From Candidatus Polarisedimenticola svalbardensis (GTDB lineage: Bacteria > Acidobacteriota > Polarisedimenticolia > Polarisedimenticolales > Polarisedimenticolaceae): a stretch of 64,000 nt of DNA. Below the pieces are notes generated by a model that saw only the letters and a list, made by a program, of their open reading frames with translations, was not told the DNA's origin and searched no databases. Position numbers and translations under genes: made by a program. This document shows positions 1-64,000 of the stretch, one piece after another. Each line of letters opens with the position of its first letter. Position 1 is the first letter of the stretch. The stretch covers positions 1 to 64,000 of the forward strand of contig JACXWD010000018.1 of NCBI GenBank assembly GCA_014764515.1. Direction: 5' to 3'.

Positions 1-594
1 CGCAATCAACAAAACGAAAGCACCGCCGAACAGCCAGGCCTTGCCCCCGACCCCATCCCTACTTCGCGCATTCAGGTACAAACCGAAGGCCAGCAGGCAG
101 AAAAGGGTAGCCATGGAAGTCATCCGCTGGACGATATAGGTAACGGCCTGGACCCCCAAAGGGTGGAGTACGAAAACCCCGACCACCACCAGGCTGATCT
201 GTGTCGCCTGAAGCCCGCCTGCGCATCGAGTATGCCGGCGGATATACGATCGGCATACCCAGAACAGAGCGCACCCTACCATGATGTGAACGATCCAGTT
301 CAGATAATGATATCCAGGCGTTTCAAGCTCATGCAGCAGATAATTCAAGCCAAAAGTCAAATTCGCAAGAAACCGAGGGCGGAGATAACCCTCCGTCCAG
401 GTTCGCGCTACATTACGCCAACTGAGTTCTGTCCAGTGAACCGCGTCGTTCGCAACAATGTTTTGGACATCATCGAAATACATTCCACCGGAAAACCCGG
501 GGCGATAAGCCAGCCAGGCGATCAACACGAGACTCAATCCCAGCATCAGGGTCAAGATTTTTAAAACAGCCCTGTCGGCTGATTTTTCCGACAT
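1..594 (-). CDS. GT-C/TMTC-like membrane glycosyltransferase, N-terminal part (cut by left edge)
   Basis: The frame is open from an ATG at 592-594 down to base 1 (198 codons) and runs off the window. The protein starts with a cytoplasmic tail and one membrane segment. A loop follows with an acidic FDD-x3-I motif (MYFDDVQNIV), as in GT-C enzymes that use polyprenyl-phosphate sugars. Further hydrophobic segments follow, with a YIVQRMTSMATLF stretch. That stretch nearly matches SYIVQRMTSLAALF in the gene at 14537-16438, so the two are paralogues; TPRs are expected in the missing C-terminus. A GGGAGAGGATAGG stretch precedes the start. It is divergent from hypF. The family call is firm; the substrate is unknown. 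Confidence 0.8.
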   Translation of the reverse strand, partial: MSEKSADRAVLKILTLMLGLSLVLIAWLAYRPGFSGGMYFDDVQNIVANDAVHWTELSWRNVARTWTEGYLRPRFLANLTFGLNYLLHELETPGYHYLNWIVHIMVGCALFWVCRSYIRRHTRCAGGLQATQISLVVVGVFVLHPLGVQAVTYIVQRMTSMATLFCLLAFGLYLNARSRDGVGGKAWLFGGAFVLLIA

Positions 595-758
595 CCTCGC
601 CTATCCTCTCCCATGCCAGGATCTAGATCCGGAGCGCTGGAACCAGTGCAACCGGAGCCCCCTGTTCACCGGCTTGCTCAGGTTGACTTCCCCCCCGTGC
701 CCGGATTCGTTTTACAATGCTGCATTGTGACGACAAATTGCAAAAACACAAGCGCAAC

Positions 759-3041
<2,283 letters not shown>

Positions 3042-3093
3042 GATTTTCTCTTCATGCTGAATCACCTCCCAGTGGGCCGGGATAGTCCTGAAT

Positions 3094-3151
3094 TTTGGAC
3101 CTAGATGGTGCGGTTGAGGCCGGGGCGGGTCCAAATGCTGCGGGCTATAAT
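3094..3151 (+). promoter_or_regulatory. Candidate promoter with upstream inverted repeat for the 21-haem cytochrome locus
   Basis: A perfect TATAAT lies at 3146-3151, about 39 bases before the GTG at 3190. No good -35 hexamer sits 16-18 bases upstream. An 8-bp inverted repeat, TTTGGACC (3094-3101) and GGTCCAAA (3128-3135), has its right arm 10 bases before the -10, where an activator or repressor could bind. Seen only as sequence; function is inferred. Confidence 0.35.
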
Positions 3152-3189
3152 GACGATTCTCGAAAAACCTTTGGACGGAGGGCTTTGGG

Positions 3190-4971
3190 GTGACCAGTTT
3201 GTACAGGAAACACCTGTGGCCCGGACTCTGTATTTTCGGAATCCTGGCAGCCGGAGTGACCGTCATCCTTGGAGCCGGCGGCTCCACCGACTCCCATCCG
3301 ACCCTGGTACAGGTTACCCAGGAAGCCTGCACTTCCTGCCACGAGGACCTGCTGCTTGACCAGCCGGTCATCCATCCCCCGGTAGCCGACGACTGCACCT
3401 CCTGCCACGAGGTGGAAAAGAGCGAAAGCGGCACCTCCATAACTTTGATGGCTCCCGAACCGGACCTGTGTATCGCCTGCCATGACGGACTGGAAGCGGC
3501 GGTTTCCGGCGATCTGGCCACACCCCACCCGGCAGTGATGGACTCGTGCCTGTCCTGCCACAACGTCCATGCCGGCAAGCACGAGAAGCTGCTGGTGGAA
3601 CCGAAGGAATCGCTCTGCACGACCTGCCACGACCGGGCCGAACTGCAGGTCATCCACAAGGACCAGCTGCACGAGGCGGTGGATTGCACCAGCTGCCACC
3701 TCCCCCACGGTGGGGAGAACCCACGGATGCTGGCCGGGAAAAACGCCCACGTTCCGTTCGGTGAGGGATCGTGCAATGCATGCCACCGGAAACCGTTCGG
3801 GCCGAGGGTACGGCTGCGGGCGCCGGGGAACCGGCTCTGCGTCTCCTGTCATGGGGAATTCGAGGTTCCGGAAGGCGGCACGGAACATGCCGCACTGGAT
3901 GAAGTCAAGCGCCGTGCCGGCTGCCTGCAATGCCACGACCCGCACATGAGCAATTACGCCAGTCTAACCCTTCGCGAGGGTCCGGCATTGTGCTCAGCCT
4001 GTCACGGCACGGTTTCCGAATCGGCCACCGGCGAGGGCGGGCATCCTCCCGCCTCGGAAGATTGCCTCAATTGCCATCAACCTCACGTGGCCGACCAGTC
4101 AAAACTGCTCGTTGCGCCGCGGGAGGAGCTCTGCCAGGCCTGTCACGACATCGACGATGAAGACCTCCGCACCAGGCACCTAGGCGCCAACCTGGCCGGC
4201 CTGGACTGCACCACCTGTCACACGCCCCACGGCAGCGAAAGCGGCGCTCTCCTCGCGAAGACGATCCACCCCCCGATCCTGGACGGTTGCGACACATGCC
4301 ACGAAGACAACTCCATGCACCTGATGGACAATGGAGAATCGTCGCTTTGCCTGATGTGCCACGACGACATCGGCGAGACGGCGGAAGCAGCCACCGTACC
4401 TCATCCCGCCATGGAGATGATCCGCTGCGCCGACTGCCACAACCCCCATGCGTCGGCGCAGGAGAAACTGGTCAAAGCTCCCGGCAACGGGGTATGCGTT
4501 GCCTGCCATGACGACAAGGCGCCGGCCGGCGATGAAGTGGCTCACCGCGTGATCGACGAATGGGGTTGCCAAACATGCCACCTGCCCCACGGTGGAGAGA
4601 ATCGCGCCATGCTCCGGGCTGAAGGGGATCAGCTCTGCCGGTCATGCCATGACCGCACCTACGTCCGGTCGTTCCAATCGGAAGGGATAGTAACCCTCCT
4701 GGACCGATTTCAGGTTTCGATCGAACGCGCCTACCAGATGGCCACGCTGCAACTGAAGCGTGACGGCACTTTCGGACACCCGGAGGTGACCCATCGCACT
4801 GCCGGCAAACCGAGCGAGGAGCAATTCAACAAGAAAGGCTTCAATACGATTTTCCAAGGCGAACTGTCCTGTCTGACCTGTCACGATCCCCACAAGGGTC
4901 GATCCTCGAAACTGTTTCGCTGGAACGCAACCACCGTGTCCCAAGCCTGCAACCAATGTCATCCACGCTAA
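3190..4971 (+). CDS. 21-haem c-type cytochrome (doubled-CXXCH repeats)
   Basis: GTG start with GGAGGG seven bases upstream. A short N-terminal hydrophobic segment (about residues 11-29) is a signal peptide or anchor. By hand count there are 21 CXXCH haem motifs in 593 residues, spread over the whole chain from about residue 47 to the C-terminus, many in the CXXCHxPH or CXXCHDPH form of the doubled-CXXCH family. An internal repeat shows as two CHLPHGGEN blocks near residues 168 and 460. A 65-residue haem-free stretch precedes the last two haems. It is probably periplasmic or outer-membrane-associated and passes electrons out of the cell. It is the first gene of a run continuing to 11619. No enzymatic domain is visible, so a conductor role is inferred. 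Confidence 0.92.
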   Translation: MTSLYRKHLWPGLCIFGILAAGVTVILGAGGSTDSHPTLVQVTQEACTSCHEDLLLDQPVIHPPVADDCTSCHEVEKSESGTSITLMAPEPDLCIACHDGLEAAVSGDLATPHPAVMDSCLSCHNVHAGKHEKLLVEPKESLCTTCHDRAELQVIHKDQLHEAVDCTSCHLPHGGENPRMLAGKNAHVPFGEGSCNACHRKPFGPRVRLRAPGNRLCVSCHGEFEVPEGGTEHAALDEVKRRAGCLQCHDPHMSNYASLTLREGPALCSACHGTVSESATGEGGHPPASEDCLNCHQPHVADQSKLLVAPREELCQACHDIDDEDLRTRHLGANLAGLDCTTCHTPHGSESGALLAKTIHPPILDGCDTCHEDNSMHLMDNGESSLCLMCHDDIGETAEAATVPHPAMEMIRCADCHNPHASAQEKLVKAPGNGVCVACHDDKAPAGDEVAHRVIDEWGCQTCHLPHGGENRAMLRAEGDQLCRSCHDRTYVRSFQSEGIVTLLDRFQVSIERAYQMATLQLKRDGTFGHPEVTHRTAGKPSEEQFNKKGFNTIFQGELSCLTCHDPHKGRSSKLFRWNATTVSQACNQCHPR

Positions 4972-4992
4972 GCCCGCCTCGAGAGGGTTCTC

Positions 4993-6051
4993 ATGAAACG
5001 ATCAAGAACAACGATACTCACCCTGGCCATCCTCTTCCTTGTCACGACACAAGCGCAGGGCCCAGCTCTGGCCGGGAAGAAAAAGAAAAATGATAACTCG
5101 GATCCTTATGCCGGCATCGTGTGGCCGCCACCACCGGACCAGGGCCGCATCAAACTGGATAAGATCATCACCCACCGGGCGGATGTGGTGGCCAAGTCCA
5201 AGTTCCGCCGGGCCCTGATGAAATCTTCCCCTAAAACCGTCTACGACGCACTGGACAAGCCGTTCGACGTAGCCATCGACAACCAGGACCGGATCCTGGT
5301 AACCGACTCCCGGAAGGGAGCCCTGATCAGATACGATTCCATCAACCGGGCGATGGACGTGTTCGGCACCCGAGGAGTAGTGAAGCTGCAATCACCGATG
5401 GGCATCGACATTACGCCGGACGGTCGGGTCCTGGTTGCAGACGCCATGCTCAGGCGAGTCGTCGTGTTCGATGATCAGGGAACGATCCTCAAACTTTACG
5501 GTAGCGAAGAGACCCTCAAGGGGCCGACCGACGCCGTCCTCAGTCCGGACGGGAAGCAGGTCTATGTGGCAGACGCCCAGGCGCACCGAATCGTGGTGTT
5601 CGATGCGACAAGCGGCGAGCAGGTCCGGTTCCTGGGGGGGCGGGGCAGCGGCGAAGGCGAGTTCCTCTACCCAACCTCCCTGGATCTCGACTCGGAAGGG
5701 AACCTGTACGTCGTGGACCAACTCAACGCCAGGATTCAGGTATTCAACCCGGACGGCAGCTACCTGGACCAGTTTGGGTCAGCTGGAAACGGCCTGGGGT
5801 ATTTCAGCCGGCCAAAAGATATCGTGGTGGATGAAGTCGATTTCATCTATGTTACTGATTTTACAACCAATTACTTCCAGATCTTCGACGTTGATTACTC
5901 CCTGCTGACCTTTGTTGGCATGCCTGGAACCGGCCCTGGACAGTTTCAGGGGATGCTGGGGATCGATGTCCGCGGGGACAGGATCGCCGTGGTGGACCAG
6001 TTGAACCGGCGGATACAACTGATGCGGTTCATCGTTTCCAAGGAGGAGTGA
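4993..6051 (+). CDS. Exported NHL-repeat six-bladed beta-propeller protein
   Basis: ATG preceded by GAGAGGG. An N-terminal signal peptide (about residues 1-27, ending QGPALA) is followed by a lysine/aspartate-rich linker and then NHL repeats of the form P-x-G-(I/L)-D-(V/I)-x3-G-x-(I/L)-x-V-x-D. About six are seen, including FDVAIDNQDRILVTD, MGIDITPDGRVLVAD and KDIVVDEVDFIYVTD. An early WPPPPDQGRI motif recurs in weaker form in the propeller lipoprotein at 8769. Such propellers usually mediate protein contacts and are often encoded beside multihaem cytochromes in metal reducers. It lies 21 bases after the 21-haem gene, so the two are probably co-transcribed. It may be a scaffold for the conduit; its ligand is unknown. 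Confidence 0.88.
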   Translation: MKRSRTTILTLAILFLVTTQAQGPALAGKKKKNDNSDPYAGIVWPPPPDQGRIKLDKIITHRADVVAKSKFRRALMKSSPKTVYDALDKPFDVAIDNQDRILVTDSRKGALIRYDSINRAMDVFGTRGVVKLQSPMGIDITPDGRVLVADAMLRRVVVFDDQGTILKLYGSEETLKGPTDAVLSPDGKQVYVADAQAHRIVVFDATSGEQVRFLGGRGSGEGEFLYPTSLDLDSEGNLYVVDQLNARIQVFNPDGSYLDQFGSAGNGLGYFSRPKDIVVDEVDFIYVTDFTTNYFQIFDVDYSLLTFVGMPGTGPGQFQGMLGIDVRGDRIAVVDQLNRRIQLMRFIVSKEE

Positions 6052-6130
6052 CCTCCCACGACACCTCCGTTCACAATGGCTCAAAAGAGTAAAATAGACC
6101 TTTATAGTCTATCCTTTTGCCCTTTTGCCG

Positions 6131-6159
6131 TTGTTGTTAAGAAAATACCCAAGTAAATT
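6131..6159 (+). promoter_or_regulatory. Candidate sigma-70 promoter for the small tetrahaem cytochrome
   Basis: TTGTTG (6131-6136), a 17-base spacer and TAAATT (6154-6159) fit the -35/-10 spacing. They lie in a 172-base AT-rich gap between 6051 and 6224. A weak 6-bp hairpin (6094-6112) upstream could end the previous unit. Confidence 0.4.
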
Positions 6160-6223
6160 GTACGGCGTGAAAAGGCTTTAATTACATGTCCACGATTTGC
6201 CCTGTGAGACTTGGAGGAAAATC

Positions 6224-6829
6224 ATGAAACGGCTTCTCATCATTAGCGCAGTGGTTATGCTGGCGAGTTCGATCAGTATGGCTGCCATCCTAGACTCTGC
6301 CCATGATCTGTCGACAGGCACGACCGGAATCGGAAGTGAAATCTGCGTGTTCTGTCACACGCCTCACCAGGCTCAGGCCGTGTCCCCGCTGTGGAACCAC
6401 ACGCTGAGCTCCGCGACTTATGTTATGTACGGCTCGGGCAGCACGACGCTGCAGAACGCGCCGACCATATTCGATGGTGGCGACAATGTGATCTCGGCGC
6501 TCTGCCTGTCATGTCATGACGGCACCGTCGCCGTGGGGAGCATCGCTCACAACTACGACAACACCGCCGGCGCCAACCTGAACGGTTACGGTGTGATCAC
6601 CGGGGACGGCAACGTCGGCACCAACCTGGCCAACGACCATCCGATCAACATGACCTACGGCGGCACCGGCATCGGCCTCAATGATGCGACCACCATCACC
6701 TCGGTGCTGTATGGCGATACGGTGCAGTGCGCCTCCTGCCACGAAGTTCACAACGAAAGCGCTAACGGATTCCTGCTGCGCGTTGCGAACACCAACAGCG
6801 ATCTCTGCACGGACTGTCACAACAAGTAA
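6224..6829 (+). CDS. Small tetrahaem c-type cytochrome
   Basis: Start ATG at 6224 has GGAGG at a good distance and opens a clean signal peptide (about 21 residues ending SMAA). The 201-residue protein has four CXXCH motifs: CVFCHTPH near the mature N-terminus, CLSCHDGTVAVG mid-chain, CASCHEVH, and CTDCH four residues from the C-terminus. The chain between them is rich in Gly, Asn and Thr. This layout is shared with the cytochrome at 9776, so they are paralogues. The gene has its own candidate promoter and a strong terminator just downstream, suggesting high and separate expression. Size and haem number match tetrahaem extracellular cytochromes such as OmcE-type filament subunits, but polymerisation is only a hypothesis. 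Confidence 0.92.
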   Translation: MKRLLIISAVVMLASSISMAAILDSAHDLSTGTTGIGSEICVFCHTPHQAQAVSPLWNHTLSSATYVMYGSGSTTLQNAPTIFDGGDNVISALCLSCHDGTVAVGSIAHNYDNTAGANLNGYGVITGDGNVGTNLANDHPINMTYGGTGIGLNDATTITSVLYGDTVQCASCHEVHNESANGFLLRVANTNSDLCTDCHNK

Positions 6830-6905
6830 TGCTGCATTGCCGGTCGAACGGAGCCTGACGGATTACCGGCGTCAGGACCATCGTCCGAATCGCAACATGG
6901 AACTG

Positions 6906-6941
6906 GCCCCCGTTTCGATTTTTTTCGAACGGGGGCTTTTT
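6906..6941 (+). terminator. Rho-independent terminator after the tetrahaem cytochrome
   Basis: GCCCCCGTTtCGA (6906-6918) pairs with TCGAACGGGGGC (6925-6936) with one bulged T, and a run of five Ts follows. It ends about 23 bases before the next start codon (6964), leaving little room for a separate promoter. Confidence 0.85.
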
Positions 6942-6963
6942 CATGATAGCTTGATGAGCCACG

Positions 6964-8772
6964 ATGAAAGTGATCCTGCGCCTACATTTTCGGGCATCAG
7001 TAGTACTGCTGGGTCTGTTGATGGCCTTTCCCGCTGCCGCCGCCGGAACCGGGGGGCGTTGGTGGTGGGACGCCCAGTTGCGAGCGCAGCAGGAATCCCG
7101 GCAATTCTACCGAGGAGATACCCAGACCCGGGACTACAAGATCCTGCGATACGGCCTGGGCTTGGGTATCAACGGCTACATCTACCACCCGGCCATCGCC
7201 AGCTTCCGGGTTGAACTGGATTTTCTGGCAACCCAGTACAGCGCTGCAGGGCGGAGGAAACAGGACAACACCGGGCTCGGCGTCGAGTTCAACCTCGTGC
7301 CCAACGGTCGCTACCCGTTCACAGTGCGATACAAGGAGTATCTTTTCGACCTCGGGGTGCGCACTGGAGGCGACCAGCCGATCTGGGTGTACGACACAGG
7401 TACGGTCTGGAGCGCAAACTGGGCGGCACGCGCCGGCCCGCTCCGCGGTCTAAGATACAACACGTCCAACTCGGCCTATCGCTTTCTGGACGAAGACCTT
7501 GGGAGAGACGTCCGGTCCAGGGACCGTGTGTCATGGAACCGGTTGTTCGGCCGTCTGAAGCACCGCCTGCAACTTGAGAACCGAGTCCGGGACAGTGCCC
7601 GCTCGTTACTGACCACGGAAGACCTGGTCCTGCGCCTGACCGAGCAACTCGACCTCTCGGACCGCTGGCGGTGGAACCTGCATGGGAACGGGCGGATCAA
7701 CGATTCCACGATCGCGCTCCAGCCGTTCCCCAGCCAGCGGCGCTACAGCCTGCGCAACCAGTTTCAGCGGACCGATCCGAAATACTCTATCAGCCTGGAG
7801 AGTACCGCGGAGACGGTGAGGGAAGACCACGATGGCAGATTGTCGGCATACTCGGGCGCGGTCCGCCATACCCGGAGGATCAGCGATGATCTCAGCTTGA
7901 CCGGATCGTTCTCCTACCGAACGGTGCAAGGTGACGATTTCTCGTCGCATGGACCAAACCTGTCTGCGAGGGGTTCATGGCGAGGCCGGGCAGGGAGTTT
8001 CCAGAGCAGCCTGGACCTCTCGGCAGACTATACCGTGGCGGTCGCCGAGCGGGATACGATGAACACCAAGCTGGACCAGTTCGGCTACAGCGGGATCCTG
8101 AAAATGAGGCACTTGCCGGCAGGCGGCAGCTCCAAGGAGCTGACCATCGAGCAGACCAAGAACGATTTTCAGGAGATCTTCGACACCGGCCCCAACCTGC
8201 CGGGGCCGGGGTTCCTCACGCCTGAGCTCAGAACTTTCGACGTGTTCCGGACCGAATTCTCCCTGGGCAAGCAACTGGATCGCCGCCGTGTGCAACTGAA
8301 TACCGACTACACGCGCAGAATCTCCACCGATAGTGCCCTCACCGGCCTGCCCTGGCAGCGGGATAACGTCGTTTCATTGAGGGCCAACGTGACTCAGGGG
8401 GCCCTGAATTTCAGGCTGTCCAGCAGGTGGCAGGATCAGACGCTTAACAGCACTCTTGGTGATCGCCATTTCAATGAAACCCAGGCCAGGGTCCAGTGGC
8501 GGCCCCGTATCCGGATGTCCCTGAACGGGTCCTACCAGCAACAGACCCGGGACAGCCTCAGCAGCGCCCGATTTGTGACTGACAGTTATGAAGCAGGGTT
8601 TTCGTGGAGCGTTTTCGTCCTCGATTTCAACATCGTTGCCTACGAAGCTCGGGGATCGTCTTTCGGGGCCGAAGACTACCTGGACCGCGGCGTGCGCTGG
8701 ACCCTGTCCTCAAGGATGGCAGGGTGGCTACCGGTGGTGACCGGGCACCGGGGCAACGGGGTGATCCGGTGA
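6964..8772 (+). CDS. Large outer-membrane beta-barrel (porin-like conduit component)
   Basis: A signal peptide (about residues 1-27, hydrophobic core VVLLGLLMAF, ending AAAAG) leads into a chain dominated by alternating polar/aromatic strands of 9-12 residues separated by short turns and longer charged loops. This is the pattern of a large transmembrane barrel, with room for 20 or more strands in the 602 residues. There are no CXXCH motifs and no recognisable plug domain. Its place among multihaem cytochromes and propeller proteins suggests it is the pore through which a cytochrome crosses the outer membrane, as in porin-cytochrome conduits. The sequence is not close enough to a known OmbB/MtrB for me to name it. 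The next gene overlaps by 4 bases (GTGA). Confidence 0.8.
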   Translation: MKVILRLHFRASVVLLGLLMAFPAAAAGTGGRWWWDAQLRAQQESRQFYRGDTQTRDYKILRYGLGLGINGYIYHPAIASFRVELDFLATQYSAAGRRKQDNTGLGVEFNLVPNGRYPFTVRYKEYLFDLGVRTGGDQPIWVYDTGTVWSANWAARAGPLRGLRYNTSNSAYRFLDEDLGRDVRSRDRVSWNRLFGRLKHRLQLENRVRDSARSLLTTEDLVLRLTEQLDLSDRWRWNLHGNGRINDSTIALQPFPSQRRYSLRNQFQRTDPKYSISLESTAETVREDHDGRLSAYSGAVRHTRRISDDLSLTGSFSYRTVQGDDFSSHGPNLSARGSWRGRAGSFQSSLDLSADYTVAVAERDTMNTKLDQFGYSGILKMRHLPAGGSSKELTIEQTKNDFQEIFDTGPNLPGPGFLTPELRTFDVFRTEFSLGKQLDRRRVQLNTDYTRRISTDSALTGLPWQRDNVVSLRANVTQGALNFRLSSRWQDQTLNSTLGDRHFNETQARVQWRPRIRMSLNGSYQQQTRDSLSSARFVTDSYEAGFSWSVFVLDFNIVAYEARGSSFGAEDYLDRGVRWTLSSRMAGWLPVVTGHRGNGVIR

Positions 8773-9779
8773 GTATTCCCACCGGTGCCTGGGGACGCAA
8801 CTGCACGGTAGCGCTGCTGCTGGTCATCGTGGGCTGCGCCCCCATGCCACGAGTGATGGTGCCCTACGACTCACCTCACCAATGGCCGGCTGATCGTCCA
8901 CAGATCCGGCTCGAAGGCACCATTACCCTGAACCGCCTGTACCGGTCGGAACAGTGGTTCTTCTTCCAGAACACTGCACAGACGTCTGCTCCCGATGCCG
9001 AGTACCTCAGACCATACGGGATTACATTTGCCGCAGACGACATCGTGATCGCCGACCCGGATCGCAGTCGCGTGTCCAGGATCGCGCCGGACGGCAAGAG
9101 CACTTTTTCGCCGCCGGACCTGTTCCTCGTTCCGATCGAAGTAGCAGTTTGCAACGGCGGAATAGCCGTAGCCGATGCGGAGGCGGGCACCGTCACCGTG
9201 CTTGACGACTCCCTCCAGCATGTAGTGCGCGAGGAAGCCGGGTTTGAAAGACCGACCGGGCTGGCCTGCCTGGGCGGGAGAATTTATGTCGCCGAGACCA
9301 CCGGCCACCGCATAACCGTCATCGAGGACGACGGGACAAGGTGGTCCACCGGTTCCCGTGGAGACGGCCCGGGCCTGTTCAATTACCCGACCATGATGTC
9401 GATCCTGCCGCGAGACAACGAACTGGCGATTATCGACTCCATGAATTTTCGTGTCCAGGTGCTTGATCTTACGACTCTTGCACATCACCGCTCTTTCGGA
9501 GGTCTCGGCGATGCGCCGGGAGACATGCCTCGTCCCAAAGGTCTCGCTTTGGACAGCCGCGGGGACCTCTGGATCACGGATGCGTATCTCGACCAGGTTT
9601 CCGTGTACTCCACCGATGGCGCCTATCTCATCAGCATCGGGGTGTCCGGCTCGGACCTGTTCAATTTTCCCGCAGGCGCGGCTTCCCACCCTGATGGTAG
9701 AATTGTGATTGTCGATTCGCTGAGCCGAAGATTGCATGTATTCCGCCGTTTGCCTCAACCGACAGGTAGTGATCGATGA
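8769..9779 (+). CDS. NHL-type beta-propeller lipoprotein
   Basis: The chosen GTG at 8769 overlaps the barrel stop (GTGA) and gives a compact lipoprotein signal with lipobox LVIVGC near residue 21; longer upstream starts would bury this signal. The mature protein carries a QWPADRPQIRL motif, similar to the N-terminal motif of the propeller at 4993. About six NHL-like blades follow, for example GITFAADDIVIADPDRSR, TGLACLGGRIYVAETTGHR and KGLALDSRGDLWITD. It is probably anchored in the outer membrane as a scaffold or cap for the conduit. Its stop overlaps the next ATG (ATGA), so translation is coupled to the downstream cytochrome. Confidence 0.85.
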   Translation: MSIPTGAWGRNCTVALLLVIVGCAPMPRVMVPYDSPHQWPADRPQIRLEGTITLNRLYRSEQWFFFQNTAQTSAPDAEYLRPYGITFAADDIVIADPDRSRVSRIAPDGKSTFSPPDLFLVPIEVAVCNGGIAVADAEAGTVTVLDDSLQHVVREEAGFERPTGLACLGGRIYVAETTGHRITVIEDDGTRWSTGSRGDGPGLFNYPTMMSILPRDNELAIIDSMNFRVQVLDLTTLAHHRSFGGLGDAPGDMPRPKGLALDSRGDLWITDAYLDQVSVYSTDGAYLISIGVSGSDLFNFPAGAASHPDGRIVIVDSLSRRLHVFRRLPQPTGSDR

Positions 9780-10480
9780 TGAAGCTCGCACCCCGATTAC
9801 CCCTGCGCCGGAGGTTCCTCCAGGGGATCGCCTGGTCCCTGGTGACCTGTGCCATCGCTCTGGGGCAGGGATCGGACATCGCGAACACCCCCCACAACCT
9901 GTCAGCAAGCGGCCCGGGATCGATCAAGGCAACCTCGGAAACGGAAATCTGCAAATTCTGCCATGTGCCCCACAATAGCCGCAGCGCAGAGGCTCTCTGG
10001 GCCCAGCAGCTTTCCGAAGCGATCTACCGTACTCCTCCGATCCGGACCGGGGAGAGCCAGCTCCAGACTGCGCCACAACCGGGCGGCAGCTCACGCCTAT
10101 GCCTGTCGTGTCATGACGGGACTGTCGCGATGGGCGAGATCAGCGGCAGCAGGGGCAGGATCAGGATGGCCGGCCGGCAGAAATTCCAGCCAGGTGACCC
10201 GGGCTATCTGGGAACAGACCTCAGCGGCAGCCACCCCGTTTCGTTCGAGATCAGTGCCCGACCTATCGGTGCAGAGAGCCCGGCCATCGACATCGGGCTC
10301 CACGAGGTTTCCGCTATCATTTCCAACACCGTGGCTCCGCTTGATGCCAACAACAAAATGCAATGCACAACCTGTCACGACCCTCACAGTGACGCCTATT
10401 ACCGCCCCGGAATCGTCCCGAGATTCTGGGTTGCACCGACGGTCCAGGAAGTCTGCACGTCATGCCACGCACTACGCTAA
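9776..10480 (+). CDS. Small tetrahaem c-type cytochrome, paralogue of the 6224 protein
   Basis: An arginine-rich N-terminus (RLPLRRRFLQ) precedes the hydrophobic signal segment. The 234-residue protein holds four CXXCH motifs in the same order and contexts as the 6224 cytochrome: CKFCHVPH, CLSCHDGTVAMG, CTTCHDPH and CTSCH four residues from the end. An HNLSASGPG stretch before the first haem and a GYLGTDLSGSHPVSF stretch in the middle are typical of this cytochrome family. It overlaps the propeller lipoprotein by 4 bases and the next cytochrome by 19, so the three genes form one translationally coupled unit. Likely exported; partner or variant of the first tetrahaem protein. Confidence 0.92.
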   Translation: MMKLAPRLPLRRRFLQGIAWSLVTCAIALGQGSDIANTPHNLSASGPGSIKATSETEICKFCHVPHNSRSAEALWAQQLSEAIYRTPPIRTGESQLQTAPQPGGSSRLCLSCHDGTVAMGEISGSRGRIRMAGRQKFQPGDPGYLGTDLSGSHPVSFEISARPIGAESPAIDIGLHEVSAIISNTVAPLDANNKMQCTTCHDPHSDAYYRPGIVPRFWVAPTVQEVCTSCHALR

Positions 10481-11619
10481 AAACACTGATCGCCGGGTTC
10501 GGAGCCCTGCTGTTGTGGGGTTGGGCATGCGCGTCCGACCGTCATGTGGACCTCTCGTTTCTGCCACGAGGTTGCGCGAGTTGCCACCAGGGTCACGGGG
10601 AGAGCGGTTCGCCGATGCTTCCATCGGACCAGAAACAGCTCTGCCTCCGTTGCCATACAACCGAGGCGAACGTGCTGACCATGGTCCAGGCCGGCATCCT
10701 GTCCCAGGACGCCGACCCGCCACTATTGCAAGCGCAGTTTCTGAAAGGTTTTGTCCATCCGATCAGCGATGGAGCCTTCTCCGCCAACGAGCCGAATGCA
10801 GTCACCTGCACGTCCTGTCACTCGGCCCATCGCAGCCCTGTGTTCAGCCGCCAGGCACCTGGACTCACCGCCGGCAGGAAGCTCTCGCCTCGAGGCGAAG
10901 GCGCGCTGGAATACGATTTGTGCGAGAGTTGTCACGGGAGCCAGGGCGCAGCCACTACTGATGTGCTGGATATCAGCAGGCTGTTCGACCCGAACAACCG
11001 GTCTTACCATCCGGTCAAGGCACCGGCGGGGAGTTCCAGTCCATCGGTTGCCGACAGCATTGCGGGCCGGGAGATCAATTGCACCGATTGTCACGGCAGC
11101 GACGACCTGGCAGGGCCAAGCGGGCTGCACGGTTCCAATGTGAGATTTCTCCTGGTGCGATCCTATGAATCCCTGGACGGCACGGCGGAATCTTTGGAAG
11201 CGTACGCCCTCTGTTACAGCTGCCATGATCGCCAGATGATTCTCGACTCGCCGACCTTCCCCCTGCACCGCCTGCATGTCGAGGATCGGCAGGCCTCCTG
11301 TTCAACCTGCCATGACCCGCACGGTTCCCCTGATCAACGGTCTCTGATGAGGATCAGTCAGGACGCACGGCGGTCGGAGATCACCCCCTCCGCATCCACA
11401 GGGATCCTGGCGTTCGAATCCGAGTTTGAAGGAACCGGCCTGTGTTACCTGACTTGCCATGGCGTTGATCACGCACCAGAGGCATACGGCCCGGGCTCCG
11501 AGACCCTGGCTCTCGAATTCGAGATCCCTCAAGCGAGCGAGGCGGATCGCTTCATCCCTTCCTCTCCGCCGGGCCGGGCACCCCGACCGGGCAGAAAATC
11601 CCGCCTCGATTCGGATTAA
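10462..11619 (+). CDS. Octahaem c-type cytochrome with one CX3CH site
   Basis: An N-terminal signal (TLIAGFGALLLWGWACAS) is followed by seven CXXCH motifs (CASCH, CLRCH, CTSCH, CESCH, CTDCH, CYSCH, CSTCH). An eighth motif has an extra residue, CYLTCH, at 11443-11460; the DNA reads cleanly in frame. The first haem is in a CASCHQGH context and the seventh in CSTCHDPHG. The last 55 residues are haem-free and basic/proline-rich. It overlaps the preceding cytochrome by 19 bases and is the last gene of the conduit locus; its stop overlaps the convergent glycosyltransferase by 4 bases. Probably periplasmic or outer-surface electron carrier. Whether CYLTCH binds haem is unproven. Confidence 0.9.
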   Translation: MPRTTLKTLIAGFGALLLWGWACASDRHVDLSFLPRGCASCHQGHGESGSPMLPSDQKQLCLRCHTTEANVLTMVQAGILSQDADPPLLQAQFLKGFVHPISDGAFSANEPNAVTCTSCHSAHRSPVFSRQAPGLTAGRKLSPRGEGALEYDLCESCHGSQGAATTDVLDISRLFDPNNRSYHPVKAPAGSSSPSVADSIAGREINCTDCHGSDDLAGPSGLHGSNVRFLLVRSYESLDGTAESLEAYALCYSCHDRQMILDSPTFPLHRLHVEDRQASCSTCHDPHGSPDQRSLMRISQDARRSEITPSASTGILAFESEFEGTGLCYLTCHGVDHAPEAYGPGSETLALEFEIPQASEADRFIPSSPPGRAPRPGRKSRLDSD

Positions 11620-12566
11620 TCTCCCAGATCATGCTTCCGGAGCAGGTACAGAATCCTTTCCTGGTTGACTCGCATTCGATCTAGCATGTCCGCCAGGAGC
11701 CCCAGGCCGACCAGCAGGATGCCGCAGACATTCAGCAACCCGCCGGCGAATCCGACCGCCTTGTAAGGAGAATAGCTTCCGGTGCGGAGGTAATGAACGA
11801 GGAGCCAGACGTCCAGCGCAGCCCCGAAAAGAAAAACACCTGACCCCAGGGTTCCGAAGAAACGGAACGGCCTGAAGTCCCGGACGGTGCGAACCAGGAT
11901 CTTTCCGGCGTTCATCGCATACCGCAGTATGCTGCCTGCCACTCGGGAGCGACGGTCACTGAAATAGCGTACTTTGACAGGAACTTCACAGATCGGAATG
12001 TTTTTGAACGCCAGGTCCAGGATGGTCTCCTGGGTGTAGGTAAATTTGCCGAACAGGTTGAGGTGCAACAGTGCTTCCCGGCTGTAGGCCCTGAATCCAC
12101 AGGACACGTCGCGCAGGGTCGTCCCTGACGCCGACCGCACCACCGCCGCGACCACCAGGTTGCCCCAGTACTTCACCTTCGACATGTTGGCGGGCCGTCC
12201 GGCAGGCCCAAACCGACAACCGGTGACCAACCCCGTCTGGCCGGCCAGCAACGGTGCGAGCAGAGCCGGGATTTCATCCGGGTCGAACTGGCCGTCGGCA
12301 TCGATGCTGACCAGGATATCTGCGCCCTGCTCCAATGCAACCTGATGCCCGGTTTGGAACGCACCTCCAACCCCTCGGTTCGTGGCATGACGGACGACGA
12401 TCGCACCTTCAGACCTGGCGGCATCTGCGGTGCCGTCTGTACTGCCATCATCAACCACCAGCACCGTAGGCGGCCCATAACCGCCAAGATCCTTTGGCAA
12501 CGAGTTGATAACCCGTGCGATGGATGCGGCTTCGTTCAGGGCGGGGATAAAAATCATGATTTTCAA
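11616..12566 (-). CDS. GT2 polyprenyl-phosphate glycosyltransferase (GtrB/DPM1-like)
   Basis: The N-terminal GT-A domain shows IPALNEAASIARVI, VVDDGSTDGT and the metal-binding SIDADGQFDPDEIP. It is followed by a CGFRAYS motif and two C-terminal membrane segments (about residues 238-300), the layout of enzymes that load a sugar onto undecaprenyl phosphate at the inner membrane. The product normally feeds GT-C enzymes, three of which are encoded nearby. A TTG at 12566 has GGTGGA upstream; an in-frame ATG at 12557 is an alternative. Convergent 4-base overlap with the octahaem cytochrome. The sugar is not identifiable. Confidence 0.9.
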   Translation of the reverse strand: MKIMIFIPALNEAASIARVINSLPKDLGGYGPPTVLVVDDGSTDGTADAARSEGAIVVRHATNRGVGGAFQTGHQVALEQGADILVSIDADGQFDPDEIPALLAPLLAGQTGLVTGCRFGPAGRPANMSKVKYWGNLVVAAVVRSASGTTLRDVSCGFRAYSREALLHLNLFGKFTYTQETILDLAFKNIPICEVPVKVRYFSDRRSRVAGSILRYAMNAGKILVRTVRDFRPFRFFGTLGSGVFLFGAALDVWLLVHYLRTGSYSPYKAVGFAGGLLNVCGILLVGLGLLADMLDRMRVNQERILYLLRKHDLGD

Positions 12567-12684
12567 GAGAATCCACCCTTAATATTCACCCAGTAACCGT
12601 CAAATGAGCAATCTGGTCAGATAGCCGACTGGCGCGAAGAAGTATACTAAAGTTTCTATTCATTCGGCGGATAATGGTGATCTG

Positions 12685-14430
12685 GTGCAACGAGCCCGGG
12701 AACAATACCGACTAACAACCGGACTGTTGATTGTTACCCTCGCCTGCACCGCTGCATTCATGGGGTCCTGTTGGGGCACTGCGATATTCGACGACCACCA
12801 CAGCCTGATCGACAACCCTTCGGCTCATGACCCTGCTAACATTTCGGACTTTTTCGCCGATTCATCACTGTTCTCGGTATACGGGTCCGGCAATTACCGC
12901 CCTTTGGTTCTGACGACCTATGCCCTTACCTACGGCCTGTTCGGAGATTCATTGCCGGCGCTGCACGCCGGCAACCTGATCCTGCACATCATCTGCGCCT
13001 GCCTGGTGTTCGTTTTCCTGACGTGCCTCGCTCGCGCAAGTTCCGGATCACTGCCTCCAGCTTCAGCATTGACGGGTTCACTGGTGTTCGGCCTGCACCC
13101 GGCGGCGAGCCAGGTGGTGCATTACATCTCCAGCCGCTCCGAATCGATGGCGCTGCTGGGTGTGCTTGGATGCCTGGTTCTCCATGTCCTCTCCCTGGAA
13201 ACACCGGTACGTCACCGTAGGCTCTTGTTACGGGCCGGCTCCATCGCCGCTCTGGCCGGCGGCTTCCTCTCCAAGGAGAGCGCCGTACTGGCAGCCCCCT
13301 TCCTGGTGGCCACCGACCTCGCCGTGAAGCCGGGTTGGAGTTTTGAAGACATCAAAAACCGAGTCGGCCGGATGCTGGTACCGGTGGGTAGCTGCCTTGC
13401 ATACGTCTGGATCGTTTTCAGCCCCGGATGGATTCGAGTCACGGCGCCGCCACCGGCCTGGAACGCCGTCGATGGTGTGGATCTGTCGTTCCTGTCCCGG
13501 GCACGGGCGCTGTGGGCCTACTACGAAGCAACCGTCTGGCCTGTCCGGCTGGCGCCGTTTCGTGAACTGGATCGCTCCGATTGGGCAGCGCTATCAGCCG
13601 CCGTAGCCCTGGTGGTACTGCTCGCGGGCCTGGTCATCGGCGCAGTCCTGTTGCTCCGGGCGAGGAATCGACTGACCGGACTGGGCCTTGTGATCTATTT
13701 CGGCGCCTTGGCCCCGTACCTGTTCATCACCTTGAACCTGCTGATCAACGAGAACAGACTGTACGCGGCGCTGCTGGGGATCGCAATGCTGGCGGCTCAA
13801 ATCCACGCCGCCTTGCTGAGCCGCTTCTCCTCCTCCAAACCCATGCGGATCGTTACGATTGCCGTCACCATGATCCTGCTTTTGATGGTGGCCCGTGACT
13901 GGCGGACGTCCTGGACGTGGGCTTCGGAATACAGGCTGTGGAATGCTGCTATAGCAGCTTCACCCAACAGCGCAGAGGCTTACACCGGCCTGGCGACGGC
14001 GTACATCCGGGAGCAGAACTGGAAGGCGGCGATTGATGAACTGGAAAGAGCAGCAGCACTTCCGATGCGCCAGGGTCACGTTGTCCAGGATAACCTGGGA
14101 ATTTGCTGGTACCACATGGGGAACAGGGAAAAGGCGCTGGACCATTTCAACAGGGCGTACGCGCTGAACCACTACTCTCCCGAGATCCTCAACAACCTGG
14201 GCAGCCTGCTTCACGAGTTGGGCAATCCCGAGGCAGCTCTCCCCTACCTGGAAGCAGCCGTCAGACTGGCCCCGGCCTACTGCGAGGGACAGATGGAACT
14301 GCTGGCGATCCAGCGCTCGCTGGGGCACTACCCGGCTCTTGCTGCCTCGTTTGCGCAGGTGCCAGCCCACTGTCGCGAGGATCCACGCTATCAAGGCTTT
14401 GCAGCCTGGTTGGCCAAGGAACGGAATTGA
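12685..14430 (+). CDS. TMTC-like GT-C membrane glycosyltransferase with C-terminal TPRs
   Basis: GTG start in a 118-base divergent gap. The first membrane segment is followed by an acidic loop motif (IFDDHHSLIDN) like FDD-x3-I in the paralogues at 1-594 and 14537-16438. About ten hydrophobic segments follow. From about residue 430 there are at least three TPR units (AEAYTGLATAYIREQNW, DNLGICWYHMGNREKAL, NNLGSLLHELGNPEAAL). This GT-C plus TPR layout matches TMTC-type O-mannosyltransferases and their bacterial relatives, which transfer sugar from a polyprenyl-phosphate donor to exported proteins. The acceptor is unknown; the adjacent exported cytochromes are an obvious but unproven candidate. 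Confidence 0.82.
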   Translation: MQRAREQYRLTTGLLIVTLACTAAFMGSCWGTAIFDDHHSLIDNPSAHDPANISDFFADSSLFSVYGSGNYRPLVLTTYALTYGLFGDSLPALHAGNLILHIICACLVFVFLTCLARASSGSLPPASALTGSLVFGLHPAASQVVHYISSRSESMALLGVLGCLVLHVLSLETPVRHRRLLLRAGSIAALAGGFLSKESAVLAAPFLVATDLAVKPGWSFEDIKNRVGRMLVPVGSCLAYVWIVFSPGWIRVTAPPPAWNAVDGVDLSFLSRARALWAYYEATVWPVRLAPFRELDRSDWAALSAAVALVVLLAGLVIGAVLLLRARNRLTGLGLVIYFGALAPYLFITLNLLINENRLYAALLGIAMLAAQIHAALLSRFSSSKPMRIVTIAVTMILLLMVARDWRTSWTWASEYRLWNAAIAASPNSAEAYTGLATAYIREQNWKAAIDELERAAALPMRQGHVVQDNLGICWYHMGNREKALDHFNRAYALNHYSPEILNNLGSLLHELGNPEAALPYLEAAVRLAPAYCEGQMELLAIQRSLGHYPALAASFAQVPAHCREDPRYQGFAAWLAKERN

Positions 14431-14536
14431 AGCTGGAGCAAACGCTCTCAGACGGGAACCGGGCCGAACAGAGCAGATAACATTATGCGGCTGTTGCACG
14501 ATGGCGAGCCACAGGCATCTCGACGATATCGACCTG

Positions 14537-16438
14537 TCACTCCTGCAACCGTTTTCTGGCACGCTCCTTCCATACTGACTCGGGCGCCTCTCGGACATAT
14601 CGCTCCCAAACCTCCCTGGCACCATCCGGATCGCCCACAGCTTCAGACGCCTGCCCGAGTCCATAGAGTGCATTGAATTCGTGAGGTCTTTGCTGCAATA
14701 TCTCCCGGAACATCAGAACAGCCCTGCTAGGATCTCCTGCATCCAGGTAGCTGAATGCAAGGTTGGTCAATATCTCCGGATTACCTGGATTTTGCATAAG
14801 AGCGTTTTCGAAAGCAGTCACAGCCCCTCGAGGATCTGAGCGTTGCAGCAACGCATTCCCCAACTCGAACCATTCACGCGCATCCACTGCCCCTGAGTTC
14901 AATTGAGCGTCCAACCTGAGTTGAACCTTTCTCAGCGCGATCTTTCTGGCTCGTTCGAAGTAGCGATCCGCTTCTTCGATACGCCCCAATTGGCGGTACG
15001 ACAGACCCAGGTTGAAGTTGGCGTTGTAATGCCCCGGCTCTCTTTCGACAGCCGCTTCATAGTGCGGCACGGCACGGCCAATATCACCCTGCTTCCAGTA
15101 GTTCCAGCCAAGATTAACGTTCGCAACCACATTGTGCGGATATTTTCTCAAAGCATCCTGCCACAGCGATAGATCGGTTGCCCAAACCAGGCTGCGACTA
15201 TACGTAGCCCACGACAACAGCACTACGCATCCAAGCGCCAGCAGGGTCACCGCTGCCAACAGCCTCGGTGGCAATCGACCCCACAGCAGGCACCCACCTG
15301 CGCCGAGCAGTCCAGCCAAGCCTATCGAAGGCAGATACATGCGATGCTCAAAAACCATTACCAAAGGCATGATGGTGCTCTCGATCAAAAGGCAGACCGG
15401 AAACCATAGCAGCAGAAATCCATACACACGCCGATTCCTTGCCTGCAACAACCATATTCCGACAGCTGCCACCAAGAGAGCAACTACCCACGCCAACAAG
15501 GTCGTCCAGGGGTCAAGTAGCGTGTGAGACAATCGAAAGTCATGCACGACCGAGAAGCGGGCCGGCATGGGCCAGAACAGCTGGGACAGGTGAAAGCCGA
15601 TCACCCTCGGTTGCGTCAACAACCTTTCCCACATCGTGAAGTCGACCCGCCAATATCCCTGTACAAGAGTTTCCCAAAGCCCGAGTCTCGCCGCCCGATC
15701 CACAATCAGAACGAGTGCAGCAATGCCGGTCAATCCTGAGCAGGTATATACTAGGCTCTCCCTGCGCACCGGCCGGCTATGCCTGAGAACGCCCAGTTCG
15801 GCCAGCGGCAAAAGCATGAATATGATCCAGGCGTTTTCCTTGGACAGAATACCCAGCAAGACAGCAAGCATCGCTACTAGGCACCAACCCGTTCGTCTCC
15901 AACCGGTTCCCAGACGGCATCTGACATAGGCGAACACCGCCAGGACAGAGAACAGGGCCGCCAACGAGGTCATTCTTTGAACGATATAGCTTACAGCCTG
16001 CAACTGGATCGGATGGACGGCCCAAACCAATGCCCCCAGAAACGCACCTGCGGAAACCGCAGGCCGGCTCCGCCCCAGGGTGTGACCGAAAACAGAGAGG
16101 AACAGAACAAACACGGCCAGAGCAGATAGTGCGTGGATTACAAGGTTGGTTGTTTGGAATGGCGCTGGTGCCCCACCCCCCCGATACCAATCGATGGCGA
16201 AAGTGACATTGGACACCACTCTTCTCGGCAGATAGCCTCCACGCGCCGCCCTGAGTACACTCTCAAGTGTCAGTTCCTCGGCATGCACGGCCTCCCAGTC
16301 GATGATATTTGTCCTGTCATCGTAGTGGAAACTGTTCGCAGGAACCTGGCGAAACGTCCAGGCCACAATTATCAGGAGAACCAGAGCGAGACCATAGTTT
16401 TGCCATCTGGCGGACTGATTATCGGTTCCGGTAGCCAT
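14537..16438 (-). CDS. TMTC-like GT-C membrane glycosyltransferase with C-terminal TPRs (second copy)
   Basis: At 633 residues it has the same build as the 12685 gene: N-terminal membrane segment, acidic loop (FHYDDRTNIIDWE), many hydrophobic segments, a SYIVQRMTSLAALF stretch, then at least four TPRs from about residue 430 (NVNLGWNYWKQGDIGRAV, ANFNLGLSYRQLGRIEEAD, TNLAFSYLDAGDPSRAV, NALYGLGQASEAVGD). The last, YGLGQASEAVGDPDGAREV, ends near the C-terminus. Its start overlaps the stop of the upstream GT2 gene by one base (TAATG), so donor synthesis and transfer are probably coupled. It is closer by eye to the edge gene at 1-594 than to the 12685 gene. The 106 bases separating it from 14430 show no clear terminator. 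Confidence 0.83.
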   Translation of the reverse strand: MATGTDNQSARWQNYGLALVLLIIVAWTFRQVPANSFHYDDRTNIIDWEAVHAEELTLESVLRAARGGYLPRRVVSNVTFAIDWYRGGGAPAPFQTTNLVIHALSALAVFVLFLSVFGHTLGRSRPAVSAGAFLGALVWAVHPIQLQAVSYIVQRMTSLAALFSVLAVFAYVRCRLGTGWRRTGWCLVAMLAVLLGILSKENAWIIFMLLPLAELGVLRHSRPVRRESLVYTCSGLTGIAALVLIVDRAARLGLWETLVQGYWRVDFTMWERLLTQPRVIGFHLSQLFWPMPARFSVVHDFRLSHTLLDPWTTLLAWVVALLVAAVGIWLLQARNRRVYGFLLLWFPVCLLIESTIMPLVMVFEHRMYLPSIGLAGLLGAGGCLLWGRLPPRLLAAVTLLALGCVVLLSWATYSRSLVWATDLSLWQDALRKYPHNVVANVNLGWNYWKQGDIGRAVPHYEAAVEREPGHYNANFNLGLSYRQLGRIEEADRYFERARKIALRKVQLRLDAQLNSGAVDAREWFELGNALLQRSDPRGAVTAFENALMQNPGNPEILTNLAFSYLDAGDPSRAVLMFREILQQRPHEFNALYGLGQASEAVGDPDGAREVWERYVREAPESVWKERARKRLQE

Positions 16439-17406
16439 TAGTTTGTTCGCGGCGAAGACTCAACCCGATCCGGTACATTAGCGATATCTAACTGTATGGC
16501 TGAAAGCAACATTTGAAGACCGACGACAAAACACACAGCTGACAGCATGATGGTTCCTGCCGTTCGCGGAATACCGGTAGCGACCGAAAGGATCCACTGC
16601 ACGAGGCCAAAACACCCACCAAAAAGGAACAGCGGCAGTCCTGCCATCAAGTAAATCGACGCCATATTGAAATCATAAATGTAATACTTCAAGAACAATC
16701 GCCTGAGAATGGATCTGGTCAACTTGAGTGGAAATCTAAAAAGGATGTTGCGAATCCGAAGATTGCTTGATTCGCTGCCGTACACAGCAGGCATTTCCAC
16801 ATCTCTGACAACTGCCCTGAGCACATGCAATCGCGCCAGCATATCGGTCTCGAAGTAATACCCGGTGGAGAGCTTATGCAGAGGCAATTGTCGGAGCATC
16901 TCAGCTTTGATTACCGTAAAACCGTTTGTAGGATCCATGACATTCCAGTAGCCAGAAACCATTTTTACGGCGAAAGAAAGAATACTGTTTCCGAATAGAC
17001 GCATTTTCGGCATGCTTCTCAAGTGTTCATAATGCCTGAGCCGGTTTCCCTTGGCATAGTCCGCCCTGCCCTCTTGCAGGGGCTTGAGCAGATCCGGAAT
17101 CCGGTCCGCGTCCATTTGACCGTCACCATCCATTTTCACGATCAGATCGCTTCCCAATTCAAGGGCTTTGCGATAACCGCTTACCATGGCGCCACCAACA
17201 CCACGGTTGAACTCATGGTGGACAATGACGACCCGCGGATCCCGCAATGCCGCAGCCTGATCTCCCGATTTCTCGGGGCAACAATCATCAACCACAACAA
17301 TGACGGCGATGTCCTCCGAGAGCGACCGGATTACCTTCTGGATCGAATCGCGCACCATGAAAGCCGGAATGACAACGGCGATCGCTTTGCTGTCTTTCTG
17401 CACCAT
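16438..17406 (-). CDS. GT2 polyprenyl-phosphate glycosyltransferase (second copy)
   Basis: The GT-A motifs are IPAFMVRDSIQKVI, VVVDDCCPEKSGD and the metal-binding VKMDGDGQMDADRIP. A MDPTNGFTVIK stretch and two C-terminal membrane segments (about residues 240-305) follow. The layout matches GtrB/DPM1-like enzymes that make polyprenyl-phosphate sugar donors. It sits 4 bases after the methyltransferase stop and directly upstream of the TPR glycosyltransferase, so the three genes are probably one operon. It differs clearly from the GT2 protein at 11616, which suggests a different sugar or a separate acquisition. Confidence 0.9.
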   Translation of the reverse strand: MVQKDSKAIAVVIPAFMVRDSIQKVIRSLSEDIAVIVVVDDCCPEKSGDQAAALRDPRVVIVHHEFNRGVGGAMVSGYRKALELGSDLIVKMDGDGQMDADRIPDLLKPLQEGRADYAKGNRLRHYEHLRSMPKMRLFGNSILSFAVKMVSGYWNVMDPTNGFTVIKAEMLRQLPLHKLSTGYYFETDMLARLHVLRAVVRDVEMPAVYGSESSNLRIRNILFRFPLKLTRSILRRLFLKYYIYDFNMASIYLMAGLPLFLFGGCFGLVQWILSVATGIPRTAGTIMLSAVCFVVGLQMLLSAIQLDIANVPDRVESSPRTN

Positions 17407-17410
17407 GACG

Positions 17411-18133
17411 TCACCCCATCCACCACCGGGTTACACGGAAGAGTGGTATCGGATTGTACAGCGATACGGACCGATCCAGTAGCCAACCGCGCCGGTGTAC
17501 GGCAGTCTCGATGTCGTAAATGTTCGAAACATGGTAGTGACCGGAAAAACCGGCCAGCCGGCGCCCCGCACGGTACAGCAGATTCTCGGTGGGACCAGAA
17601 ATCACCAGAAGACATGGCCTGCGTGCTACACGAGCCAGGGAGGCAAGAGTTCCGTCCAAATCGTCGATATGCTCCAGAACGTCCAGAGCAAGGATAATGT
17701 CCTGGCTCTGCTCCGGTATGGTCTCGATCGATTCCGTCAGATTTGACTCCAACTCCATGAAATCGCAGGATTTTCTGGCCAACGGAACCGCAAGAGGGTC
17801 CACTCCGGTAATGGCGTGTCCCTTCGACGCCAGATACGAGAAGGTCACTCCTCCCCCGCAACCGAAATCCAGCACAGCCTTGCCACTTGCTCCGGAGATC
17901 ATGCGGAGGGCCATTTCGATGCGTCGCCAGAATAACCAGCGTATTAGCGGATTCGGATGGGTATAGGAGGGAATAGCCACCTCGTCGAGCTCCCCACGAG
18001 CAGCGCAGGAAAGCGCCTCTCGGAACAGGGCAAGGTATTGCTCCCGGTATCCTGGACCCAGGACGGTCTTCCGGCGTGTCATTTTCGTCTCGGTCCTCAT
18101 CAAGGTACTCATCCGCGTCCCCGGATCGATCAA
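17411..18133 (-). CDS. Class I SAM-dependent methyltransferase
   Basis: The SAM-binding motif I is clear (AVLDFGCGGGVTF, about residues 92-104), with the acidic motif II in ITGVDPLAV and post-motif ILALDVLEHIDD. Typical of methyltransferases in glycan clusters that modify sugars or lipid carriers. The start is uncertain: TTG at 18133 and ATGs at 18112, 18100 and 18082 are all in frame, and the last has GAGGA upstream. First gene of a likely three-gene operon with the GT2 and TPR glycosyltransferase genes. Substrate unknown. Confidence 0.85.
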   Translation of the reverse strand: MIDPGTRMSTLMRTETKMTRRKTVLGPGYREQYLALFREALSCAARGELDEVAIPSYTHPNPLIRWLFWRRIEMALRMISGASGKAVLDFGCGGGVTFSYLASKGHAITGVDPLAVPLARKSCDFMELESNLTESIETIPEQSQDIILALDVLEHIDDLDGTLASLARVARRPCLLVISGPTENLLYRAGRRLAGFSGHYHVSNIYDIETAVHRRGWLLDRSVSLYNPIPLFRVTRWWMG

Positions 18134-18219
18134 GCCGGCCTGTGCTCCATTGCCGGCTGTCTACTTGTAAGTGAAATATGCTTTTACCACAACAGGATTC
18201 CTGCGTATACTTCCCTCTG

Positions 18220-19581
18220 ATGAGAACCGTTTTTACGAGCATGACGAGCGGAATCTCCCACCGTCCAATCGATACGGCGGTAGTGGTGCTGATCTTCGTC
18301 TTCGCGCTGGTAATCAGGCTGGCGTACAACTCTAATACAGTCGTCGACAATCCAGTACGTGCCGATGCTAGGAAGTACGTCACATACGCCATGAACCTGA
18401 CCCATTTGGGAATCTATTCGCAGGATTACACCCAAAATCCGGCTCCCGACTGCCAGGTAACACCGGGATACCCGCTGTTTCTGGCGGCGATGATCGCCAC
18501 ATCGGATTCCTTTGATGAGGCCTACCGAAGAATCCTGTTCGTCCAGGCCTTGCTGGGAGCCCTGACTGTAGCGATGGCATTTGCGCTGGCCCGCTCGTTC
18601 CTTCCGACCGGCCCGGCTGGCATAGCGGCAGGATTGACCGCCATCTCCCCTCATCTGATCACAACCGGAGGCTATCTTCTTACGGAAACACTGTTCACAA
18701 CACTACTGCTGGGGGCCCTTCTCGCTCTTGTCATGGCGGCAAAGTCCGGCAAAGTGGGCATCCTAATAACTGCCTCTGTGTGCTTTGGTATCGCCGCCCT
18801 GGTGCGCCCCTCCATGCTGCTGTTCCCGGTGTTTATTATCCCGCTTGTTCTGCTTCGATGGCCCCACCGCAACCGTGTTCTTACATGCCTCATCCTGATA
18901 TGCGGTGTCCTGATCTGTTGGATGCCGTGGACCCTCTACAGCCGGCTCACTGTACCTCCCGATTCGGCCAAGGCCGGCCTGGCATCGGCAGCCTTCGCCA
19001 TGGGGACCTACCCGGACCTGATCTACAAGGATCCACGCTATCGCGGCTACCCGTATTATGAAGATTCCGAATACCAAAAGATGTCATCGAGCTTCACCTA
19101 CACCTTACAGGTTCTCAGGGTGAGGGCATCGGAGGCCCCATCAAAATACCTGAAGTGGTATACGCTGGGAAAACCGGCCATGTTCTGGGCGTGGGACATT
19201 CTAGTCGGCGCAGGCGGGATTCACATATATCCGGTCATTACTTCGCCTTACACCGAAAACGTTCTAGCCAGAGCAAGCTCTCGAATCATGGAACTGCTTC
19301 ACCCCATTCTGCTGTCGCTGACAGCTCTGGGATTACTGGCCATGATTCCAACCATCATACGACGACCCAAATCAGGTGCCGGGACATATTTTGCTCCTGC
19401 TATTCCCTACCTTGCCATACTCTACTTCACACTGCTGCACGCGGCCCTGACACCACTTCCGAGATACGCCATTCCACTGAAACCGCTTCTCTACGCCACG
19501 GCCTGCCATGCTGCTTACACCGCTTGGCTCTTTATCTCTAGTTCACGGGAGTCCAGAAGAGTGCTCAGCCAACAACTATGA
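18220..19581 (+). CDS. ArnT/PMT-like GT-C membrane glycosyltransferase
   Basis: An integral membrane protein of about 450 residues with ten or more hydrophobic segments. After the first segment comes a loop with an acidic motif (RADARKYVTYA) and a TPGYPLFLAAM stretch, both typical of the GT39/ArnT-like dolichyl- or undecaprenyl-phosphate sugar transferases. There are no TPRs, unlike the other GT-C genes here. The ATG at 18220 was chosen because it starts shortly before the first membrane segment; an in-frame ATG at 18178 exists. Its stop overlaps the next start (ATGA). Acceptor and sugar unknown. Confidence 0.82.
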   Translation: MRTVFTSMTSGISHRPIDTAVVVLIFVFALVIRLAYNSNTVVDNPVRADARKYVTYAMNLTHLGIYSQDYTQNPAPDCQVTPGYPLFLAAMIATSDSFDEAYRRILFVQALLGALTVAMAFALARSFLPTGPAGIAAGLTAISPHLITTGGYLLTETLFTTLLLGALLALVMAAKSGKVGILITASVCFGIAALVRPSMLLFPVFIIPLVLLRWPHRNRVLTCLILICGVLICWMPWTLYSRLTVPPDSAKAGLASAAFAMGTYPDLIYKDPRYRGYPYYEDSEYQKMSSSFTYTLQVLRVRASEAPSKYLKWYTLGKPAMFWAWDILVGAGGIHIYPVITSPYTENVLARASSRIMELLHPILLSLTALGLLAMIPTIIRRPKSGAGTYFAPAIPYLAILYFTLLHAALTPLPRYAIPLKPLLYATACHAAYTAWLFISSSRESRRVLSQQL

Positions 19582-20654
19582 TTCACATTGTGTTAGGCAC
19601 CAAAGCGCAACTAATCAAGATGGCGCCGGTCATGAGGCTGTTTCGGCGTAGAAACATACCGTACAACTTCATTGCGACCGGGCAGCACAAGGAAACCATG
19701 ACCGGATTGCTCAAGGATTTCAACCTGCCACAGCCTGATATCACGCTGTATTCTGGCCCGGATATTACCTCTCCTCTTCGAATGTTCGCCTGGGCTGCTC
19801 GTATTCTTTTTCGCAGCCTGACATCTAGAAAGCAGATTTTCGGGAACGACCACAACGGCATAGTGCTGGTCCATGGAGACACTTTATCGACCGTGCTCGG
19901 CGCTTTGATTGGCAGGCTGGCCGGGCTCAAGGTTGGGCACGTCGAGTCCGGACTCCGCTCCTTCCGAATGTTTCATCCTTTCCCCGAGGAGCTAACTAGA
20001 CGCATCACGTTTCGATTGAGCCACATTCTGTTCTGTCCCGGAGAGTGGGCCGTCAAGAATGTCTCTCACATGAAGAAAACCATCATCGATACGGGCTGCA
20101 ATACAATGATTGAAATCGCTGCTCTCAGCAAGGATTTAAGTGCACGCACAGATCATGTTCCGAAAGGTATTTTTTGCCTGGCAAGCATCCACCGCTTTGA
20201 AAACATCTTCAACCAGTCCACTTTCAGAGAACTGATCGCGCATCTGGAGCAGATTGCTAATTCAACACCTCTGGTTTTTATTCTGCATCCACCTACAGAA
20301 CAACAGCTGCACCGCTATAAGCTTTACACTCGCCTTGAGGACAATCCGCGTATCGAGCTACGCCCGCGTTATTCCTATCTGGACTTTGCCGCTCTATTGC
20401 GCAAGGCAGAATTCGTAGTGACTGATGGCGGCAGCCTACAGGAGGAATCTTCTTATCTGGGCATCCCCTGCCTCCTGATGCGAAAAGCGACCGAACGCCA
20501 GGAAGGTCTGGGCGGTAATGTGTGTTTATCTCGACTGGACAGCCGCACTATTCGCAATTTCATCGAGAATTACTCAGAACATCGCTGTCCGGCTCTATCC
20601 TGTGACATCGCCCCCTCTGAGGCTATCGCAGACGAGGTCGACACCTACCGATGA
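19578..20654 (+). CDS. UDP-GlcNAc 2-epimerase-like (WecB family)
   Basis: The 358-residue protein carries the family's landmarks: VHGDTLSTVLGA, GHVESGLRSFRMFHPFPEELTR split across a helix, an ASIHRFENIF stretch equivalent to the HRxEN motif, and VTDGGSLQEESSYLG followed by ERQEGLG. The catalytic Asp, Glu and His positions appear kept. The usual reaction converts UDP-GlcNAc to UDP-ManNAc, but several positions differ from typical WecB (for example GKR near the N-terminus is GTKAQ), so a related UDP-sugar epimerase or hydrolase is possible. Translationally coupled to the upstream GT-C gene by a 4-base overlap. Codon use is more AT-rich than in surrounding genes. Confidence 0.85.
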   Translation: MIHIVLGTKAQLIKMAPVMRLFRRRNIPYNFIATGQHKETMTGLLKDFNLPQPDITLYSGPDITSPLRMFAWAARILFRSLTSRKQIFGNDHNGIVLVHGDTLSTVLGALIGRLAGLKVGHVESGLRSFRMFHPFPEELTRRITFRLSHILFCPGEWAVKNVSHMKKTIIDTGCNTMIEIAALSKDLSARTDHVPKGIFCLASIHRFENIFNQSTFRELIAHLEQIANSTPLVFILHPPTEQQLHRYKLYTRLEDNPRIELRPRYSYLDFAALLRKAEFVVTDGGSLQEESSYLGIPCLLMRKATERQEGLGGNVCLSRLDSRTIRNFIENYSEHRCPALSCDIAPSEAIADEVDTYR

Positions 20655-20669
20655 CTCTGGAGGTTTAGA

Positions 20670-21614
20670 ATGCCGCCCTCGCCCCGAGCATTTCCCTGGA
20701 GGACATTCTTTCGGTGGTCTGTTGCTTTCGCAATTCTTTTCTTTGTTGCGAGAGTATTGTTCATCAACTGGAATGAATTATCTGCACTCAACCTCTCCAT
20801 CAGGGTAGATTATTTACTTTACTCCGCTGCTGTTCTTGGCCTCCATTTTCTCGCCTCAGCAACGTTGTGGCACCGCCTTACAGTCCTCAACCACGCCAGC
20901 ATTCCTTTACCGGACGCCATTTCGGCATGGGCTTATTCCATACTCGGCAAGTACGTCCCGGGTAAGATCTTCCTGGTGATCGCCAGAGCAGGCCATTACT
21001 CACGTCACGGTATTCCTTCAGCAAGTATTGCGGTTTGTTGTTTTCTGGAACTTCTTCTTCAGTTACTGGCAGCTACAGCAATCTTCGCCGCCACCCTGCC
21101 TCTTCTGCGTGGAGATAGCATCAGTGGACTTGGAATGACGGGGTTTGCTGCTACGGCAACCGTGCTTCTCGTGCTTTCCAACCCGCGTATTCTGGAGAGA
21201 ATTTCGAATGCTATCCTGCAAGTTCTCAAGAAGGAACCGATAGCGATCACCGTGAAGCACAAACACCTCTTGACACTTTTTCTTGCGTACATCTTGAATT
21301 GCCTGCTTCTTGGTGCCGCCTTCCTTCTGCTCGTCCGCTCCGTTTACCCTGTTGATCTCGACCGCTTTCTTTATCTGACTTCCAGCTTTCTGCTTGCAAG
21401 CTGGATCGGTATCTTCAGTCTCATTACACCTGGCGGGCTGGGTGTTCGCGAAGGAGTCCTCTTTGTAGCGCTCCAAGCCATTATGCCGGCTCCGCTCGCA
21501 GCAGGCGTCACTCTGCTGGCGCGGCTATGGGCGACTTCAGGTGAATTGGCTTTCGCCGGGCTGGCGCGCCTGATGCTTCGAGCCAAGGTACAGGGCAATG
21601 TCGAAAGCTCGTGA
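20670..21614 (+). CDS. LPG-synthase-like/UPF0104 (AglD-type) membrane protein
   Basis: GGAGG precedes the ATG. The 314-residue protein has about eight hydrophobic segments and the two family hallmarks, LGKYVPGKIF and ITPGGLGVREG, of the lysylphosphatidylglycerol synthase transmembrane region/UPF0104 family. Members act as flippases or transferases for lipid-linked substrates and commonly sit in polysaccharide clusters. It lies 15 bases after the epimerase-like gene and overlaps the next methyltransferase by 17, so it belongs to the same operon. A and T are frequent at third positions, unlike the cytochrome genes. Confidence 0.85.
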   Translation: MPPSPRAFPWRTFFRWSVAFAILFFVARVLFINWNELSALNLSIRVDYLLYSAAVLGLHFLASATLWHRLTVLNHASIPLPDAISAWAYSILGKYVPGKIFLVIARAGHYSRHGIPSASIAVCCFLELLLQLLAATAIFAATLPLLRGDSISGLGMTGFAATATVLLVLSNPRILERISNAILQVLKKEPIAITVKHKHLLTLFLAYILNCLLLGAAFLLLVRSVYPVDLDRFLYLTSSFLLASWIGIFSLITPGGLGVREGVLFVALQAIMPAPLAAGVTLLARLWATSGELAFAGLARLMLRAKVQGNVESS

Positions 21615-22422
21615 CACATTCAACTCCACCGACTATTGGCGGAGTAGATTGAGGTCCCAAACCGACCTCTCGACGGTAGGTCACCGCTCATTCGGGCTCG
21701 AATACAACCGATGCATTTACCGAAAAAGAATGGAATATCTCACCGAATTCATCCAACTCTTCAAGGTGGCCCCACGGAAAGCTCGCGTCCTCGACATTGG
21801 CTGCGGCAGCGGCTTTTATGCTGACTTTTGGAAAAACTACGATATAGAACACTATACCGGCGTTGACGTTTCGCCTGCTGCCATTACCCGCCTCCAAGAC
21901 AGGCACCCATACTACAGGTTCCAGGTGCAGGACATTTCGCATGCACTGCCCGACAGTATGCTGGCCCGGCCATACGACATCGTCACCTGCTTTGACGTGC
22001 TCTACCATATCGTCAACGACCAGTTATTCGAGAAGTCCGTCGCGAACATCGGCAGGCTGATTAAACCCGGCGGGTATTTTCTGGCTTTCGAACAATTCTC
22101 CAGACAGAGCTACTCACCTTCCGCCCATGTCAAGTTCAGGAACAGATCTGCGTATTCAGACGGCTTCACTGCCAGCAGGCTTTCCGTCGTTCACAGCAGG
22201 CATTTGTTCCAACTTCTTGTTCCACCTCTGTTTGGTACACAGCTGCTTGACGTTCCGATCGCAGGCATTTACAAGCTGGCAGGCCAAATGACAATTTCAA
22301 GTGAATCTTTCGGCCGATTCGCGGGTAGAAGCTTGCTGGGCCTTGATCGCGTGCTGCTTCGATGCGGATCTCGCCTGCCCAATAACGAATTTATCTGCTT
22401 TCAGGCCGATCCGGACGCGTAA
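21598..22422 (+). CDS. Class I SAM-dependent methyltransferase
   Basis: SAM-binding motif I reads VLDIGCGSGFYADF (about residues 62-75), followed by YTGVDVSPAAI and DIVTCFDVLYHIV, the usual pattern for small-molecule or glycan methyltransferases. The C-terminal third resembles no domain I recognise. Overlaps the upstream membrane-protein gene by 17 bases and is followed after about 14 bases by another methyltransferase, suggesting sequential modification of one glycan or lipid carrier. Substrate unknown. Confidence 0.85.
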   Translation: MSKARDTFNSTDYWRSRLRSQTDLSTVGHRSFGLEYNRCIYRKRMEYLTEFIQLFKVAPRKARVLDIGCGSGFYADFWKNYDIEHYTGVDVSPAAITRLQDRHPYYRFQVQDISHALPDSMLARPYDIVTCFDVLYHIVNDQLFEKSVANIGRLIKPGGYFLAFEQFSRQSYSPSAHVKFRNRSAYSDGFTASRLSVVHSRHLFQLLVPPLFGTQLLDVPIAGIYKLAGQMTISSESFGRFAGRSLLGLDRVLLRCGSRLPNNEFICFQADPDA

Positions 22423-22436
22423 GGGTGGAATCCCGG

Positions 22437-23276
22437 ATGAAGCAAGGACCTGTATCCATTCCTCAATATCTCGAGCAACTTGGCACGAACCGTACCAGTC
22501 CAATGCGGGCATTCGCGGAAGAGTTCCTCGAAATGCACCGGACCAGTCTTGCTCCCTTCTCCAAAAAATGGGTGGCCAACCCGTTCAACCAGTGGAGCCG
22601 ACAGTGGGAATATCCGTTCTGCCATGAAGCCATCAACAAGTACGCCGCGACACAAGAGCACCCAATCCGCGTTCTGGATGCAGGAAGCGGAATCACATTC
22701 TTCCCTTTTTACCTGAGTGAATCCGACCCGGTGAATCACATTACCTGCTGCGATCTGGATCCTGCACTTGCCACCAGCTTCTCGACCATCACCGAGAATG
22801 GGAACCGCAAGGTCGGCTTCATCAACAGAAACCTTGCAGACACAGGCCTTCAGGACCACTCCATCGATGCGATCTACTGCATCTCGGTCCTGGAACACAT
22901 CTCCGCACGAGAAGACATCCTCCAGGAATTCCACCGCCTACTCCGACCCGGCGGCCTACTTGCCATCACCTTCGATATTTCACTTGATGGCCTGGGCGAT
23001 ATAAGCCCCGAAGAGCTGCCTCTCATGATTAAGGCCCTTCGCAAACTGTTCGCCCCCGACGACTCCGGCTCCCTCGAAGCGCTGGAAAACGGCAAGCACC
23101 TGCTCGAACGGGATATCGTTTCAACGCAGTACATCGCCAACCGGCATCCCGCTCTTCTCCCATGGCGATATCCGTTATTGAGCTCGATCAAGTCAGCACT
23201 GCTTAAGAGAAGAATACCGTCTAGCCGAATCAAACAGCTCACGTTTTCATCGCATACGTTTCGAGCGAAACCGTAG
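22437..23276 (+). CDS. SAM-dependent methyltransferase
   Basis: Motif I is VLDAGSGITFFPFY, with CCDLDPALA as the acidic motif and AIYCISVLEHISARE after it, then HRLLRPGGLLAITFD, the common sugar/polyketide-type methyltransferase ending. The chosen ATG has GGTGGA upstream; a GTG at 22425 is in frame and equally possible. Last gene of the plus-strand glycan operon; it converges on the radical SAM gene with 30 bases between them and no obvious terminator hairpin. Confidence 0.85.
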   Translation: MKQGPVSIPQYLEQLGTNRTSPMRAFAEEFLEMHRTSLAPFSKKWVANPFNQWSRQWEYPFCHEAINKYAATQEHPIRVLDAGSGITFFPFYLSESDPVNHITCCDLDPALATSFSTITENGNRKVGFINRNLADTGLQDHSIDAIYCISVLEHISAREDILQEFHRLLRPGGLLAITFDISLDGLGDISPEELPLMIKALRKLFAPDDSGSLEALENGKHLLERDIVSTQYIANRHPALLPWRYPLLSSIKSALLKRRIPSSRIKQLTFSSHTFRAKP

Positions 23277-23306
23277 AGCTATTAATAACTCGGCTTGGGC
23301 GCACGA

Positions 23307-24788
23307 TCAGGCCTCAATCCCGCCCTTTTTCTTTTTCCCGGTCGCATCGATGATCTTCTTCATCGCTTCCGGCATACCCAGGCGGCCGAGTTTCTTCACG
23401 ATGAAGGAGCTTTTCATGATCAGCTTCATGGACGACAGCATGTAGTCCCGGCGGAACTGGTCCGGATACTTCATGAAGTCGGCCATCTTCGGCATGTAGA
23501 AGTCCCGGTAGCAACGGATGATCGCCTCGTCGATGTCACGGAGGCTCATGCTCTCGGGCTTGATGATCGGCTCAATGAGGTTGTACTTTGAGTAGTCGTG
23601 GACCGCGATATGGTCCTTGCACTCCTGGTACAGAGGAGAATACGGCCAAGGGGTGATCGCAAGGTAGTGCGCCATATCCGGATTCAGGTACCGGGACATT
23701 TTCAGGGTCTCCCGGACATGCTCCTCGGTCTCGTCGGGAAACCCGAGTACGAACGAGGTCTCGCTGAGCATGCCGTACTCCCGGATCAGCTCCAGCGACT
23801 CCCTGCCTTCCTCCACCGACGAGCCCTTGTCGATCCTGTCCAGGGTCTCCTGGTCGGTCGCTTCCAGGCCGACATAGACGTGGACGATGCCGGCCTTGCG
23901 GTACTTGGGCAGGAACGCCTTGTCCCTGACGATGTCCGCCGCCCGGGTCTCCATGAGCAGCAGCATGTCCAGGTCCATGGAGATGATGCGGTCCAGCAGC
24001 TCTTCCCAGCGGTCCTGGTCGTGGGTCGGATACTCGTCGGTGAACAGGATGACGTTGACGCCATGGTCGTCATGCTGCATCCGGATCTCTTCGGCCACCA
24101 TCTCAGGCGCCCTGGCGCGCCACGTTTTCTCCCAGAACTGTTGCTGGGAACAGAACGTGCAGGTGTAGTTGCATCCACGTGAGGTCGCCACAGCCCCCAG
24201 CTTGCCGTTGGGCACGGCGAAGTATCTGTACGTATCCCAGTTCAGGATATCGAAAGCAGCCTTGTACTCTTCCATGTCTTCAAGGAACTGCCGCGGTGGC
24301 GTGAGCTGGGTTTCACCGGTACCGTTCCGGTACACCAGCCCGGGTATGGAGGCAAGATCCCCGCCGTTCTCCAGTGCCTCCAGCATCTCCTGAACCGTTC
24401 TCTCCCCTTCCCCCTTGACCACGATGTCCACCGGCGAATCGGGAGCTTCCAGGATCTCCTTCCACATGAAGGTTGGATGCACCCCGCCCAGTATGTAAAG
24501 CGAGTCGGGCAATTCTTCCTTGACGACCTTCCCCAACTCCATGCAGGTATTGATGGTGGCGGTGATGGCGTAGGAGGCGACGTACTTCGGCTTGTGCTCC
24601 CGGAGCTGCTGCCGGATCTCCTTCCAGCCGGTAAACAGCGACATGGCATCGTACAGCCGGGGCGTAACGCCGGCCTTCCGGGCGGCATCGGCGATGTACA
24701 GCAGGTTCAGCGGGACCCAGCGGCCCGCAACCTCCACCACGCCGCAGTGGTACGGCGGCGTGACCAGCATCAGCTCAGACTTTTTCAC
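23307..24788 (-). CDS. B12-binding-domain radical SAM protein (BchE-like layout)
   Basis: The first 130 or so residues form a cobalamin-binding-type domain (LMLVTPPYHCG, LYILGGVHPTF). The radical SAM cluster CNYTCTFC follows in SRGCNYTCTFCSQQQFW, and the chain continues through a SAM-barrel to a C-terminal extension with a lysine-rich tail. GTG start with GGGGAG upstream. It overlaps the small membrane-protein gene by 14 bases and is the last gene of the cytochrome-maturation block. The BchE-like family includes anaerobic porphyrin cyclases and many uncharacterised methyl- or methylthio-transferases. The haem-related context suggests a tetrapyrrole or cytochrome modification, but this is inference; glycan or lipid modification remains possible. 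Confidence 0.9.
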   Translation of the reverse strand: MKKSELMLVTPPYHCGVVEVAGRWVPLNLLYIADAARKAGVTPRLYDAMSLFTGWKEIRQQLREHKPKYVASYAITATINTCMELGKVVKEELPDSLYILGGVHPTFMWKEILEAPDSPVDIVVKGEGERTVQEMLEALENGGDLASIPGLVYRNGTGETQLTPPRQFLEDMEEYKAAFDILNWDTYRYFAVPNGKLGAVATSRGCNYTCTFCSQQQFWEKTWRARAPEMVAEEIRMQHDDHGVNVILFTDEYPTHDQDRWEELLDRIISMDLDMLLLMETRAADIVRDKAFLPKYRKAGIVHVYVGLEATDQETLDRIDKGSSVEEGRESLELIREYGMLSETSFVLGFPDETEEHVRETLKMSRYLNPDMAHYLAITPWPYSPLYQECKDHIAVHDYSKYNLIEPIIKPESMSLRDIDEAIIRCYRDFYMPKMADFMKYPDQFRRDYMLSSMKLIMKSSFIVKKLGRLGMPEAMKKIIDATGKKKKGGIEA

Positions 24789-25119
24789 CGGCTCCCCTGT
24801 CCTCCTTCGTCATCCGCTTCAACTTTAACACACCGTAAAAGCCCCACGCCGTCAGGGCGAACAGCACCATGTGCTTCACTCCAAGAGCCGGAATCTGGGC
24901 CGTGCCGGCTTTCGGAAGCCACTCGTATTCCCTGTAGAACCAGACCCGGACTGCGCCACCAGCCAGCACCCAGATCAGCGATCCCCAGGCGGTTCGCAAC
25001 AGGATGGCGGCAACCCGGTCCGGGATCTTCCCCGGCCAGTGCCCGACCACCACATGGGACAGGAGGCAGGAGGCGAACAGGAACGCCACCGCCAGATCGT
25101 GGAAGTAGTTGTTCATCAT
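24775..25119 (-). CDS. Small three-helix membrane protein of the cytochrome maturation block
   Basis: About 114 residues with three hydrophobic segments (about residues 8-26, 38-56 and 80-97). Four histidines lie near the membrane boundaries (FHDL, LSHVVVGHW, VKHMV), which could ligate haem or act in haem handling. Two adjacent ATGs (25119, 25116) are possible starts. It follows the CcsA-like gene by 13 bases and overlaps the radical SAM gene by 14, so it is firmly inside the operon. I do not recognise the family; haem binding is speculation from histidine placement. Confidence 0.7.
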   Translation of the reverse strand: MMNNYFHDLAVAFLFASCLLSHVVVGHWPGKIPDRVAAILLRTAWGSLIWVLAGGAVRVWFYREYEWLPKAGTAQIPALGVKHMVLFALTAWGFYGVLKLKRMTKEDRGAGEKV

Positions 25120-25132
25120 GACCAGCAGCGCT

Positions 25133-25978
25133 TCAATCAACCCTCTCGCCCTCCTCGTACTGTTCACTACCGGTGAGATGGATGCGCATGTCCATGTCGA
25201 ATATATGGTATGTGCTCCAGACCGGGAACCAGACGATCCCCCGGTACGACACGACCAGCAGAACAAAAATCGTCAGGCACCATCCGGCCAGTTTCCGGCC
25301 ATCCCATTTAGCAAAAAGGTGCATGTGCAACAGGGTTCCGTAGGCGCACCAGGCGGCAAAGCCGAGGGTCTCGATCGGGTCGAACGACCATGCGACTCCG
25401 AACAGCAGGAACTTGTACAGGGAACCGGTGGCCAGCATCGCCGAGTGCAAGAGGAAGCCGGCGGTGAGGGTACCGGTCAGAGGGCGGGCCGGACCGGGGT
25501 TCCCCTTCCGAAGCAGCAGCCAAGCTGCGTAACCTGCATTGACCGCCAGCATCCCGAATGCGAACCAGGCGACGATCGCGTGGATGTCCACCACCCAGGA
25601 CCGTTCCGAGATGGTCAGGGCGTACGGGGTCGGGTCGTACAACCGGCCGTGGAACAGCACCGCCGCCGCTACCAGGCAGGCTCCCGGGGTGGCGGACGCG
25701 GGGATACGGTCCAGGAACCGGAACAGAGTGGGAATCAGAAGAACAGCTGCCGCGATTGACAGTGCACTCTCGAAGGTGCCGAAGATCGGCAAGTGGCCGG
25801 CCTCGATCCACCGGGCGATCCACAAGCCGAGTACGAACAACAGTGATAACCAGGCTGCGCCACCAGCCATTCGGGCCAGATGCGGCGCATTCGGCCGTCG
25901 CCAGGAAACAACCCCCAGGACACCGGCTAGGAGGGCAATGAATCCTGCGGCCAGCATCAATGCAGGCGTGACGTTCAC
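25133..25978 (-). CDS. ccsA: CcsA/ResC-like cytochrome c synthase subunit with divergent WWD motif
   Basis: A polytopic membrane protein of 281 residues with about eight hydrophobic segments. It shares with the second copy (27176) the WIEAGHLPIFGTFESAL region, VDIHAIVAWFAFG, and the site where CcsA carries its haem-binding WWD motif. Here that site reads FGVAWSFDPIETLGFAAWC: the W-x-x-D-P-x-E skeleton remains but the leading Trp-Gly and the second Trp are changed. In System II, CcsA with ResB moves haem out and attaches it to CXXCH. The divergent motif suggests altered substrate preference or a non-catalytic role. Overlaps the upstream ResB gene by 4 bases. Confidence 0.85.
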   Translation of the reverse strand: MNVTPALMLAAGFIALLAGVLGVVSWRRPNAPHLARMAGGAAWLSLLFVLGLWIARWIEAGHLPIFGTFESALSIAAAVLLIPTLFRFLDRIPASATPGACLVAAAVLFHGRLYDPTPYALTISERSWVVDIHAIVAWFAFGMLAVNAGYAAWLLLRKGNPGPARPLTGTLTAGFLLHSAMLATGSLYKFLLFGVAWSFDPIETLGFAAWCAYGTLLHMHLFAKWDGRKLAGWCLTIFVLLVVSYRGIVWFPVWSTYHIFDMDMRIHLTGSEQYEEGERVD

Positions 25979-27186
25979 AGGTCCTCCTCCAGTCCTGCCG
26001 GCATTTCACCCCAACCCAGGATCCGGGCCGGCTCCCCTTCCACCGCCAGCCTGAATACTACCTCGGAACGCTTACCCGGAAGGCGCAGCATCAGCCCGAT
26101 CAGGCCCAGGGCGAACCCGGCGAACAGCGGCAGGACCCCCGGGTCCCGAACCAGGGTGAACTCGCCCCAGTAGCGGATCTCGGCGATCCGGATGGTCAGC
26201 CCTTCGAAGTCGAATCCCTGGTTCGCGGATAACGAAGCCGTACCGAGGCTCAGATGGCCGCGATAGACCTCCAGGTCGATCACCGGCTCGTTCAGGTTCA
26301 GTGAACGGGTCACCAGCCGTCCGTCCTGCTCTTCCGGGTCGGGGATCACTGTCAAGTAGAAGCGGTGAGGATAGCCTTCGACCTGGAACCAGTCCCGCAA
26401 ACCGGGCGGGAACAGGTTCATCTTCACCCAGGCCGAATCCAAAATCTGGCCTTGTTTGTCCAGCAGTTCGTACCGGGGTACGTACCCGAACCCGGACAGC
26501 CGCAGGAACGAGGCCGGGCCGGTCATCACAGGCTTGTTGATCCGGGTGATCGACCGGCTGCCGTCTTCCCATCCCAGATCGGCCTCCAGCTGGGTGAACA
26601 GCAACTGGTCCTGCCAGAACTCAGGCGTGATCCGCCGGACCACGAATTCCGGTCCGGACCGGAAGATCTCACCCTCGGCGACCTGGAAGGTGGTCTCGTT
26701 GCGGCCGGCCAGCGTGAGCAGGAAAGCGGTGGCGATCAGGAAGAAGGAACCGTGGAACAGGTAGGTCCCCAGGGCCGACCAGCGGCCTCTGGAGCCGGTA
26801 AGTCCTGTATCAGGCCCATCCTGCCGGGCTTTGTATCCGGCCCGTTTCAGGTCGATTTCGACCATCTCCGGACCAACCGGTACGGTCCACTCCGGAGGAC
26901 GGTCGCAGAATGCCGATCGGGGCGACAGGTCATGTTTAAGGATCGCAAGGCGGCGCCAGAGACAGGTACCGGTGTTCACCAGGAGCAACAGGTACAACAG
27001 CCAGAACGGCATTAGAGAGGCGATGTTCCGGACCACGTGGGGCGGGGACGATGCGGCCCAGATCGCCAGCAGGAGGTAGTACAACACCGCCAGGACAATC
27101 AGGACGATGGACAGCTTCCAGGAACCGAGCCAGAGCCAGATGTCCTGGCGAAACCGCCTTACAGCGAACAGGGTCTTATCCAACAT
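25975..27186 (-). CDS. resB: ResB-like cytochrome c biogenesis protein
   Basis: 403 residues in the ResB layout: three N-terminal membrane segments (about residues 24-44, 57-75 and 138-160), a large beta-rich extracytoplasmic domain, and a final membrane segment (about 350-372). ResB works with CcsA/ResC in System II to hold the apocytochrome and haem during thioether formation. It overlaps the CcsA-like gene downstream by 4 bases and the second CcsA upstream by 11, so pairing with one or both is likely. It is clearly different in sequence from the ResB-like protein at 27988. Confidence 0.85.
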   Translation of the reverse strand: MLDKTLFAVRRFRQDIWLWLGSWKLSIVLIVLAVLYYLLLAIWAASSPPHVVRNIASLMPFWLLYLLLLVNTGTCLWRRLAILKHDLSPRSAFCDRPPEWTVPVGPEMVEIDLKRAGYKARQDGPDTGLTGSRGRWSALGTYLFHGSFFLIATAFLLTLAGRNETTFQVAEGEIFRSGPEFVVRRITPEFWQDQLLFTQLEADLGWEDGSRSITRINKPVMTGPASFLRLSGFGYVPRYELLDKQGQILDSAWVKMNLFPPGLRDWFQVEGYPHRFYLTVIPDPEEQDGRLVTRSLNLNEPVIDLEVYRGHLSLGTASLSANQGFDFEGLTIRIAEIRYWGEFTLVRDPGVLPLFAGFALGLIGLMLRLPGKRSEVVFRLAVEGEPARILGWGEMPAGLEEDL

Positions 27187-27991
27187 TGAAGACGTGCTCG
27201 CTCCCTTCCATGACCAGGTTCACGCCCCAGAACGAAACCAGAACGCCAATGATGGCGAAAACAAGCAGCCAGGCCAGCTTCCGTCCCCGCCAGCCCATGG
27301 TAATCCGGAGATGGAGCGCCAGGCCATAGATCAGCCAGGACAGCAGGGACCAGGTTTCCACCGGGTCCCAACTCCAGTACGAGCCCCACAGGTCCTTGGC
27401 CCAGATCGAGCCGGCGGCGATCATGATGGCGTCGGTGATGAACCCGAACACGGTGGATCGGAACATCAGTTCGTCCAGCCGGGCCAGGGCGCCGTCCGGG
27501 TCCTCTCCGCCGGATTTCTTCGAGCGGCTGAGGTACAGGATGCCGGCCCCACACGCCACGGTGTAGGCGCCATAGGCCAGCCAGGCGAAGAAGATGTGGA
27601 TGTACAGCCAGAACGACTGCAGGGCGGCCACCATCGGCTGTGCGGAGGTATCGGACATCGCCCCTCCGCCCATGATCACCAGGGCGAACGGCAATGCGCC
27701 GGCGGCCAGGAGCGGGTAACGCTTCTTCCAGCCGGCCCACAACGTCATGACGACGATGAACCAGCCACCTACCAGGGCGTTCTCGAAATTGCCGATGGTG
27801 GGGATATGGCCGGTTTCGACCCAGCGCCAGGCGAACAGCAGCGTGTGAGCGGCAAGACCGATGGCCACCAGCCTGAATCCCAGTCCGACTACCTTGTCCC
27901 GCTTGAATACCTGACCGTGGATCTGCAGGGCCACCGCCAGGGCGTAAACAACCAGTACAACCCAGAACAGGATGCCGAACAAGCTACTCAT
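27176..27991 (-). CDS. ccsA: CcsA/ResC-type cytochrome c synthase subunit, canonical WWD
   Basis: The ATG at 27991 follows GGAGG and overlaps the upstream ResB stop (ATGA); longer readings into that gene are non-membrane sequence. The 271-residue protein has about eight hydrophobic segments, ETGHIPTIGNFENAL near the first external histidine, and the full haem-handling motif LWGSYWSWDPVETW with a histidine after it (YGLALHLR). This is the standard System II haem lyase subunit that attaches haem to exported apocytochromes. With at least six multihaem cytochromes encoded nearby, heavy demand for it is expected. Confidence 0.93.
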   Translation of the reverse strand: MSSLFGILFWVVLVVYALAVALQIHGQVFKRDKVVGLGFRLVAIGLAAHTLLFAWRWVETGHIPTIGNFENALVGGWFIVVMTLWAGWKKRYPLLAAGALPFALVIMGGGAMSDTSAQPMVAALQSFWLYIHIFFAWLAYGAYTVACGAGILYLSRSKKSGGEDPDGALARLDELMFRSTVFGFITDAIMIAAGSIWAKDLWGSYWSWDPVETWSLLSWLIYGLALHLRITMGWRGRKLAWLLVFAIIGVLVSFWGVNLVMEGSEHVFNVG

Positions 27992-29343
27992 GACACCTCC
28001 TCCCCCTTCTCCGGGCCTGCGGCCAGGTAGTCCCGGATCGACCCCAGTTCTTCGTGGAAGCGTTGGCTGAAATATTCGCCCCGGCCAGTCAGTCGGAACT
28101 CGCTGGCATCCCACGACAGCGCCACCTCCCGACGGTACCACAGCAGTCTCCAGATCAGGCCAGTGATGCCCAGCACGAAGCCGGCTATCAGCAGGCCGCC
28201 TCCACGCTCGGCGATGACCTGAAACGCCACCCAGTAACGCAGTTCCTCCAGCACCAACCGACCACCGGACCATGAAGCAGCCTCGCCTGGGCGCAAGACG
28301 CCGCGAAACAGCTCCATTCCCTCGGAAACGATGCGCAGGCTCACCCCGGTGTCGGGCAGGTCGGCCAGTTCGGGGAACCGGGCGTCCGGCTCCAGCGGTT
28401 CGATTTCGATTGAGATCGCTCCGTCTCCGATCGGCGCCAGCGTGGGAGCCTTCCCCAGGGTGGCCGCCACCACTGAAACACGGTCCAGCGTAAAGCCGTC
28501 ACCGTCCTGCAACCAGAATACCGGCGCAAGCCCGGCGCGGTGCACCAGCAGCTTGGCGCTACCGACTGCAGCCGGCCGGTTGATCCACGACTCCCGGTCA
28601 ATCGCCCCTCCCCCGGTCATGAACCGGAAGACCGCTCCCAGTTGCAACGGGAAGCCGTCCTCGTAGAGCGGGACTACCTTTTGAAGCGCGAACCGAAGGT
28701 CCGGAGGCGGAAACAGCGGCGGCTCGCGCACCACCTGTTGGTATTCACCCTGAAACTGCTGGCCCTCCACCAGGATCACGTCGCCTACAAACCGGCTGTA
28801 GTACAGCAGCGCGCCGCCGGCGCAGATCAGGAAGAAACTAAAATGAAAGGCCAGGAAACCCAGGGGCGCCGTACGGTGCCGCACCGCCCAGACGGTCTTC
28901 TCGCCAACCTTCCGCACCTGGTACCCGAACCCCTTCAAGGTTTCAACGGCGTGGTCTGCGGACCAGACGGCAGGCAGTTCTCCCGAAAGACTTTCCTCCA
29001 TACCGGTCCAGGCCCTGAGGCCCGATTCGGCCCTCGGCTTGAGCCGTACACGGCGGATCGTCGGTCCGATCCGGCCGGCGATCACTACGCCAAGGTTCAG
29101 GAAGAACAGTCCCAGCGCCGCAAGAAACACAGGGCTGGTAGCCATATGCCCCAGGCCGAGATCGCCGAGAACGAAGCGGTAGACCGGGCCGGCCTGCCGA
29201 ATCAGCGCATCGAACGCTTCTTTCCCCAGGGTGCTCTCCTGCGGGAGGGCGACGTTCAAAAAGAGCAGGACGGCAAGGACCAGCAACAGGAAGATGGTGG
29301 TCTTCAAGGAGGCCAGGAAACGGAGTGGCTGGATCCGCGGCAT
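27988..29343 (-). CDS. resB: ResB-like cytochrome c biogenesis protein
   Basis: 451 residues: opening LASLKTTIFLLLVLAVLLFLN is the usual first ResB membrane segment. A second segment lies near residues 70-92, a third near 162-182, then a long extracytoplasmic domain and a last segment near 385-405. It starts 6 bases after the small gene at 29350 and overlaps the canonical ccsA by 4 bases, so it is the natural partner of that CcsA. Membrane-bound, with the large domain outside the cytoplasm. Confidence 0.9.
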   Translation of the reverse strand: MPRIQPLRFLASLKTTIFLLLVLAVLLFLNVALPQESTLGKEAFDALIRQAGPVYRFVLGDLGLGHMATSPVFLAALGLFFLNLGVVIAGRIGPTIRRVRLKPRAESGLRAWTGMEESLSGELPAVWSADHAVETLKGFGYQVRKVGEKTVWAVRHRTAPLGFLAFHFSFFLICAGGALLYYSRFVGDVILVEGQQFQGEYQQVVREPPLFPPPDLRFALQKVVPLYEDGFPLQLGAVFRFMTGGGAIDRESWINRPAAVGSAKLLVHRAGLAPVFWLQDGDGFTLDRVSVVAATLGKAPTLAPIGDGAISIEIEPLEPDARFPELADLPDTGVSLRIVSEGMELFRGVLRPGEAASWSGGRLVLEELRYWVAFQVIAERGGGLLIAGFVLGITGLIWRLLWYRREVALSWDASEFRLTGRGEYFSQRFHEELGSIRDYLAAGPEKGEEVS

Positions 29344-29349
29344 CGCTCC

Positions 29350-29877
29350 TTACTCCGTTTCAGACCGATGAAAGTCCCACCCGTAGATCCGCCATCCGGC
29401 GTTCTCCCGAATCATACGATATGTGGGGTACAGGATTACCGACCTGGGCGGATCCGACTCACCGCTGCCATCCACCCAGAACGTGCGATGGATCCAGAAC
29501 TCGCGGGTCCGGAGCTCCAGCCGGTTCTCTCCGGCAGGCAGGGCCGAAACGATCTCCAGCTTCTGCAGCCTCGGTTCCTGCACCCGCCGGTTCCTGGAAA
29601 GGTACTCAATGTCATCCCGGATCTCGGCGAGTATCTCGCCCGTCACCGGCATCCGCTCTGCGAACCGGGGGTCGCCGGCGCTGGTATACAAGTGGGACAT
29701 CAACGCCAGCGCATTCCGGAGCGTACTGGCCGCCGCCTCCTCCTTTACACCTGCAGCCTCGGCCCTCTCACCACCAGCGCCGAACCAGGCCGTGCTGAAA
29801 TAACTCCATTCCTGGACGATGGCCGCAGCGATGAACAGCACCAGACCGGCGATCAGGATCTTGAACAGGTTCTTCAC
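29350..29877 (-). CDS. Single-pass membrane protein of the cytochrome maturation block, unknown
   Basis: The chosen GTG at 29877 follows GGAGGCGGAG and overlaps the upstream stop (GTGA); it opens a clear membrane anchor (FKILIAGLVLFIAAAIV). The remaining 150 residues look soluble and extracytoplasmic, with an acidic helix and then beta-rich sequence ending in YGWDFHRSETE. No haem or cysteine motif. I do not recognise the family. Its position between two ResB-like genes with overlapping or near-overlapping ends argues for a part in the same complex. Confidence 0.78.
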   Translation of the reverse strand: MKNLFKILIAGLVLFIAAAIVQEWSYFSTAWFGAGGERAEAAGVKEEAAASTLRNALALMSHLYTSAGDPRFAERMPVTGEILAEIRDDIEYLSRNRRVQEPRLQKLEIVSALPAGENRLELRTREFWIHRTFWVDGSGESDPPRSVILYPTYRMIRENAGWRIYGWDFHRSETE

Positions 29878-30857
29878 CTCCGCCTCCACCTGGCCGCCTG
29901 CATCAGGATTCCGCCGAACAGCGCCAGAAAAGTTCCGGTCAAAACCGCCGGGCCGTAGCTGCGCCGCGAGACCACGATTTCCGACCACATCTTCAGGTCG
30001 GCGAAACCGATACGGTAGCCCTCGTCCAGTTCGGCAAAGTGGCCCGGGAGGAGGCTGCCGCTTCCCAGCAGCTTCGCACTGGACGACACCGTCAAATCCA
30101 GGGTGGCATGGCCCCGCAGGTTCTCGTCCAGGCTGTCCAGGCGTATCGTCCCTTCAACCCTGAGGTCCTGATCCTCCTTGGCGAAAGAGCCGCTGAACCG
30201 GATGCCGTCGGGACCGGACCGCTCGGTGAGGAAGGGAACGACCTGATCGAACACCGTCTCCTCGGTCTCTCCCGACCTCAGAATGACGATCCTGGGCGCG
30301 AACCCGAATGCGCCCTGGTAAAACCGGAGGGGGCCCGCTGCGCCATTGGTGCTGGGAGTGATCTCCAGCAGGGCCGGTTGCTCATGGCCTCTCCAGACCG
30401 TAATCCTGCTCACCGGCAGGAACGTATCTCCTTCCCGGGGAACCAGCTCCAGTTCCTCTAGACCTACAAGGACACCGATCTCTTCGATGTCGGCCAGTGG
30501 GCCGGGATCGAAAACCTGCAGCTCCGCTCCGTCCCGGAGTTGGGCCTTCTCCTGTTCGGCGAGGATGACATAACCTTGCAGGCCAAACAGCCAGTTGGCC
30601 AATCCCCCCGCAACGGCCAGGGCGATTCCGGCGGCCAGAACCATTCCGGCTCCTGCAGACAAGGATCTCTTTCGGCCGGTCAGGGCGAGAATCGCCAGTT
30701 GGACCAGGCGCGCCACGAACAGCAGGATCACCGTGGTCATGAGCACAGCCAAAACGATATGGGGATGGTGGAAGACGCCGGCCTTCAGCGCCGCCAGGTC
30801 CAGGACGGCCACAGCCAATGCCACCCATCGCAGGATTGTGAACCACTTTCTACCCAT
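29874..30857 (-). CDS. Third ResB-like membrane protein (short form)
   Basis: 327 residues with three N-terminal membrane segments (about residues 7-28, 33-60 and 70-92), a beta-rich external domain of about 195 residues and a final membrane segment (about 303-322). This is the ResB topology in a shorter chain, without close sequence match to the other two ResB-like proteins here. First gene of the maturation block, 17 bases past the terminator hairpin that follows the giant cytochrome. The assignment as ResB-like rests on topology and context; confidence in function is moderate. Confidence 0.75.
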   Translation of the reverse strand: MGRKWFTILRWVALAVAVLDLAALKAGVFHHPHIVLAVLMTTVILLFVARLVQLAILALTGRKRSLSAGAGMVLAAGIALAVAGGLANWLFGLQGYVILAEQEKAQLRDGAELQVFDPGPLADIEEIGVLVGLEELELVPREGDTFLPVSRITVWRGHEQPALLEITPSTNGAAGPLRFYQGAFGFAPRIVILRSGETEETVFDQVVPFLTERSGPDGIRFSGSFAKEDQDLRVEGTIRLDSLDENLRGHATLDLTVSSSAKLLGSGSLLPGHFAELDEGYRIGFADLKMWSEIVVSRRSYGPAVLTGTFLALFGGILMQAARWRRR

Positions 30858-30873
30858 CAGGCTCAGCTTACAG

Positions 30874-30905
30874 AAAACGGGCGGGAGTAGATACCCCCGC
30901 CCGTG
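30874..30905 (-). terminator. Rho-independent terminator after the giant cytochrome
   Basis: Reading the minus strand, ACGGGCGGG (30905-30897) and CCCGCCCGT (30886-30878) form a 9-bp stem with a 10-base loop, followed by TTTT. It lies just past the giant cytochrome stop and 17-20 bases before the next minus-strand start at 30857. Confidence 0.8.
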
Positions 30906-30923
30906 TGGAGCGACCTGGTCCGA

Positions 30924-33900
30924 TCAGTACTGGATGTCACGCACCAGCGGCCGGTTGAATGTCTTGCCGTTCCCCGGTCCATGCTGGGTGCAGGCGCCGA
31001 AGCTGTCCGGGGCGGAAAGCGTGTAACACGTAAATGAAGTCGTGTTCCAGCCGTTAGGGTCGTAGAACCGTAGGCTGGCACCGTTGGTGAACCGGTACGC
31101 CTGTCTCTGGGAAGGAGTTCCGGTTCCGTCATTAATATTGAACATGTCGCTGGTGCCGTGGATTGCGCCCCAGCCGAAACCGCCGTGGCAGTTGGTGCAG
31201 GGCAGCCCGTAGACGTTGCCGTTGCTGGCGACCCGCTGGGGGAAATCCTGATCGGCCAGGAACACCCAGTCGCTGTTGCTGTCGGTATGCTCGGAGTTCC
31301 TCTCCCGCGAGTACCAGGTCCAAGAGTGGCACTTGTAGCAGTTGATCTGGCTGACGTCGGCGCTGCGGATATCAAACGTCGGTTCGGTTGCCGATGAGCC
31401 GTCCTTGTTTTTCAGCAGGTACTCGGTACCGGCGCCGTGAGCGTTCCCGCTAGCGCCATTGGCGCCATCGGTGGTGTGGCAGTCGGCGCAACCCATGAGG
31501 GAGGTATCGTTCCAGGAACCACCGGAAGGCCTCGCCTCCCAGCGATTGGTCGGCATCTGGCTGGTGCCGTAGACCGATCCGGAACCGAACGTGCCATCGC
31601 CCCGGATGGCGTGGCGGGAGTAGATCCCGTCTGTTGGATCCGGCCGGCTGTCGGCGGTGCGAGGCTCAGCGCCACCTTCCCGGTCCACCGGAGTGATCGG
31701 GTTGTTGGAGTTGTCCACATAGGCATCGACCTTGTTGCGGATGTTTACCACGGCGCCCCGACTGCGCTGGTCGTACTCGTTGGTGATGGCGCTGTCGGCG
31801 AACGGATTGGTGGCGGACCCGGTGAACCCGAGTCCTTCGTTGGCGCCGCTGTTGAAGGTCGATGCAGCACCGTCCACGTCGTGGCAGCTGAGGCAGAACG
31901 GGTCGAGGGCGGTGCTGGTTTCGGTCTCCCAGCCGGTGTTGCCGCTCATCCAGGTGTTGGATGCTCCGGTGATGCTGTCCTTGTCGTAGCTCCAGTACGT
32001 GGTTGCGCTGTCTGTGTTCCGCAGGTCGATGATGCCGTCCATGTGGGGCTGGCCGGTGGTGTCGGTCAAGCCACCAACAACCTTCCCCTCCGCGTGGCAA
32101 ACCACGCAGTCGTAGTTGGTCAGGGCGCCACCCATGTTCGGTTGCGAGTACAGGGCGGTGCCGGTGCTGTCGACGCTGGCGCCCACATGGTGGGAGTTCT
32201 TGCTGAAGTCCCCATCCACCGCCCGGCGTGCCGGAGCGCCGGACGCGTCGCCGTGGCAGCCGAGGCAATCGCCGCCGGCACCCTTGAAGTTGTCGGTATG
32301 GAAGTGACAATCGGTGCACAGCGTACCGATGTTGTGGTCGCTGTCCCCTGCACCTGTATCGAAGTCGGTGCCGTCGTTCCGCCACCACTTGGTGGAAGCG
32401 GTCGGGTCGGTTCCCGGATCGCCGGCCTTGATAGCGTGACAGGCTTGGCACATGCCGCGGCGAGGGCTGTTGGTGCCTTCCACGAAGCCGCCTGACGTCG
32501 GCCCGATGGTGGTCCGGTCGGTGAACTCCACCAGAACGGTGGACGACGGAATGCCGTACTGATCGCTGGCCTGGGAGACCTGATCCTTGACCATCAGGAT
32601 GTTGTTGGCCACACCGTGGGGATCGTGGCAATCCCAGCACAGCTCGCCACCTTCCGGCTGCTGGTGCTTCGTGCCAAAGTGGGCGGTGTCCACGTCCAGG
32701 CTGCTGTCTTCCACTCCGAGAGCGCTGCCGGCGGAGTTCCGGGATACCCCGGTGTCGCCGGTTTCGTGGCAGACCAGGCAGACCGCGGTCCCGGGAGTGG
32801 ACCCATAGTCGTAACTCGGGTTGCCGCCGGTGTCCTGGACGCCGACTCGCAGCCTGTAAGGGTTGATCCCTGCGGTGGGGGTATGGCCCGCATCCAGCTG
32901 GTGGCAGTAGTCGCAACCGTCCTCGGCGGAACTGAACGAACCGCCGGCTGCCGATCCGTGGCCGTCGGTAGACCACTCGTCGTCCACCGCGTTGGGAGCG
33001 CCGTTGCCCAAGGGATCGCCTTCGGTGCCGGTATGGCAGTTCAGGCAGGACAGATCATCGCCCCACTGGGGCGTGTTGGCCGCTCCGTGGCACTCGACGC
33101 TGTTGCAGGTCTTGGTCACGGAAGTGTAGTTGCCGGTACCGCCATTGAGGTCGTAGTCCCCGTGGATCACCACGTCACGTACCTGGTCGGCGTGAGGCGC
33201 TCCGGCCAGGATCACCGTACCGGTGGTGGTGGTCGTACTATGGCAGTTGGAACAGTCGGTGGCCGCCGTCACATGGCGGTCATGGCTGTTGGCGTTGGCC
33301 AGTCCTGCGCCGGCGTTGGGGTAGTCCGGCTCGCCGAAACTGGACGGTACGGTGGCGGTGGAGTGATTCCCGTGGCAACCGGTACAGTCCAGAGCGTCAC
33401 CCGTTGCCGTGAACCAGCTTGGAGTCGGCTCATACTCGAAGGATGTCCCCGTAGGGTTCTGACCGGAAGAGTGGCAGTAACTAGTGGTGCAGGTCGGGCT
33501 GGAGTAGGTTGCGTCCACCAGGGTGCCGGTCACGTTGCTGACACCGTTGACGTGGTTGCCGAAACCGGTGACCACTTCGTTATTGCCTGCCGTGACCGTG
33601 CTGCTGTGGCAGGTGGCGCATTCGTAGTTGGCGCCCAGGATCCCGGCATTATTGATGTGGTTCTCATGCTTGCCGCTACTCATGGTCGGCGCCGTCCCGG
33701 CGTCACCATCATGACAGGATCGGCAGCTAGCCGTTGCGTTCCAGGCGATGGAGGTGGACGTGTACGGCGCGGTCTGATCGGTGCCGCTGGAATGGCAATA
33801 GGTATCGGAGCAGGTGTACCCGGGGGAACCGTTGTAACCGCCGCCTGAGTTGTTCACGCCGCCGGAATCGAAGAACACGTCTTTCTGGCCGTCCACATGC

Positions 33901-36900
33901 TCTCGTTTGTCGGCGACGGCGTCATTGGTGGGCGCCGTGATGGTGTTGATGTGGCATCGCAGGCATTCGAAGTCGTATTTCGCAGGATCGGTATGGAGCC
34001 GGTGGGCGTTGGAGAGCCCGGTGGCGGCGCCTGCCCCGTCGTGGCACGAGGTGCAGGTGAGGGCGGCCGCCTGGTTCCAGGTCGGGGATGCGTATACCGG
34101 GGCACCGCCGTCCAGCGGGGTGGCGTTGGAATGGCAGTACAGGGTGGAGCAACTGCCGTCGGACCACTGCCAGGTCTCCCCTCCCGGCCCGGTGTCGTTC
34201 TGCCCGGCGGCGGGGGTGTAGGACGCGCCCGGGTTCTGCGGATCGACGGTGGCGTCGAACGCCACTTCAACCACGTGGGGATCCACCGGAGTTCCGGCGT
34301 TGCTGTCGTTGAAATGGGAACCGCTGTGGCACTTGGCGCAGGTGAACCCGTAGTCGGCTGCAGTGGTCGCTGAGGTCAGGTTGCTGTAGGAGTCCGGAAC
34401 GCCCAGGGCGATGGCGTAGTGGGCCTCGTGAACACCGTCATCCGCGTTCGGCGGCGGCGCATCATGACAGCTGTCGCAGCCGGCGCCGGCGCCACTGAAC
34501 CCGGTATCGTGGGTATGACAGCCGGTACACTGGCTGGTGGAAGCACTATCGTAATGAGTGTCCACGTTCCCGCCGCTGTCCGAGTTCCGCCAACGGGCAT
34601 CGCCTGTGGCGTTCTCGGTGCGGGTATGACAGGCCTGGCAGATACCGTCAGCCTGGGTGCCGTTATCCTCGTTTGCGTAGGTAGCAGTGCCGCCGGCGGA
34701 ACTGTCGGCCACCGCTCCTGCAGTGTTCTCAAACCGGACCGTCCGGCTGCCACTGTTGGGCGTTTCGATGGTGCCGTCGATCAGGTAGATGTTGGTGGTG
34801 CGGTGAGGGGTATGACAGGTGACGCAATCCATCGCCCAGTTGCCGTATTTGGCACTGGTGCTCTGGCTGGAATGGGTCTGCAGGTTGTGACAATCCCTGC
34901 ACAACTGGGAGCCATGGGTCCGCCGCAGCAGCATGCCGCTGCCGGCTGCCTTGTCTCCAGTGTTGCTGACCCGGACGGCATGGCCGATCCGCGCCACATG
35001 CCCGTCACCGTCGGTGGCCTCAATAGTCAAATAATGACTGCCGTTGGACAGACTTTGGGGGTTGGTCCCGATGGTGGTGGTATTCAGATCGAACTCGAAC
35101 ACGGCACAATCGGTACCGCAATCGTAGTTCACGTTCTGGCTGGCTGCGGCCGTCCCGCCACCGTCCACCGACCAGGCAACGCTGACACTGCCGATCGGAC
35201 TATCGAATACCTGAACCTTGACGGTGTCGGTACCGCCGATGATTCCGTTTCGGGCCGGCGACAGGATGAGAATTGTGGCGGCCTGGCCGTCGCCGGCGCA
35301 GGCGCCGGTGTTCACCGGGCCAATGATCTCGTCATTGGCTGTCGCCCCGGCAACCACTCCGTCCGGATCGACATAGTGGAACCTCAGCCAGTAGTCCTGG
35401 CTGGCGGTCAATTCCGGGATGCGGCATTGCCTGGGTGAGGCGCCGCCGTTCCGGGCGCATCCGATGGTGCCGGGGAACGAGTTGACAGTGTTGTACTGTA
35501 CTTCGGTATAGCCGTCACCATTGTCGTCGCCGGTGAACCGGCTGGTAGTGGTGATCAGGTTGCAGGTCGTCGCCTCGGCGCTGTTGGCGTCGATGGTCGT
35601 GCCGTCCACGCTGCAGTACGGGCTGTTGTCGTACGGCCCGATCGGGTCGCTGGGATCAGTCCCCACCACGCCGTCGGTGTCGGTGAAATCGGTGCGGTAG
35701 TAGTACACCGTGCTGTCGACCACGGTGGTGTCCACACAGCTGCGCGGGCTGGGGCCGCCCACCGCGCCACAGGTCGCCACCTGGGTCCATGTATCGACCC
35801 CGTTGGGGCTGCGCTGGAATACTGTAGAGCTGTTGCTGTTGTCGTCGCCGGTGAACGTGACGGTTACCGTAATCTGGTTGCAGTTGTCGATCACCGCCGT
35901 TGGCGGGTTGACCGTGACGTTATTGGCCGGCGGCGTACTGGTGGTGCCGCTGCCGATCCCGCTGTAGGCCGATGCCGAGCGTTCACCGGTGGTTGGCGTG
36001 CCGTCATTAGGGTTGCCGGCGGCAACGCTGAACTGATACGACGTGCCGGAACTCAGGCCGGTGACGGTCACGGGAGCGCCCCAGACCGATGCCGTCTGCC
36101 AGACCTCGGTGACGTTGCAGGTATGGTCCACCTGCACAAATCCACCGGCAGTGTTGCACTGGATGGCGTACAGCATCCCGGTGCCGGTCTCGCCGGGGTT
36201 GACATTGATGGTCACGTTCAGGGAGTCGGTGGTGCCGTTGTTCGCAACCGTCGGAGCGAGCGGAGTCAGGGGCAGTACATAGAACGGGCCTGCGTCCGTG
36301 GACGGGGTCGGGCCGTTTGCGAAGGTGTCCGTATGCTGGCTCTCGATCCCGGTGAAGTAGTCGCTGCCGGTCAGCGGCTCCGCAGGGGAGGGGCTATAGC
36401 TGGAGGTGTTGCCTGTGGAGCCGTTGGCCCAGCCGCTGAGCCCGGTGTTGTTGAGGTTGTACTGGAATTGCGGGGTCCCCGCGTTCGTCTCGGTCCAGTC
36501 GCTGGCCAGGGTGAAGTTGGCGTCGCCGCTGGTGGGATCGGTGGAGAACCGGACGCCGGTCAGGATCCTGGGCGCCTCGGTATCCACGCTGGCGGTATTA
36601 ATGTCGGTGCCGGTGGCCACCAGGTCGTCGGTCGCCTCGGCGGTGAAGTCCACCGCCGTTCCGTCCATGTCGGTGGTCCAGTTCCACGTGTAGTTCCAGG
36701 TGGAGTAATTGGTGCCGGTGTTCACTGCGGAAACCGTGGTTGTCGTCCCCTGCCAGACGGTGCCGTTCCACCATTCGGTGGGCGAGCCGGAAGGCCGGGC
36801 GATGGTCAGAGTAACCGACTGCACCGTGCCGTCGGAGTCGGACGACGTCCCGTCAATGACGTACGAAGCCCCGCCGCCGATGGAGCCTGCATCCGCCGGG

Positions 36901-38537
36901 TTGTTGATGGTGACGGCCGGGTTCTGGTTCCCGGCGCTGGTGCTGTCACTGCCGGTGCCGCTGTAAGCCGAAGCCGAACGCTCGCCGGTGGTCGGTGTGC
37001 CGTCCTTCGGGTTGCCGGCGGCCACGCTGAAGGCGTACAGGGTACCCTGGCTCAAACCGGTGACGGTGACCGGCGAGCCCCAGGTCGTCGCGTCCTGCCA
37101 GACCTCGGTGACGTTGCAGGTATGGTCCACCTGCACAAATCCACCGGCAGTGTTGCACTGGATGGCGTACAGCATCCCGGTGCCGGTCTCGCCGGGGTTG
37201 ACATTGATGGTCACGTTCAGGGAGTCGGTGGTGCCGTTGTTCGCAACCGTCGGAGCGAGCGGAGTCAGGGGCAGTACATAGAACGGGCCTGCGTCCGTGG
37301 ACGGGGTCGGGCCGTTTGCGAAGGTGTCCGTATGCTGGCTCTCGATCCCGGTGAAGTAGTCGCTGCCGGTCAGCGGCTCCGCAGGGGAGGGGCTATAGCT
37401 GGAGGTGTTGCCTGTGGAGCCGTTGGCCCAGCCGCTGAGCCCGGTGTTGTTGAGGTTGTACTGGAATTGCGGGGTCCCCGCGTTCGTCTCGGTCCAGTCG
37501 CTGGCCAGGGTGAAGTTGGCGTCGCCGCTGGTGGGATCGGTGGAGAACCGGACGCCGGTCAGGATCCTGGGCGCCTCGGTATCCACGCTGGCGGTATTAA
37601 TGTCGGTGCCGGTGGCCACCAGGTCGTCGGTCGCCTCGGCGGTGAAGTCCACCGCCGTTCCGTCCATGTCGGTGGTCCAGTTCCACGTGTAGTTCCAGGT
37701 GGAGTAATTGGTGCCGGTGTTCACTGCGGAAACCGTGGTTGTCGTCCCCTGCCAGACGGTGCCGTTCCACCATTCGGTGGGCGAGCCGGAAGGCCGGGCG
37801 ATGGTCAGAGTAACCGACTGCACCGTGCCGTCGGAGTCGGACGACGTCCCGTCAATGACGTACGAAGCCCCACCGCCGATGGAGCCGGTGTCGGCCGGGT
37901 TGTTGATCGTCACCGTGGGCGGCACATTTGTCGAGGTCACGTCCAGAACGATGTTGTCCCACCAGATATCTATAGTCGCGGCGGTGTCGTTTCCTGTTTG
38001 CCCCTCAAACCGCATGCGGACATCGTAGCTTTCCGTTGTGGTGAACGAACCACCAACGGGTAAACTCGTGACAGTACCCGGACCGAAGGTGTTCAGTACC
38101 GGAGTCAGGGCCTGGCTCCAGACATTGGTCCAGGTACCGCTGGCAGTCGGTTTGATATCGAAGAAAACCGTGCCGTTCGCCTGCCCGATGTTGGCATTGA
38201 ATTGAAAGCCGTACCACAGGCTCAGGGAGACACTGGCATTCAGGTCGATTACCCCGACGGTCTGATCGTAGTACCAACCGACCGGGAGTTTTTTTGTGCC
38301 CGAGTCCGATATACCCTTCAAGCTGTAGGTGCCGCCTCCGACCTGGTCGGTGGCGGTTTCGGAGTGCGTATTGGTTCCGAGAGTATCGACCCCCGGCAAC
38401 CAGTTATCTGTGCCGGGAACCTCCATGTTCCCCTCGGTGACCACGTCTACCGCTATTACCGGCGTGATCGTGAGCAGCAGGAAAACAACTGCGATTGTCA
38501 TCCGGCGTTGCAGGATTCCATTCACCACTTGACTCAT
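30924..38537 (-). CDS. Giant surface multihaem cytochrome with 28 possible haem sites and Ig/Fn3-like repeats
   Basis: The ATG at 38537 overlaps the upstream stop (ATGA) and opens a signal peptide (TIAVVFLLLTITPVIA). Residues about 30-220 look like a jelly-roll carbohydrate-binding-type domain. Two 333-residue repeat units follow (identical over residues about 223-481 and 556-814), then Fn3/Ig-like modules to about residue 1200. The C-terminal 1320 residues hold 24 CXXCH and four CX4CH motifs (CSTLYCH, CSDTYCH, CTTSYCH, CNSVECH), the last type known from the Geobacter CxxxxCH...CXXCH domain. The protein is probably secreted or surface-bound, joining an adhesive stalk to a long haem wire. A terminator follows. 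No outer-membrane anchor is recognised. Confidence 0.9.
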   Translation of the reverse strand: MSQVVNGILQRRMTIAVVFLLLTITPVIAVDVVTEGNMEVPGTDNWLPGVDTLGTNTHSETATDQVGGGTYSLKGISDSGTKKLPVGWYYDQTVGVIDLNASVSLSLWYGFQFNANIGQANGTVFFDIKPTASGTWTNVWSQALTPVLNTFGPGTVTSLPVGGSFTTTESYDVRMRFEGQTGNDTAATIDIWWDNIVLDVTSTNVPPTVTINNPADTGSIGGGASYVIDGTSSDSDGTVQSVTLTIARPSGSPTEWWNGTVWQGTTTTVSAVNTGTNYSTWNYTWNWTTDMDGTAVDFTAEATDDLVATGTDINTASVDTEAPRILTGVRFSTDPTSGDANFTLASDWTETNAGTPQFQYNLNNTGLSGWANGSTGNTSSYSPSPAEPLTGSDYFTGIESQHTDTFANGPTPSTDAGPFYVLPLTPLAPTVANNGTTDSLNVTINVNPGETGTGMLYAIQCNTAGGFVQVDHTCNVTEVWQDATTWGSPVTVTGLSQGTLYAFSVAAGNPKDGTPTTGERSASAYSGTGSDSTSAGNQNPAVTINNPADAGSIGGGASYVIDGTSSDSDGTVQSVTLTIARPSGSPTEWWNGTVWQGTTTTVSAVNTGTNYSTWNYTWNWTTDMDGTAVDFTAEATDDLVATGTDINTASVDTEAPRILTGVRFSTDPTSGDANFTLASDWTETNAGTPQFQYNLNNTGLSGWANGSTGNTSSYSPSPAEPLTGSDYFTGIESQHTDTFANGPTPSTDAGPFYVLPLTPLAPTVANNGTTDSLNVTINVNPGETGTGMLYAIQCNTAGGFVQVDHTCNVTEVWQTASVWGAPVTVTGLSSGTSYQFSVAAGNPNDGTPTTGERSASAYSGIGSGTTSTPPANNVTVNPPTAVIDNCNQITVTVTFTGDDNSNSSTVFQRSPNGVDTWTQVATCGAVGGPSPRSCVDTTVVDSTVYYYRTDFTDTDGVVGTDPSDPIGPYDNSPYCSVDGTTIDANSAEATTCNLITTTSRFTGDDNGDGYTEVQYNTVNSFPGTIGCARNGGASPRQCRIPELTASQDYWLRFHYVDPDGVVAGATANDEIIGPVNTGACAGDGQAATILILSPARNGIIGGTDTVKVQVFDSPIGSVSVAWSVDGGGTAAASQNVNYDCGTDCAVFEFDLNTTTIGTNPQSLSNGSHYLTIEATDGDGHVARIGHAVRVSNTGDKAAGSGMLLRRTHGSQLCRDCHNLQTHSSQSTSAKYGNWAMDCVTCHTPHRTTNIYLIDGTIETPNSGSRTVRFENTAGAVADSSAGGTATYANEDNGTQADGICQACHTRTENATGDARWRNSDSGGNVDTHYDSASTSQCTGCHTHDTGFSGAGAGCDSCHDAPPPNADDGVHEAHYAIALGVPDSYSNLTSATTAADYGFTCAKCHSGSHFNDSNAGTPVDPHVVEVAFDATVDPQNPGASYTPAAGQNDTGPGGETWQWSDGSCSTLYCHSNATPLDGGAPVYASPTWNQAAALTCTSCHDGAGAATGLSNAHRLHTDPAKYDFECLRCHINTITAPTNDAVADKREHVDGQKDVFFDSGGVNNSGGGYNGSPGYTCSDTYCHSSGTDQTAPYTSTSIAWNATASCRSCHDGDAGTAPTMSSGKHENHINNAGILGANYECATCHSSTVTAGNNEVVTGFGNHVNGVSNVTGTLVDATYSSPTCTTSYCHSSGQNPTGTSFEYEPTPSWFTATGDALDCTGCHGNHSTATVPSSFGEPDYPNAGAGLANANSHDRHVTAATDCSNCHSTTTTTGTVILAGAPHADQVRDVVIHGDYDLNGGTGNYTSVTKTCNSVECHGAANTPQWGDDLSCLNCHTGTEGDPLGNGAPNAVDDEWSTDGHGSAAGGSFSSAEDGCDYCHQLDAGHTPTAGINPYRLRVGVQDTGGNPSYDYGSTPGTAVCLVCHETGDTGVSRNSAGSALGVEDSSLDVDTAHFGTKHQQPEGGELCWDCHDPHGVANNILMVKDQVSQASDQYGIPSSTVLVEFTDRTTIGPTSGGFVEGTNSPRRGMCQACHAIKAGDPGTDPTASTKWWRNDGTDFDTGAGDSDHNIGTLCTDCHFHTDNFKGAGGDCLGCHGDASGAPARRAVDGDFSKNSHHVGASVDSTGTALYSQPNMGGALTNYDCVVCHAEGKVVGGLTDTTGQPHMDGIIDLRNTDSATTYWSYDKDSITGASNTWMSGNTGWETETSTALDPFCLSCHDVDGAASTFNSGANEGLGFTGSATNPFADSAITNEYDQRSRGAVVNIRNKVDAYVDNSNNPITPVDREGGAEPRTADSRPDPTDGIYSRHAIRGDGTFGSGSVYGTSQMPTNRWEARPSGGSWNDTSLMGCADCHTTDGANGASGNAHGAGTEYLLKNKDGSSATEPTFDIRSADVSQINCYKCHSWTWYSRERNSEHTDSNSDWVFLADQDFPQRVASNGNVYGLPCTNCHGGFGWGAIHGTSDMFNINDGTGTPSQRQAYRFTNGASLRFYDPNGWNTTSFTCYTLSAPDSFGACTQHGPGNGKTFNRPLVRDIQY
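36096..36872. repeat. 777-bp direct repeat inside the giant cytochrome gene, copy 2
   Basis: Reads identical by eye to 37095-37871 with a fixed 999-base offset (333 codons, in frame). The flanks still code for homologous protein but differ at many bases (for example AGNPNDGTPTT versus AGNPKDGTPTT), so the identical core is younger than the underlying repeat unit. Confidence 0.9.
37095..37871. repeat. 777-bp direct repeat inside the giant cytochrome gene, copy 1
   Basis: Partner of 36096-36872. The first mismatch on the upper side is 36873 G versus 37872 A; the lower boundary is 36095 T versus 37094 C. Confidence 0.9.
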
Positions 38538-39652
38538 GGCGCGTCCACCGTCGCCGTGTTGCTGTCGGCGTAGTGCACGCCGTGGCAACTCAGGCACTGT
38601 ACGTTCCCGGAACTGTCGAAGGCCAGATCGTTGGTCGGGTTGCCATCCACGTCCGGAGAGGCGCCTGCGGTCTGGGCTTGCCCGTTGCCGTCCAGCGGTT
38701 GCGCCCGGTCATAGGCCAACCCGTTGGCGTTGAGCGTGACCCCCACCGGATGGCTCTTGAAGTTGCCGTCCCAGTTGCGGACTCCGCCTCCGGCTACCAG
38801 ATCGGTGTCGTGGGTCATGACCCAGTTCCGGTGACAGTCCCGGCAGAACTTATCGACCGAGTTGATGTCCCCCGAATCCAGGTTGGTCCGCAGGAACGGC
38901 CAGGTGCCGAAAAACTCCCACTGCTCGCCGACCACGAAATCGCCGGGGTTCACACCGGAGAACACCACCTCTACACCGCTGTCCAGGACTACCGGCGAGC
39001 CGTTTCCAACCGGAACCGTCTGGACCATCCAGCTGGTGCCATTGTCCTTGGACCACCGGAAGGTGGCGTCTACCTGGGTGCCACCGCCGTCGATCTCCAA
39101 CAGGTACCAGACACCCAAAGCCCCATTGAAGGTTCCCTGAGACGATGCTGTGCCGGCCCCGAGGCTGGTCACCTTCTCCGGAGTGCTGATCTTCGGTGTG
39201 CCGCCTTGTGTGGACGTTCCGGCGTGCTGATCATGACAGGTGGAACAGACCACGTTGTCGCCCATGATCCGGAGATCCATCTCGGTGTTCAGTGGTCGCT
39301 CGGTGGAATAGGCGCCGTTGACCGCCGGAACACCGAAGGCATGGGAAGAACCGCTGAACCCGGGTATTGCGCTTGCAGAGCTGGGAATCGGAGCCTGGTC
39401 GGCCAGTCCGGACGGGTTATGGCAGGACTGGCACAGGTTGGCGTTGCCGGCGGCCCGCGTGAGACCGCCGCCGGCGGCGTTGTGCAGCGAGTGACACTGC
39501 TCGGTGCACCCGATCACCAGTGATGTGCTGTACCAGTGCGGAGGATCTGCAGCCAGCACGGCCGGCGCCACCAGAAGGTGGAAGCCCAACACGGCAACCG
39601 CGACAGCCGGCAGTCTAGCGGGACTGCAGGTTCTGGGTCGTCGGTTGTTCAT
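38534..39652 (-). CDS. Exported pentahaem cytochrome with one CX3CH site
   Basis: AAGGAG precedes the ATG. A signal peptide (about residues 1-35, ending APAVLAAD) is followed by an unusual haem motif CTEQCH (39491-39508), then CQSCHNP, CSTCHDQH, CRDCHRNW and CLSCHGVH: four CXXCH and one CX3CH in 372 residues. Between haems three and four is an insert of about 110 residues rich in beta sequence (a GTSWMVQTVPVGNG-type domain), which may be a binding module. It overlaps the upstream NHL/Calx-beta gene by 38 bases and the giant cytochrome by 4, so the three are one operon. Likely a periplasmic or surface partner feeding the giant cytochrome. Confidence 0.9.
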   Translation of the reverse strand: MNNRRPRTCSPARLPAVAVAVLGFHLLVAPAVLAADPPHWYSTSLVIGCTEQCHSLHNAAGGGLTRAAGNANLCQSCHNPSGLADQAPIPSSASAIPGFSGSSHAFGVPAVNGAYSTERPLNTEMDLRIMGDNVVCSTCHDQHAGTSTQGGTPKISTPEKVTSLGAGTASSQGTFNGALGVWYLLEIDGGGTQVDATFRWSKDNGTSWMVQTVPVGNGSPVVLDSGVEVVFSGVNPGDFVVGEQWEFFGTWPFLRTNLDSGDINSVDKFCRDCHRNWVMTHDTDLVAGGGVRNWDGNFKSHPVGVTLNANGLAYDRAQPLDGNGQAQTAGASPDVDGNPTNDLAFDSSGNVQCLSCHGVHYADSNTATVDAP

Positions 39653-42600
39653 CGACCGTACTCCTTTCCGCAGATGAGCCGGACTGGCACTTGCTCTTGT
39701 TGTAACTGGTCAGGTCAGCCAGGATCCTGAGACCCCAGGTAGCATCGGCCCCCTGGGGATCGCTTCCAGGTGGATGAAGCGTGAGGAATTCGTCCGCCTC
39801 CACGACGATCGGACGAATACTCGGCGGCGAGCCCTGGGCCAGATTCAGCTTGGCCGCCGCCTGCTCCCGGGCGACCTCCGACGCCACGTCATTGCCCTTG
39901 TAGGACAACAGGCTGGTGATTCCCTGCTGGTCGTACGTCACCCCGCCAATGGCAAGGCTGTAGACCGGCCACAGCCAGTCGTGCTTCAGCCAGTACGAAG
40001 GCGTTTCGGGGCAGAAATCGTCGTTGGTGATCGTTCCCAGGCCGCTGCCGTCCTGGAGCACCACCTTCTGCGGTAACGTATTCGCCAGGTTGAGGAAGAA
40101 GGTCTCATGGGGTTCGTCCTCGCCGTCACCATAGATCGTCACCGGAACATCGGACCCGGTGCTTCCGGATGGGATTCCTGTGCTGCCACCGGCGTAGGCA
40201 TAATCCAGGTTCTCGGTGGCGGTACCGGCAACGGTTGAAAAGTCCAGGGAGACCGCTTCGCCGTAGGCACAACTCAGACGGATCGCAAAAGGCAAGCCGA
40301 ACGTAGCGCCCGGATCACCCTCGTAGTCGGTGTTGTCATCCACCACCAGGACTGCCGCACGATGAGACCGCAGGACCAGGCCGTCGAACCAGGCGTCATT
40401 ACCCTCCCCGGTGTAACGGGTTGCCAGGAGGCGCACCCGGATCCAGCCGGTGTCGATCGGCGCCTCACGGATATCGTGCAACCGGCTCCAGCCGGTAATA
40501 TCGGTGAATTCACCGGAATCGTAACTATCCAGGACCAGGCCGGTAACCGCGTGGAGGTACTCCACCACAATCCGCGCCCCGTCTGCCGGGATCTCGTCGC
40601 CGCTTCGGACATAGCCTTCGAACTCGAACTTCTGTCCGCCTGCCAGGATCAGGTCGGCGAACGCCGACAGATCGACCATCTGCTCCAGTTCGGCTGCTGC
40701 GGTGGTGCCGGGCGAGAAGAACCGTTCGCCTTCGAATGGATCCGGAAGTCCGGCGACCGACTGCCAGTCGAACCCGCTGACTTCGGTCCAGCCCGGGATA
40801 CCCGAGCCCTCGTTGAACTGTTCCGCCCCGGGATTCACCAGCAGGTTCGGGCCGGCGCAGACCTCGTTGTCCTCGATGACGCCGACCGCATGCGAGTCAC
40901 CCAGAACCGCTCCCGTCGGGTTAATCAGCGTGAGGTCGAAAGTTTCCTCATCCGGCTCCAGGATCAGATCCGGGAGGATGCTGACCGAGATAATCTTGAG
41001 GGTCTCTCCCGGTGCGAACAACAGGGTGCCGGAGACGGCATCGTAATCCTGACCTGCGACGGCGGTATCGTCAGCGGTGGCGTAATCCACCGTGATCGCC
41101 GTGGAGGATGCCGCTTCCAACGTGACATCGAACCCGACCTGTACAGGATCGGCATCCCCTTCGATGATCCGGATGTCGGCTACATCGATACCGGCAAGGA
41201 CGCTGCTGCCGTCCAGGGCAACGGTGTGGGGCCCGTTCAGGCCGGTGCTGTCCACCGTCAGGTTGCCGGGGAACGTGTCGCCCACCGTGTCCGGTGCGAA
41301 ACGGACCTGCACCGTGCACCAGGTTCCTTCGGGCATGGTGGCGGGGCAATCATTGCTCTGCAGGTACGGCGCTGCGGTGTCGATGCCGTGGATTGCCAGA
41401 TCGCCAGGACCCAGGTTGGTGACGGTAACGAACTGGGGAACGCTTGTGGTCCCCACCGTCTGGTCCTGGAAGTACAGGGACTGCGGAGTCAGGGTCAGGG
41501 AGGGCGACTGAACGCCGGTTCCGGCCAGGGCGGCGACCACCGTTCCTTCCCGTGCAGAGGTTTCGACCCGGAGTTCACCGGTGAGTTCACCGGTACCGGT
41601 CGGGGCAAACAGGACCTGGAACGTGCAGGATCCTGCCGGATCGACGAAATCGTCACAACCGTTGGTCTGGGAAAAATCTCCTGTTATCGAGACCTGCGCA
41701 ATGCCGAACGGCGCCCCGCCATCGTTCCGCAGGACAGCACCTATCGGGTTGCTGGTGCTGCCCAGTTCCTGCATGGGGAAGGTCAGGGAGGCAGGCTCCA
41801 GAACCGGGGCCGGTAGCGGCCCCTGGATTACCGGGTTGCTGGTGGTTGCGAAAACCTGGAGGCGGGACGAGTTGACCGACGCCACCACCAGGCGGTCATA
41901 TCCATCAGCTACCACCAGACCGGCCGGGGTTTCGAACTGTCCCAGGCCTGCTCCATACGACCCGAAAGTCTCCCGGATCGTGCCGTCGGGGTTGAAGCTC
42001 TGGACCCAGGACTGGAAGCTGTCGCTGGCGTAGATGAGATCGTCCGGGCCGACATCCAGTCCCGCCAGGTTGATGAACTCACCGACGCCGCCGCCGGACC
42101 CTCCGAAGGAGGAGATCATGGCGCCTGCACCATTGAAAATTTTGATCAGGCCGTGCCCGGTGTCCCCCACCACCCAGTGGGTGTCGGTCCAGTACCCGCC
42201 GGCCGACGTTGTTGCCAGTGCCAGGGGTGTGCGGCACTGGTCGGCGCCGTCTCCGTTGGAACCGAACGCTGCCACCTCGGACCCGAACTCATCGTAGACC
42301 TTGACCTTGCTGGACCTGCGGTCCAGAACGCCGTAGCGTCGGTTGGCATGATCTACCGCCACATCGATGACGTCGCTGCCCGCCGCCTGCAGCGTGAGCA
42401 TCGGCCGGCCGGCCCGGTCCCAGACCTGGGCACCGGATTCCAGACCGACCAGCAGATTGCCGTTCCAGTCCACGTCCAGACCGATCAGACCGGCTGCCGG
42501 GATACGATACAGGACCTGGCCGTCGAACAGGTTCAGGACGACGATGCTGCCGGCGCCGTCCACCACGAACAGGCTACCCGTGGCGTCGGCCGCCACCCGC

Positions 42601-43379
42601 TGTGGTTGCTCCAGACCCTGCTCCATCCACTTTTCCGCCTGCGCTCCGATGACCGACAGGTTGACGTTTGCCGATGCGGGGGCGCCTGATGTGTCGTTAA
42701 CGGAGCAGGTCACCGGGACGATCCCCGGGGTATCGGCGGTGAAGACCGCAGCCCCATTGACGCCGGGAGTCAGCGTGCCGGAATCGGCGGACCACACATA
42801 GGTCAGCGGGTCGTTTTCCGGATCGGTGGCCGTACAGGTCAGGTTGGACGTTTCACCGGGGTACATGGCCACCGGCTGGGCGGTAAGGGATTCGATCACC
42901 GGCGGGCTGTTCGGGTTGAGGGTGACCTGGATCTGGATGTCCTGGGTGGTGGACTCTCGGCCACCGCACACGAAACCCCCGCTATCGGGCAGGTAAATCG
43001 AGATGGTGTAGAGTCCCTCGGTCATCGGCGCACGCCAGTCGGTTGTACTGGTGTACGGCGAACCATCGACGCCTAAATCCGTGTTTTCGAAGGTGCCGCC
43101 ATCCGCTGTCCAACTGGTGGCATCGGATCGTATGTACGTCCCGCACCCGGTTGTACAAACATCAGGACAATCCGGATCGTGGGCGTCGACCTGCAGGAAC
43201 ACCACTTCGCCTGGGGCTATGGCGGTTGTGGATGCAGTCAGGCTGTCCACCACGGGGGCTACGTTGGCGAGTGATGCTGCAGGGAACGAAACGAACCACA
43301 GCAGTAGCACCAACCGTACGGCCGACGGGCACAGCTTACGCTGCGTGCATCGCTCGGAGATGCGTGACATCGTCTTCAT
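39615..43379 (-). CDS. Giant surface protein with Ig-like, NHL, ASH and Calx-beta domains
   Basis: The ATG at 43379 follows GGAGGG; an upstream in-frame ATG at 43424 lacks a ribosome site. After a signal peptide (LVLLLWFVSFPAASLAN) come Ig/PKD-like domains (to about residue 230), NHL propeller blades (about 240-520), two ASH/choice-of-anchor-D-type domains (LTFPMQELGSTSNPIG and LYFQDQTVGTTSVPQF), a Calx-beta domain (DYATADDTAVAGQDYDAVSG), a jelly-roll segment and a second Calx-beta domain (DFSTVAGTATENLDYAY). No haem motif. First gene of the second cytochrome operon; probably a calcium-stabilised surface scaffold or adhesin analogous to the propeller proteins of the first locus. Enzymatic activity is not expected. 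Confidence 0.88.
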   Translation of the reverse strand: MKTMSRISERCTQRKLCPSAVRLVLLLWFVSFPAASLANVAPVVDSLTASTTAIAPGEVVFLQVDAHDPDCPDVCTTGCGTYIRSDATSWTADGGTFENTDLGVDGSPYTSTTDWRAPMTEGLYTISIYLPDSGGFVCGGRESTTQDIQIQVTLNPNSPPVIESLTAQPVAMYPGETSNLTCTATDPENDPLTYVWSADSGTLTPGVNGAAVFTADTPGIVPVTCSVNDTSGAPASANVNLSVIGAQAEKWMEQGLEQPQRVAADATGSLFVVDGAGSIVVLNLFDGQVLYRIPAAGLIGLDVDWNGNLLVGLESGAQVWDRAGRPMLTLQAAGSDVIDVAVDHANRRYGVLDRRSSKVKVYDEFGSEVAAFGSNGDGADQCRTPLALATTSAGGYWTDTHWVVGDTGHGLIKIFNGAGAMISSFGGSGGGVGEFINLAGLDVGPDDLIYASDSFQSWVQSFNPDGTIRETFGSYGAGLGQFETPAGLVVADGYDRLVVASVNSSRLQVFATTSNPVIQGPLPAPVLEPASLTFPMQELGSTSNPIGAVLRNDGGAPFGIAQVSITGDFSQTNGCDDFVDPAGSCTFQVLFAPTGTGELTGELRVETSAREGTVVAALAGTGVQSPSLTLTPQSLYFQDQTVGTTSVPQFVTVTNLGPGDLAIHGIDTAAPYLQSNDCPATMPEGTWCTVQVRFAPDTVGDTFPGNLTVDSTGLNGPHTVALDGSSVLAGIDVADIRIIEGDADPVQVGFDVTLEAASSTAITVDYATADDTAVAGQDYDAVSGTLLFAPGETLKIISVSILPDLILEPDEETFDLTLINPTGAVLGDSHAVGVIEDNEVCAGPNLLVNPGAEQFNEGSGIPGWTEVSGFDWQSVAGLPDPFEGERFFSPGTTAAAELEQMVDLSAFADLILAGGQKFEFEGYVRSGDEIPADGARIVVEYLHAVTGLVLDSYDSGEFTDITGWSRLHDIREAPIDTGWIRVRLLATRYTGEGNDAWFDGLVLRSHRAAVLVVDDNTDYEGDPGATFGLPFAIRLSCAYGEAVSLDFSTVAGTATENLDYAYAGGSTGIPSGSTGSDVPVTIYGDGEDEPHETFFLNLANTLPQKVVLQDGSGLGTITNDDFCPETPSYWLKHDWLWPVYSLAIGGVTYDQQGITSLLSYKGNDVASEVAREQAAAKLNLAQGSPPSIRPIVVEADEFLTLHPPGSDPQGADATWGLRILADLTSYNKSKCQSGSSAERSTVDEQPTTQNLQSR

Positions 43380-43614
43380 ATCGAACCCCGATCCCTCCAG
43401 CCGCGACACCGGAGGCAACCCCATCGTTATTAATTATTCCGATTGAATATACCGCCGCGAACAGTGCCGATACACCTATCCAGGGCGACCCTATGGAGCG
43501 ATTTGCTCCACAATCAAAAGAGGGTTTCCGGAATCCACCCAACCCTGAGTTGACAAAGGTTCAAAACCGTATTCATTTGCCACGACAACCCGGAACTCCT
43601 TAAGATTGCCGCTC
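43380..43614. promoter_or_regulatory. Divergent control region between the second cytochrome operon and the flippase
   Basis: A 235-base gap between divergent genes. The minus-strand side has an AT-rich stretch with a TATATT (near 43446) that could be a -10. The plus-strand side has a perfect TTGACA at 43550-43555, but no convincing -10 at 16-18 bases. No operator is identified. Confidence 0.35.
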
Positions 43615-44904
43615 ATGCGAACTGAGATCAAATCCACCCTCGCTCGGGGAACAGGCGGCGGCCTTCTGGCCCGGTCCGCCGGAGTCGGCATCGGCTTCCT
43701 GTCCCACGTGCTCCTGGCCCGGCTGCTGCAGGCGGAGGAGTACAGCCGGTACATCTATGTCCTGACCTGGCTGAACGTCCTCGTTCTCCTGGGCAAGGCC
43801 GGCCTGGACACCGCCACCCTGCGATTCGTGGCCGCCTATCGCAGCAGCGGGGAGGCGGGCAGGCTCCGCGGGTTCCTGAGGAAGTCCAGGTCGATCGGGT
43901 TCACCGTGTCGGTTCTGGTGGCGGCGACAGCCGGAGCGGTGGTGACTGCACTATCAGGACGGCTGGACCCGGTGCTTTACTCGGCGTTCCTCGTTTCCTG
44001 TCTAGCGCTGCCGGTGAACGGACTGCTGGCGATCCGGTCCGCCTGCCTGCAGGCGATGAAGCAGGTCATCCGCGCCGAGCTGCCTCAATCGGTGGCACGT
44101 CCGGCCCTGACCCTGGCCGGCGCCTGGCTGCTGTTCCGGATCCTCGGCCGGGCTCCCCGATCCGACGAAACCTTGGGCGCTTACCTGGCTGCCGGCATCC
44201 TGGCCCTGGTGGTGGTGGAATACTGGAACCGGTCCGCCCTCAGTGGCGTGGAGACGGCCGCGCCTCCGGAATACGAAACCGGGTTGTGGGTCAAAACGGC
44301 GATGCCGCTGCTTCTGATCTCCGGGTTCCATCTGGTCCTGAACCAGACCGACACACTGATGCTGGGGATGATCCGTTCCACCGGCGAGGCCGGCGCCTAC
44401 GCCGTTGCCAGCCGGGTCACCCAGTTGATTTTCCTCGGCCAGTGGGCGGTCAACGCCATTGCGGCGCCGATGTTCTCCGAACTCCACCATGGCGGGAAGA
44501 AGGAGCGGTTGCAGGAAGCGGCGACCTACGCTGCCCGGGCGGCATTCCTGGTCACGGTGCCGCTGGCCTTCGGCCTGGTGTTCTTCGGACGACAGGTGCT
44601 TGCGATCTTCAGCAGCGAATTCACCGTCGCATGGACTGCACTGGCGATCCTGGCCGCAGGCCAGATCATCCATGTGCTGTGCGGCTCCGTCGGCCTGCTG
44701 ATGACCATGACCGGCCGGGAGAACGCCGCCGGCAAGATCATCGGCATGGCGGCAGTGCTGAACATCGTCCTGAACGCCGTCCTGATCCCGCGATTCGGCC
44801 TTGAAGGGGCTGCGGTCAGCACGGCGGTCAGCACCGCGTTCTGGAACATCACCCTGGTGTTCCTGGTCCGGAAGCGGATCGGTATCCGATCCACCGTTCT
44901 TTAA
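43615..44904 (+). CDS. Polysaccharide flippase (Wzx/MATE-like)
   Basis: An integral membrane protein of about 430 residues with 12-14 hydrophobic segments and the pattern of the oligosaccharide flippase family (ARSAGVGIGFLSHVLLARLL at the start, QTDTLMLGMI and GAYAVASRVTQLI mid-chain). It moves lipid-linked repeat units across the inner membrane. The ATG at 43615 is preferred over a TTG three codons upstream. The stop codon abuts the palindromic element at 44905. First gene of the exopolysaccharide-type cluster. Confidence 0.9.
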   Translation: MRTEIKSTLARGTGGGLLARSAGVGIGFLSHVLLARLLQAEEYSRYIYVLTWLNVLVLLGKAGLDTATLRFVAAYRSSGEAGRLRGFLRKSRSIGFTVSVLVAATAGAVVTALSGRLDPVLYSAFLVSCLALPVNGLLAIRSACLQAMKQVIRAELPQSVARPALTLAGAWLLFRILGRAPRSDETLGAYLAAGILALVVVEYWNRSALSGVETAAPPEYETGLWVKTAMPLLLISGFHLVLNQTDTLMLGMIRSTGEAGAYAVASRVTQLIFLGQWAVNAIAAPMFSELHHGGKKERLQEAATYAARAAFLVTVPLAFGLVFFGRQVLAIFSSEFTVAWTALAILAAGQIIHVLCGSVGLLMTMTGRENAAGKIIGMAAVLNIVLNAVLIPRFGLEGAAVSTAVSTAFWNITLVFLVRKRIGIRSTVL

Positions 44905-45006
44905 TAAATGGGGACATTGCACATTAAATAACAATTCTTTAAGCCTAACCCCGCCGCTCGGCTCAACGTTTAAGAATTACGATTTAATGTGCAATGTCCC
45001 CATTTA
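44905..45006. repeat. 102-bp palindromic (MITE/REPIN-like) element
   Basis: Perfect 25-base inverted arms at 44905-44929 and 44982-45006 (containing GGGGACATTGCACATTAAAT) enclose about 52 bases. The inner parts pair imperfectly (AATTCTT on both sides). AT-rich and unlike the neighbouring GC-rich genes. GGGGACA-type arms are common in REP-like elements moved by RAYT transposases; no transposase is present here. It begins directly after the flippase stop and supplies the end of the convergent GT4 gene. Confidence 0.8.
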
Positions 45007-46117
45007 AAGTATCCCCAATAACAGCTTCCCACTGGTCCAGGTGATTGGACAGGGTCCGTCGGGTTGCGATCCTGGCCGCTTCCGCGCCGAACCTCTGCCT
45101 TTCGCCGGCATCGGAGAGCAAGCGGTCCATGGCCGACGCCAGGGCGTCCGGGTCTTCCACCGGAACCAGCAGTCCGTCCTCTCCATGACGAATGATCTCC
45201 GACGGTCCGGCGGGACAATCGGTGGCCACCACCGGCAGCCCGCAGGCCATCGCCTCGGTGAGCACGTTGGGGAACCCCTCGTAGCGCGACGACAGGACGA
45301 AGACCGTTGCCGCCCGCAGGGTCGGGAACGGATCTTCAAGCCTTCCGGGAAACTCGACCCTTCCGGCCAACCCCAATTCGGATCCCAGCCGCTCAAGATC
45401 GGAGCGCAGCTCACCTTCGCCCAGTATCTTCAGATCGATACCGGAATGCTTCCCCGCCAGCCGGGCGAACGCCTGCAGCAGGATGTCGAACCCTTTTTGC
45501 TTCGCCAGGCGGCCCATGGCGACCACGTACGGCCGGGCAGGCGGAGGCGGCGCCGGTTGTTCAATCGCCTTGAGCACTGCAGTGGAAACCGGGTTCTGGA
45601 TCACCGTCCTCCGGCCTGCCGGTATCCAGTCGAAGTAGTCATCGACACCGTGGCTGACGCTGACCAGCCGCGCCGCTTTCGGGTAGGCGTAGCGCCGCAA
45701 CATCGACCAGATCCTGCCTGAATCGTACAGGTCCGTATCGGCCCGCTGGGAAATGATCACCGGGATTCCCAGCGGAGCGGCGGCCAGGGTGGCAAGGATG
45801 TTGACCTCGTCAATGAACGAGATGATCCCCTGCGGCCTCTCCCGGCGGAACAGTTCCCGCAGGGCCCGGATTCTGGCCCGGTTGTTCCGCACCGCCGACA
45901 ACAGGCCGGTGGATCCCTGCCCCAGGTTCAATGAAAAACGTTCGACCCCCTGGGGAACCGGGTAGAAATCGGTGGCCGGGTCCGCCAGGGTGGCCAGTGA
46001 TACCGGATACCCCCGCTCCGCCAGCCCACCGGCCAGCAGGGTGCAGTTCCGTTCCGCTCCCCCTCCGCCCAGAGACATGATCGACAGCATCAGCGACGGC
46101 CGGTCCCCTGAACTCAT
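44984..46117 (-). CDS. GT4-family glycosyltransferase
   Basis: A glycogen-phosphorylase-fold glycosyltransferase: N-terminal GGGGAERNCTLLAGGLAERG, then a C-terminal nucleotide-binding half with VAMGRLAKQKGFDILLQA, LSSRYEGFPNVLTEAMACG and the EGFPN loop typical of GT4. The ATG at 46117 overlaps the sulfotransferase stop by 4 bases. The last residues (NGDIAH) and the stop codon come from the palindromic element, so the original C-terminus has been replaced. Likely adds a sugar to the repeat unit of an exopolysaccharide. Confidence 0.92.
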   Translation of the reverse strand: MSSGDRPSLMLSIMSLGGGGAERNCTLLAGGLAERGYPVSLATLADPATDFYPVPQGVERFSLNLGQGSTGLLSAVRNNRARIRALRELFRRERPQGIISFIDEVNILATLAAAPLGIPVIISQRADTDLYDSGRIWSMLRRYAYPKAARLVSVSHGVDDYFDWIPAGRRTVIQNPVSTAVLKAIEQPAPPPPARPYVVAMGRLAKQKGFDILLQAFARLAGKHSGIDLKILGEGELRSDLERLGSELGLAGRVEFPGRLEDPFPTLRAATVFVLSSRYEGFPNVLTEAMACGLPVVATDCPAGPSEIIRHGEDGLLVPVEDPDALASAMDRLLSDAGERQRFGAEAARIATRRTLSNHLDQWEAVIGDTLNGDIAH

Positions 46118-47016
46118 GGCGATCGCCACCGGGACAGGTCCCGACCCAGCAATGTCTCCAGCCGTTTGACTTCCGGAGCGAACTCCAGGGTCAACCGTTC
46201 CTTGAGCGACGGGTCCATGGCAGGCCGGGCCGGATTCCGCGTGTTCCATCCGATCATCCGCCTTCGGAGTCGTTCCCGACGCTCGTATCCCGGCATCACC
46301 GACCGGGCCATCTTCCGGATCCAGGCAGGAGGCGTTTTCAGGAAATCCTGGATTCCACGGTTACGGATCTCCTTGTTCGGATTGACGACCTGGAACCGGG
46401 TGGTGAACCCGGGGTCCACACCCAGGAACCGGAGGATCGAACGGTAGACGGCCCCTGTATCCCGAACGAAGTCGTCGAACAGGTGCACTTCGACCTGGTC
46501 TGGGCCGAACTGATCGTGGAACCGCCGGACCTGGTCGGTATAGGAGGCCACCTCCCGGTAATACAGCATCTCCGGAAAGGAGGTTCCCGGCGGCATCCGG
46601 CGGCCGGCCTTGCGATCCGGCTCCGCCGCCATGGCCTCGCCGAAGTCCTGGAGATCTTCATCGCCGGTATAGAGGAACTGGCTGTGAAGGGAATACAAGG
46701 CGGCTACCGGGTTCCTGAGCATGATCACGATCCTGGCGTCCGGGGCGAACTCCCGGATCTCGGCGGCGGCGAACTGCGTATACAGGTACCAGACCGATCC
46801 GTCCCCCACCCGCTTTTCCCCGGTCGCCTCGGAATAATGCCATTCCAGGTACTGCGCCTCGGTCAACCGGGGCAGCCGAACTCCCATGTCCGACCCGAAG
46901 TAGTTGATTTCCTTGGAGGAGGGGATGAATATTTCAGGGTGGCGGCCGAGGTACTCGCACATGGCGGTGGTCCCGCTCTTCAACGCTCCGACCACAAAGA
47001 AGTTCGGCTTCACCAT
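46114..47016 (-). CDS. PAPS-dependent sulfotransferase
   Basis: The 5'-phosphosulfate loop reads VVGALKSGTTAM (about residues 8-19) and the 3'-phosphate motif RIVIMLRNPVAALYS lies near residue 95. Both are characteristic of bacterial carbohydrate sulfotransferases (Sulfotransfer family). 300 residues, normal length, cytoplasmic. Followed with a 4-base overlap by the GT4 gene; the pair suggests a sulfated sugar in the surface polymer. Divergent from the next GT4 gene across 136 bases, which contain a TACAAT at 47057 without a clear -35. Confidence 0.9.
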   Translation of the reverse strand: MVKPNFFVVGALKSGTTAMCEYLGRHPEIFIPSSKEINYFGSDMGVRLPRLTEAQYLEWHYSEATGEKRVGDGSVWYLYTQFAAAEIREFAPDARIVIMLRNPVAALYSLHSQFLYTGDEDLQDFGEAMAAEPDRKAGRRMPPGTSFPEMLYYREVASYTDQVRRFHDQFGPDQVEVHLFDDFVRDTGAVYRSILRFLGVDPGFTTRFQVVNPNKEIRNRGIQDFLKTPPAWIRKMARSVMPGYERRERLRRRMIGWNTRNPARPAMDPSLKERLTLEFAPEVKRLETLLGRDLSRWRSP

Positions 47017-47152
47017 GCCAGGTCACGACTCAGGGCAGCGTGCCGGACGACTGGAGTACAATCGAAGCCGGTACGGAACCGATGGAAAGTGGGACGAACC
47101 GATATGCGTGCAGTGAGACTCGGCAACATCATTGAAAGGCGATCTTAACACA

Positions 47153-48265
47153 ATGAAAATCGCCTTCCTCGCACGTTCGCTGGAATACGGAGGCTCCGAA
47201 CGGCAGCTTGTGGAGTTGGCGTCCGGACTCGCCGCCAGGGGGCATGAGGTCCGGGTCGGCGCGTTCTATCCCGGTGGCCCGCTGGAACAACTCCTGACCG
47301 AGCGTTCGATCCCTGTTCACCACTTCCACAAGAGAGGGCGCTACGAAATTCTGCGGTTCCTCCTGAGGGTGAGACGCTGGCTCCGCGAGTTCGGCCCCGA
47401 TATCGTTCACGGCTATCTGATCGCACCGAACCTGGCGTCGGCGATTCTGAAGCCGTTCCTGCGTCCGGCGCGGATCGTATGGGGGGTCCGGGCCTCGTTC
47501 ATCGATTTCGACCGTTACCCCCGTCACGAAAGATGGTCCTTTCAGGCCGGCCGGTTCTTCTGCCGCAGCGCCGACATGGTGTTGGTGAACTCCCGGGCCG
47601 GATACGAACACCACATCAGGGAGGGCTATCCCCAATCCAGGATGCGCCTCGTTCCCAACGGTGTGGACACGAAACGGTTCCGGCCCGATCCCGACGCCGG
47701 CGCCGCCCTGCGCCGGGAATGGGGCCTCGACCCTTCGGCAAGACTGGTCGGACTGGTCGGCCGGATCGATCCGATGAAAGGTCACGAACGGTTCCTTGAG
47801 GCCGCAGCCGTTTTACCGCCGGAAGATCCGACCCGGTTCGTCTGTATCGGAAGCGGTCCGGCAGGCTGTGAACGGGAAATGAAAGGGCGTGCCGAGGAGC
47901 TGGGGGTGCACGAGCGCCTGTTCTGGGTTCCGTTCCGCGCCGAGATGGTACCGGTTTACAACGCCATCGATCTCCTGATCTCCTGCTCCTCCGGCGAAGG
48001 GTTCCCCAACGTGGTGGCGGAGGCGATGTCCTGCGGAACACCTGCCGTCGTCACCGATGTCGGCGATTCGGCGGAGATCGTGGGAGGCCTGGGCGAGGTG
48101 CTGCAAACCAGCGAGCCCAACGCCATGGCCGCCGCCTGGTTGCGGGTGCTGAACGACCCGCCGGCGCCGACCCTGTTGAGGCATTCCATCGAAGACAGGT
48201 ACTCCCTGGACAGGATGGTGGATGCAACCGAGCGCCTGCTGGCCGGTCTGGTCGATCATGGTTGA
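47153..48265 (+). CDS. GT4-family glycosyltransferase
   Basis: The start MKIAFLARSLEYGGSERQL carries the GGSE/R sugar-nucleotide loop. The C-terminal half has VGLVGRIDPMKGHERFLEA, CSSGEGFPNVVAEAMSCGTP and an ETVVTDVGD-like sequence (VVTDVGDSAEIVGG), all GT4 marks. About 370 residues. An in-frame TTG at 47132 is possible but less likely. Overlaps the next GT4 gene by 8 bases. Donor and acceptor unknown. Confidence 0.92.
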   Translation: MKIAFLARSLEYGGSERQLVELASGLAARGHEVRVGAFYPGGPLEQLLTERSIPVHHFHKRGRYEILRFLLRVRRWLREFGPDIVHGYLIAPNLASAILKPFLRPARIVWGVRASFIDFDRYPRHERWSFQAGRFFCRSADMVLVNSRAGYEHHIREGYPQSRMRLVPNGVDTKRFRPDPDAGAALRREWGLDPSARLVGLVGRIDPMKGHERFLEAAAVLPPEDPTRFVCIGSGPAGCEREMKGRAEELGVHERLFWVPFRAEMVPVYNAIDLLISCSSGEGFPNVVAEAMSCGTPAVVTDVGDSAEIVGGLGEVLQTSEPNAMAAAWLRVLNDPPAPTLLRHSIEDRYSLDRMVDATERLLAGLVDHG

Positions 48266-49400
48266 ACCGACCGTCCTTTTCATTGCAACCGGCCTTGGGG
48301 CCGGCGGCGCCGAGCAGGCCCTTATCCGGCTCCTGAGAGGGCTGGGAAACGGACCGGTCCGGCCTGCGCTGGCCGCACTTCGCTCCGGCGGATCCCTGGC
48401 GTCCGAGGCGGCGGGACTCGACCTGCCGTTCATGGAACTGGACATGGAGCAGGGCGGAGCAGGGCGGGCCGCCGGCATGATCCGCCTTGTCCGGTTCGCC
48501 CGGGCGGTCCGCCCGGACATCCTGCAGGGCTGGATGTACCACGGCAACGCCGCCGCTTCCCTGACCGGGCTGGCCATGCCCGGCAGCCGCGTGTTCTGGT
48601 CCATCCGGCAGTCTCTCGAGGCGCCGGAAACCGAACAGACCGGCACCTCCCGCCTCATCCACCGTGCCGTGCATCTCCGTCGCCGGCCGGAACGGATCGT
48701 GTATAACTCCAGCGCCGCCGCCCTCCATCACGAGGAACTGGGCTATCCGGAACATTGCCGCCAGGTCATCCCCAACGGATTCAATACCGAGCGCTTCCGG
48801 CCGGATCCGGAAGCGCGGGATCGTATCCGGGACGAACTCGGTTTGCCGCGGGACACGCCCCTGATCGGCATGGTCGCCCGCTACCACCCGGTCAAGGACC
48901 ATGACGGGTTCCTGAGAGCGGCTGCACTGCTGGCACGCCTGCAGCCCGGCGTTCATTTCCTGCTGGCCGGAGCCGGAGCCGGCGACGACAACCGGGAACT
49001 GCTCGACCAGGTGCACTCCCGTGAACTTGCCGGCCGTTGCCACCTCCTGGGCGAGCGGGATGATATCCCGGCGGTCACCGCCGCCCTGGATGTCGCCGCC
49101 CTGACTTCTCTCAGTGAGGGGTTCCCCAACGTCATAGGCGAAGCAATGGCCTGCGGCGTGCCGGTTGCCGCCACCTCCGCCGGGGAAACGCCGGAGATTC
49201 TGGCCGGGATCGGCACCGTGGTACCCTGCGGCGACCCGGAGGGCATGGCGGCGTCCTGGAGTGAACTGCTGGACATGCCGGAGGAGGCCCGCCGAACCCT
49301 GGGTGACGCCGGCCGTGCAAGGATTCAGGATCGCTACGGCCTCACCCGGATGATCTCCAGCTTTGAGAAACTCTACCAGTCGCCGGAATCGGGAGGATAG
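48258..49400 (+). CDS. GT4-family glycosyltransferase
   Basis: Opens with TVLFIATGLGAGGAEQALI and continues with VIPNGFNTERFRPD, IGMVARYHPVKDHDGFL and LSEGFPNVIGEAMACGVPV, a complete GT4 set in 380 residues. The ATG at 48258 lies inside the end of the previous GT4 gene, so translation is coupled. It is followed 10 bases later by asnB. Similar layout to the preceding gene, suggesting an old duplication. Confidence 0.92.
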   Translation: MVEPTVLFIATGLGAGGAEQALIRLLRGLGNGPVRPALAALRSGGSLASEAAGLDLPFMELDMEQGGAGRAAGMIRLVRFARAVRPDILQGWMYHGNAAASLTGLAMPGSRVFWSIRQSLEAPETEQTGTSRLIHRAVHLRRRPERIVYNSSAAALHHEELGYPEHCRQVIPNGFNTERFRPDPEARDRIRDELGLPRDTPLIGMVARYHPVKDHDGFLRAAALLARLQPGVHFLLAGAGAGDDNRELLDQVHSRELAGRCHLLGERDDIPAVTAALDVAALTSLSEGFPNVIGEAMACGVPVAATSAGETPEILAGIGTVVPCGDPEGMAASWSELLDMPEEARRTLGDAGRARIQDRYGLTRMISSFEKLYQSPESGG

Positions 49401-49410
49401 ACGGTAACCG

Positions 49411-51363
49411 ATGTGCGGCTTTGCCGGAGCGCTGGAACGGGACACTTCTGCCGACCGCTGGCAGGAGCAACTGACTGCCATGGGCGACCGGCTCATCCAC
49501 CGCGGTCCCGACGATGCGGGCAACTGGTTCGATCCTGCCGCCGGGATCGGACTGGCCCATCGACGGCTGGCCGTCATCGACGTCAGCCCCCTGGGACATC
49601 AACCGATGGTCAGCTGTTCCGGGCGGTTCGTCATCGCCTTCAACGGCGAGATCTACAACTTCGAGGCGCTGCGGGCCGACCTGGCCGGCGAAAACATTCC
49701 GTGGCGCGGCCATTCCGATACCGAGGTCTTGCTGGCGGCGGTGGAAACCTGGGGACTGCCCGAAACCCTGAGACGTGCCGTGGGGATGTTCGCCTTCGCC
49801 CTCTGGGACCGCCGGGACAGGGAACTGCACCTGGTCCGGGACCGCATGGGGATCAAACCGCTGTACTACGGCTGGTGCGGCCATTCCCTGCTGTTCGGAT
49901 CCGAGTTGAAGGCGTTGCGCGCCCATCCGCGGTTTACGAACCCCATCGACCGCAACTCGGTCGCCGCCTTCCTGCGGCACAACTACATCCCAGCCCCGTG
50001 GTCGATCCACGAAGGGATTTGCAAGCAGCAACCCGGCACCATCCTCACCTTCGGAGGTGACCGGTTCGAGGATCGTGACTCTGTCCGGGAGACCGTGTAC
50101 TGGTCCCTGGAAACGGTGGCCGAACAGGGCATGTCCGATCCGTTCACCGGCTCTTCCGACGAGGCGGTGGAAGCACTGGATCGGACTCTGCACGAGGCGG
50201 TAGGCTGCCGCATGATCGCCGACGTGCCGCTGGGAGCGTTCCTCTCCGGAGGCATCGATTCATCGGCTGTTGTTGCACTGATGCAGGCCCAGAGCAGTAC
50301 ACCGGTGAAGACATTCACCATCGGGTTCGAGGAGCAGGGTTACAACGAGGCCGATCATGCCCGCAGGATTGCGCATCATCTGGGAACCGACCACACCGAG
50401 CTGACGGTGACCCCGGAACAGGCCCGAAACGTGATCCCCCTCCTGCCGGCCATGTTCGACGAGCCGTTCGCAGATTCTTCCCAGATCCCCACCTGGCTGG
50501 TCAGCGACCTGGCCCGGCGATCGGTCACCGTCTCCCTGTCCGGCGACGGCGGTGACGAGCTGTTCGCCGGCTACCTCCGCTACGGCACGTTCCGTGACCT
50601 GTACAAAATGATCGGCTGGTGCCCGGGCCCTCTCCGGCAGTTGGCGGGGAAGACCCTGGCGGCCATACCCGGCAAGCTTCTTGACGGCGCCCTGGGATGG
50701 CTGCCGTTGAAGTTCGAGCGATACGGCAGCGGGGGCAAGCCGGGAGACAAGCTGCACAAGCTTGCGGAGATGCTGAAGTTCCGGTCTCCTGCCCACCTGT
50801 ACCTGGACCTCTTGTCGCACTGGAAACAACCTGCGGAACTGGTGCCCGGATCGGTCGAGCGGCCCAACATCCTATGGGGCGATGAACCGGTTCCCGATTT
50901 TTCCGACCGCACGTCGTGGATGATGTACCTGGACAGCCGGACCTACCTGCCGGACGACATCCTGACCAAAGTGGATCGCGCCAGCATGCATGTCAGCCTG
51001 GAAGCCCGTGTTCCGGTGCTGGACCACCGGGTCGTGGAACTGGCCTGGCGGCTGCCGACATCCATGAAGCTCCGGGACGGCGGGCAGAAATGGGCGCTGC
51101 GCCAGGTGCTGTACAAATACGTGCCGCGGGAGCTGATGGACCGCCCGAAAATGGGGTTCGGCATCCCGATCGATCACTGGCTCCGGGGGCCACTCAGGGA
51201 CTGGGCCGAGGCGTACCTGGACGAGGATCGTCTCCGCCGTGACGGCTGGTTCGATCCGGCGCCGATCCGCCGGAAGTGGGCGGAGCATCTGTCGGGCGAG
51301 CGGGACTGGCAATACTACCTGTGGGACGTGCTGATGTTCGAGGCGTGGCGGGAGGCCCTCTAG
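49411..51363 (+). CDS. asnB: Glutamine-hydrolysing asparagine synthetase-type amidotransferase
   Basis: GGGAGG precedes the ATG. Met1 is followed by the catalytic Cys2 of the class II glutaminase domain (MCGFAGALE). RLAVIDVSPLGHQPM, FNGEIYN and the synthetase PPi-loop SGGIDSSAVVALM (about residue 280) follow, then SLSGDGGDELFAGY. 650 residues, typical. AsnB makes asparagine from aspartate and glutamine; copies inside polysaccharide clusters often amidate sugar acids or peptides instead, and that is likely here. It converges on the GT4 gene at 51360 with a 4-base overlap. Confidence 0.94.
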   Translation: MCGFAGALERDTSADRWQEQLTAMGDRLIHRGPDDAGNWFDPAAGIGLAHRRLAVIDVSPLGHQPMVSCSGRFVIAFNGEIYNFEALRADLAGENIPWRGHSDTEVLLAAVETWGLPETLRRAVGMFAFALWDRRDRELHLVRDRMGIKPLYYGWCGHSLLFGSELKALRAHPRFTNPIDRNSVAAFLRHNYIPAPWSIHEGICKQQPGTILTFGGDRFEDRDSVRETVYWSLETVAEQGMSDPFTGSSDEAVEALDRTLHEAVGCRMIADVPLGAFLSGGIDSSAVVALMQAQSSTPVKTFTIGFEEQGYNEADHARRIAHHLGTDHTELTVTPEQARNVIPLLPAMFDEPFADSSQIPTWLVSDLARRSVTVSLSGDGGDELFAGYLRYGTFRDLYKMIGWCPGPLRQLAGKTLAAIPGKLLDGALGWLPLKFERYGSGGKPGDKLHKLAEMLKFRSPAHLYLDLLSHWKQPAELVPGSVERPNILWGDEPVPDFSDRTSWMMYLDSRTYLPDDILTKVDRASMHVSLEARVPVLDHRVVELAWRLPTSMKLRDGGQKWALRQVLYKYVPRELMDRPKMGFGIPIDHWLRGPLRDWAEAYLDEDRLRRDGWFDPAPIRRKWAEHLSGERDWQYYLWDVLMFEAWREAL

Positions 51364-52580
51364 AGCGCTCTCCAGATCGTCTCTACACGTTCGAACACCT
51401 GCTCCCACGAAAACTGTTTCAAAGCAGCAGGCATGATTTCCGCCGGGTCTCCCAACGGACGCTTCGCCAGCGCCGACCGGATAGCCGCCCCGAGCCGTTC
51501 CACAAACGCCGGCAGGTCCGCCTGTACCGGCCGGTCTATGCTTTGAAGACGCGGGAGGTCCACCCGTTCCAGCGCTGCCCCTACATGGGGTGCAATCTCG
51601 CTCCGAACCCCGGGAAGGTCGGTGGCTACCAGCCGGCAACCGCAGGCCAGCGCTTCCACCAGCACCAGCGGAACCCCTTCATAGAACGAAGGCAGGACGC
51701 AGACGTCCGACGTCCGCATCAATTCCGCCAGTTCCTGCTGGGACAGCTGGCCGTGGAGCACTACTCGGGGGGCCATACGCTCCATCCGTCGCCGCAGGTG
51801 ATCCGCCTCCTCCCCCGCCCCGCTGCCGGCAACGTGGAGTTCCATGGGAGCGTCTCCATCGGACAGTTGCTCGAAAGCGTCGAGGAGCCATGGCAGACCT
51901 TTGGCCTCGCTGTACTTTCCGATGTACAACAAACTGTGGGCAGGACCGGACCGGCGTCCCCGGGCATGGAACAGGTCGGTGCGGTAACCGGCGCCGACAA
52001 CCTCCACACGCTCAGGCGGCACTTCGAGCCGGCGGACCAGTTCGGTGGCATGGCCCTGGTGAAGCACGGCGAAACGGTCGTTCCGGGAGCAGCCGGCCTG
52101 CACTTCCCCGGCAAGCCCCGGGCAGAGGTCCATCTGTCGGAACCCGGTGGCATGGCAGTGGTTCACCACCGGTATCCCGGGCGCCAGATCCTTGATCATC
52201 GACCCGACGATCCAGAGATGGTGGACATGGACCAGATCGGGACGGAACCGTTGCAGCAACGGCGCAAGGTGGGCCGCCCAGGCGGCACGGTAGGACGCCA
52301 CCATGGCGGGACTCAGATCGGAAAATCGAGTGCTCTCGTACGGCATGACATCACTCATGCCGGGAACCGGGAACGGCAGCTCGCCCCGTTGGAACACCAG
52401 GGTGTGGATCCTCTCGCGAGCCAGCCCGCCCACTTCCGGTTCCGGGTCGGTCGCCGGCACACCTGCAACCACTTCCTGGTCCCATCCGGCGGCGGCCCCG
52501 AACCGCACCAGGGCGTCCAGGGTGATGCCGCTGCCGGTCTGGGAGGGGCGTTGCGAAAGAACGTGCAGGACCCGCCTCAT
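51360..52580 (-). CDS. GT4-family glycosyltransferase
   Basis: 406 residues with an N-terminal RRVLHVLSQRPSQTGSGI opening. The C-terminal half has LLYIGKYSEAKGLPWLLDA, CVLPSFYEGVPLVLVEALACG and VATDLPGVRSEI, the GT4 nucleotide-sugar site. Its ATG directly abuts the stop of the upstream EEP gene (TGAATG). Probably part of surface polysaccharide synthesis with the other three GT4 genes. Sugar unknown. Confidence 0.92.
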   Translation of the reverse strand: MRRVLHVLSQRPSQTGSGITLDALVRFGAAAGWDQEVVAGVPATDPEPEVGGLARERIHTLVFQRGELPFPVPGMSDVMPYESTRFSDLSPAMVASYRAAWAAHLAPLLQRFRPDLVHVHHLWIVGSMIKDLAPGIPVVNHCHATGFRQMDLCPGLAGEVQAGCSRNDRFAVLHQGHATELVRRLEVPPERVEVVGAGYRTDLFHARGRRSGPAHSLLYIGKYSEAKGLPWLLDAFEQLSDGDAPMELHVAGSGAGEEADHLRRRMERMAPRVVLHGQLSQQELAELMRTSDVCVLPSFYEGVPLVLVEALACGCRLVATDLPGVRSEIAPHVGAALERVDLPRLQSIDRPVQADLPAFVERLGAAIRSALAKRPLGDPAEIMPAALKQFSWEQVFERVETIWRAL

Positions 52581-53327
52581 TCAGTACAGCTCGAACTCGG
52601 CGATCACCGGCAGATGGTCACTGGCAACCCGGGAGGCGTTCATACGGCAGCTGCGGGAAGCGGTCAACCGCAGGCCGCCGCGGTAATAGATGCGGTCCAG
52701 TGCGCCTGTGGGCGAGAACGACGGGTAGGTCCTGATCGCCTTCTCCGATCCGTACTTGCGATCGGTTGCAGATTTGAACTCGAGGATCTCGGTAAAAATC
52801 GGCTCCAGCAACGAGCGCCAGTCGTTGAAGTCGCCTCCCACCAGGCAGGTTCTGTGATGGCCGAGAGCTGCGAACTCCGATGAACGCACCAGCCGGCCGA
52901 CCTGCCGCACCCTCTCCTGGGCCGAAAGTCCCAGGTGGGTGTTGAAGACATCCACAAGATAGCTGTAGCCGGTCCTGGCCTCGGCCTGGATGCTGGTATG
53001 CAGGCATCCCCGCCGCTTGCGGGTCTGGATCGTGAGGTCGATGTTCGATTCCCGGACGATCGGATAGCGGCTCATGGTTGCGTTGCCGTACATGCCCCGT
53101 CGCAATTGCACGTTGTGGCCCAGGGCCAGGTGGGGGTAGCCCAGGGCGAGCGCCAGCTCCCGCCCCAGGTTCATGCCCCGGGATCTGGGAACCCCGTCGT
53201 CCACCTCCTGAAGCAAAACCAGGTCGGCGTCATGATGGGCCAGGATATCGACAATCCGCTCAGGCCGGAACCTGCGGTCCACCCCGATGGCGCGGTGGAT
53301 ATTGTAGCTCAATACTTTCAGGCGCAT
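52581..53327 (-). CDS. Endonuclease/exonuclease/phosphatase-family hydrolase
   Basis: The ATG at 53327 follows GGGAGGCGATGT and gives a clean start, MRLKVLSYNIHRAIG. The family motifs are LVLLQEVDDG (metal Glu), GGDFNDW and SDHLPVIAEFEL at the C-terminus; the catalytic Asp-His pairs are intact. The 248-residue length fits small EEP phosphodiesterases that act on phospholipids or phosphate esters. In such clusters these may cleave lipid-linked intermediates. Cytoplasmic, with no signal peptide. Confidence 0.88.
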   Translation of the reverse strand: MRLKVLSYNIHRAIGVDRRFRPERIVDILAHHDADLVLLQEVDDGVPRSRGMNLGRELALALGYPHLALGHNVQLRRGMYGNATMSRYPIVRESNIDLTIQTRKRRGCLHTSIQAEARTGYSYLVDVFNTHLGLSAQERVRQVGRLVRSSEFAALGHHRTCLVGGDFNDWRSLLEPIFTEILEFKSATDRKYGSEKAIRTYPSFSPTGALDRIYYRGGLRLTASRSCRMNASRVASDHLPVIAEFELY

Positions 53328-53370
53328 ACATCGCCTCCCGGGTTGCAGGGTCCCTGCTATCATAGACCTG

Positions 53371-54348
53371 ATGAATAACCCTATCCCGATCCTCATTTTG
53401 GGCGGCAGTGATCCGAAACCGGCATCCCTCCCGGACGCCGGCCGTGACAAGCACGCTCTCCGGGGATACAAGGGCAGGGATCTGTTGATCGGCGACCGGC
53501 CGATGATCCAGGTGGTGGTAGAACGACTGAAGGAATCAGGCGGATTTGATCCGATCTACGTCGCCGGCCCCCAGGAGGTCTACCAGGGCATCCCCGGCCT
53601 GGAGATCGTCGACACCGCCGGCTCCCTGGGGAAGAACCTGCGAACCGGCCTGGAGCGGTTGCGACTGCTCCATCCCGGCAGCTACCTGGCGATCACCACC
53701 TGCGACATCCTGCCGGAGCCGGAGTGCCTCCAGACATTCCTTCAGGAGTCCCGGGACCACATGCCGTTCGACGCCTGGTTCCCGATGATCCGGATTCCGG
53801 ACGACCGGGAGCAGCTGGGAGCCTCCTCCTGGAAACCGACTTACCAGGTCATTCCCCAGGAGGGCCGGGAACCGGTATCGACCCTCCCCGGCCATTTGAT
53901 GGTGATCAATCCGGAAGCGTTTCGGCTGCGGTTCGCCTACCGTCTCATGCAGATCGCCTACCGCACCCGGAACCGCCCGATCCCGGTGCGCCGCAAGGAG
54001 ATGGTCCGGGATACGCTGAAGGATCTGCTGTTCGAAGACGTCAGGCACATTTTCAGCATGCGTGTGCCCCGATTGACCTGGACGGTGATCAGCAACGGAC
54101 TCAAGGTCGCCCGGGAGATGAAGAGCGGCACCAGCACCCTGGTTGGACTTGAAAACTCCATCCGCCGGATTTTCATCCGTTACCGCCATCAAAGGGAATT
54201 CCCCGACCGCAGGGTCCACCTTCCGATCATGGACGCCCTGTCCCTGGCCAAGGATATCGACACGGAAGAGGAGGCCCGGGAACTGGGAGGCGACCTGTCC
54301 CATACGCCCCACCCTATTCCAGACGGATCGAATCAACCCAGAGGGTGA
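53371..54348 (+). CDS. Nucleotidyltransferase-like (GT-A/MobA-fold) protein, atypical
   Basis: Opens with IPILILGGSDPKP and, after a spacing longer than usual, KGRDLLIGDRPMIQVVVERL. This resembles sugar-nucleotide and molybdenum-cofactor nucleotidyltransferases, but the canonical GG-x-G-T-R turn is missing. TTCDILPEP may stand for the metal-binding GDxP. Residues after about 170 match nothing I know. It is divergent from the EEP gene (43-base gap with a short palindrome) and overlaps the convergent VanZ gene by 35 bases. May make or regulate an activated precursor; function uncertain. Confidence 0.75.
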   Translation: MNNPIPILILGGSDPKPASLPDAGRDKHALRGYKGRDLLIGDRPMIQVVVERLKESGGFDPIYVAGPQEVYQGIPGLEIVDTAGSLGKNLRTGLERLRLLHPGSYLAITTCDILPEPECLQTFLQESRDHMPFDAWFPMIRIPDDREQLGASSWKPTYQVIPQEGREPVSTLPGHLMVINPEAFRLRFAYRLMQIAYRTRNRPIPVRRKEMVRDTLKDLLFEDVRHIFSMRVPRLTWTVISNGLKVAREMKSGTSTLVGLENSIRRIFIRYRHQREFPDRRVHLPIMDALSLAKDIDTEEEARELGGDLSHTPHPIPDGSNQPRG

Positions 54349-55276
54349 ACGGCTCCTCGGGGCTCTTTGCATACAGCATCACCAGGGCGATCTGATCCAT
54401 GTCCAGTGGCCGGCTGGGCGGTGCATCCCGGATTTCGTTCAGTTCGATCCTGATCTCGTTCCACCCCGGCTCAACGATGAACCGGACCCTGGCGCGGTCG
54501 TCCGAGCCGGGATCGTGGCGGCGGTCCTCCGCCATCAACGTCAACCGAACCGGGAGTTTCAGATCGGACCAGACTTCGAACCGCAGGGTGCGGTAATCGC
54601 TCCAGTCGGGAAACGGTTCCCGGAGCGCCAGACCAGGCCATGGCCGGGAGTAGAACGTCCAGCGTCCGCAACGCCGCCCGGCCTGTTCGCCGAAAACGGC
54701 CGGAAGTTCCAGAGGTTCCAGCCCGGCTGATACCGGCTGAACGAAGGTCCGCTCCCATCGCGACTCGAACTCGCACAACACCGGAAAGCTGCGGTCCCTG
54801 GCGCGGTATTCGGACACCCGCAACGCCACCGGAACAAACACCGCCAGCAGCAGGAGCGCGGCCAGAGCGGACATTCCGACCCGGACACCGCGGCTGCTGA
54901 CTGCCGGCCTGCCGTCAGGTCGCTTTTCCAGCACCGCCCGGAAGGTCAGGAACACGGCGGCCCCTGCCGCGTTCCGGATGAAGTCGCCTGCATCCGCATC
55001 ACGAACACTGAAGAACTGGGCCAGTTCGGTTGCGGCGCCGAGGGCCGTTGTGGTGGCGAAGGCGAACAGGTACGACTTCGGCGCCGGCATGTTCGGCAAC
55101 ACGATACGGATGAGGGAGAGGATGCACAGCGCCACAAATCCGAACAATGGAGCGTGCCCGGCATCGTAAACAGCGTTCCAGAGCAGGGTGTCTGCCGGCT
55201 TGGGCAATCCTCCCAACAGCCAGACCGCACCGACCAGTGCCAGAACACGAACCAGGATCCTGGACTCGAACCGCAC
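54314..55276 (-). CDS. VanZ-like membrane domain fused to a C-terminal binding domain
   Basis: Residues 1-125 form the VanZ-like domain: four membrane segments with ELAQFFSVRDADAGDFIRNA (the D-x3-N-x2-G pattern). A fifth membrane segment (about 137-152) leads to an extracytoplasmic beta domain of 165 residues ending FTLWVDSIRLE, which looks like a carbohydrate-binding jelly-roll. VanZ proteins occur in glycopeptide resistance and in exopolysaccharide clusters; the fused binding domain supports a surface-glycan role. Its start is 5 bases after the stop of the gene at 55282. Confidence 0.82.
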   Translation of the reverse strand: MRFESRILVRVLALVGAVWLLGGLPKPADTLLWNAVYDAGHAPLFGFVALCILSLIRIVLPNMPAPKSYLFAFATTTALGAATELAQFFSVRDADAGDFIRNAAGAAVFLTFRAVLEKRPDGRPAVSSRGVRVGMSALAALLLLAVFVPVALRVSEYRARDRSFPVLCEFESRWERTFVQPVSAGLEPLELPAVFGEQAGRRCGRWTFYSRPWPGLALREPFPDWSDYRTLRFEVWSDLKLPVRLTLMAEDRRHDPGSDDRARVRFIVEPGWNEIRIELNEIRDAPPSRPLDMDQIALVMLYAKSPEEPFTLWVDSIRLE

Positions 55277-55281
55277 CGGGC

Positions 55282-56172
55282 TCAGCCTCCGCCAGGCGCG
55301 TGACGGGCGGCCAGTTCGCCAAGGAGCTCACGATAACGCCCCCCGAACAGCAGCTCCTGGCCGGCGAGCATCTGGTCGTAGCGGCGGATCTCCCTGGCCG
55401 GGTCCAGCCCGTACGGGTTGTATCCCTCTTCAATGGAGCTGTCCAGGATCAACAGGGCGTAGAACCCGGCCAGCGCTTCGATCCTGGCCGGCCGGCGCCG
55501 CAGATAGGCCTGGCCACCCAGGGAGTTCAACGCGAAGGCGGCATAGTCGTACTGAGCATGGACAGCTGGCCCACGGTCACCGGGATCGCCACAACGATCC
55601 CGAACCCTCATCCACCGGAACAGGGCCATCGCCATCGGTTCCACCATGTCCGGTTCTTCCTGGATCAGCCGCAGGATTCGCTCCAGCCGTTGCCTCCCCA
55701 ATACCAGGTACCCATGGGAGACGTTGGCGAGCACGGCGTCGAGCCGGCTCAACTCTCCGATGACCTGGGGCCGGTTGTCCGCAAGGTCCAGGGCCGATCC
55801 GGTCAGCAGGCCGTAAACCCCGTCAGGGAGAGACCAGTTCTGGACATACCCGTGCCGGTCCAGCCGGCCGGCGAGAGCTTTCAGTTCCGCGACAACCTGG
55901 TCACAATCCGACGGCGACTGCAGGTCCGACGGCCATACCGGGGGAGAGCCGGTCACCCCGGCCCAGGTCCGCTCCCGGTCGGTCATGGATGGAGCCTGAC
56001 CCGGCGCATCCGCTTCGGCACCACCATCCAGGGTGGAGGCCTGCTCCGGGAGTCCGGGGCCGGAGGCGCCGAACCAGCTCTCCCGGTTCATCCAGGTCAC
56101 GGTGCCGAGGATCACCACTGCAGCAACCACCAGCGGCAGGAACCGGATCCAGCTTGACCCTTTTTTCTCCAT
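55282..56172 (-). CDS. Membrane-anchored protein of unknown function
   Basis: The ATG at 56172 has GGAGC upstream and gives MEKKGSSWIRFLPLVVAAVV, a single N-terminal anchor followed by a low-complexity linker rich in Ala, Gly and Pro. The remaining 220 residues are predicted soluble and helical, with no cysteine or metal motifs. It directly precedes the VanZ-fusion gene (5-base gap), so they are probably co-transcribed. I do not recognise the family. Confidence 0.75.
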   Translation of the reverse strand: MEKKGSSWIRFLPLVVAAVVILGTVTWMNRESWFGASGPGLPEQASTLDGGAEADAPGQAPSMTDRERTWAGVTGSPPVWPSDLQSPSDCDQVVAELKALAGRLDRHGYVQNWSLPDGVYGLLTGSALDLADNRPQVIGELSRLDAVLANVSHGYLVLGRQRLERILRLIQEEPDMVEPMAMALFRWMRVRDRCGDPGDRGPAVHAQYDYAAFALNSLGGQAYLRRRPARIEALAGFYALLILDSSIEEGYNPYGLDPAREIRRYDQMLAGQELLFGGRYRELLGELAARHAPGGG

Positions 56173-56263
56173 ATTCAGCTCCTTCGGCCCCCCCTGAACC
56201 GACCCCATTGTAAACCGGTCCGCATGCATATGCTGTGCTACCCTGCCGGGCCAAGAGAGTTCT

Positions 56264-56770
56264 ATGAAGAAAAAACACCGCCCCCGAGTTTTGAGTCAGC
56301 GTTACGGCCGGCTTCTCCTGAACCTCTTCCCCCCATTTATCTTCAATCGTATCCGGATCGTATCGGTAGGAGACGGCTTCCGGTCATGCAGCGTCCGCGT
56401 CCGGCCCAGCCTGCTGACCCGGAACCTGAACGGAACGATTTTCGGTGGGACGATCTTCTCCGCCGCCGATCCGTTCTACGCCGTCATGTTCTGGCAGATC
56501 TTCGCCAGGCAGGGTATGCGGGTACAATCCTGGCTCAAGAGCGCTTCCATCGAATACCTGAGGCCGGCGGCGGGTGATCTGACCCTTGAGTTCGCCCTGA
56601 CGGAAGAGGATATTGAGGGCGCAAAGACCACACTGGAACGGGACGGCCGCTACACCCGCACTTTCGCCGTGGAAGCACTGGACCCGAATGGGAAGGTTTG
56701 CGCCAGGATGACCAACGAGGTCTACTTGCGGGTGGAGACCGGAGAACGCCAACCAATATCCACATTCTGA
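56264..56770 (+). CDS. DUF4442-type hot-dog fold protein
   Basis: 168 residues with NGTIFGGTIFSAADPFYAV in the middle, the pattern of the DUF4442 family related to acyl-CoA thioesterases, and a positively charged N-terminus (MKKKHRPR). No signal peptide. AAGAG-type ribosome site before the ATG. Likely acts on an acyl thioester, but no catalytic role is proven for this family. It is followed 12 bases later by the M64 peptidase gene. Confidence 0.8.
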   Translation: MKKKHRPRVLSQRYGRLLLNLFPPFIFNRIRIVSVGDGFRSCSVRVRPSLLTRNLNGTIFGGTIFSAADPFYAVMFWQIFARQGMRVQSWLKSASIEYLRPAAGDLTLEFALTEEDIEGAKTTLERDGRYTRTFAVEALDPNGKVCARMTNEVYLRVETGERQPISTF

Positions 56771-56782
56771 GGAGCTTCTGAA

Positions 56783-58213
56783 ATGTGCAAATCTTGGAGC
56801 CGGCCCGCGGTTGTCCTGCTTGTCCTGATCGCCGTCACCTCGGTTGCCCAGGCCGCCTTCGACGACGATTTCACCGGAAAAACGCTCCGGGTCGATTACT
56901 TCCATACCGGCACCGCCGCGGAAGAGATCTACAGCCTGGACCGCATGCGGATCGAAGGTGACTGGCCGGGCAGCAGGGTCTGGCTCCTGGATGGCACCGA
57001 TCTGGGCAAGTACCGGGTGGAGCTCGCCGACCTGGCCACTCACCGGGTGATGTTCAGCAGGGGTTTCGCCAGCATCTATGGAGAATGGGAAACCACAGGT
57101 GAAGCGGCCTCCGGCACGTTCCGCACCCTGGAGGAGGCGGTTCGCATTCCGGAACCGAAACGTCCGGCCCAGCTGCGGCTGCGGAAACGGACCGATGAGG
57201 GCTCTTTCCAGGAAGTGTGGCAGGTCAAAATCGATCCGTCGTCCCGATTCGTGGACCGGGCTCCCCTCCCCGACGCCAGGGTCGTGGCTCTGCTTGAGAA
57301 CGGCGACCCGGCGACCAAGGTGGACCTCCTGGTCCTGGGCGACGGTTTCACGTCCGGGGAGATGGCTGACTACCGCAAAGCGGCCGAAGGGGTGGTGACT
57401 GCCCTGTTCGCCGAAGAGCCGTTCCGGTCCCGGAAGTCCGATTTCAACGTCTGGATCATCGAAACCCCGGCGGACCGCTCCGGTGTCTCACGCCCCCGCG
57501 CTGGGGTGTTCCGCAACTCACCGCTGGGCGCCCGGTACAACTCGCTCGACTCGGAGCGGTACATCCTGAGCCTTGAAGACCGGGCATGGAGAGATGCAGC
57601 GGCGGCGGCGCCCTACGATACGGTGATCATGCTGGTGAACGAGCGCAAGTACGGCGGCGGGGGCATCTTCAACCTTTACTCCACCGCATCCGCCGGATCG
57701 GCGTTCGCGCCTTACCTCTATGTCCATGAGTTCGGCCACCATTTCGCCGGTCTGGGCGACGAGTACTACACTTCGCCGGTCTCTTACGAGTCCGACCCCG
57801 ACGTCACCGTCGAACCCTGGGAACCGAACGTGACCGCCCTCCTCGATCCCACCGCCCTCAAGTGGGGCGACCTGGCTTCCGGCGGTGCTCCGGTGCCGAC
57901 TCCCTGGGGCAAGGAAGCTTACGATTCCGCATCCCGGGCTTCCCAGAAGGTGCGGGCCGAACTTCGGGCATCCGGCGCCGCCGAAGAAAAGCTGGAAGAG
58001 CTGTTCGTAAAGGAACAGGTACGGTTCACAAAACAGCTTGGGGATGAGAAGTACGCCGGCAAGGTCGGCGCATTCGAGGGCGCCGGGTATCAGCCCCGGG
58101 GGCTGTACCGGCCTTCAGCCGACTGCATCATGTTCACCCGGGACGAGGTCGGTTTCTGCCCGGTCTGCCGGCAGGCGATCAACCGGATGATCGACCTTCA
58201 TACGATGCGGTAG
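56783..58213 (+). CDS. Secreted M64 (IgA peptidase-like) metalloprotease
   Basis: Signal peptide (about residues 1-24, ending VAQAA) and an N-terminal beta domain. The catalytic domain has VDLLVLGDGFTSGEM and the zinc site HEFGHHFAGLGDEYY (about residue 315), where HExxH plus the downstream Asp is the M64 signature. The 476-residue protein ends with CPVCRQAINRMID, a C-x2-C that could bind metal. Found in many environmental bacteria as an exported protease; no immunoglobulin substrate is implied. GAGGAG precedes the ATG. Confidence 0.9.
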   Translation: MCKSWSRPAVVLLVLIAVTSVAQAAFDDDFTGKTLRVDYFHTGTAAEEIYSLDRMRIEGDWPGSRVWLLDGTDLGKYRVELADLATHRVMFSRGFASIYGEWETTGEAASGTFRTLEEAVRIPEPKRPAQLRLRKRTDEGSFQEVWQVKIDPSSRFVDRAPLPDARVVALLENGDPATKVDLLVLGDGFTSGEMADYRKAAEGVVTALFAEEPFRSRKSDFNVWIIETPADRSGVSRPRAGVFRNSPLGARYNSLDSERYILSLEDRAWRDAAAAAPYDTVIMLVNERKYGGGGIFNLYSTASAGSAFAPYLYVHEFGHHFAGLGDEYYTSPVSYESDPDVTVEPWEPNVTALLDPTALKWGDLASGGAPVPTPWGKEAYDSASRASQKVRAELRASGAAEEKLEELFVKEQVRFTKQLGDEKYAGKVGAFEGAGYQPRGLYRPSADCIMFTRDEVGFCPVCRQAINRMIDLHTMR

Positions 58214-58216
58214 GGT

Positions 58217-58253
58217 GGCCGGGAACCGCGATAGGAATCAACGGTTCCCGGCC
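58217..58253. terminator. Hairpin between convergent genes
   Basis: GGCCGGGAACCG (58217-58228) and CGGTTCCCGGCC (58242-58253) form a perfect 12-bp stem with a 13-base loop, just past the M64 stop and before the stop of the convergent lipoprotein gene. There is no T-run on either side, so it may be a weak or bidirectional terminator, or an mRNA end stabiliser. Confidence 0.6.
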
Positions 58254-58275
58254 TTCGACATGCTAAGGTGCGCGC

Positions 58276-58731
58276 CTACTCGAGAAGCTTGGACGGATCG
58301 ACCTCGGGGAGCTGCATCGCCATGAGCGACTTTACCGGGGCTTCATTGAACTTGTCCTTGCAGTCTGCAGAGCAGAAGTGCAGTTCATAGTCACCCATGT
58401 TGGCGGCGTGAGCTGCGTCGCCTTCCATGGCCAGGGCGCAGCCGGGGCACTTGGAAACCACCATGTCTTCGGCGCCGTCCATGCCGTCGGCCTTGGCCAG
58501 CACCATCACCGCCGCTGCGTTCAGCTTTTCACCGGCCATGTCCATGGCGCCTTCAGCCGCATCACCGGCGTTTTCCATCGCACCTTCCACCGCTTCGTCG
58601 GCTTCTGCGGCCATGTCCTCTGCGGCTGATTCGAGATCGGTGGTCTCGCCGCCACCGCAACCGGTCAGGGTGATGGTGATCAGGGCGGACAACAGCAGAA
58701 CAAACAGGTAGCGCACAGGCTTCGAATCCAT
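58276..58731 (-). CDS. Lipoprotein with YHS-like metal-binding domain
   Basis: A lipoprotein signal with lipobox TLTGC (Cys at about residue 25) leads into an Ala/Glu-rich helical stalk (about 30-75). A C-terminal domain follows with CPGCALAM, then YELHFCSADCKDKFNEAP. The C-x2-C plus FCS-x2-CK-x2-F pattern matches YHS/TRASH-type metal sensors or chaperones. 151 residues. Divergent from the metal-uptake operon across 264 bases, which fits a role in copper or zinc handling in the periplasm or on the outer membrane. Confidence 0.85.
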   Translation of the reverse strand: MDSKPVRYLFVLLLSALITITLTGCGGGETTDLESAAEDMAAEADEAVEGAMENAGDAAEGAMDMAGEKLNAAAVMVLAKADGMDGAEDMVVSKCPGCALAMEGDAAHAANMGDYELHFCSADCKDKFNEAPVKSLMAMQLPEVDPSKLLE

Positions 58732-58854
58732 TTTTTTCTCCTTTGCGGGTCAGGCGCCGTCCGGCTCCCGGACGGGCCCTCCCCTGAGCCCGAACATCTT
58801 ACATCGGATCGGGAAGTCGGCGCGTATCCACATGAATTGCCGATTTCCTATAAT

Positions 58855-58871
58855 TTTATAATATATATAAA
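58855..58871. promoter_or_regulatory. Candidate metal-repressor operator (TTTATA-N5-TATAAA)
   Basis: An inverted repeat TTTATA (58855-58860) and TATAAA (58866-58871) sits in a very AT-rich stretch with two overlapping TATAAT -10-like hexamers (58849 and 58857). The surrounding 264-base gap separates a metal-binding lipoprotein gene from a likely metal-uptake operon. Zur/Fur/MntR-type regulators use AT-rich palindromes of this size. No binding is shown; inference from sequence and context. Confidence 0.4.
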
Positions 58872-58995
58872 CTACTTTCCCTATCCATTTAACTTATTTA
58901 GGTGCTATTCCGATGACTCACGGGCAAAACCACTCGTATAATTGTCACATCGACATAGACCACCCGATCCCCCCAGTATTTGTGGGAGATAGCGA

Positions 58996-60564
58996 ATGGA
59001 ATTGCATAAAAATGTTCCGGCCACAAAGTCATGGCTCTGTTGCACCATGCTTCTGTTCGCGGTTGCGGCGTTCTGGTCCGCAGAGCCTGCACAGGCGCAG
59101 GCCGGTACCGGACCGTCGCGGGAAACCGAGCCGGTCGTCCTGACCGGATCGATGTTCCCCGACGTGGCCGGTGACGACATCTCCCGTATGGCGGCGTTCC
59201 GATGGGATGCGGTGCTGGAATCGTTCGAGTTGATCCGGTTCCAGATCGACGAAAAGAAGGTCAAGGTCTTCTGGCTGGGCTCGCCCTGGGAATTCTCCCA
59301 GACGCTCTATGACGTAGCCGGTGACGAAGGCGGCATCCTCGACGGCGACGATGAACTGGTGTTCCTTTTCCAGGACAGCGGCCCGCAGGCACCCGCCGAA
59401 GCGGAATGGCCCCTGGGGACCGGACTGATCCGGCACGAGATCGCCGTCACCAACCCGGACCAGCTATCGGATGTCCGCTGGGTGTACCTGTTCAACCTGA
59501 CCGGCTGGCAACCGCCGGCCGGTTACGTCACCTGGGACGCCAGCCAGTTCTCGGATATCAGTTCCACCCTGTTCGAACTGGACTACGTCGACCGCTGGGT
59601 GCTGGAGGGGTATCGGGTCAATTCGCCGTGCGGCACCGGCGTCGACCTGATCGACCGGGTGAAGGCCCGCACCGGCGTGGTCGGCAATCCACTGACGGAA
59701 ACCGAAGAGGACTGGAACAATACGGCGATCTACCTGGGAGGAATCGTCGGCCCGGTGCGGGCGATCCGCTCGGTCCGGGGCGCCGCCAGCGCCCTGAACA
59801 CCTTCCACCACGACATCATCTACCACAGCATGTGGGAACGGGAGGTCACCCTCCGGGTCCACCCGATCGGCAGGATCACCCTGTACCTGGACTGGCTCCC
59901 CCAGCCGAACATGACCTACCTGGCCAGCAACGTTTCCGGCGGTGTGGCGGTGGACGGTGACGACGACTCGGAGGTGTCGCTGGAGCGGCCCTCCTGGGAA
60001 ATCATCCGGGGATCCTACGGCGGGCTCGCCCTGATGGCGAACCCGGTCCCCTCGCCATACGTCGACGAGATGAACCGGTATTACAGGGACGACGACCGCT
60101 TCGACGACGCACCGGACGAGACCTATATCGATGAAGACGACAGCGCCTTCGGCAATTTCGGGCTCCAGGGGGTCAACTTCACCGGTGACGAATCCACCGG
60201 GGTCGTCACCCGCTTTCGAGTCTACCCCCTCTGCTCCGATACCGGCGACGCCGCCGCAGGGGCCGGCTTCCGGAACCTGTGGGACAACCCGTTCATCACC
60301 GCGGTCAGCCCCCAGTGGCGGACCCTGGGACCGATCCGGAACCTGCTCAACACCGACGGACCGATCCAGGTCACCCAGAGCTGGCCCGCCGTGAACGGCG
60401 CAGAGGCCTACCGGGTCTATGCTTCCGACACCGCGGATCTGCCGCGAGAATCCTGGACCTTGCTGACGGAAACCACCGGTCTGACCTTCACCGACCCGAA
60501 GGATCCGGTGACCCGGTTCTACTCGGTGGTGCCGGTCTCCGGTGGCGACGAGGGCGACTGGTAG
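58996..60564 (+). CDS. Exported protein of the metal-uptake operon, unknown
   Basis: GGGAGAT precedes the ATG. A signal peptide (about residues 10-37, ending AQAQAG) is followed by about 480 residues of mostly beta sequence with acidic turns (DGDDELVFLF, DGDDDSEVSLE) and a histidine pair in NTFHHDIIYH. The C-terminal 85 residues look like an Fn3-type domain (PAVNGAEAYRVYASDT). The start resembles ethylbenzene-dehydrogenase-type binding domains only weakly. It begins a plus-strand run to the right edge, with 12 bases to the next gene. Function unknown; a periplasmic metal or ligand binder is a guess. Confidence 0.8.
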   Translation: MELHKNVPATKSWLCCTMLLFAVAAFWSAEPAQAQAGTGPSRETEPVVLTGSMFPDVAGDDISRMAAFRWDAVLESFELIRFQIDEKKVKVFWLGSPWEFSQTLYDVAGDEGGILDGDDELVFLFQDSGPQAPAEAEWPLGTGLIRHEIAVTNPDQLSDVRWVYLFNLTGWQPPAGYVTWDASQFSDISSTLFELDYVDRWVLEGYRVNSPCGTGVDLIDRVKARTGVVGNPLTETEEDWNNTAIYLGGIVGPVRAIRSVRGAASALNTFHHDIIYHSMWEREVTLRVHPIGRITLYLDWLPQPNMTYLASNVSGGVAVDGDDDSEVSLERPSWEIIRGSYGGLALMANPVPSPYVDEMNRYYRDDDRFDDAPDETYIDEDDSAFGNFGLQGVNFTGDESTGVVTRFRVYPLCSDTGDAAAGAGFRNLWDNPFITAVSPQWRTLGPIRNLLNTDGPIQVTQSWPAVNGAEAYRVYASDTADLPRESWTLLTETTGLTFTDPKDPVTRFYSVVPVSGGDEGDW

Positions 60565-60576
60565 TAGGATAGGCTC

Positions 60577-60927
60577 ATGAACCGGCCTCGCTCATGGAAG
60601 CAGCCCTGGATCCAGGTGCTGGCACTGGCGGCTCTCCTGCTGCCGGCAGTGCTCGGCAGTATCCCCGGGTTCCACACCCATCCTCTCGTTTGCTCCGATA
60701 CGGATCTGCCTGCCGCCTCGGAGGGCGCCGGCGGCGGCACCGAATGTCCGTTCTGCACCCTGAGCCGCAACCCGGGCCAGGTCGTCCCCGGCGGAGTGCC
60801 TGACAGCTGCCACTGCGAGGCAACCGCGGTCAGTTCGCCGGGCGGCTACATTCCCCCCTCCAGGCCGGTGCCGGCGGATACCGCCCCCCGGGCCCCTCCT
60901 GTTTACGATTCAAACTGGAACGTCTGA
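60577..60927 (+). CDS. Small cysteine/histidine-containing exported protein
   Basis: 116 residues: a signal peptide (WIQVLALAALLLPAVLGS), then GFHTHPLVCSD, CPFC and CHCE, three potential metal-ligand clusters, and a proline-rich tail. Similar small secreted proteins with HTH...CPxC patterns are found in heavy-metal gene clusters (DUF2946-like), but the match is loose. TAGGATAGG precedes the ATG. Between the 58996 gene and the porin gene, all co-directional, so it is probably co-expressed as part of metal uptake or sensing. Confidence 0.75.
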   Translation: MNRPRSWKQPWIQVLALAALLLPAVLGSIPGFHTHPLVCSDTDLPAASEGAGGGTECPFCTLSRNPGQVVPGGVPDSCHCEATAVSSPGGYIPPSRPVPADTAPRAPPVYDSNWNV

Positions 60928-60986
60928 TCCGGAAATCGGCTCCGCAGGAGCCGGGCAATTTGAATCGATGACAGGAGGGCAATCCT

Positions 60987-62351
60987 ATGAGTACCTACAG
61001 AATCGTTGGCGCCGCCATCCTGCTGGCGGCCGCCCTGCTCCTGCCCGGAGCTGCAGTCGCCCAGGACGATGACCGGGACGAGGAACTGCGGCGCCTGAGG
61101 GAGCAGATCGAGGAACTGCAGAAACGCCTGGAAGCACTTGAAAAACGCAACCAGGAAGGTGAGCCCGCCGAACTGGATGACCTGCTCAAGGACGCTCAGG
61201 AGGCGGCAGGCACCGGATCCGATCCCGGGGAAACCGCAGGACCGGCCCGGGGGAGTTCGGGACAGCGCAACCTCTCGGCCATGAACCCGGAGATCAGCTT
61301 CCTCGGTGACGTTTCCTACGACTGGACCGACGGCGACCAAAGGGACGAATTCTTCCTGCGCGGCGCCGAGCTGTCGCTGCAGGCGCCGCTGGACCCGTAC
61401 ACCCGGTTTAAGGCGTTCCTGGTCGGGCACCAGGAACCGACCGAACTGGAATTTGGAGAAGACGGAGGAGAGCTGCCGGACGCCCATGGCCACGGTGAAC
61501 CGATCTCCGTGAACGTGGAGGAGGCGTACATGGAGTGGATCGGCCTCCCCCTCCATACCCGGGTGCGCCTCGGGAAGTTCCGGCAGCAGTTCGGCACCCT
61601 GAACCGCTGGCACCGCCACTCCCTGCCCAGCGTCGACAGCCCGTTTGCTCTTCGGAACGTCTTCGGACACGGTGGTTTGCAGGGACTGGGAGTCGGGGTC
61701 GACTTCCAGCTCCCTTCCCTGTGGGCCACCAGCAACGGGCTGACCGTGGAGATCACCAACGCGGACAACAGCCTGGCTTTCGCCGGCGCACACTTCAGCG
61801 ATCCGTCGTATCTCGTGCGTCACACCGGGTTCTTCGACCTGGGCAAGTGGTCCTACCTGGAACTCGGGCTCAACGGTGTCACCGGCCCCAACAACGAAGA
61901 CGGCAACCGGGACACCCGGATCGGAAGCGTCGACTTCAATTACCTGTGGGAACCTCAAGGCAAGGGCAAGTACCGGGGCCTGGAGCTCCGGGGAGAGTTC
62001 ATCCGGTCCCTGTTCGAGGAGGAGGACCGCAGTATCGTCGGCGCCAACTCCTGGTACGCCTACGCGAAATGGCAGTTGGCCCGGAACTGGTTCGTCGGGA
62101 TGCGATACGACGATACAGAACTGATGTCGGACCGGGTTGCCAGGGATCCGGATGTGCCGTTCGTTCCGGGAATGGGCGAAACCGCCTGGACCGGGTTCGT
62201 GACCTTCTGGCAAAGCGAGTTCGTACGATTGCGCTTCCAGGTACAGAACGCCGACCGGGACGTCGATCTGGCCGCCGGCCCGATGGACGATACCCGGGCC
62301 TGGTTCCAGGTCACCTTCGCCGGCGGCCCTCACAAACACGAAAGCTACTAG
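60987..62351 (+). CDS. Outer-membrane porin with N-terminal coiled coil
   Basis: AGGAGGG precedes the ATG. A signal peptide (ending AAVAQDD) is followed by a charged coiled coil (RDEELRRLREQIEELQKRLE, about residues 30-60). A linker and about 330 residues of alternating amphipathic strands follow (AYMEWIGLPLHTRVRLGKF, TWFVGMRYDDTEL-like segments) ending in an aromatic strand. This is the pattern of OprO/OprP-like and zinc-regulated porins. A His-rich loop (GHGEPI, NRWHRHS) could draw metal ions. It sits 10 bases before the metal-binding protein gene, supporting a role as the outer-membrane entry step for zinc or manganese. Confidence 0.86.
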   Translation: MSTYRIVGAAILLAAALLLPGAAVAQDDDRDEELRRLREQIEELQKRLEALEKRNQEGEPAELDDLLKDAQEAAGTGSDPGETAGPARGSSGQRNLSAMNPEISFLGDVSYDWTDGDQRDEFFLRGAELSLQAPLDPYTRFKAFLVGHQEPTELEFGEDGGELPDAHGHGEPISVNVEEAYMEWIGLPLHTRVRLGKFRQQFGTLNRWHRHSLPSVDSPFALRNVFGHGGLQGLGVGVDFQLPSLWATSNGLTVEITNADNSLAFAGAHFSDPSYLVRHTGFFDLGKWSYLELGLNGVTGPNNEDGNRDTRIGSVDFNYLWEPQGKGKYRGLELRGEFIRSLFEEEDRSIVGANSWYAYAKWQLARNWFVGMRYDDTELMSDRVARDPDVPFVPGMGETAWTGFVTFWQSEFVRLRFQVQNADRDVDLAAGPMDDTRAWFQVTFAGGPHKHESY

Positions 62352-62361
62352 GGAGGCGATC

Positions 62362-63399
62362 ATGAGAATCATCACGCTGCTGCTGCTCACCGCCCTGGCC
62401 GCAACTCCCCTGGCCGCCGATGACAAGCTTATGGTGGTCACGTCCATGCCCGATTACGCCTGGCTGGCCGAGGCTATCGGCGGCAACCGTGTGGAAGTGC
62501 ATTCCATCGCCGCCGGGAACCAGGACGTGCACTTCATCCGGCCCCGGCCGTCCTACAGCGCCCTGATGCGCAAGGCCGATCTGTTCATTTCCACCGGTCT
62601 GGATCTGGAACTGTGGGTCCCGACCCTGCTGGATTCGGCGGGCAACCGCAGCATCCTGGAAGGCTCGCCGGGGTACGTGGCCGCCTGGCCCGGCGTTCCC
62701 CTGCGGGATATCCCCACCATGGCCTCCCGGACCGAAGGGGACGTCCACCTGTACGGCAACCCGCACATCCAGACCAGCCCGCTGAACATGATCGACGTTG
62801 TACGGAACATCATGGCGGGGCTTCAGAGGATCGACCCGGAATCCTCCCCGTACTACGAGTCCAACGCCGCCGCGCTTCAGGACAGGCTGTACCGCCAATG
62901 CTTCGGCGACGAACTGGTCGGTCTTCTGGGCGGAGAAACCCTGGCCAACCTTTCCAGAAACCGCAAGCTCTGGAGCTACCTGGGAGGCAAGGAATACCCC
63001 AGGGGCAGCGGACGGATGCTGCTGGACCGCCTGGGAGGATGGCTGAAAAAGGCCGAGCCGCTCCGGGGCAGGAAGATCATCGGGTACCACAAGAACTGGA
63101 TCTACCTGGCCGAACTCCTGGACCTGGACATCCGGGGATACATCGAGCCCAAGCCTGGAATTCCGCCGACCCCCAGGCATGTGGAGGAAGTCATGCGACT
63201 GATCCGGAACGAGGAGATAAAGGTCATCCTGGCCGCCAGCTACTTCGATCCGGTGAAACCGGAGTCCATCGCGAAGCGTACCGGGGCCTCGGCGGTCATC
63301 GTTCCGATGGGGTCCGGAACAGCAGGCATTGAAGGGTATGATGCTCTCGTCGAATTCTGGATCGAGAGCCTCCTCGGCGGTTTCGGAGTACAGCCGTGA
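62362..63399 (+). CDS. Metal ABC transporter substrate-binding protein (ZnuA-like)
   Basis: GGAGG precedes the ATG; signal peptide of about 19 residues. The 345-residue protein has the cluster A-I organisation: VVTSMPDYAWLAEAIGG, then DVHFIRPRPSY (first metal histidine), a LYGNPHIQTSP second histidine, IIGYHKNWIYL third histidine, and an acidic ligand near EPKPGIPPTPRHVEE. There is no long His-rich loop, so manganese, iron or zinc are all possible; the P-H-F/xRP motif favours a ZnuA-like protein. Stop overlaps the next GTG by 4 bases (GTGA). Confidence 0.9.
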   Translation: MRIITLLLLTALAATPLAADDKLMVVTSMPDYAWLAEAIGGNRVEVHSIAAGNQDVHFIRPRPSYSALMRKADLFISTGLDLELWVPTLLDSAGNRSILEGSPGYVAAWPGVPLRDIPTMASRTEGDVHLYGNPHIQTSPLNMIDVVRNIMAGLQRIDPESSPYYESNAAALQDRLYRQCFGDELVGLLGGETLANLSRNRKLWSYLGGKEYPRGSGRMLLDRLGGWLKKAEPLRGRKIIGYHKNWIYLAELLDLDIRGYIEPKPGIPPTPRHVEEVMRLIRNEEIKVILAASYFDPVKPESIAKRTGASAVIVPMGSGTAGIEGYDALVEFWIESLLGGFGVQP

Positions 63400-64000
63400 C
63401 CGACATGCTCAGCCTCATGGCGGCGCCGTTCGCCGCCTGCGTCGTCCTGGTCGGCATCCACGCCTACCTGGGGATGCACGTCATCCAGCGCAAGGTCATC
63501 TTTGTCGACCTGGCCCTGGCCCAACTGGCCGCCCTGGGGGCGACCTTCGGCTTCCTGATCGGCGCCGGGCATCAGGGTCCCGGCGCCTACCTGTTCAGCC
63601 TGGGGTTCGCCCTGGTCGGGGCGGCGATCTTCGCCATGACCCGCATGCGTCATGCCCGGGTTCCCCAGGAAGCGATTATCGGGATCGTGTACGCCGTCGC
63701 CCTGGCGGCGGCAATCCTGGTGGCGGACCGGGCCCCGGAGGGGGCGGAACACATCAAGGAGACCCTGGCCGGAACCATCCTGTGGGTGACCTGGCCGACC
63801 ATCGGAAAAACAGCCCTGATTTATGCCGGAATCGGCGTGTGGCACATCCTGTTCCGCAAACGTTTCTTCCAGATCTCGTTCCGGCCGGAGGAGGCGTACT
63901 CGGAAGGCCGCCGGGTGCGATTGTGGGATTTCCTGTTCTACCTGACCTTCGCCTTCGTCATCACCTCCTCGGTAGCGATCGCCGGGGTGTTGATGGTGTT
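63396..64000 (+). CDS. Metal ABC transporter permease (ZnuB/ABC-3 family), cut by right edge
   Basis: The frame runs open from a GTG at 63396 to the window end (201 complete codons). The translation shows repeated membrane segments and the ABC-3 permease stretches HAYLGMHVIQRKVIFVDLAL, VPQEAIIGIVYAVALA and an ITSSVAIAGVLMV run at the edge. The start overlaps the binding-protein stop (GTGA). The permease forms the inner-membrane channel for the metal; the ATPase gene is not in the window and probably follows. Identity as permease is firm, metal specificity is not. Confidence 0.9.
   Translation, partial: MTDMLSLMAAPFAACVVLVGIHAYLGMHVIQRKVIFVDLALAQLAALGATFGFLIGAGHQGPGAYLFSLGFALVGAAIFAMTRMRHARVPQEAIIGIVYAVALAAAILVADRAPEGAEHIKETLAGTILWVTWPTIGKTALIYAGIGVWHILFRKRFFQISFRPEEAYSEGRRVRLWDFLFYLTFAFVITSSVAIAGVLMV

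Follow-up and report, generated by a model that had tools for sequence, protein, structure and literature searches.

The undecahaem electron transfer (Uet) pathway, which occurs in the Tenderiales and some Gallionellaceae, comprises the tetrahaem UetA, the isomerase UetB, the barrel UetC, the trihaems UetDEG, the NHL proteins UetH and UetI, and the undecahaem UetJ (PMC10734462). In Geobacter sulfurreducens, the osc (OmcS companion) operon is proposed to hold genes by which OmcS nanowires are folded, secreted and given their morphology (PMC13194489, PMC12977616). In Geoalkalibacter ferrihydriticus, a homologue of OmcE shares a locus with multihaem cytochromes and two NHL proteins (PMC12016550). 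The anchoring and charging of cytochrome nanowires are described as unresolved (PMC12307469). The locus analyzed here lies in a window of an Acidobacteriota genome, the window being the whole stretch of 64,000 nucleotides under analysis. Seven adjoining genes were called on the + strand at 3190-11619, with the features as follows.

3190..4971, + strand: cyt21, a 593-aa cytochrome with 21 CXXCH motifs (Pfam paired CXXCH)
4993..6051, + strand: NHL1, a 352-aa NHL propeller with a signal sequence and without Cys (Pfam NHL, 6e-21)
6224..6829, + strand: tetra1, a 201-aa tetrahaem cytochrome of the OmcE type, putative filament subunit
6905..6941, + strand: terminator-like hairpin with a T-run, directly 3' of tetra1
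6964..8772, + strand: outer-membrane barrel, 602 aa, 28 strands predicted by AlphaFold2
8769..9779, + strand: NHL2, an NHL propeller and probable lipoprotein (Pfam NHL, 5e-22)
9776..10480, + strand: tetra2, a 234-aa tetrahaem cytochrome corresponding to the N-terminal, OmcE-like half of an undecahaem-type cytochrome
10462..11619, + strand: octahaem, 385 aa with 7 CXXCH and 1 CX3CH, corresponding to the C-terminal half of an undecahaem-type cytochrome

The seven genes encode 21, 0, 4, 0, 0, 4 and 7 CXXCH motifs, respectively, with one additional CX3CH in the last, while a shuffled sequence of 8.4 kb yielded at most one CXXCH per + frame, so the locus is real and chance is ruled out. Paired-CXXCH cytochromes and two NHL proteins were also confirmed by Pfam among the seven products. 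These gene calls bear out the seven same-strand genes reported in an earlier note on this DNA, whose label of octahaem for the last product is correct once the CX3CH is counted, and its general reading of an extracellular electron-transfer locus with a barrel, cytochromes and propellers is supported. However, its statement that most of the genes overlap by 4-19 bases holds for only three of the six junctions (barrel/NHL2, 4 bases; NHL2/tetra2, 4 bases; tetra2/octahaem, 19 bases), the remaining three being gaps of 21 (cyt21/NHL1), 172 (NHL1/tetra1) and 134 bases (tetra1/barrel).

Other cytochrome genes were observed on the minus strand of the window. A predicted cytochrome of 2557 aa (30924-38597) carries 24 CXXCH and 4 CX4CH, with two long, near-identical direct repeats in the N-terminal third of its translation. 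At 38534-43424, a 372-aa cytochrome (4 CXXCH and 1 CX3CH) adjoins a protein of 1269 aa that contains Calx-beta and PKD-type domains; together they make up a second gene group for electron transfer, at a distance of 27 kb from the seven-gene locus. Several membrane proteins encoded at 25133-30857 resemble, in translation only, repeated cytochrome c assembly genes of the ResB/CcsA type.

The first tetrahaem cytochrome, listed in the earlier note simply as a tetrahaem, belongs by its match to PDB 7tfs to the OmcE family of nanowire proteins. The homology of tetra1 to OmcE extends over the full length (E 7.1e-34), as does the match to PDB 9yuq (E 8.5e-32), and the four CXXCH required of this cytochrome family are present. 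Besides the CXXCH histidines, H27, H48, H139 and H176 are invariant in 14 sequences, so four bis-His haems are possible in tetra1. In a tree of 157 rows, tetra1 groups with OmcE and 9yuq (support 98/97), apart from tetra2, and the same clade takes in all the rows labelled as stand-alone except four, namely three tetra2-type genes and one contig-truncated undecahaem, which distance and length rules had labelled wrongly. A strong ribosome site, GGAGGAAAATCATG, was found ahead of the gene. Judged from its sequence, tetra1 is an OmcE homologue and is likely to be the polymer of the locus, as the subunit of an OmcE-type nanowire.

The gap between tetra1 and the barrel gene is the site of the terminator-like hairpin, which has a 14-bp stem with one mismatch and a T-run, and the folding of this gap (taken as 137 nt) gave z = -4.34. 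A comparable hairpin was found 3' of 41 of the 75 stand-alone OmcE-like genes, across phyla, against 3.6 of 75 when these downstream sequences were dinucleotide-shuffled, and the other genes carried it far less often (5/152 for NHL, 2/43 for barrel and 2/18 for tetra2-like genes), the counted loci being related to each other such that Fisher values overstate their independence. A consensus scan detected neither promoters nor terminators beyond the level of shuffles and did not pick up the hairpin after tetra1, which was detected by folding together with a laxer stem rule. The pattern fits partial termination leading to an excess of the subunit, as a polymer would need, and the scarcity of the hairpin after tetra2-like genes is expected if tetra2 is a stoichiometric part.

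Tetra2 and octahaem had been considered separate cytochromes in the earlier note, but alignment to relatives identifies them as two halves of one cytochrome of the undecahaem type. In the relatives, the gene after NHL2 codes for a single cytochrome whose open frame spans ~560-660 aa and which bears 11 CXXCH motifs along with a conserved CX3CH, giving 12 sites, the first four of which align with tetra2 and the last eight with octahaem. All haem sites are conserved, and the CX3CH of octahaem is invariant in 44 aligned relatives. Tetra2 also matches OmcE (E 1.2e-19) and is placed in the 157-row tree with the undecahaem N-domains, and octahaem has its own start and its own signal sequence. Of 91 loci, 59 carry the undecahaem as one fused gene and 32 as two, the split form being observed in Desulfuromonadales, Nitrospirota, the window and three Acidobacteriota MAGs. 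Among the 41 genomes of the window's class that were examined, 11 contain the octahaem family, and the window's locus alone shows a clean split among the well-read loci. Since the halves form one chain elsewhere, tetra2 and octahaem very likely form a complex here, and such a complex would carry an OmcE-like domain distinct from the filament subunit. A search with the structure model of octahaem found no similar solved fold, so no trans-membrane argument is drawn from that model. A genome of the same genus (G001) harbors a fused undecahaem within a different gene complement (L033, 3963-11193), a hint that such loci were transferred laterally or lost differentially, and in the single-contig genome G037 the undecahaem is interrupted by an in-frame TAG (L044, 6403-9750).

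No sequence match to the 602-aa barrel was obtained in Pfam, NCBIfam or PDB. The AlphaFold2 model with 28 strands, built on 28 homologues, reached a pLDDT of 78.8 and a pTM of 0.72, and its best solved match in the fold search was MtrB (6r2q_B, E 1.5e-8), a weak likeness (TM 0.42) with other large barrels close behind. Profile homology links the barrel to those of relatives at the same place (E 5e-8), and no relative turned up when genome contigs were scanned with the barrel by itself, owing to its fast evolution. Frames of 972 and 1054 aa in L041 and L043 were considered as barrel-NHL fusions and rejected, the extension being out of frame and R/P/G-rich in translation. NHL2 most plausibly starts at the GTG at 8769 and is a probable lipoprotein by its lipobox-like LVIVGC; across loci, the frequency of lipoboxes did not separate NHL1 (44/82) from NHL2 (35/72). 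Of 60 related genomes, 23 contain homologues of NHL1, which frequently lie in pairs 3.5-4 kb apart. Cyt21, whose GTG start is uncertain, scores above the NCBIfam cut-off for the DmsE family (TIGR03508, 197.3 vs 192.2 bits) and is likely a periplasmic electron wire.

The scan with the octahaem alignment recovered at least 526 relatives. In 33 of the 91 loci, a stand-alone OmcE-like gene is accompanied by a barrel, two NHL genes and an undecahaem, a count that covers the loci read, many of them on truncated contigs. The set is present in at least seven phyla, spanning Acidobacteriota, Planctomycetota, Desulfobacterota, Pseudomonadota, Verrucomicrobiota, Nitrospirota and Zixibacteria, and in Bacteroidota these genes are arranged differently. 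Culturable carriers of the set include Aromatoleum tolulyticum (L114) and Desulforhopalus sp. (L110). Two Acidobacteriota MAGs (L053 and L054) reproduce the window's seven-gene order exactly, including the 21-haem first gene, and a third (L052) differs solely in the 16 haems of its first gene. The earlier note had proposed a search for this gene order in other genomes and named a lack of conservation, along with a barrel that is a solute porin without a cytochrome docking surface, as what would refute its reading; as the order is conserved, the reading stands on that count. Nevertheless, the note had called the alternation with propellers unusual and perhaps a distinct conduit type, and this does not agree with an arrangement that recurs across phyla and already bears the name Uet (PMC10734462).

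Several neighboring arrangements were encountered among the loci. In a Desulfuromonadales locus (L061, 2577-11002), clpX and lon are followed by genes for a PPIC isomerase, an NHL protein, a tetra2-type cytochrome and an octahaem, with neither an OmcE-like gene nor a barrel alongside, and the open frames of eight other Desulfuromonadales loci (L056, L058, L060, L064, L066, L076, L083 and L096) match it in size and order. In this group, tetra2 and octahaem may thus serve some purpose other than the filament, which weighs against the nanowire reading given below. A two-domain PPIC isomerase, an NHL protein, two hexahaem cytochromes and an octahaem-family protein stand in a row in L050 (G013, 3830-10504). 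The hexahaems were considered as relatives of OmcS, and the one tested matched neither OmcS nor another nanowire in PDB. A cousin arrangement in L040 (G049, 447-12250) has a first cytochrome of 38 haems, an NHL protein, a tetrahaem, a barrel and a free octahaem, and is broken by a large gene on the opposite strand.

The reading that we favor, with a probability of about 0.62, is that the locus specifies a cytochrome nanowire of the OmcE type, through which respiratory electrons may leave the cell, as well as the machinery for its export and its connection to the cell. Tetra1 would be made in excess and polymerize outside the cell, while the 21-haem protein would carry electrons across the periplasm. 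Octahaem would sit in or against the large barrel, and we infer its housing within the barrel, so that electrons would cross the outer membrane via octahaem. Tetra2, bound to octahaem, would present the docking face of the filament subunit and serve as the base for the tetra1 filament. At the barrel, the two NHL propellers, including the probable lipoprotein NHL2, might help in assembly or provide a cap. More tentatively, and with rather less than even odds in our estimation, tetra2 and octahaem (the undecahaem elsewhere) could be a dedicated nanowire base, with octahaem passing through the 28-strand barrel to span the outer membrane and tetra2 as a terminal, non-polymerizing unit that nucleates the OmcE-type wire.

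The fold match to MtrB and the DmsE-family score of cyt21 would also suit a classical porin-cytochrome conduit. In such a conduit, the barrel would sheathe either octahaem or cyt21, and both tetrahaems would be soluble or surface-bound terminal carriers that never polymerize; clusters of a porin and multihaem cytochromes in Verrucomicrobia have been proposed as such conduits (PMC5615132). However, tetra1 falls within the OmcE filament family, the hairpin that follows suggests that more of it is made than of the barrel, and the cluster has no terminal cytochrome of the MtrC/OmcA type, so we consider this explanation unlikely. Still less probable, in our view, is that the barrel, propellers and split undecahaem are a secretion system only, which exports and folds OmcE-type subunits while the wire is charged by another route, much as is proposed for parts of the osc operon. 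The role in folding, secretion and morphology ascribed to the osc genes (PMC13194489, PMC12977616) and the isomerases of related clusters accord with it, but a pure exporter would bear a high cost in the 33 haem sites of cyt21, tetra2 and octahaem, and every haem site is conserved. The fused form in G001 could further suggest that the split is merely a frameshift or assembly error in an ordinary fused-undecahaem locus. This we regard as having hardly any probability, given that octahaem possesses its own start and signal sequence and that three separate MAGs (L052, L053 and L054), with the same split and an identical 19-base tetra2/octahaem overlap, refute it.

If tetra2 and octahaem are indeed such a dedicated base, one conserved machine in many phyla would both export and charge the wire. 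The undecahaem family offers a concrete anchor candidate, whose outer domain is paralogous to the wire subunit and which is encoded beside a barrel and propellers, and it also links the named Uet pathway to OmcE nanowires. The split form makes the model directly testable, as the base and the membrane part can be separated by deletion or expression, and this testable model of nanowire anchoring is what the results suggest as their most useful point. The gene order also provides markers for spotting likely nanowire makers in metagenomes.

When compared with described systems, the locus resembles that of Geoalkalibacter ferrihydriticus in placing an OmcE homologue beside two NHL proteins; the latter locus was described in passing, and a split undecahaem is not among the features reported for it (PMC12016550). 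With MtrCAB, it shares a large barrel and multihaem cytochromes, the barrel having MtrB as its best fold match (TM 0.42) and cyt21 exceeding the cut-off of the DmsE-type family. However, the barrel has no sequence match to MtrB, none of the seven proteins gave an NCBIfam match above cut-off to a terminal decahaem of the OmcA/MtrC type, and the window's locus adds propellers and a filament subunit. Shen et al. in 2025 reportedly placed a prolyl isomerase and a beta-propeller protein among the accessory genes of osc, whose proteins are GSU2493-GSU2500. By the account of the papers that cite this work (PMC13194489, PMC12977616), the osc operon is alike in having accessory genes of similar working beside a nanowire cytochrome, with the difference that its subunit is the hexahaem OmcS and the window's locus has the tetrahaem OmcE family instead. 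To OmcE of Geobacter sulfurreducens (PDB 7tfs), tetra1 is similar in its full-length homology, its four haems and its four additional conserved His; OmcE forms a nanowire, and tetra1 would probably do likewise. By gene content, the Uet pathway shares with the locus the tetrahaem, the barrel and the two NHL proteins, whereas UetJ is one chain and its counterpart in the window is divided between two genes, tetra2 and octahaem. In addition, neither a peptidyl-prolyl isomerase (UetB) nor trihaems (UetDEG) are among the window's seven genes, which include a 21-haem cytochrome as an addition, while a locus from Ectothiorhodospiraceae (L101) has the Uet gene content with two trihaem genes. Owing to the absence of isomerase and trihaem genes from the cluster and to the split undecahaem, the locus is Uet-like and not a strict member. 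It is, overall, a variant of a widespread and partly named gene set that was known already, with one key part split in two.
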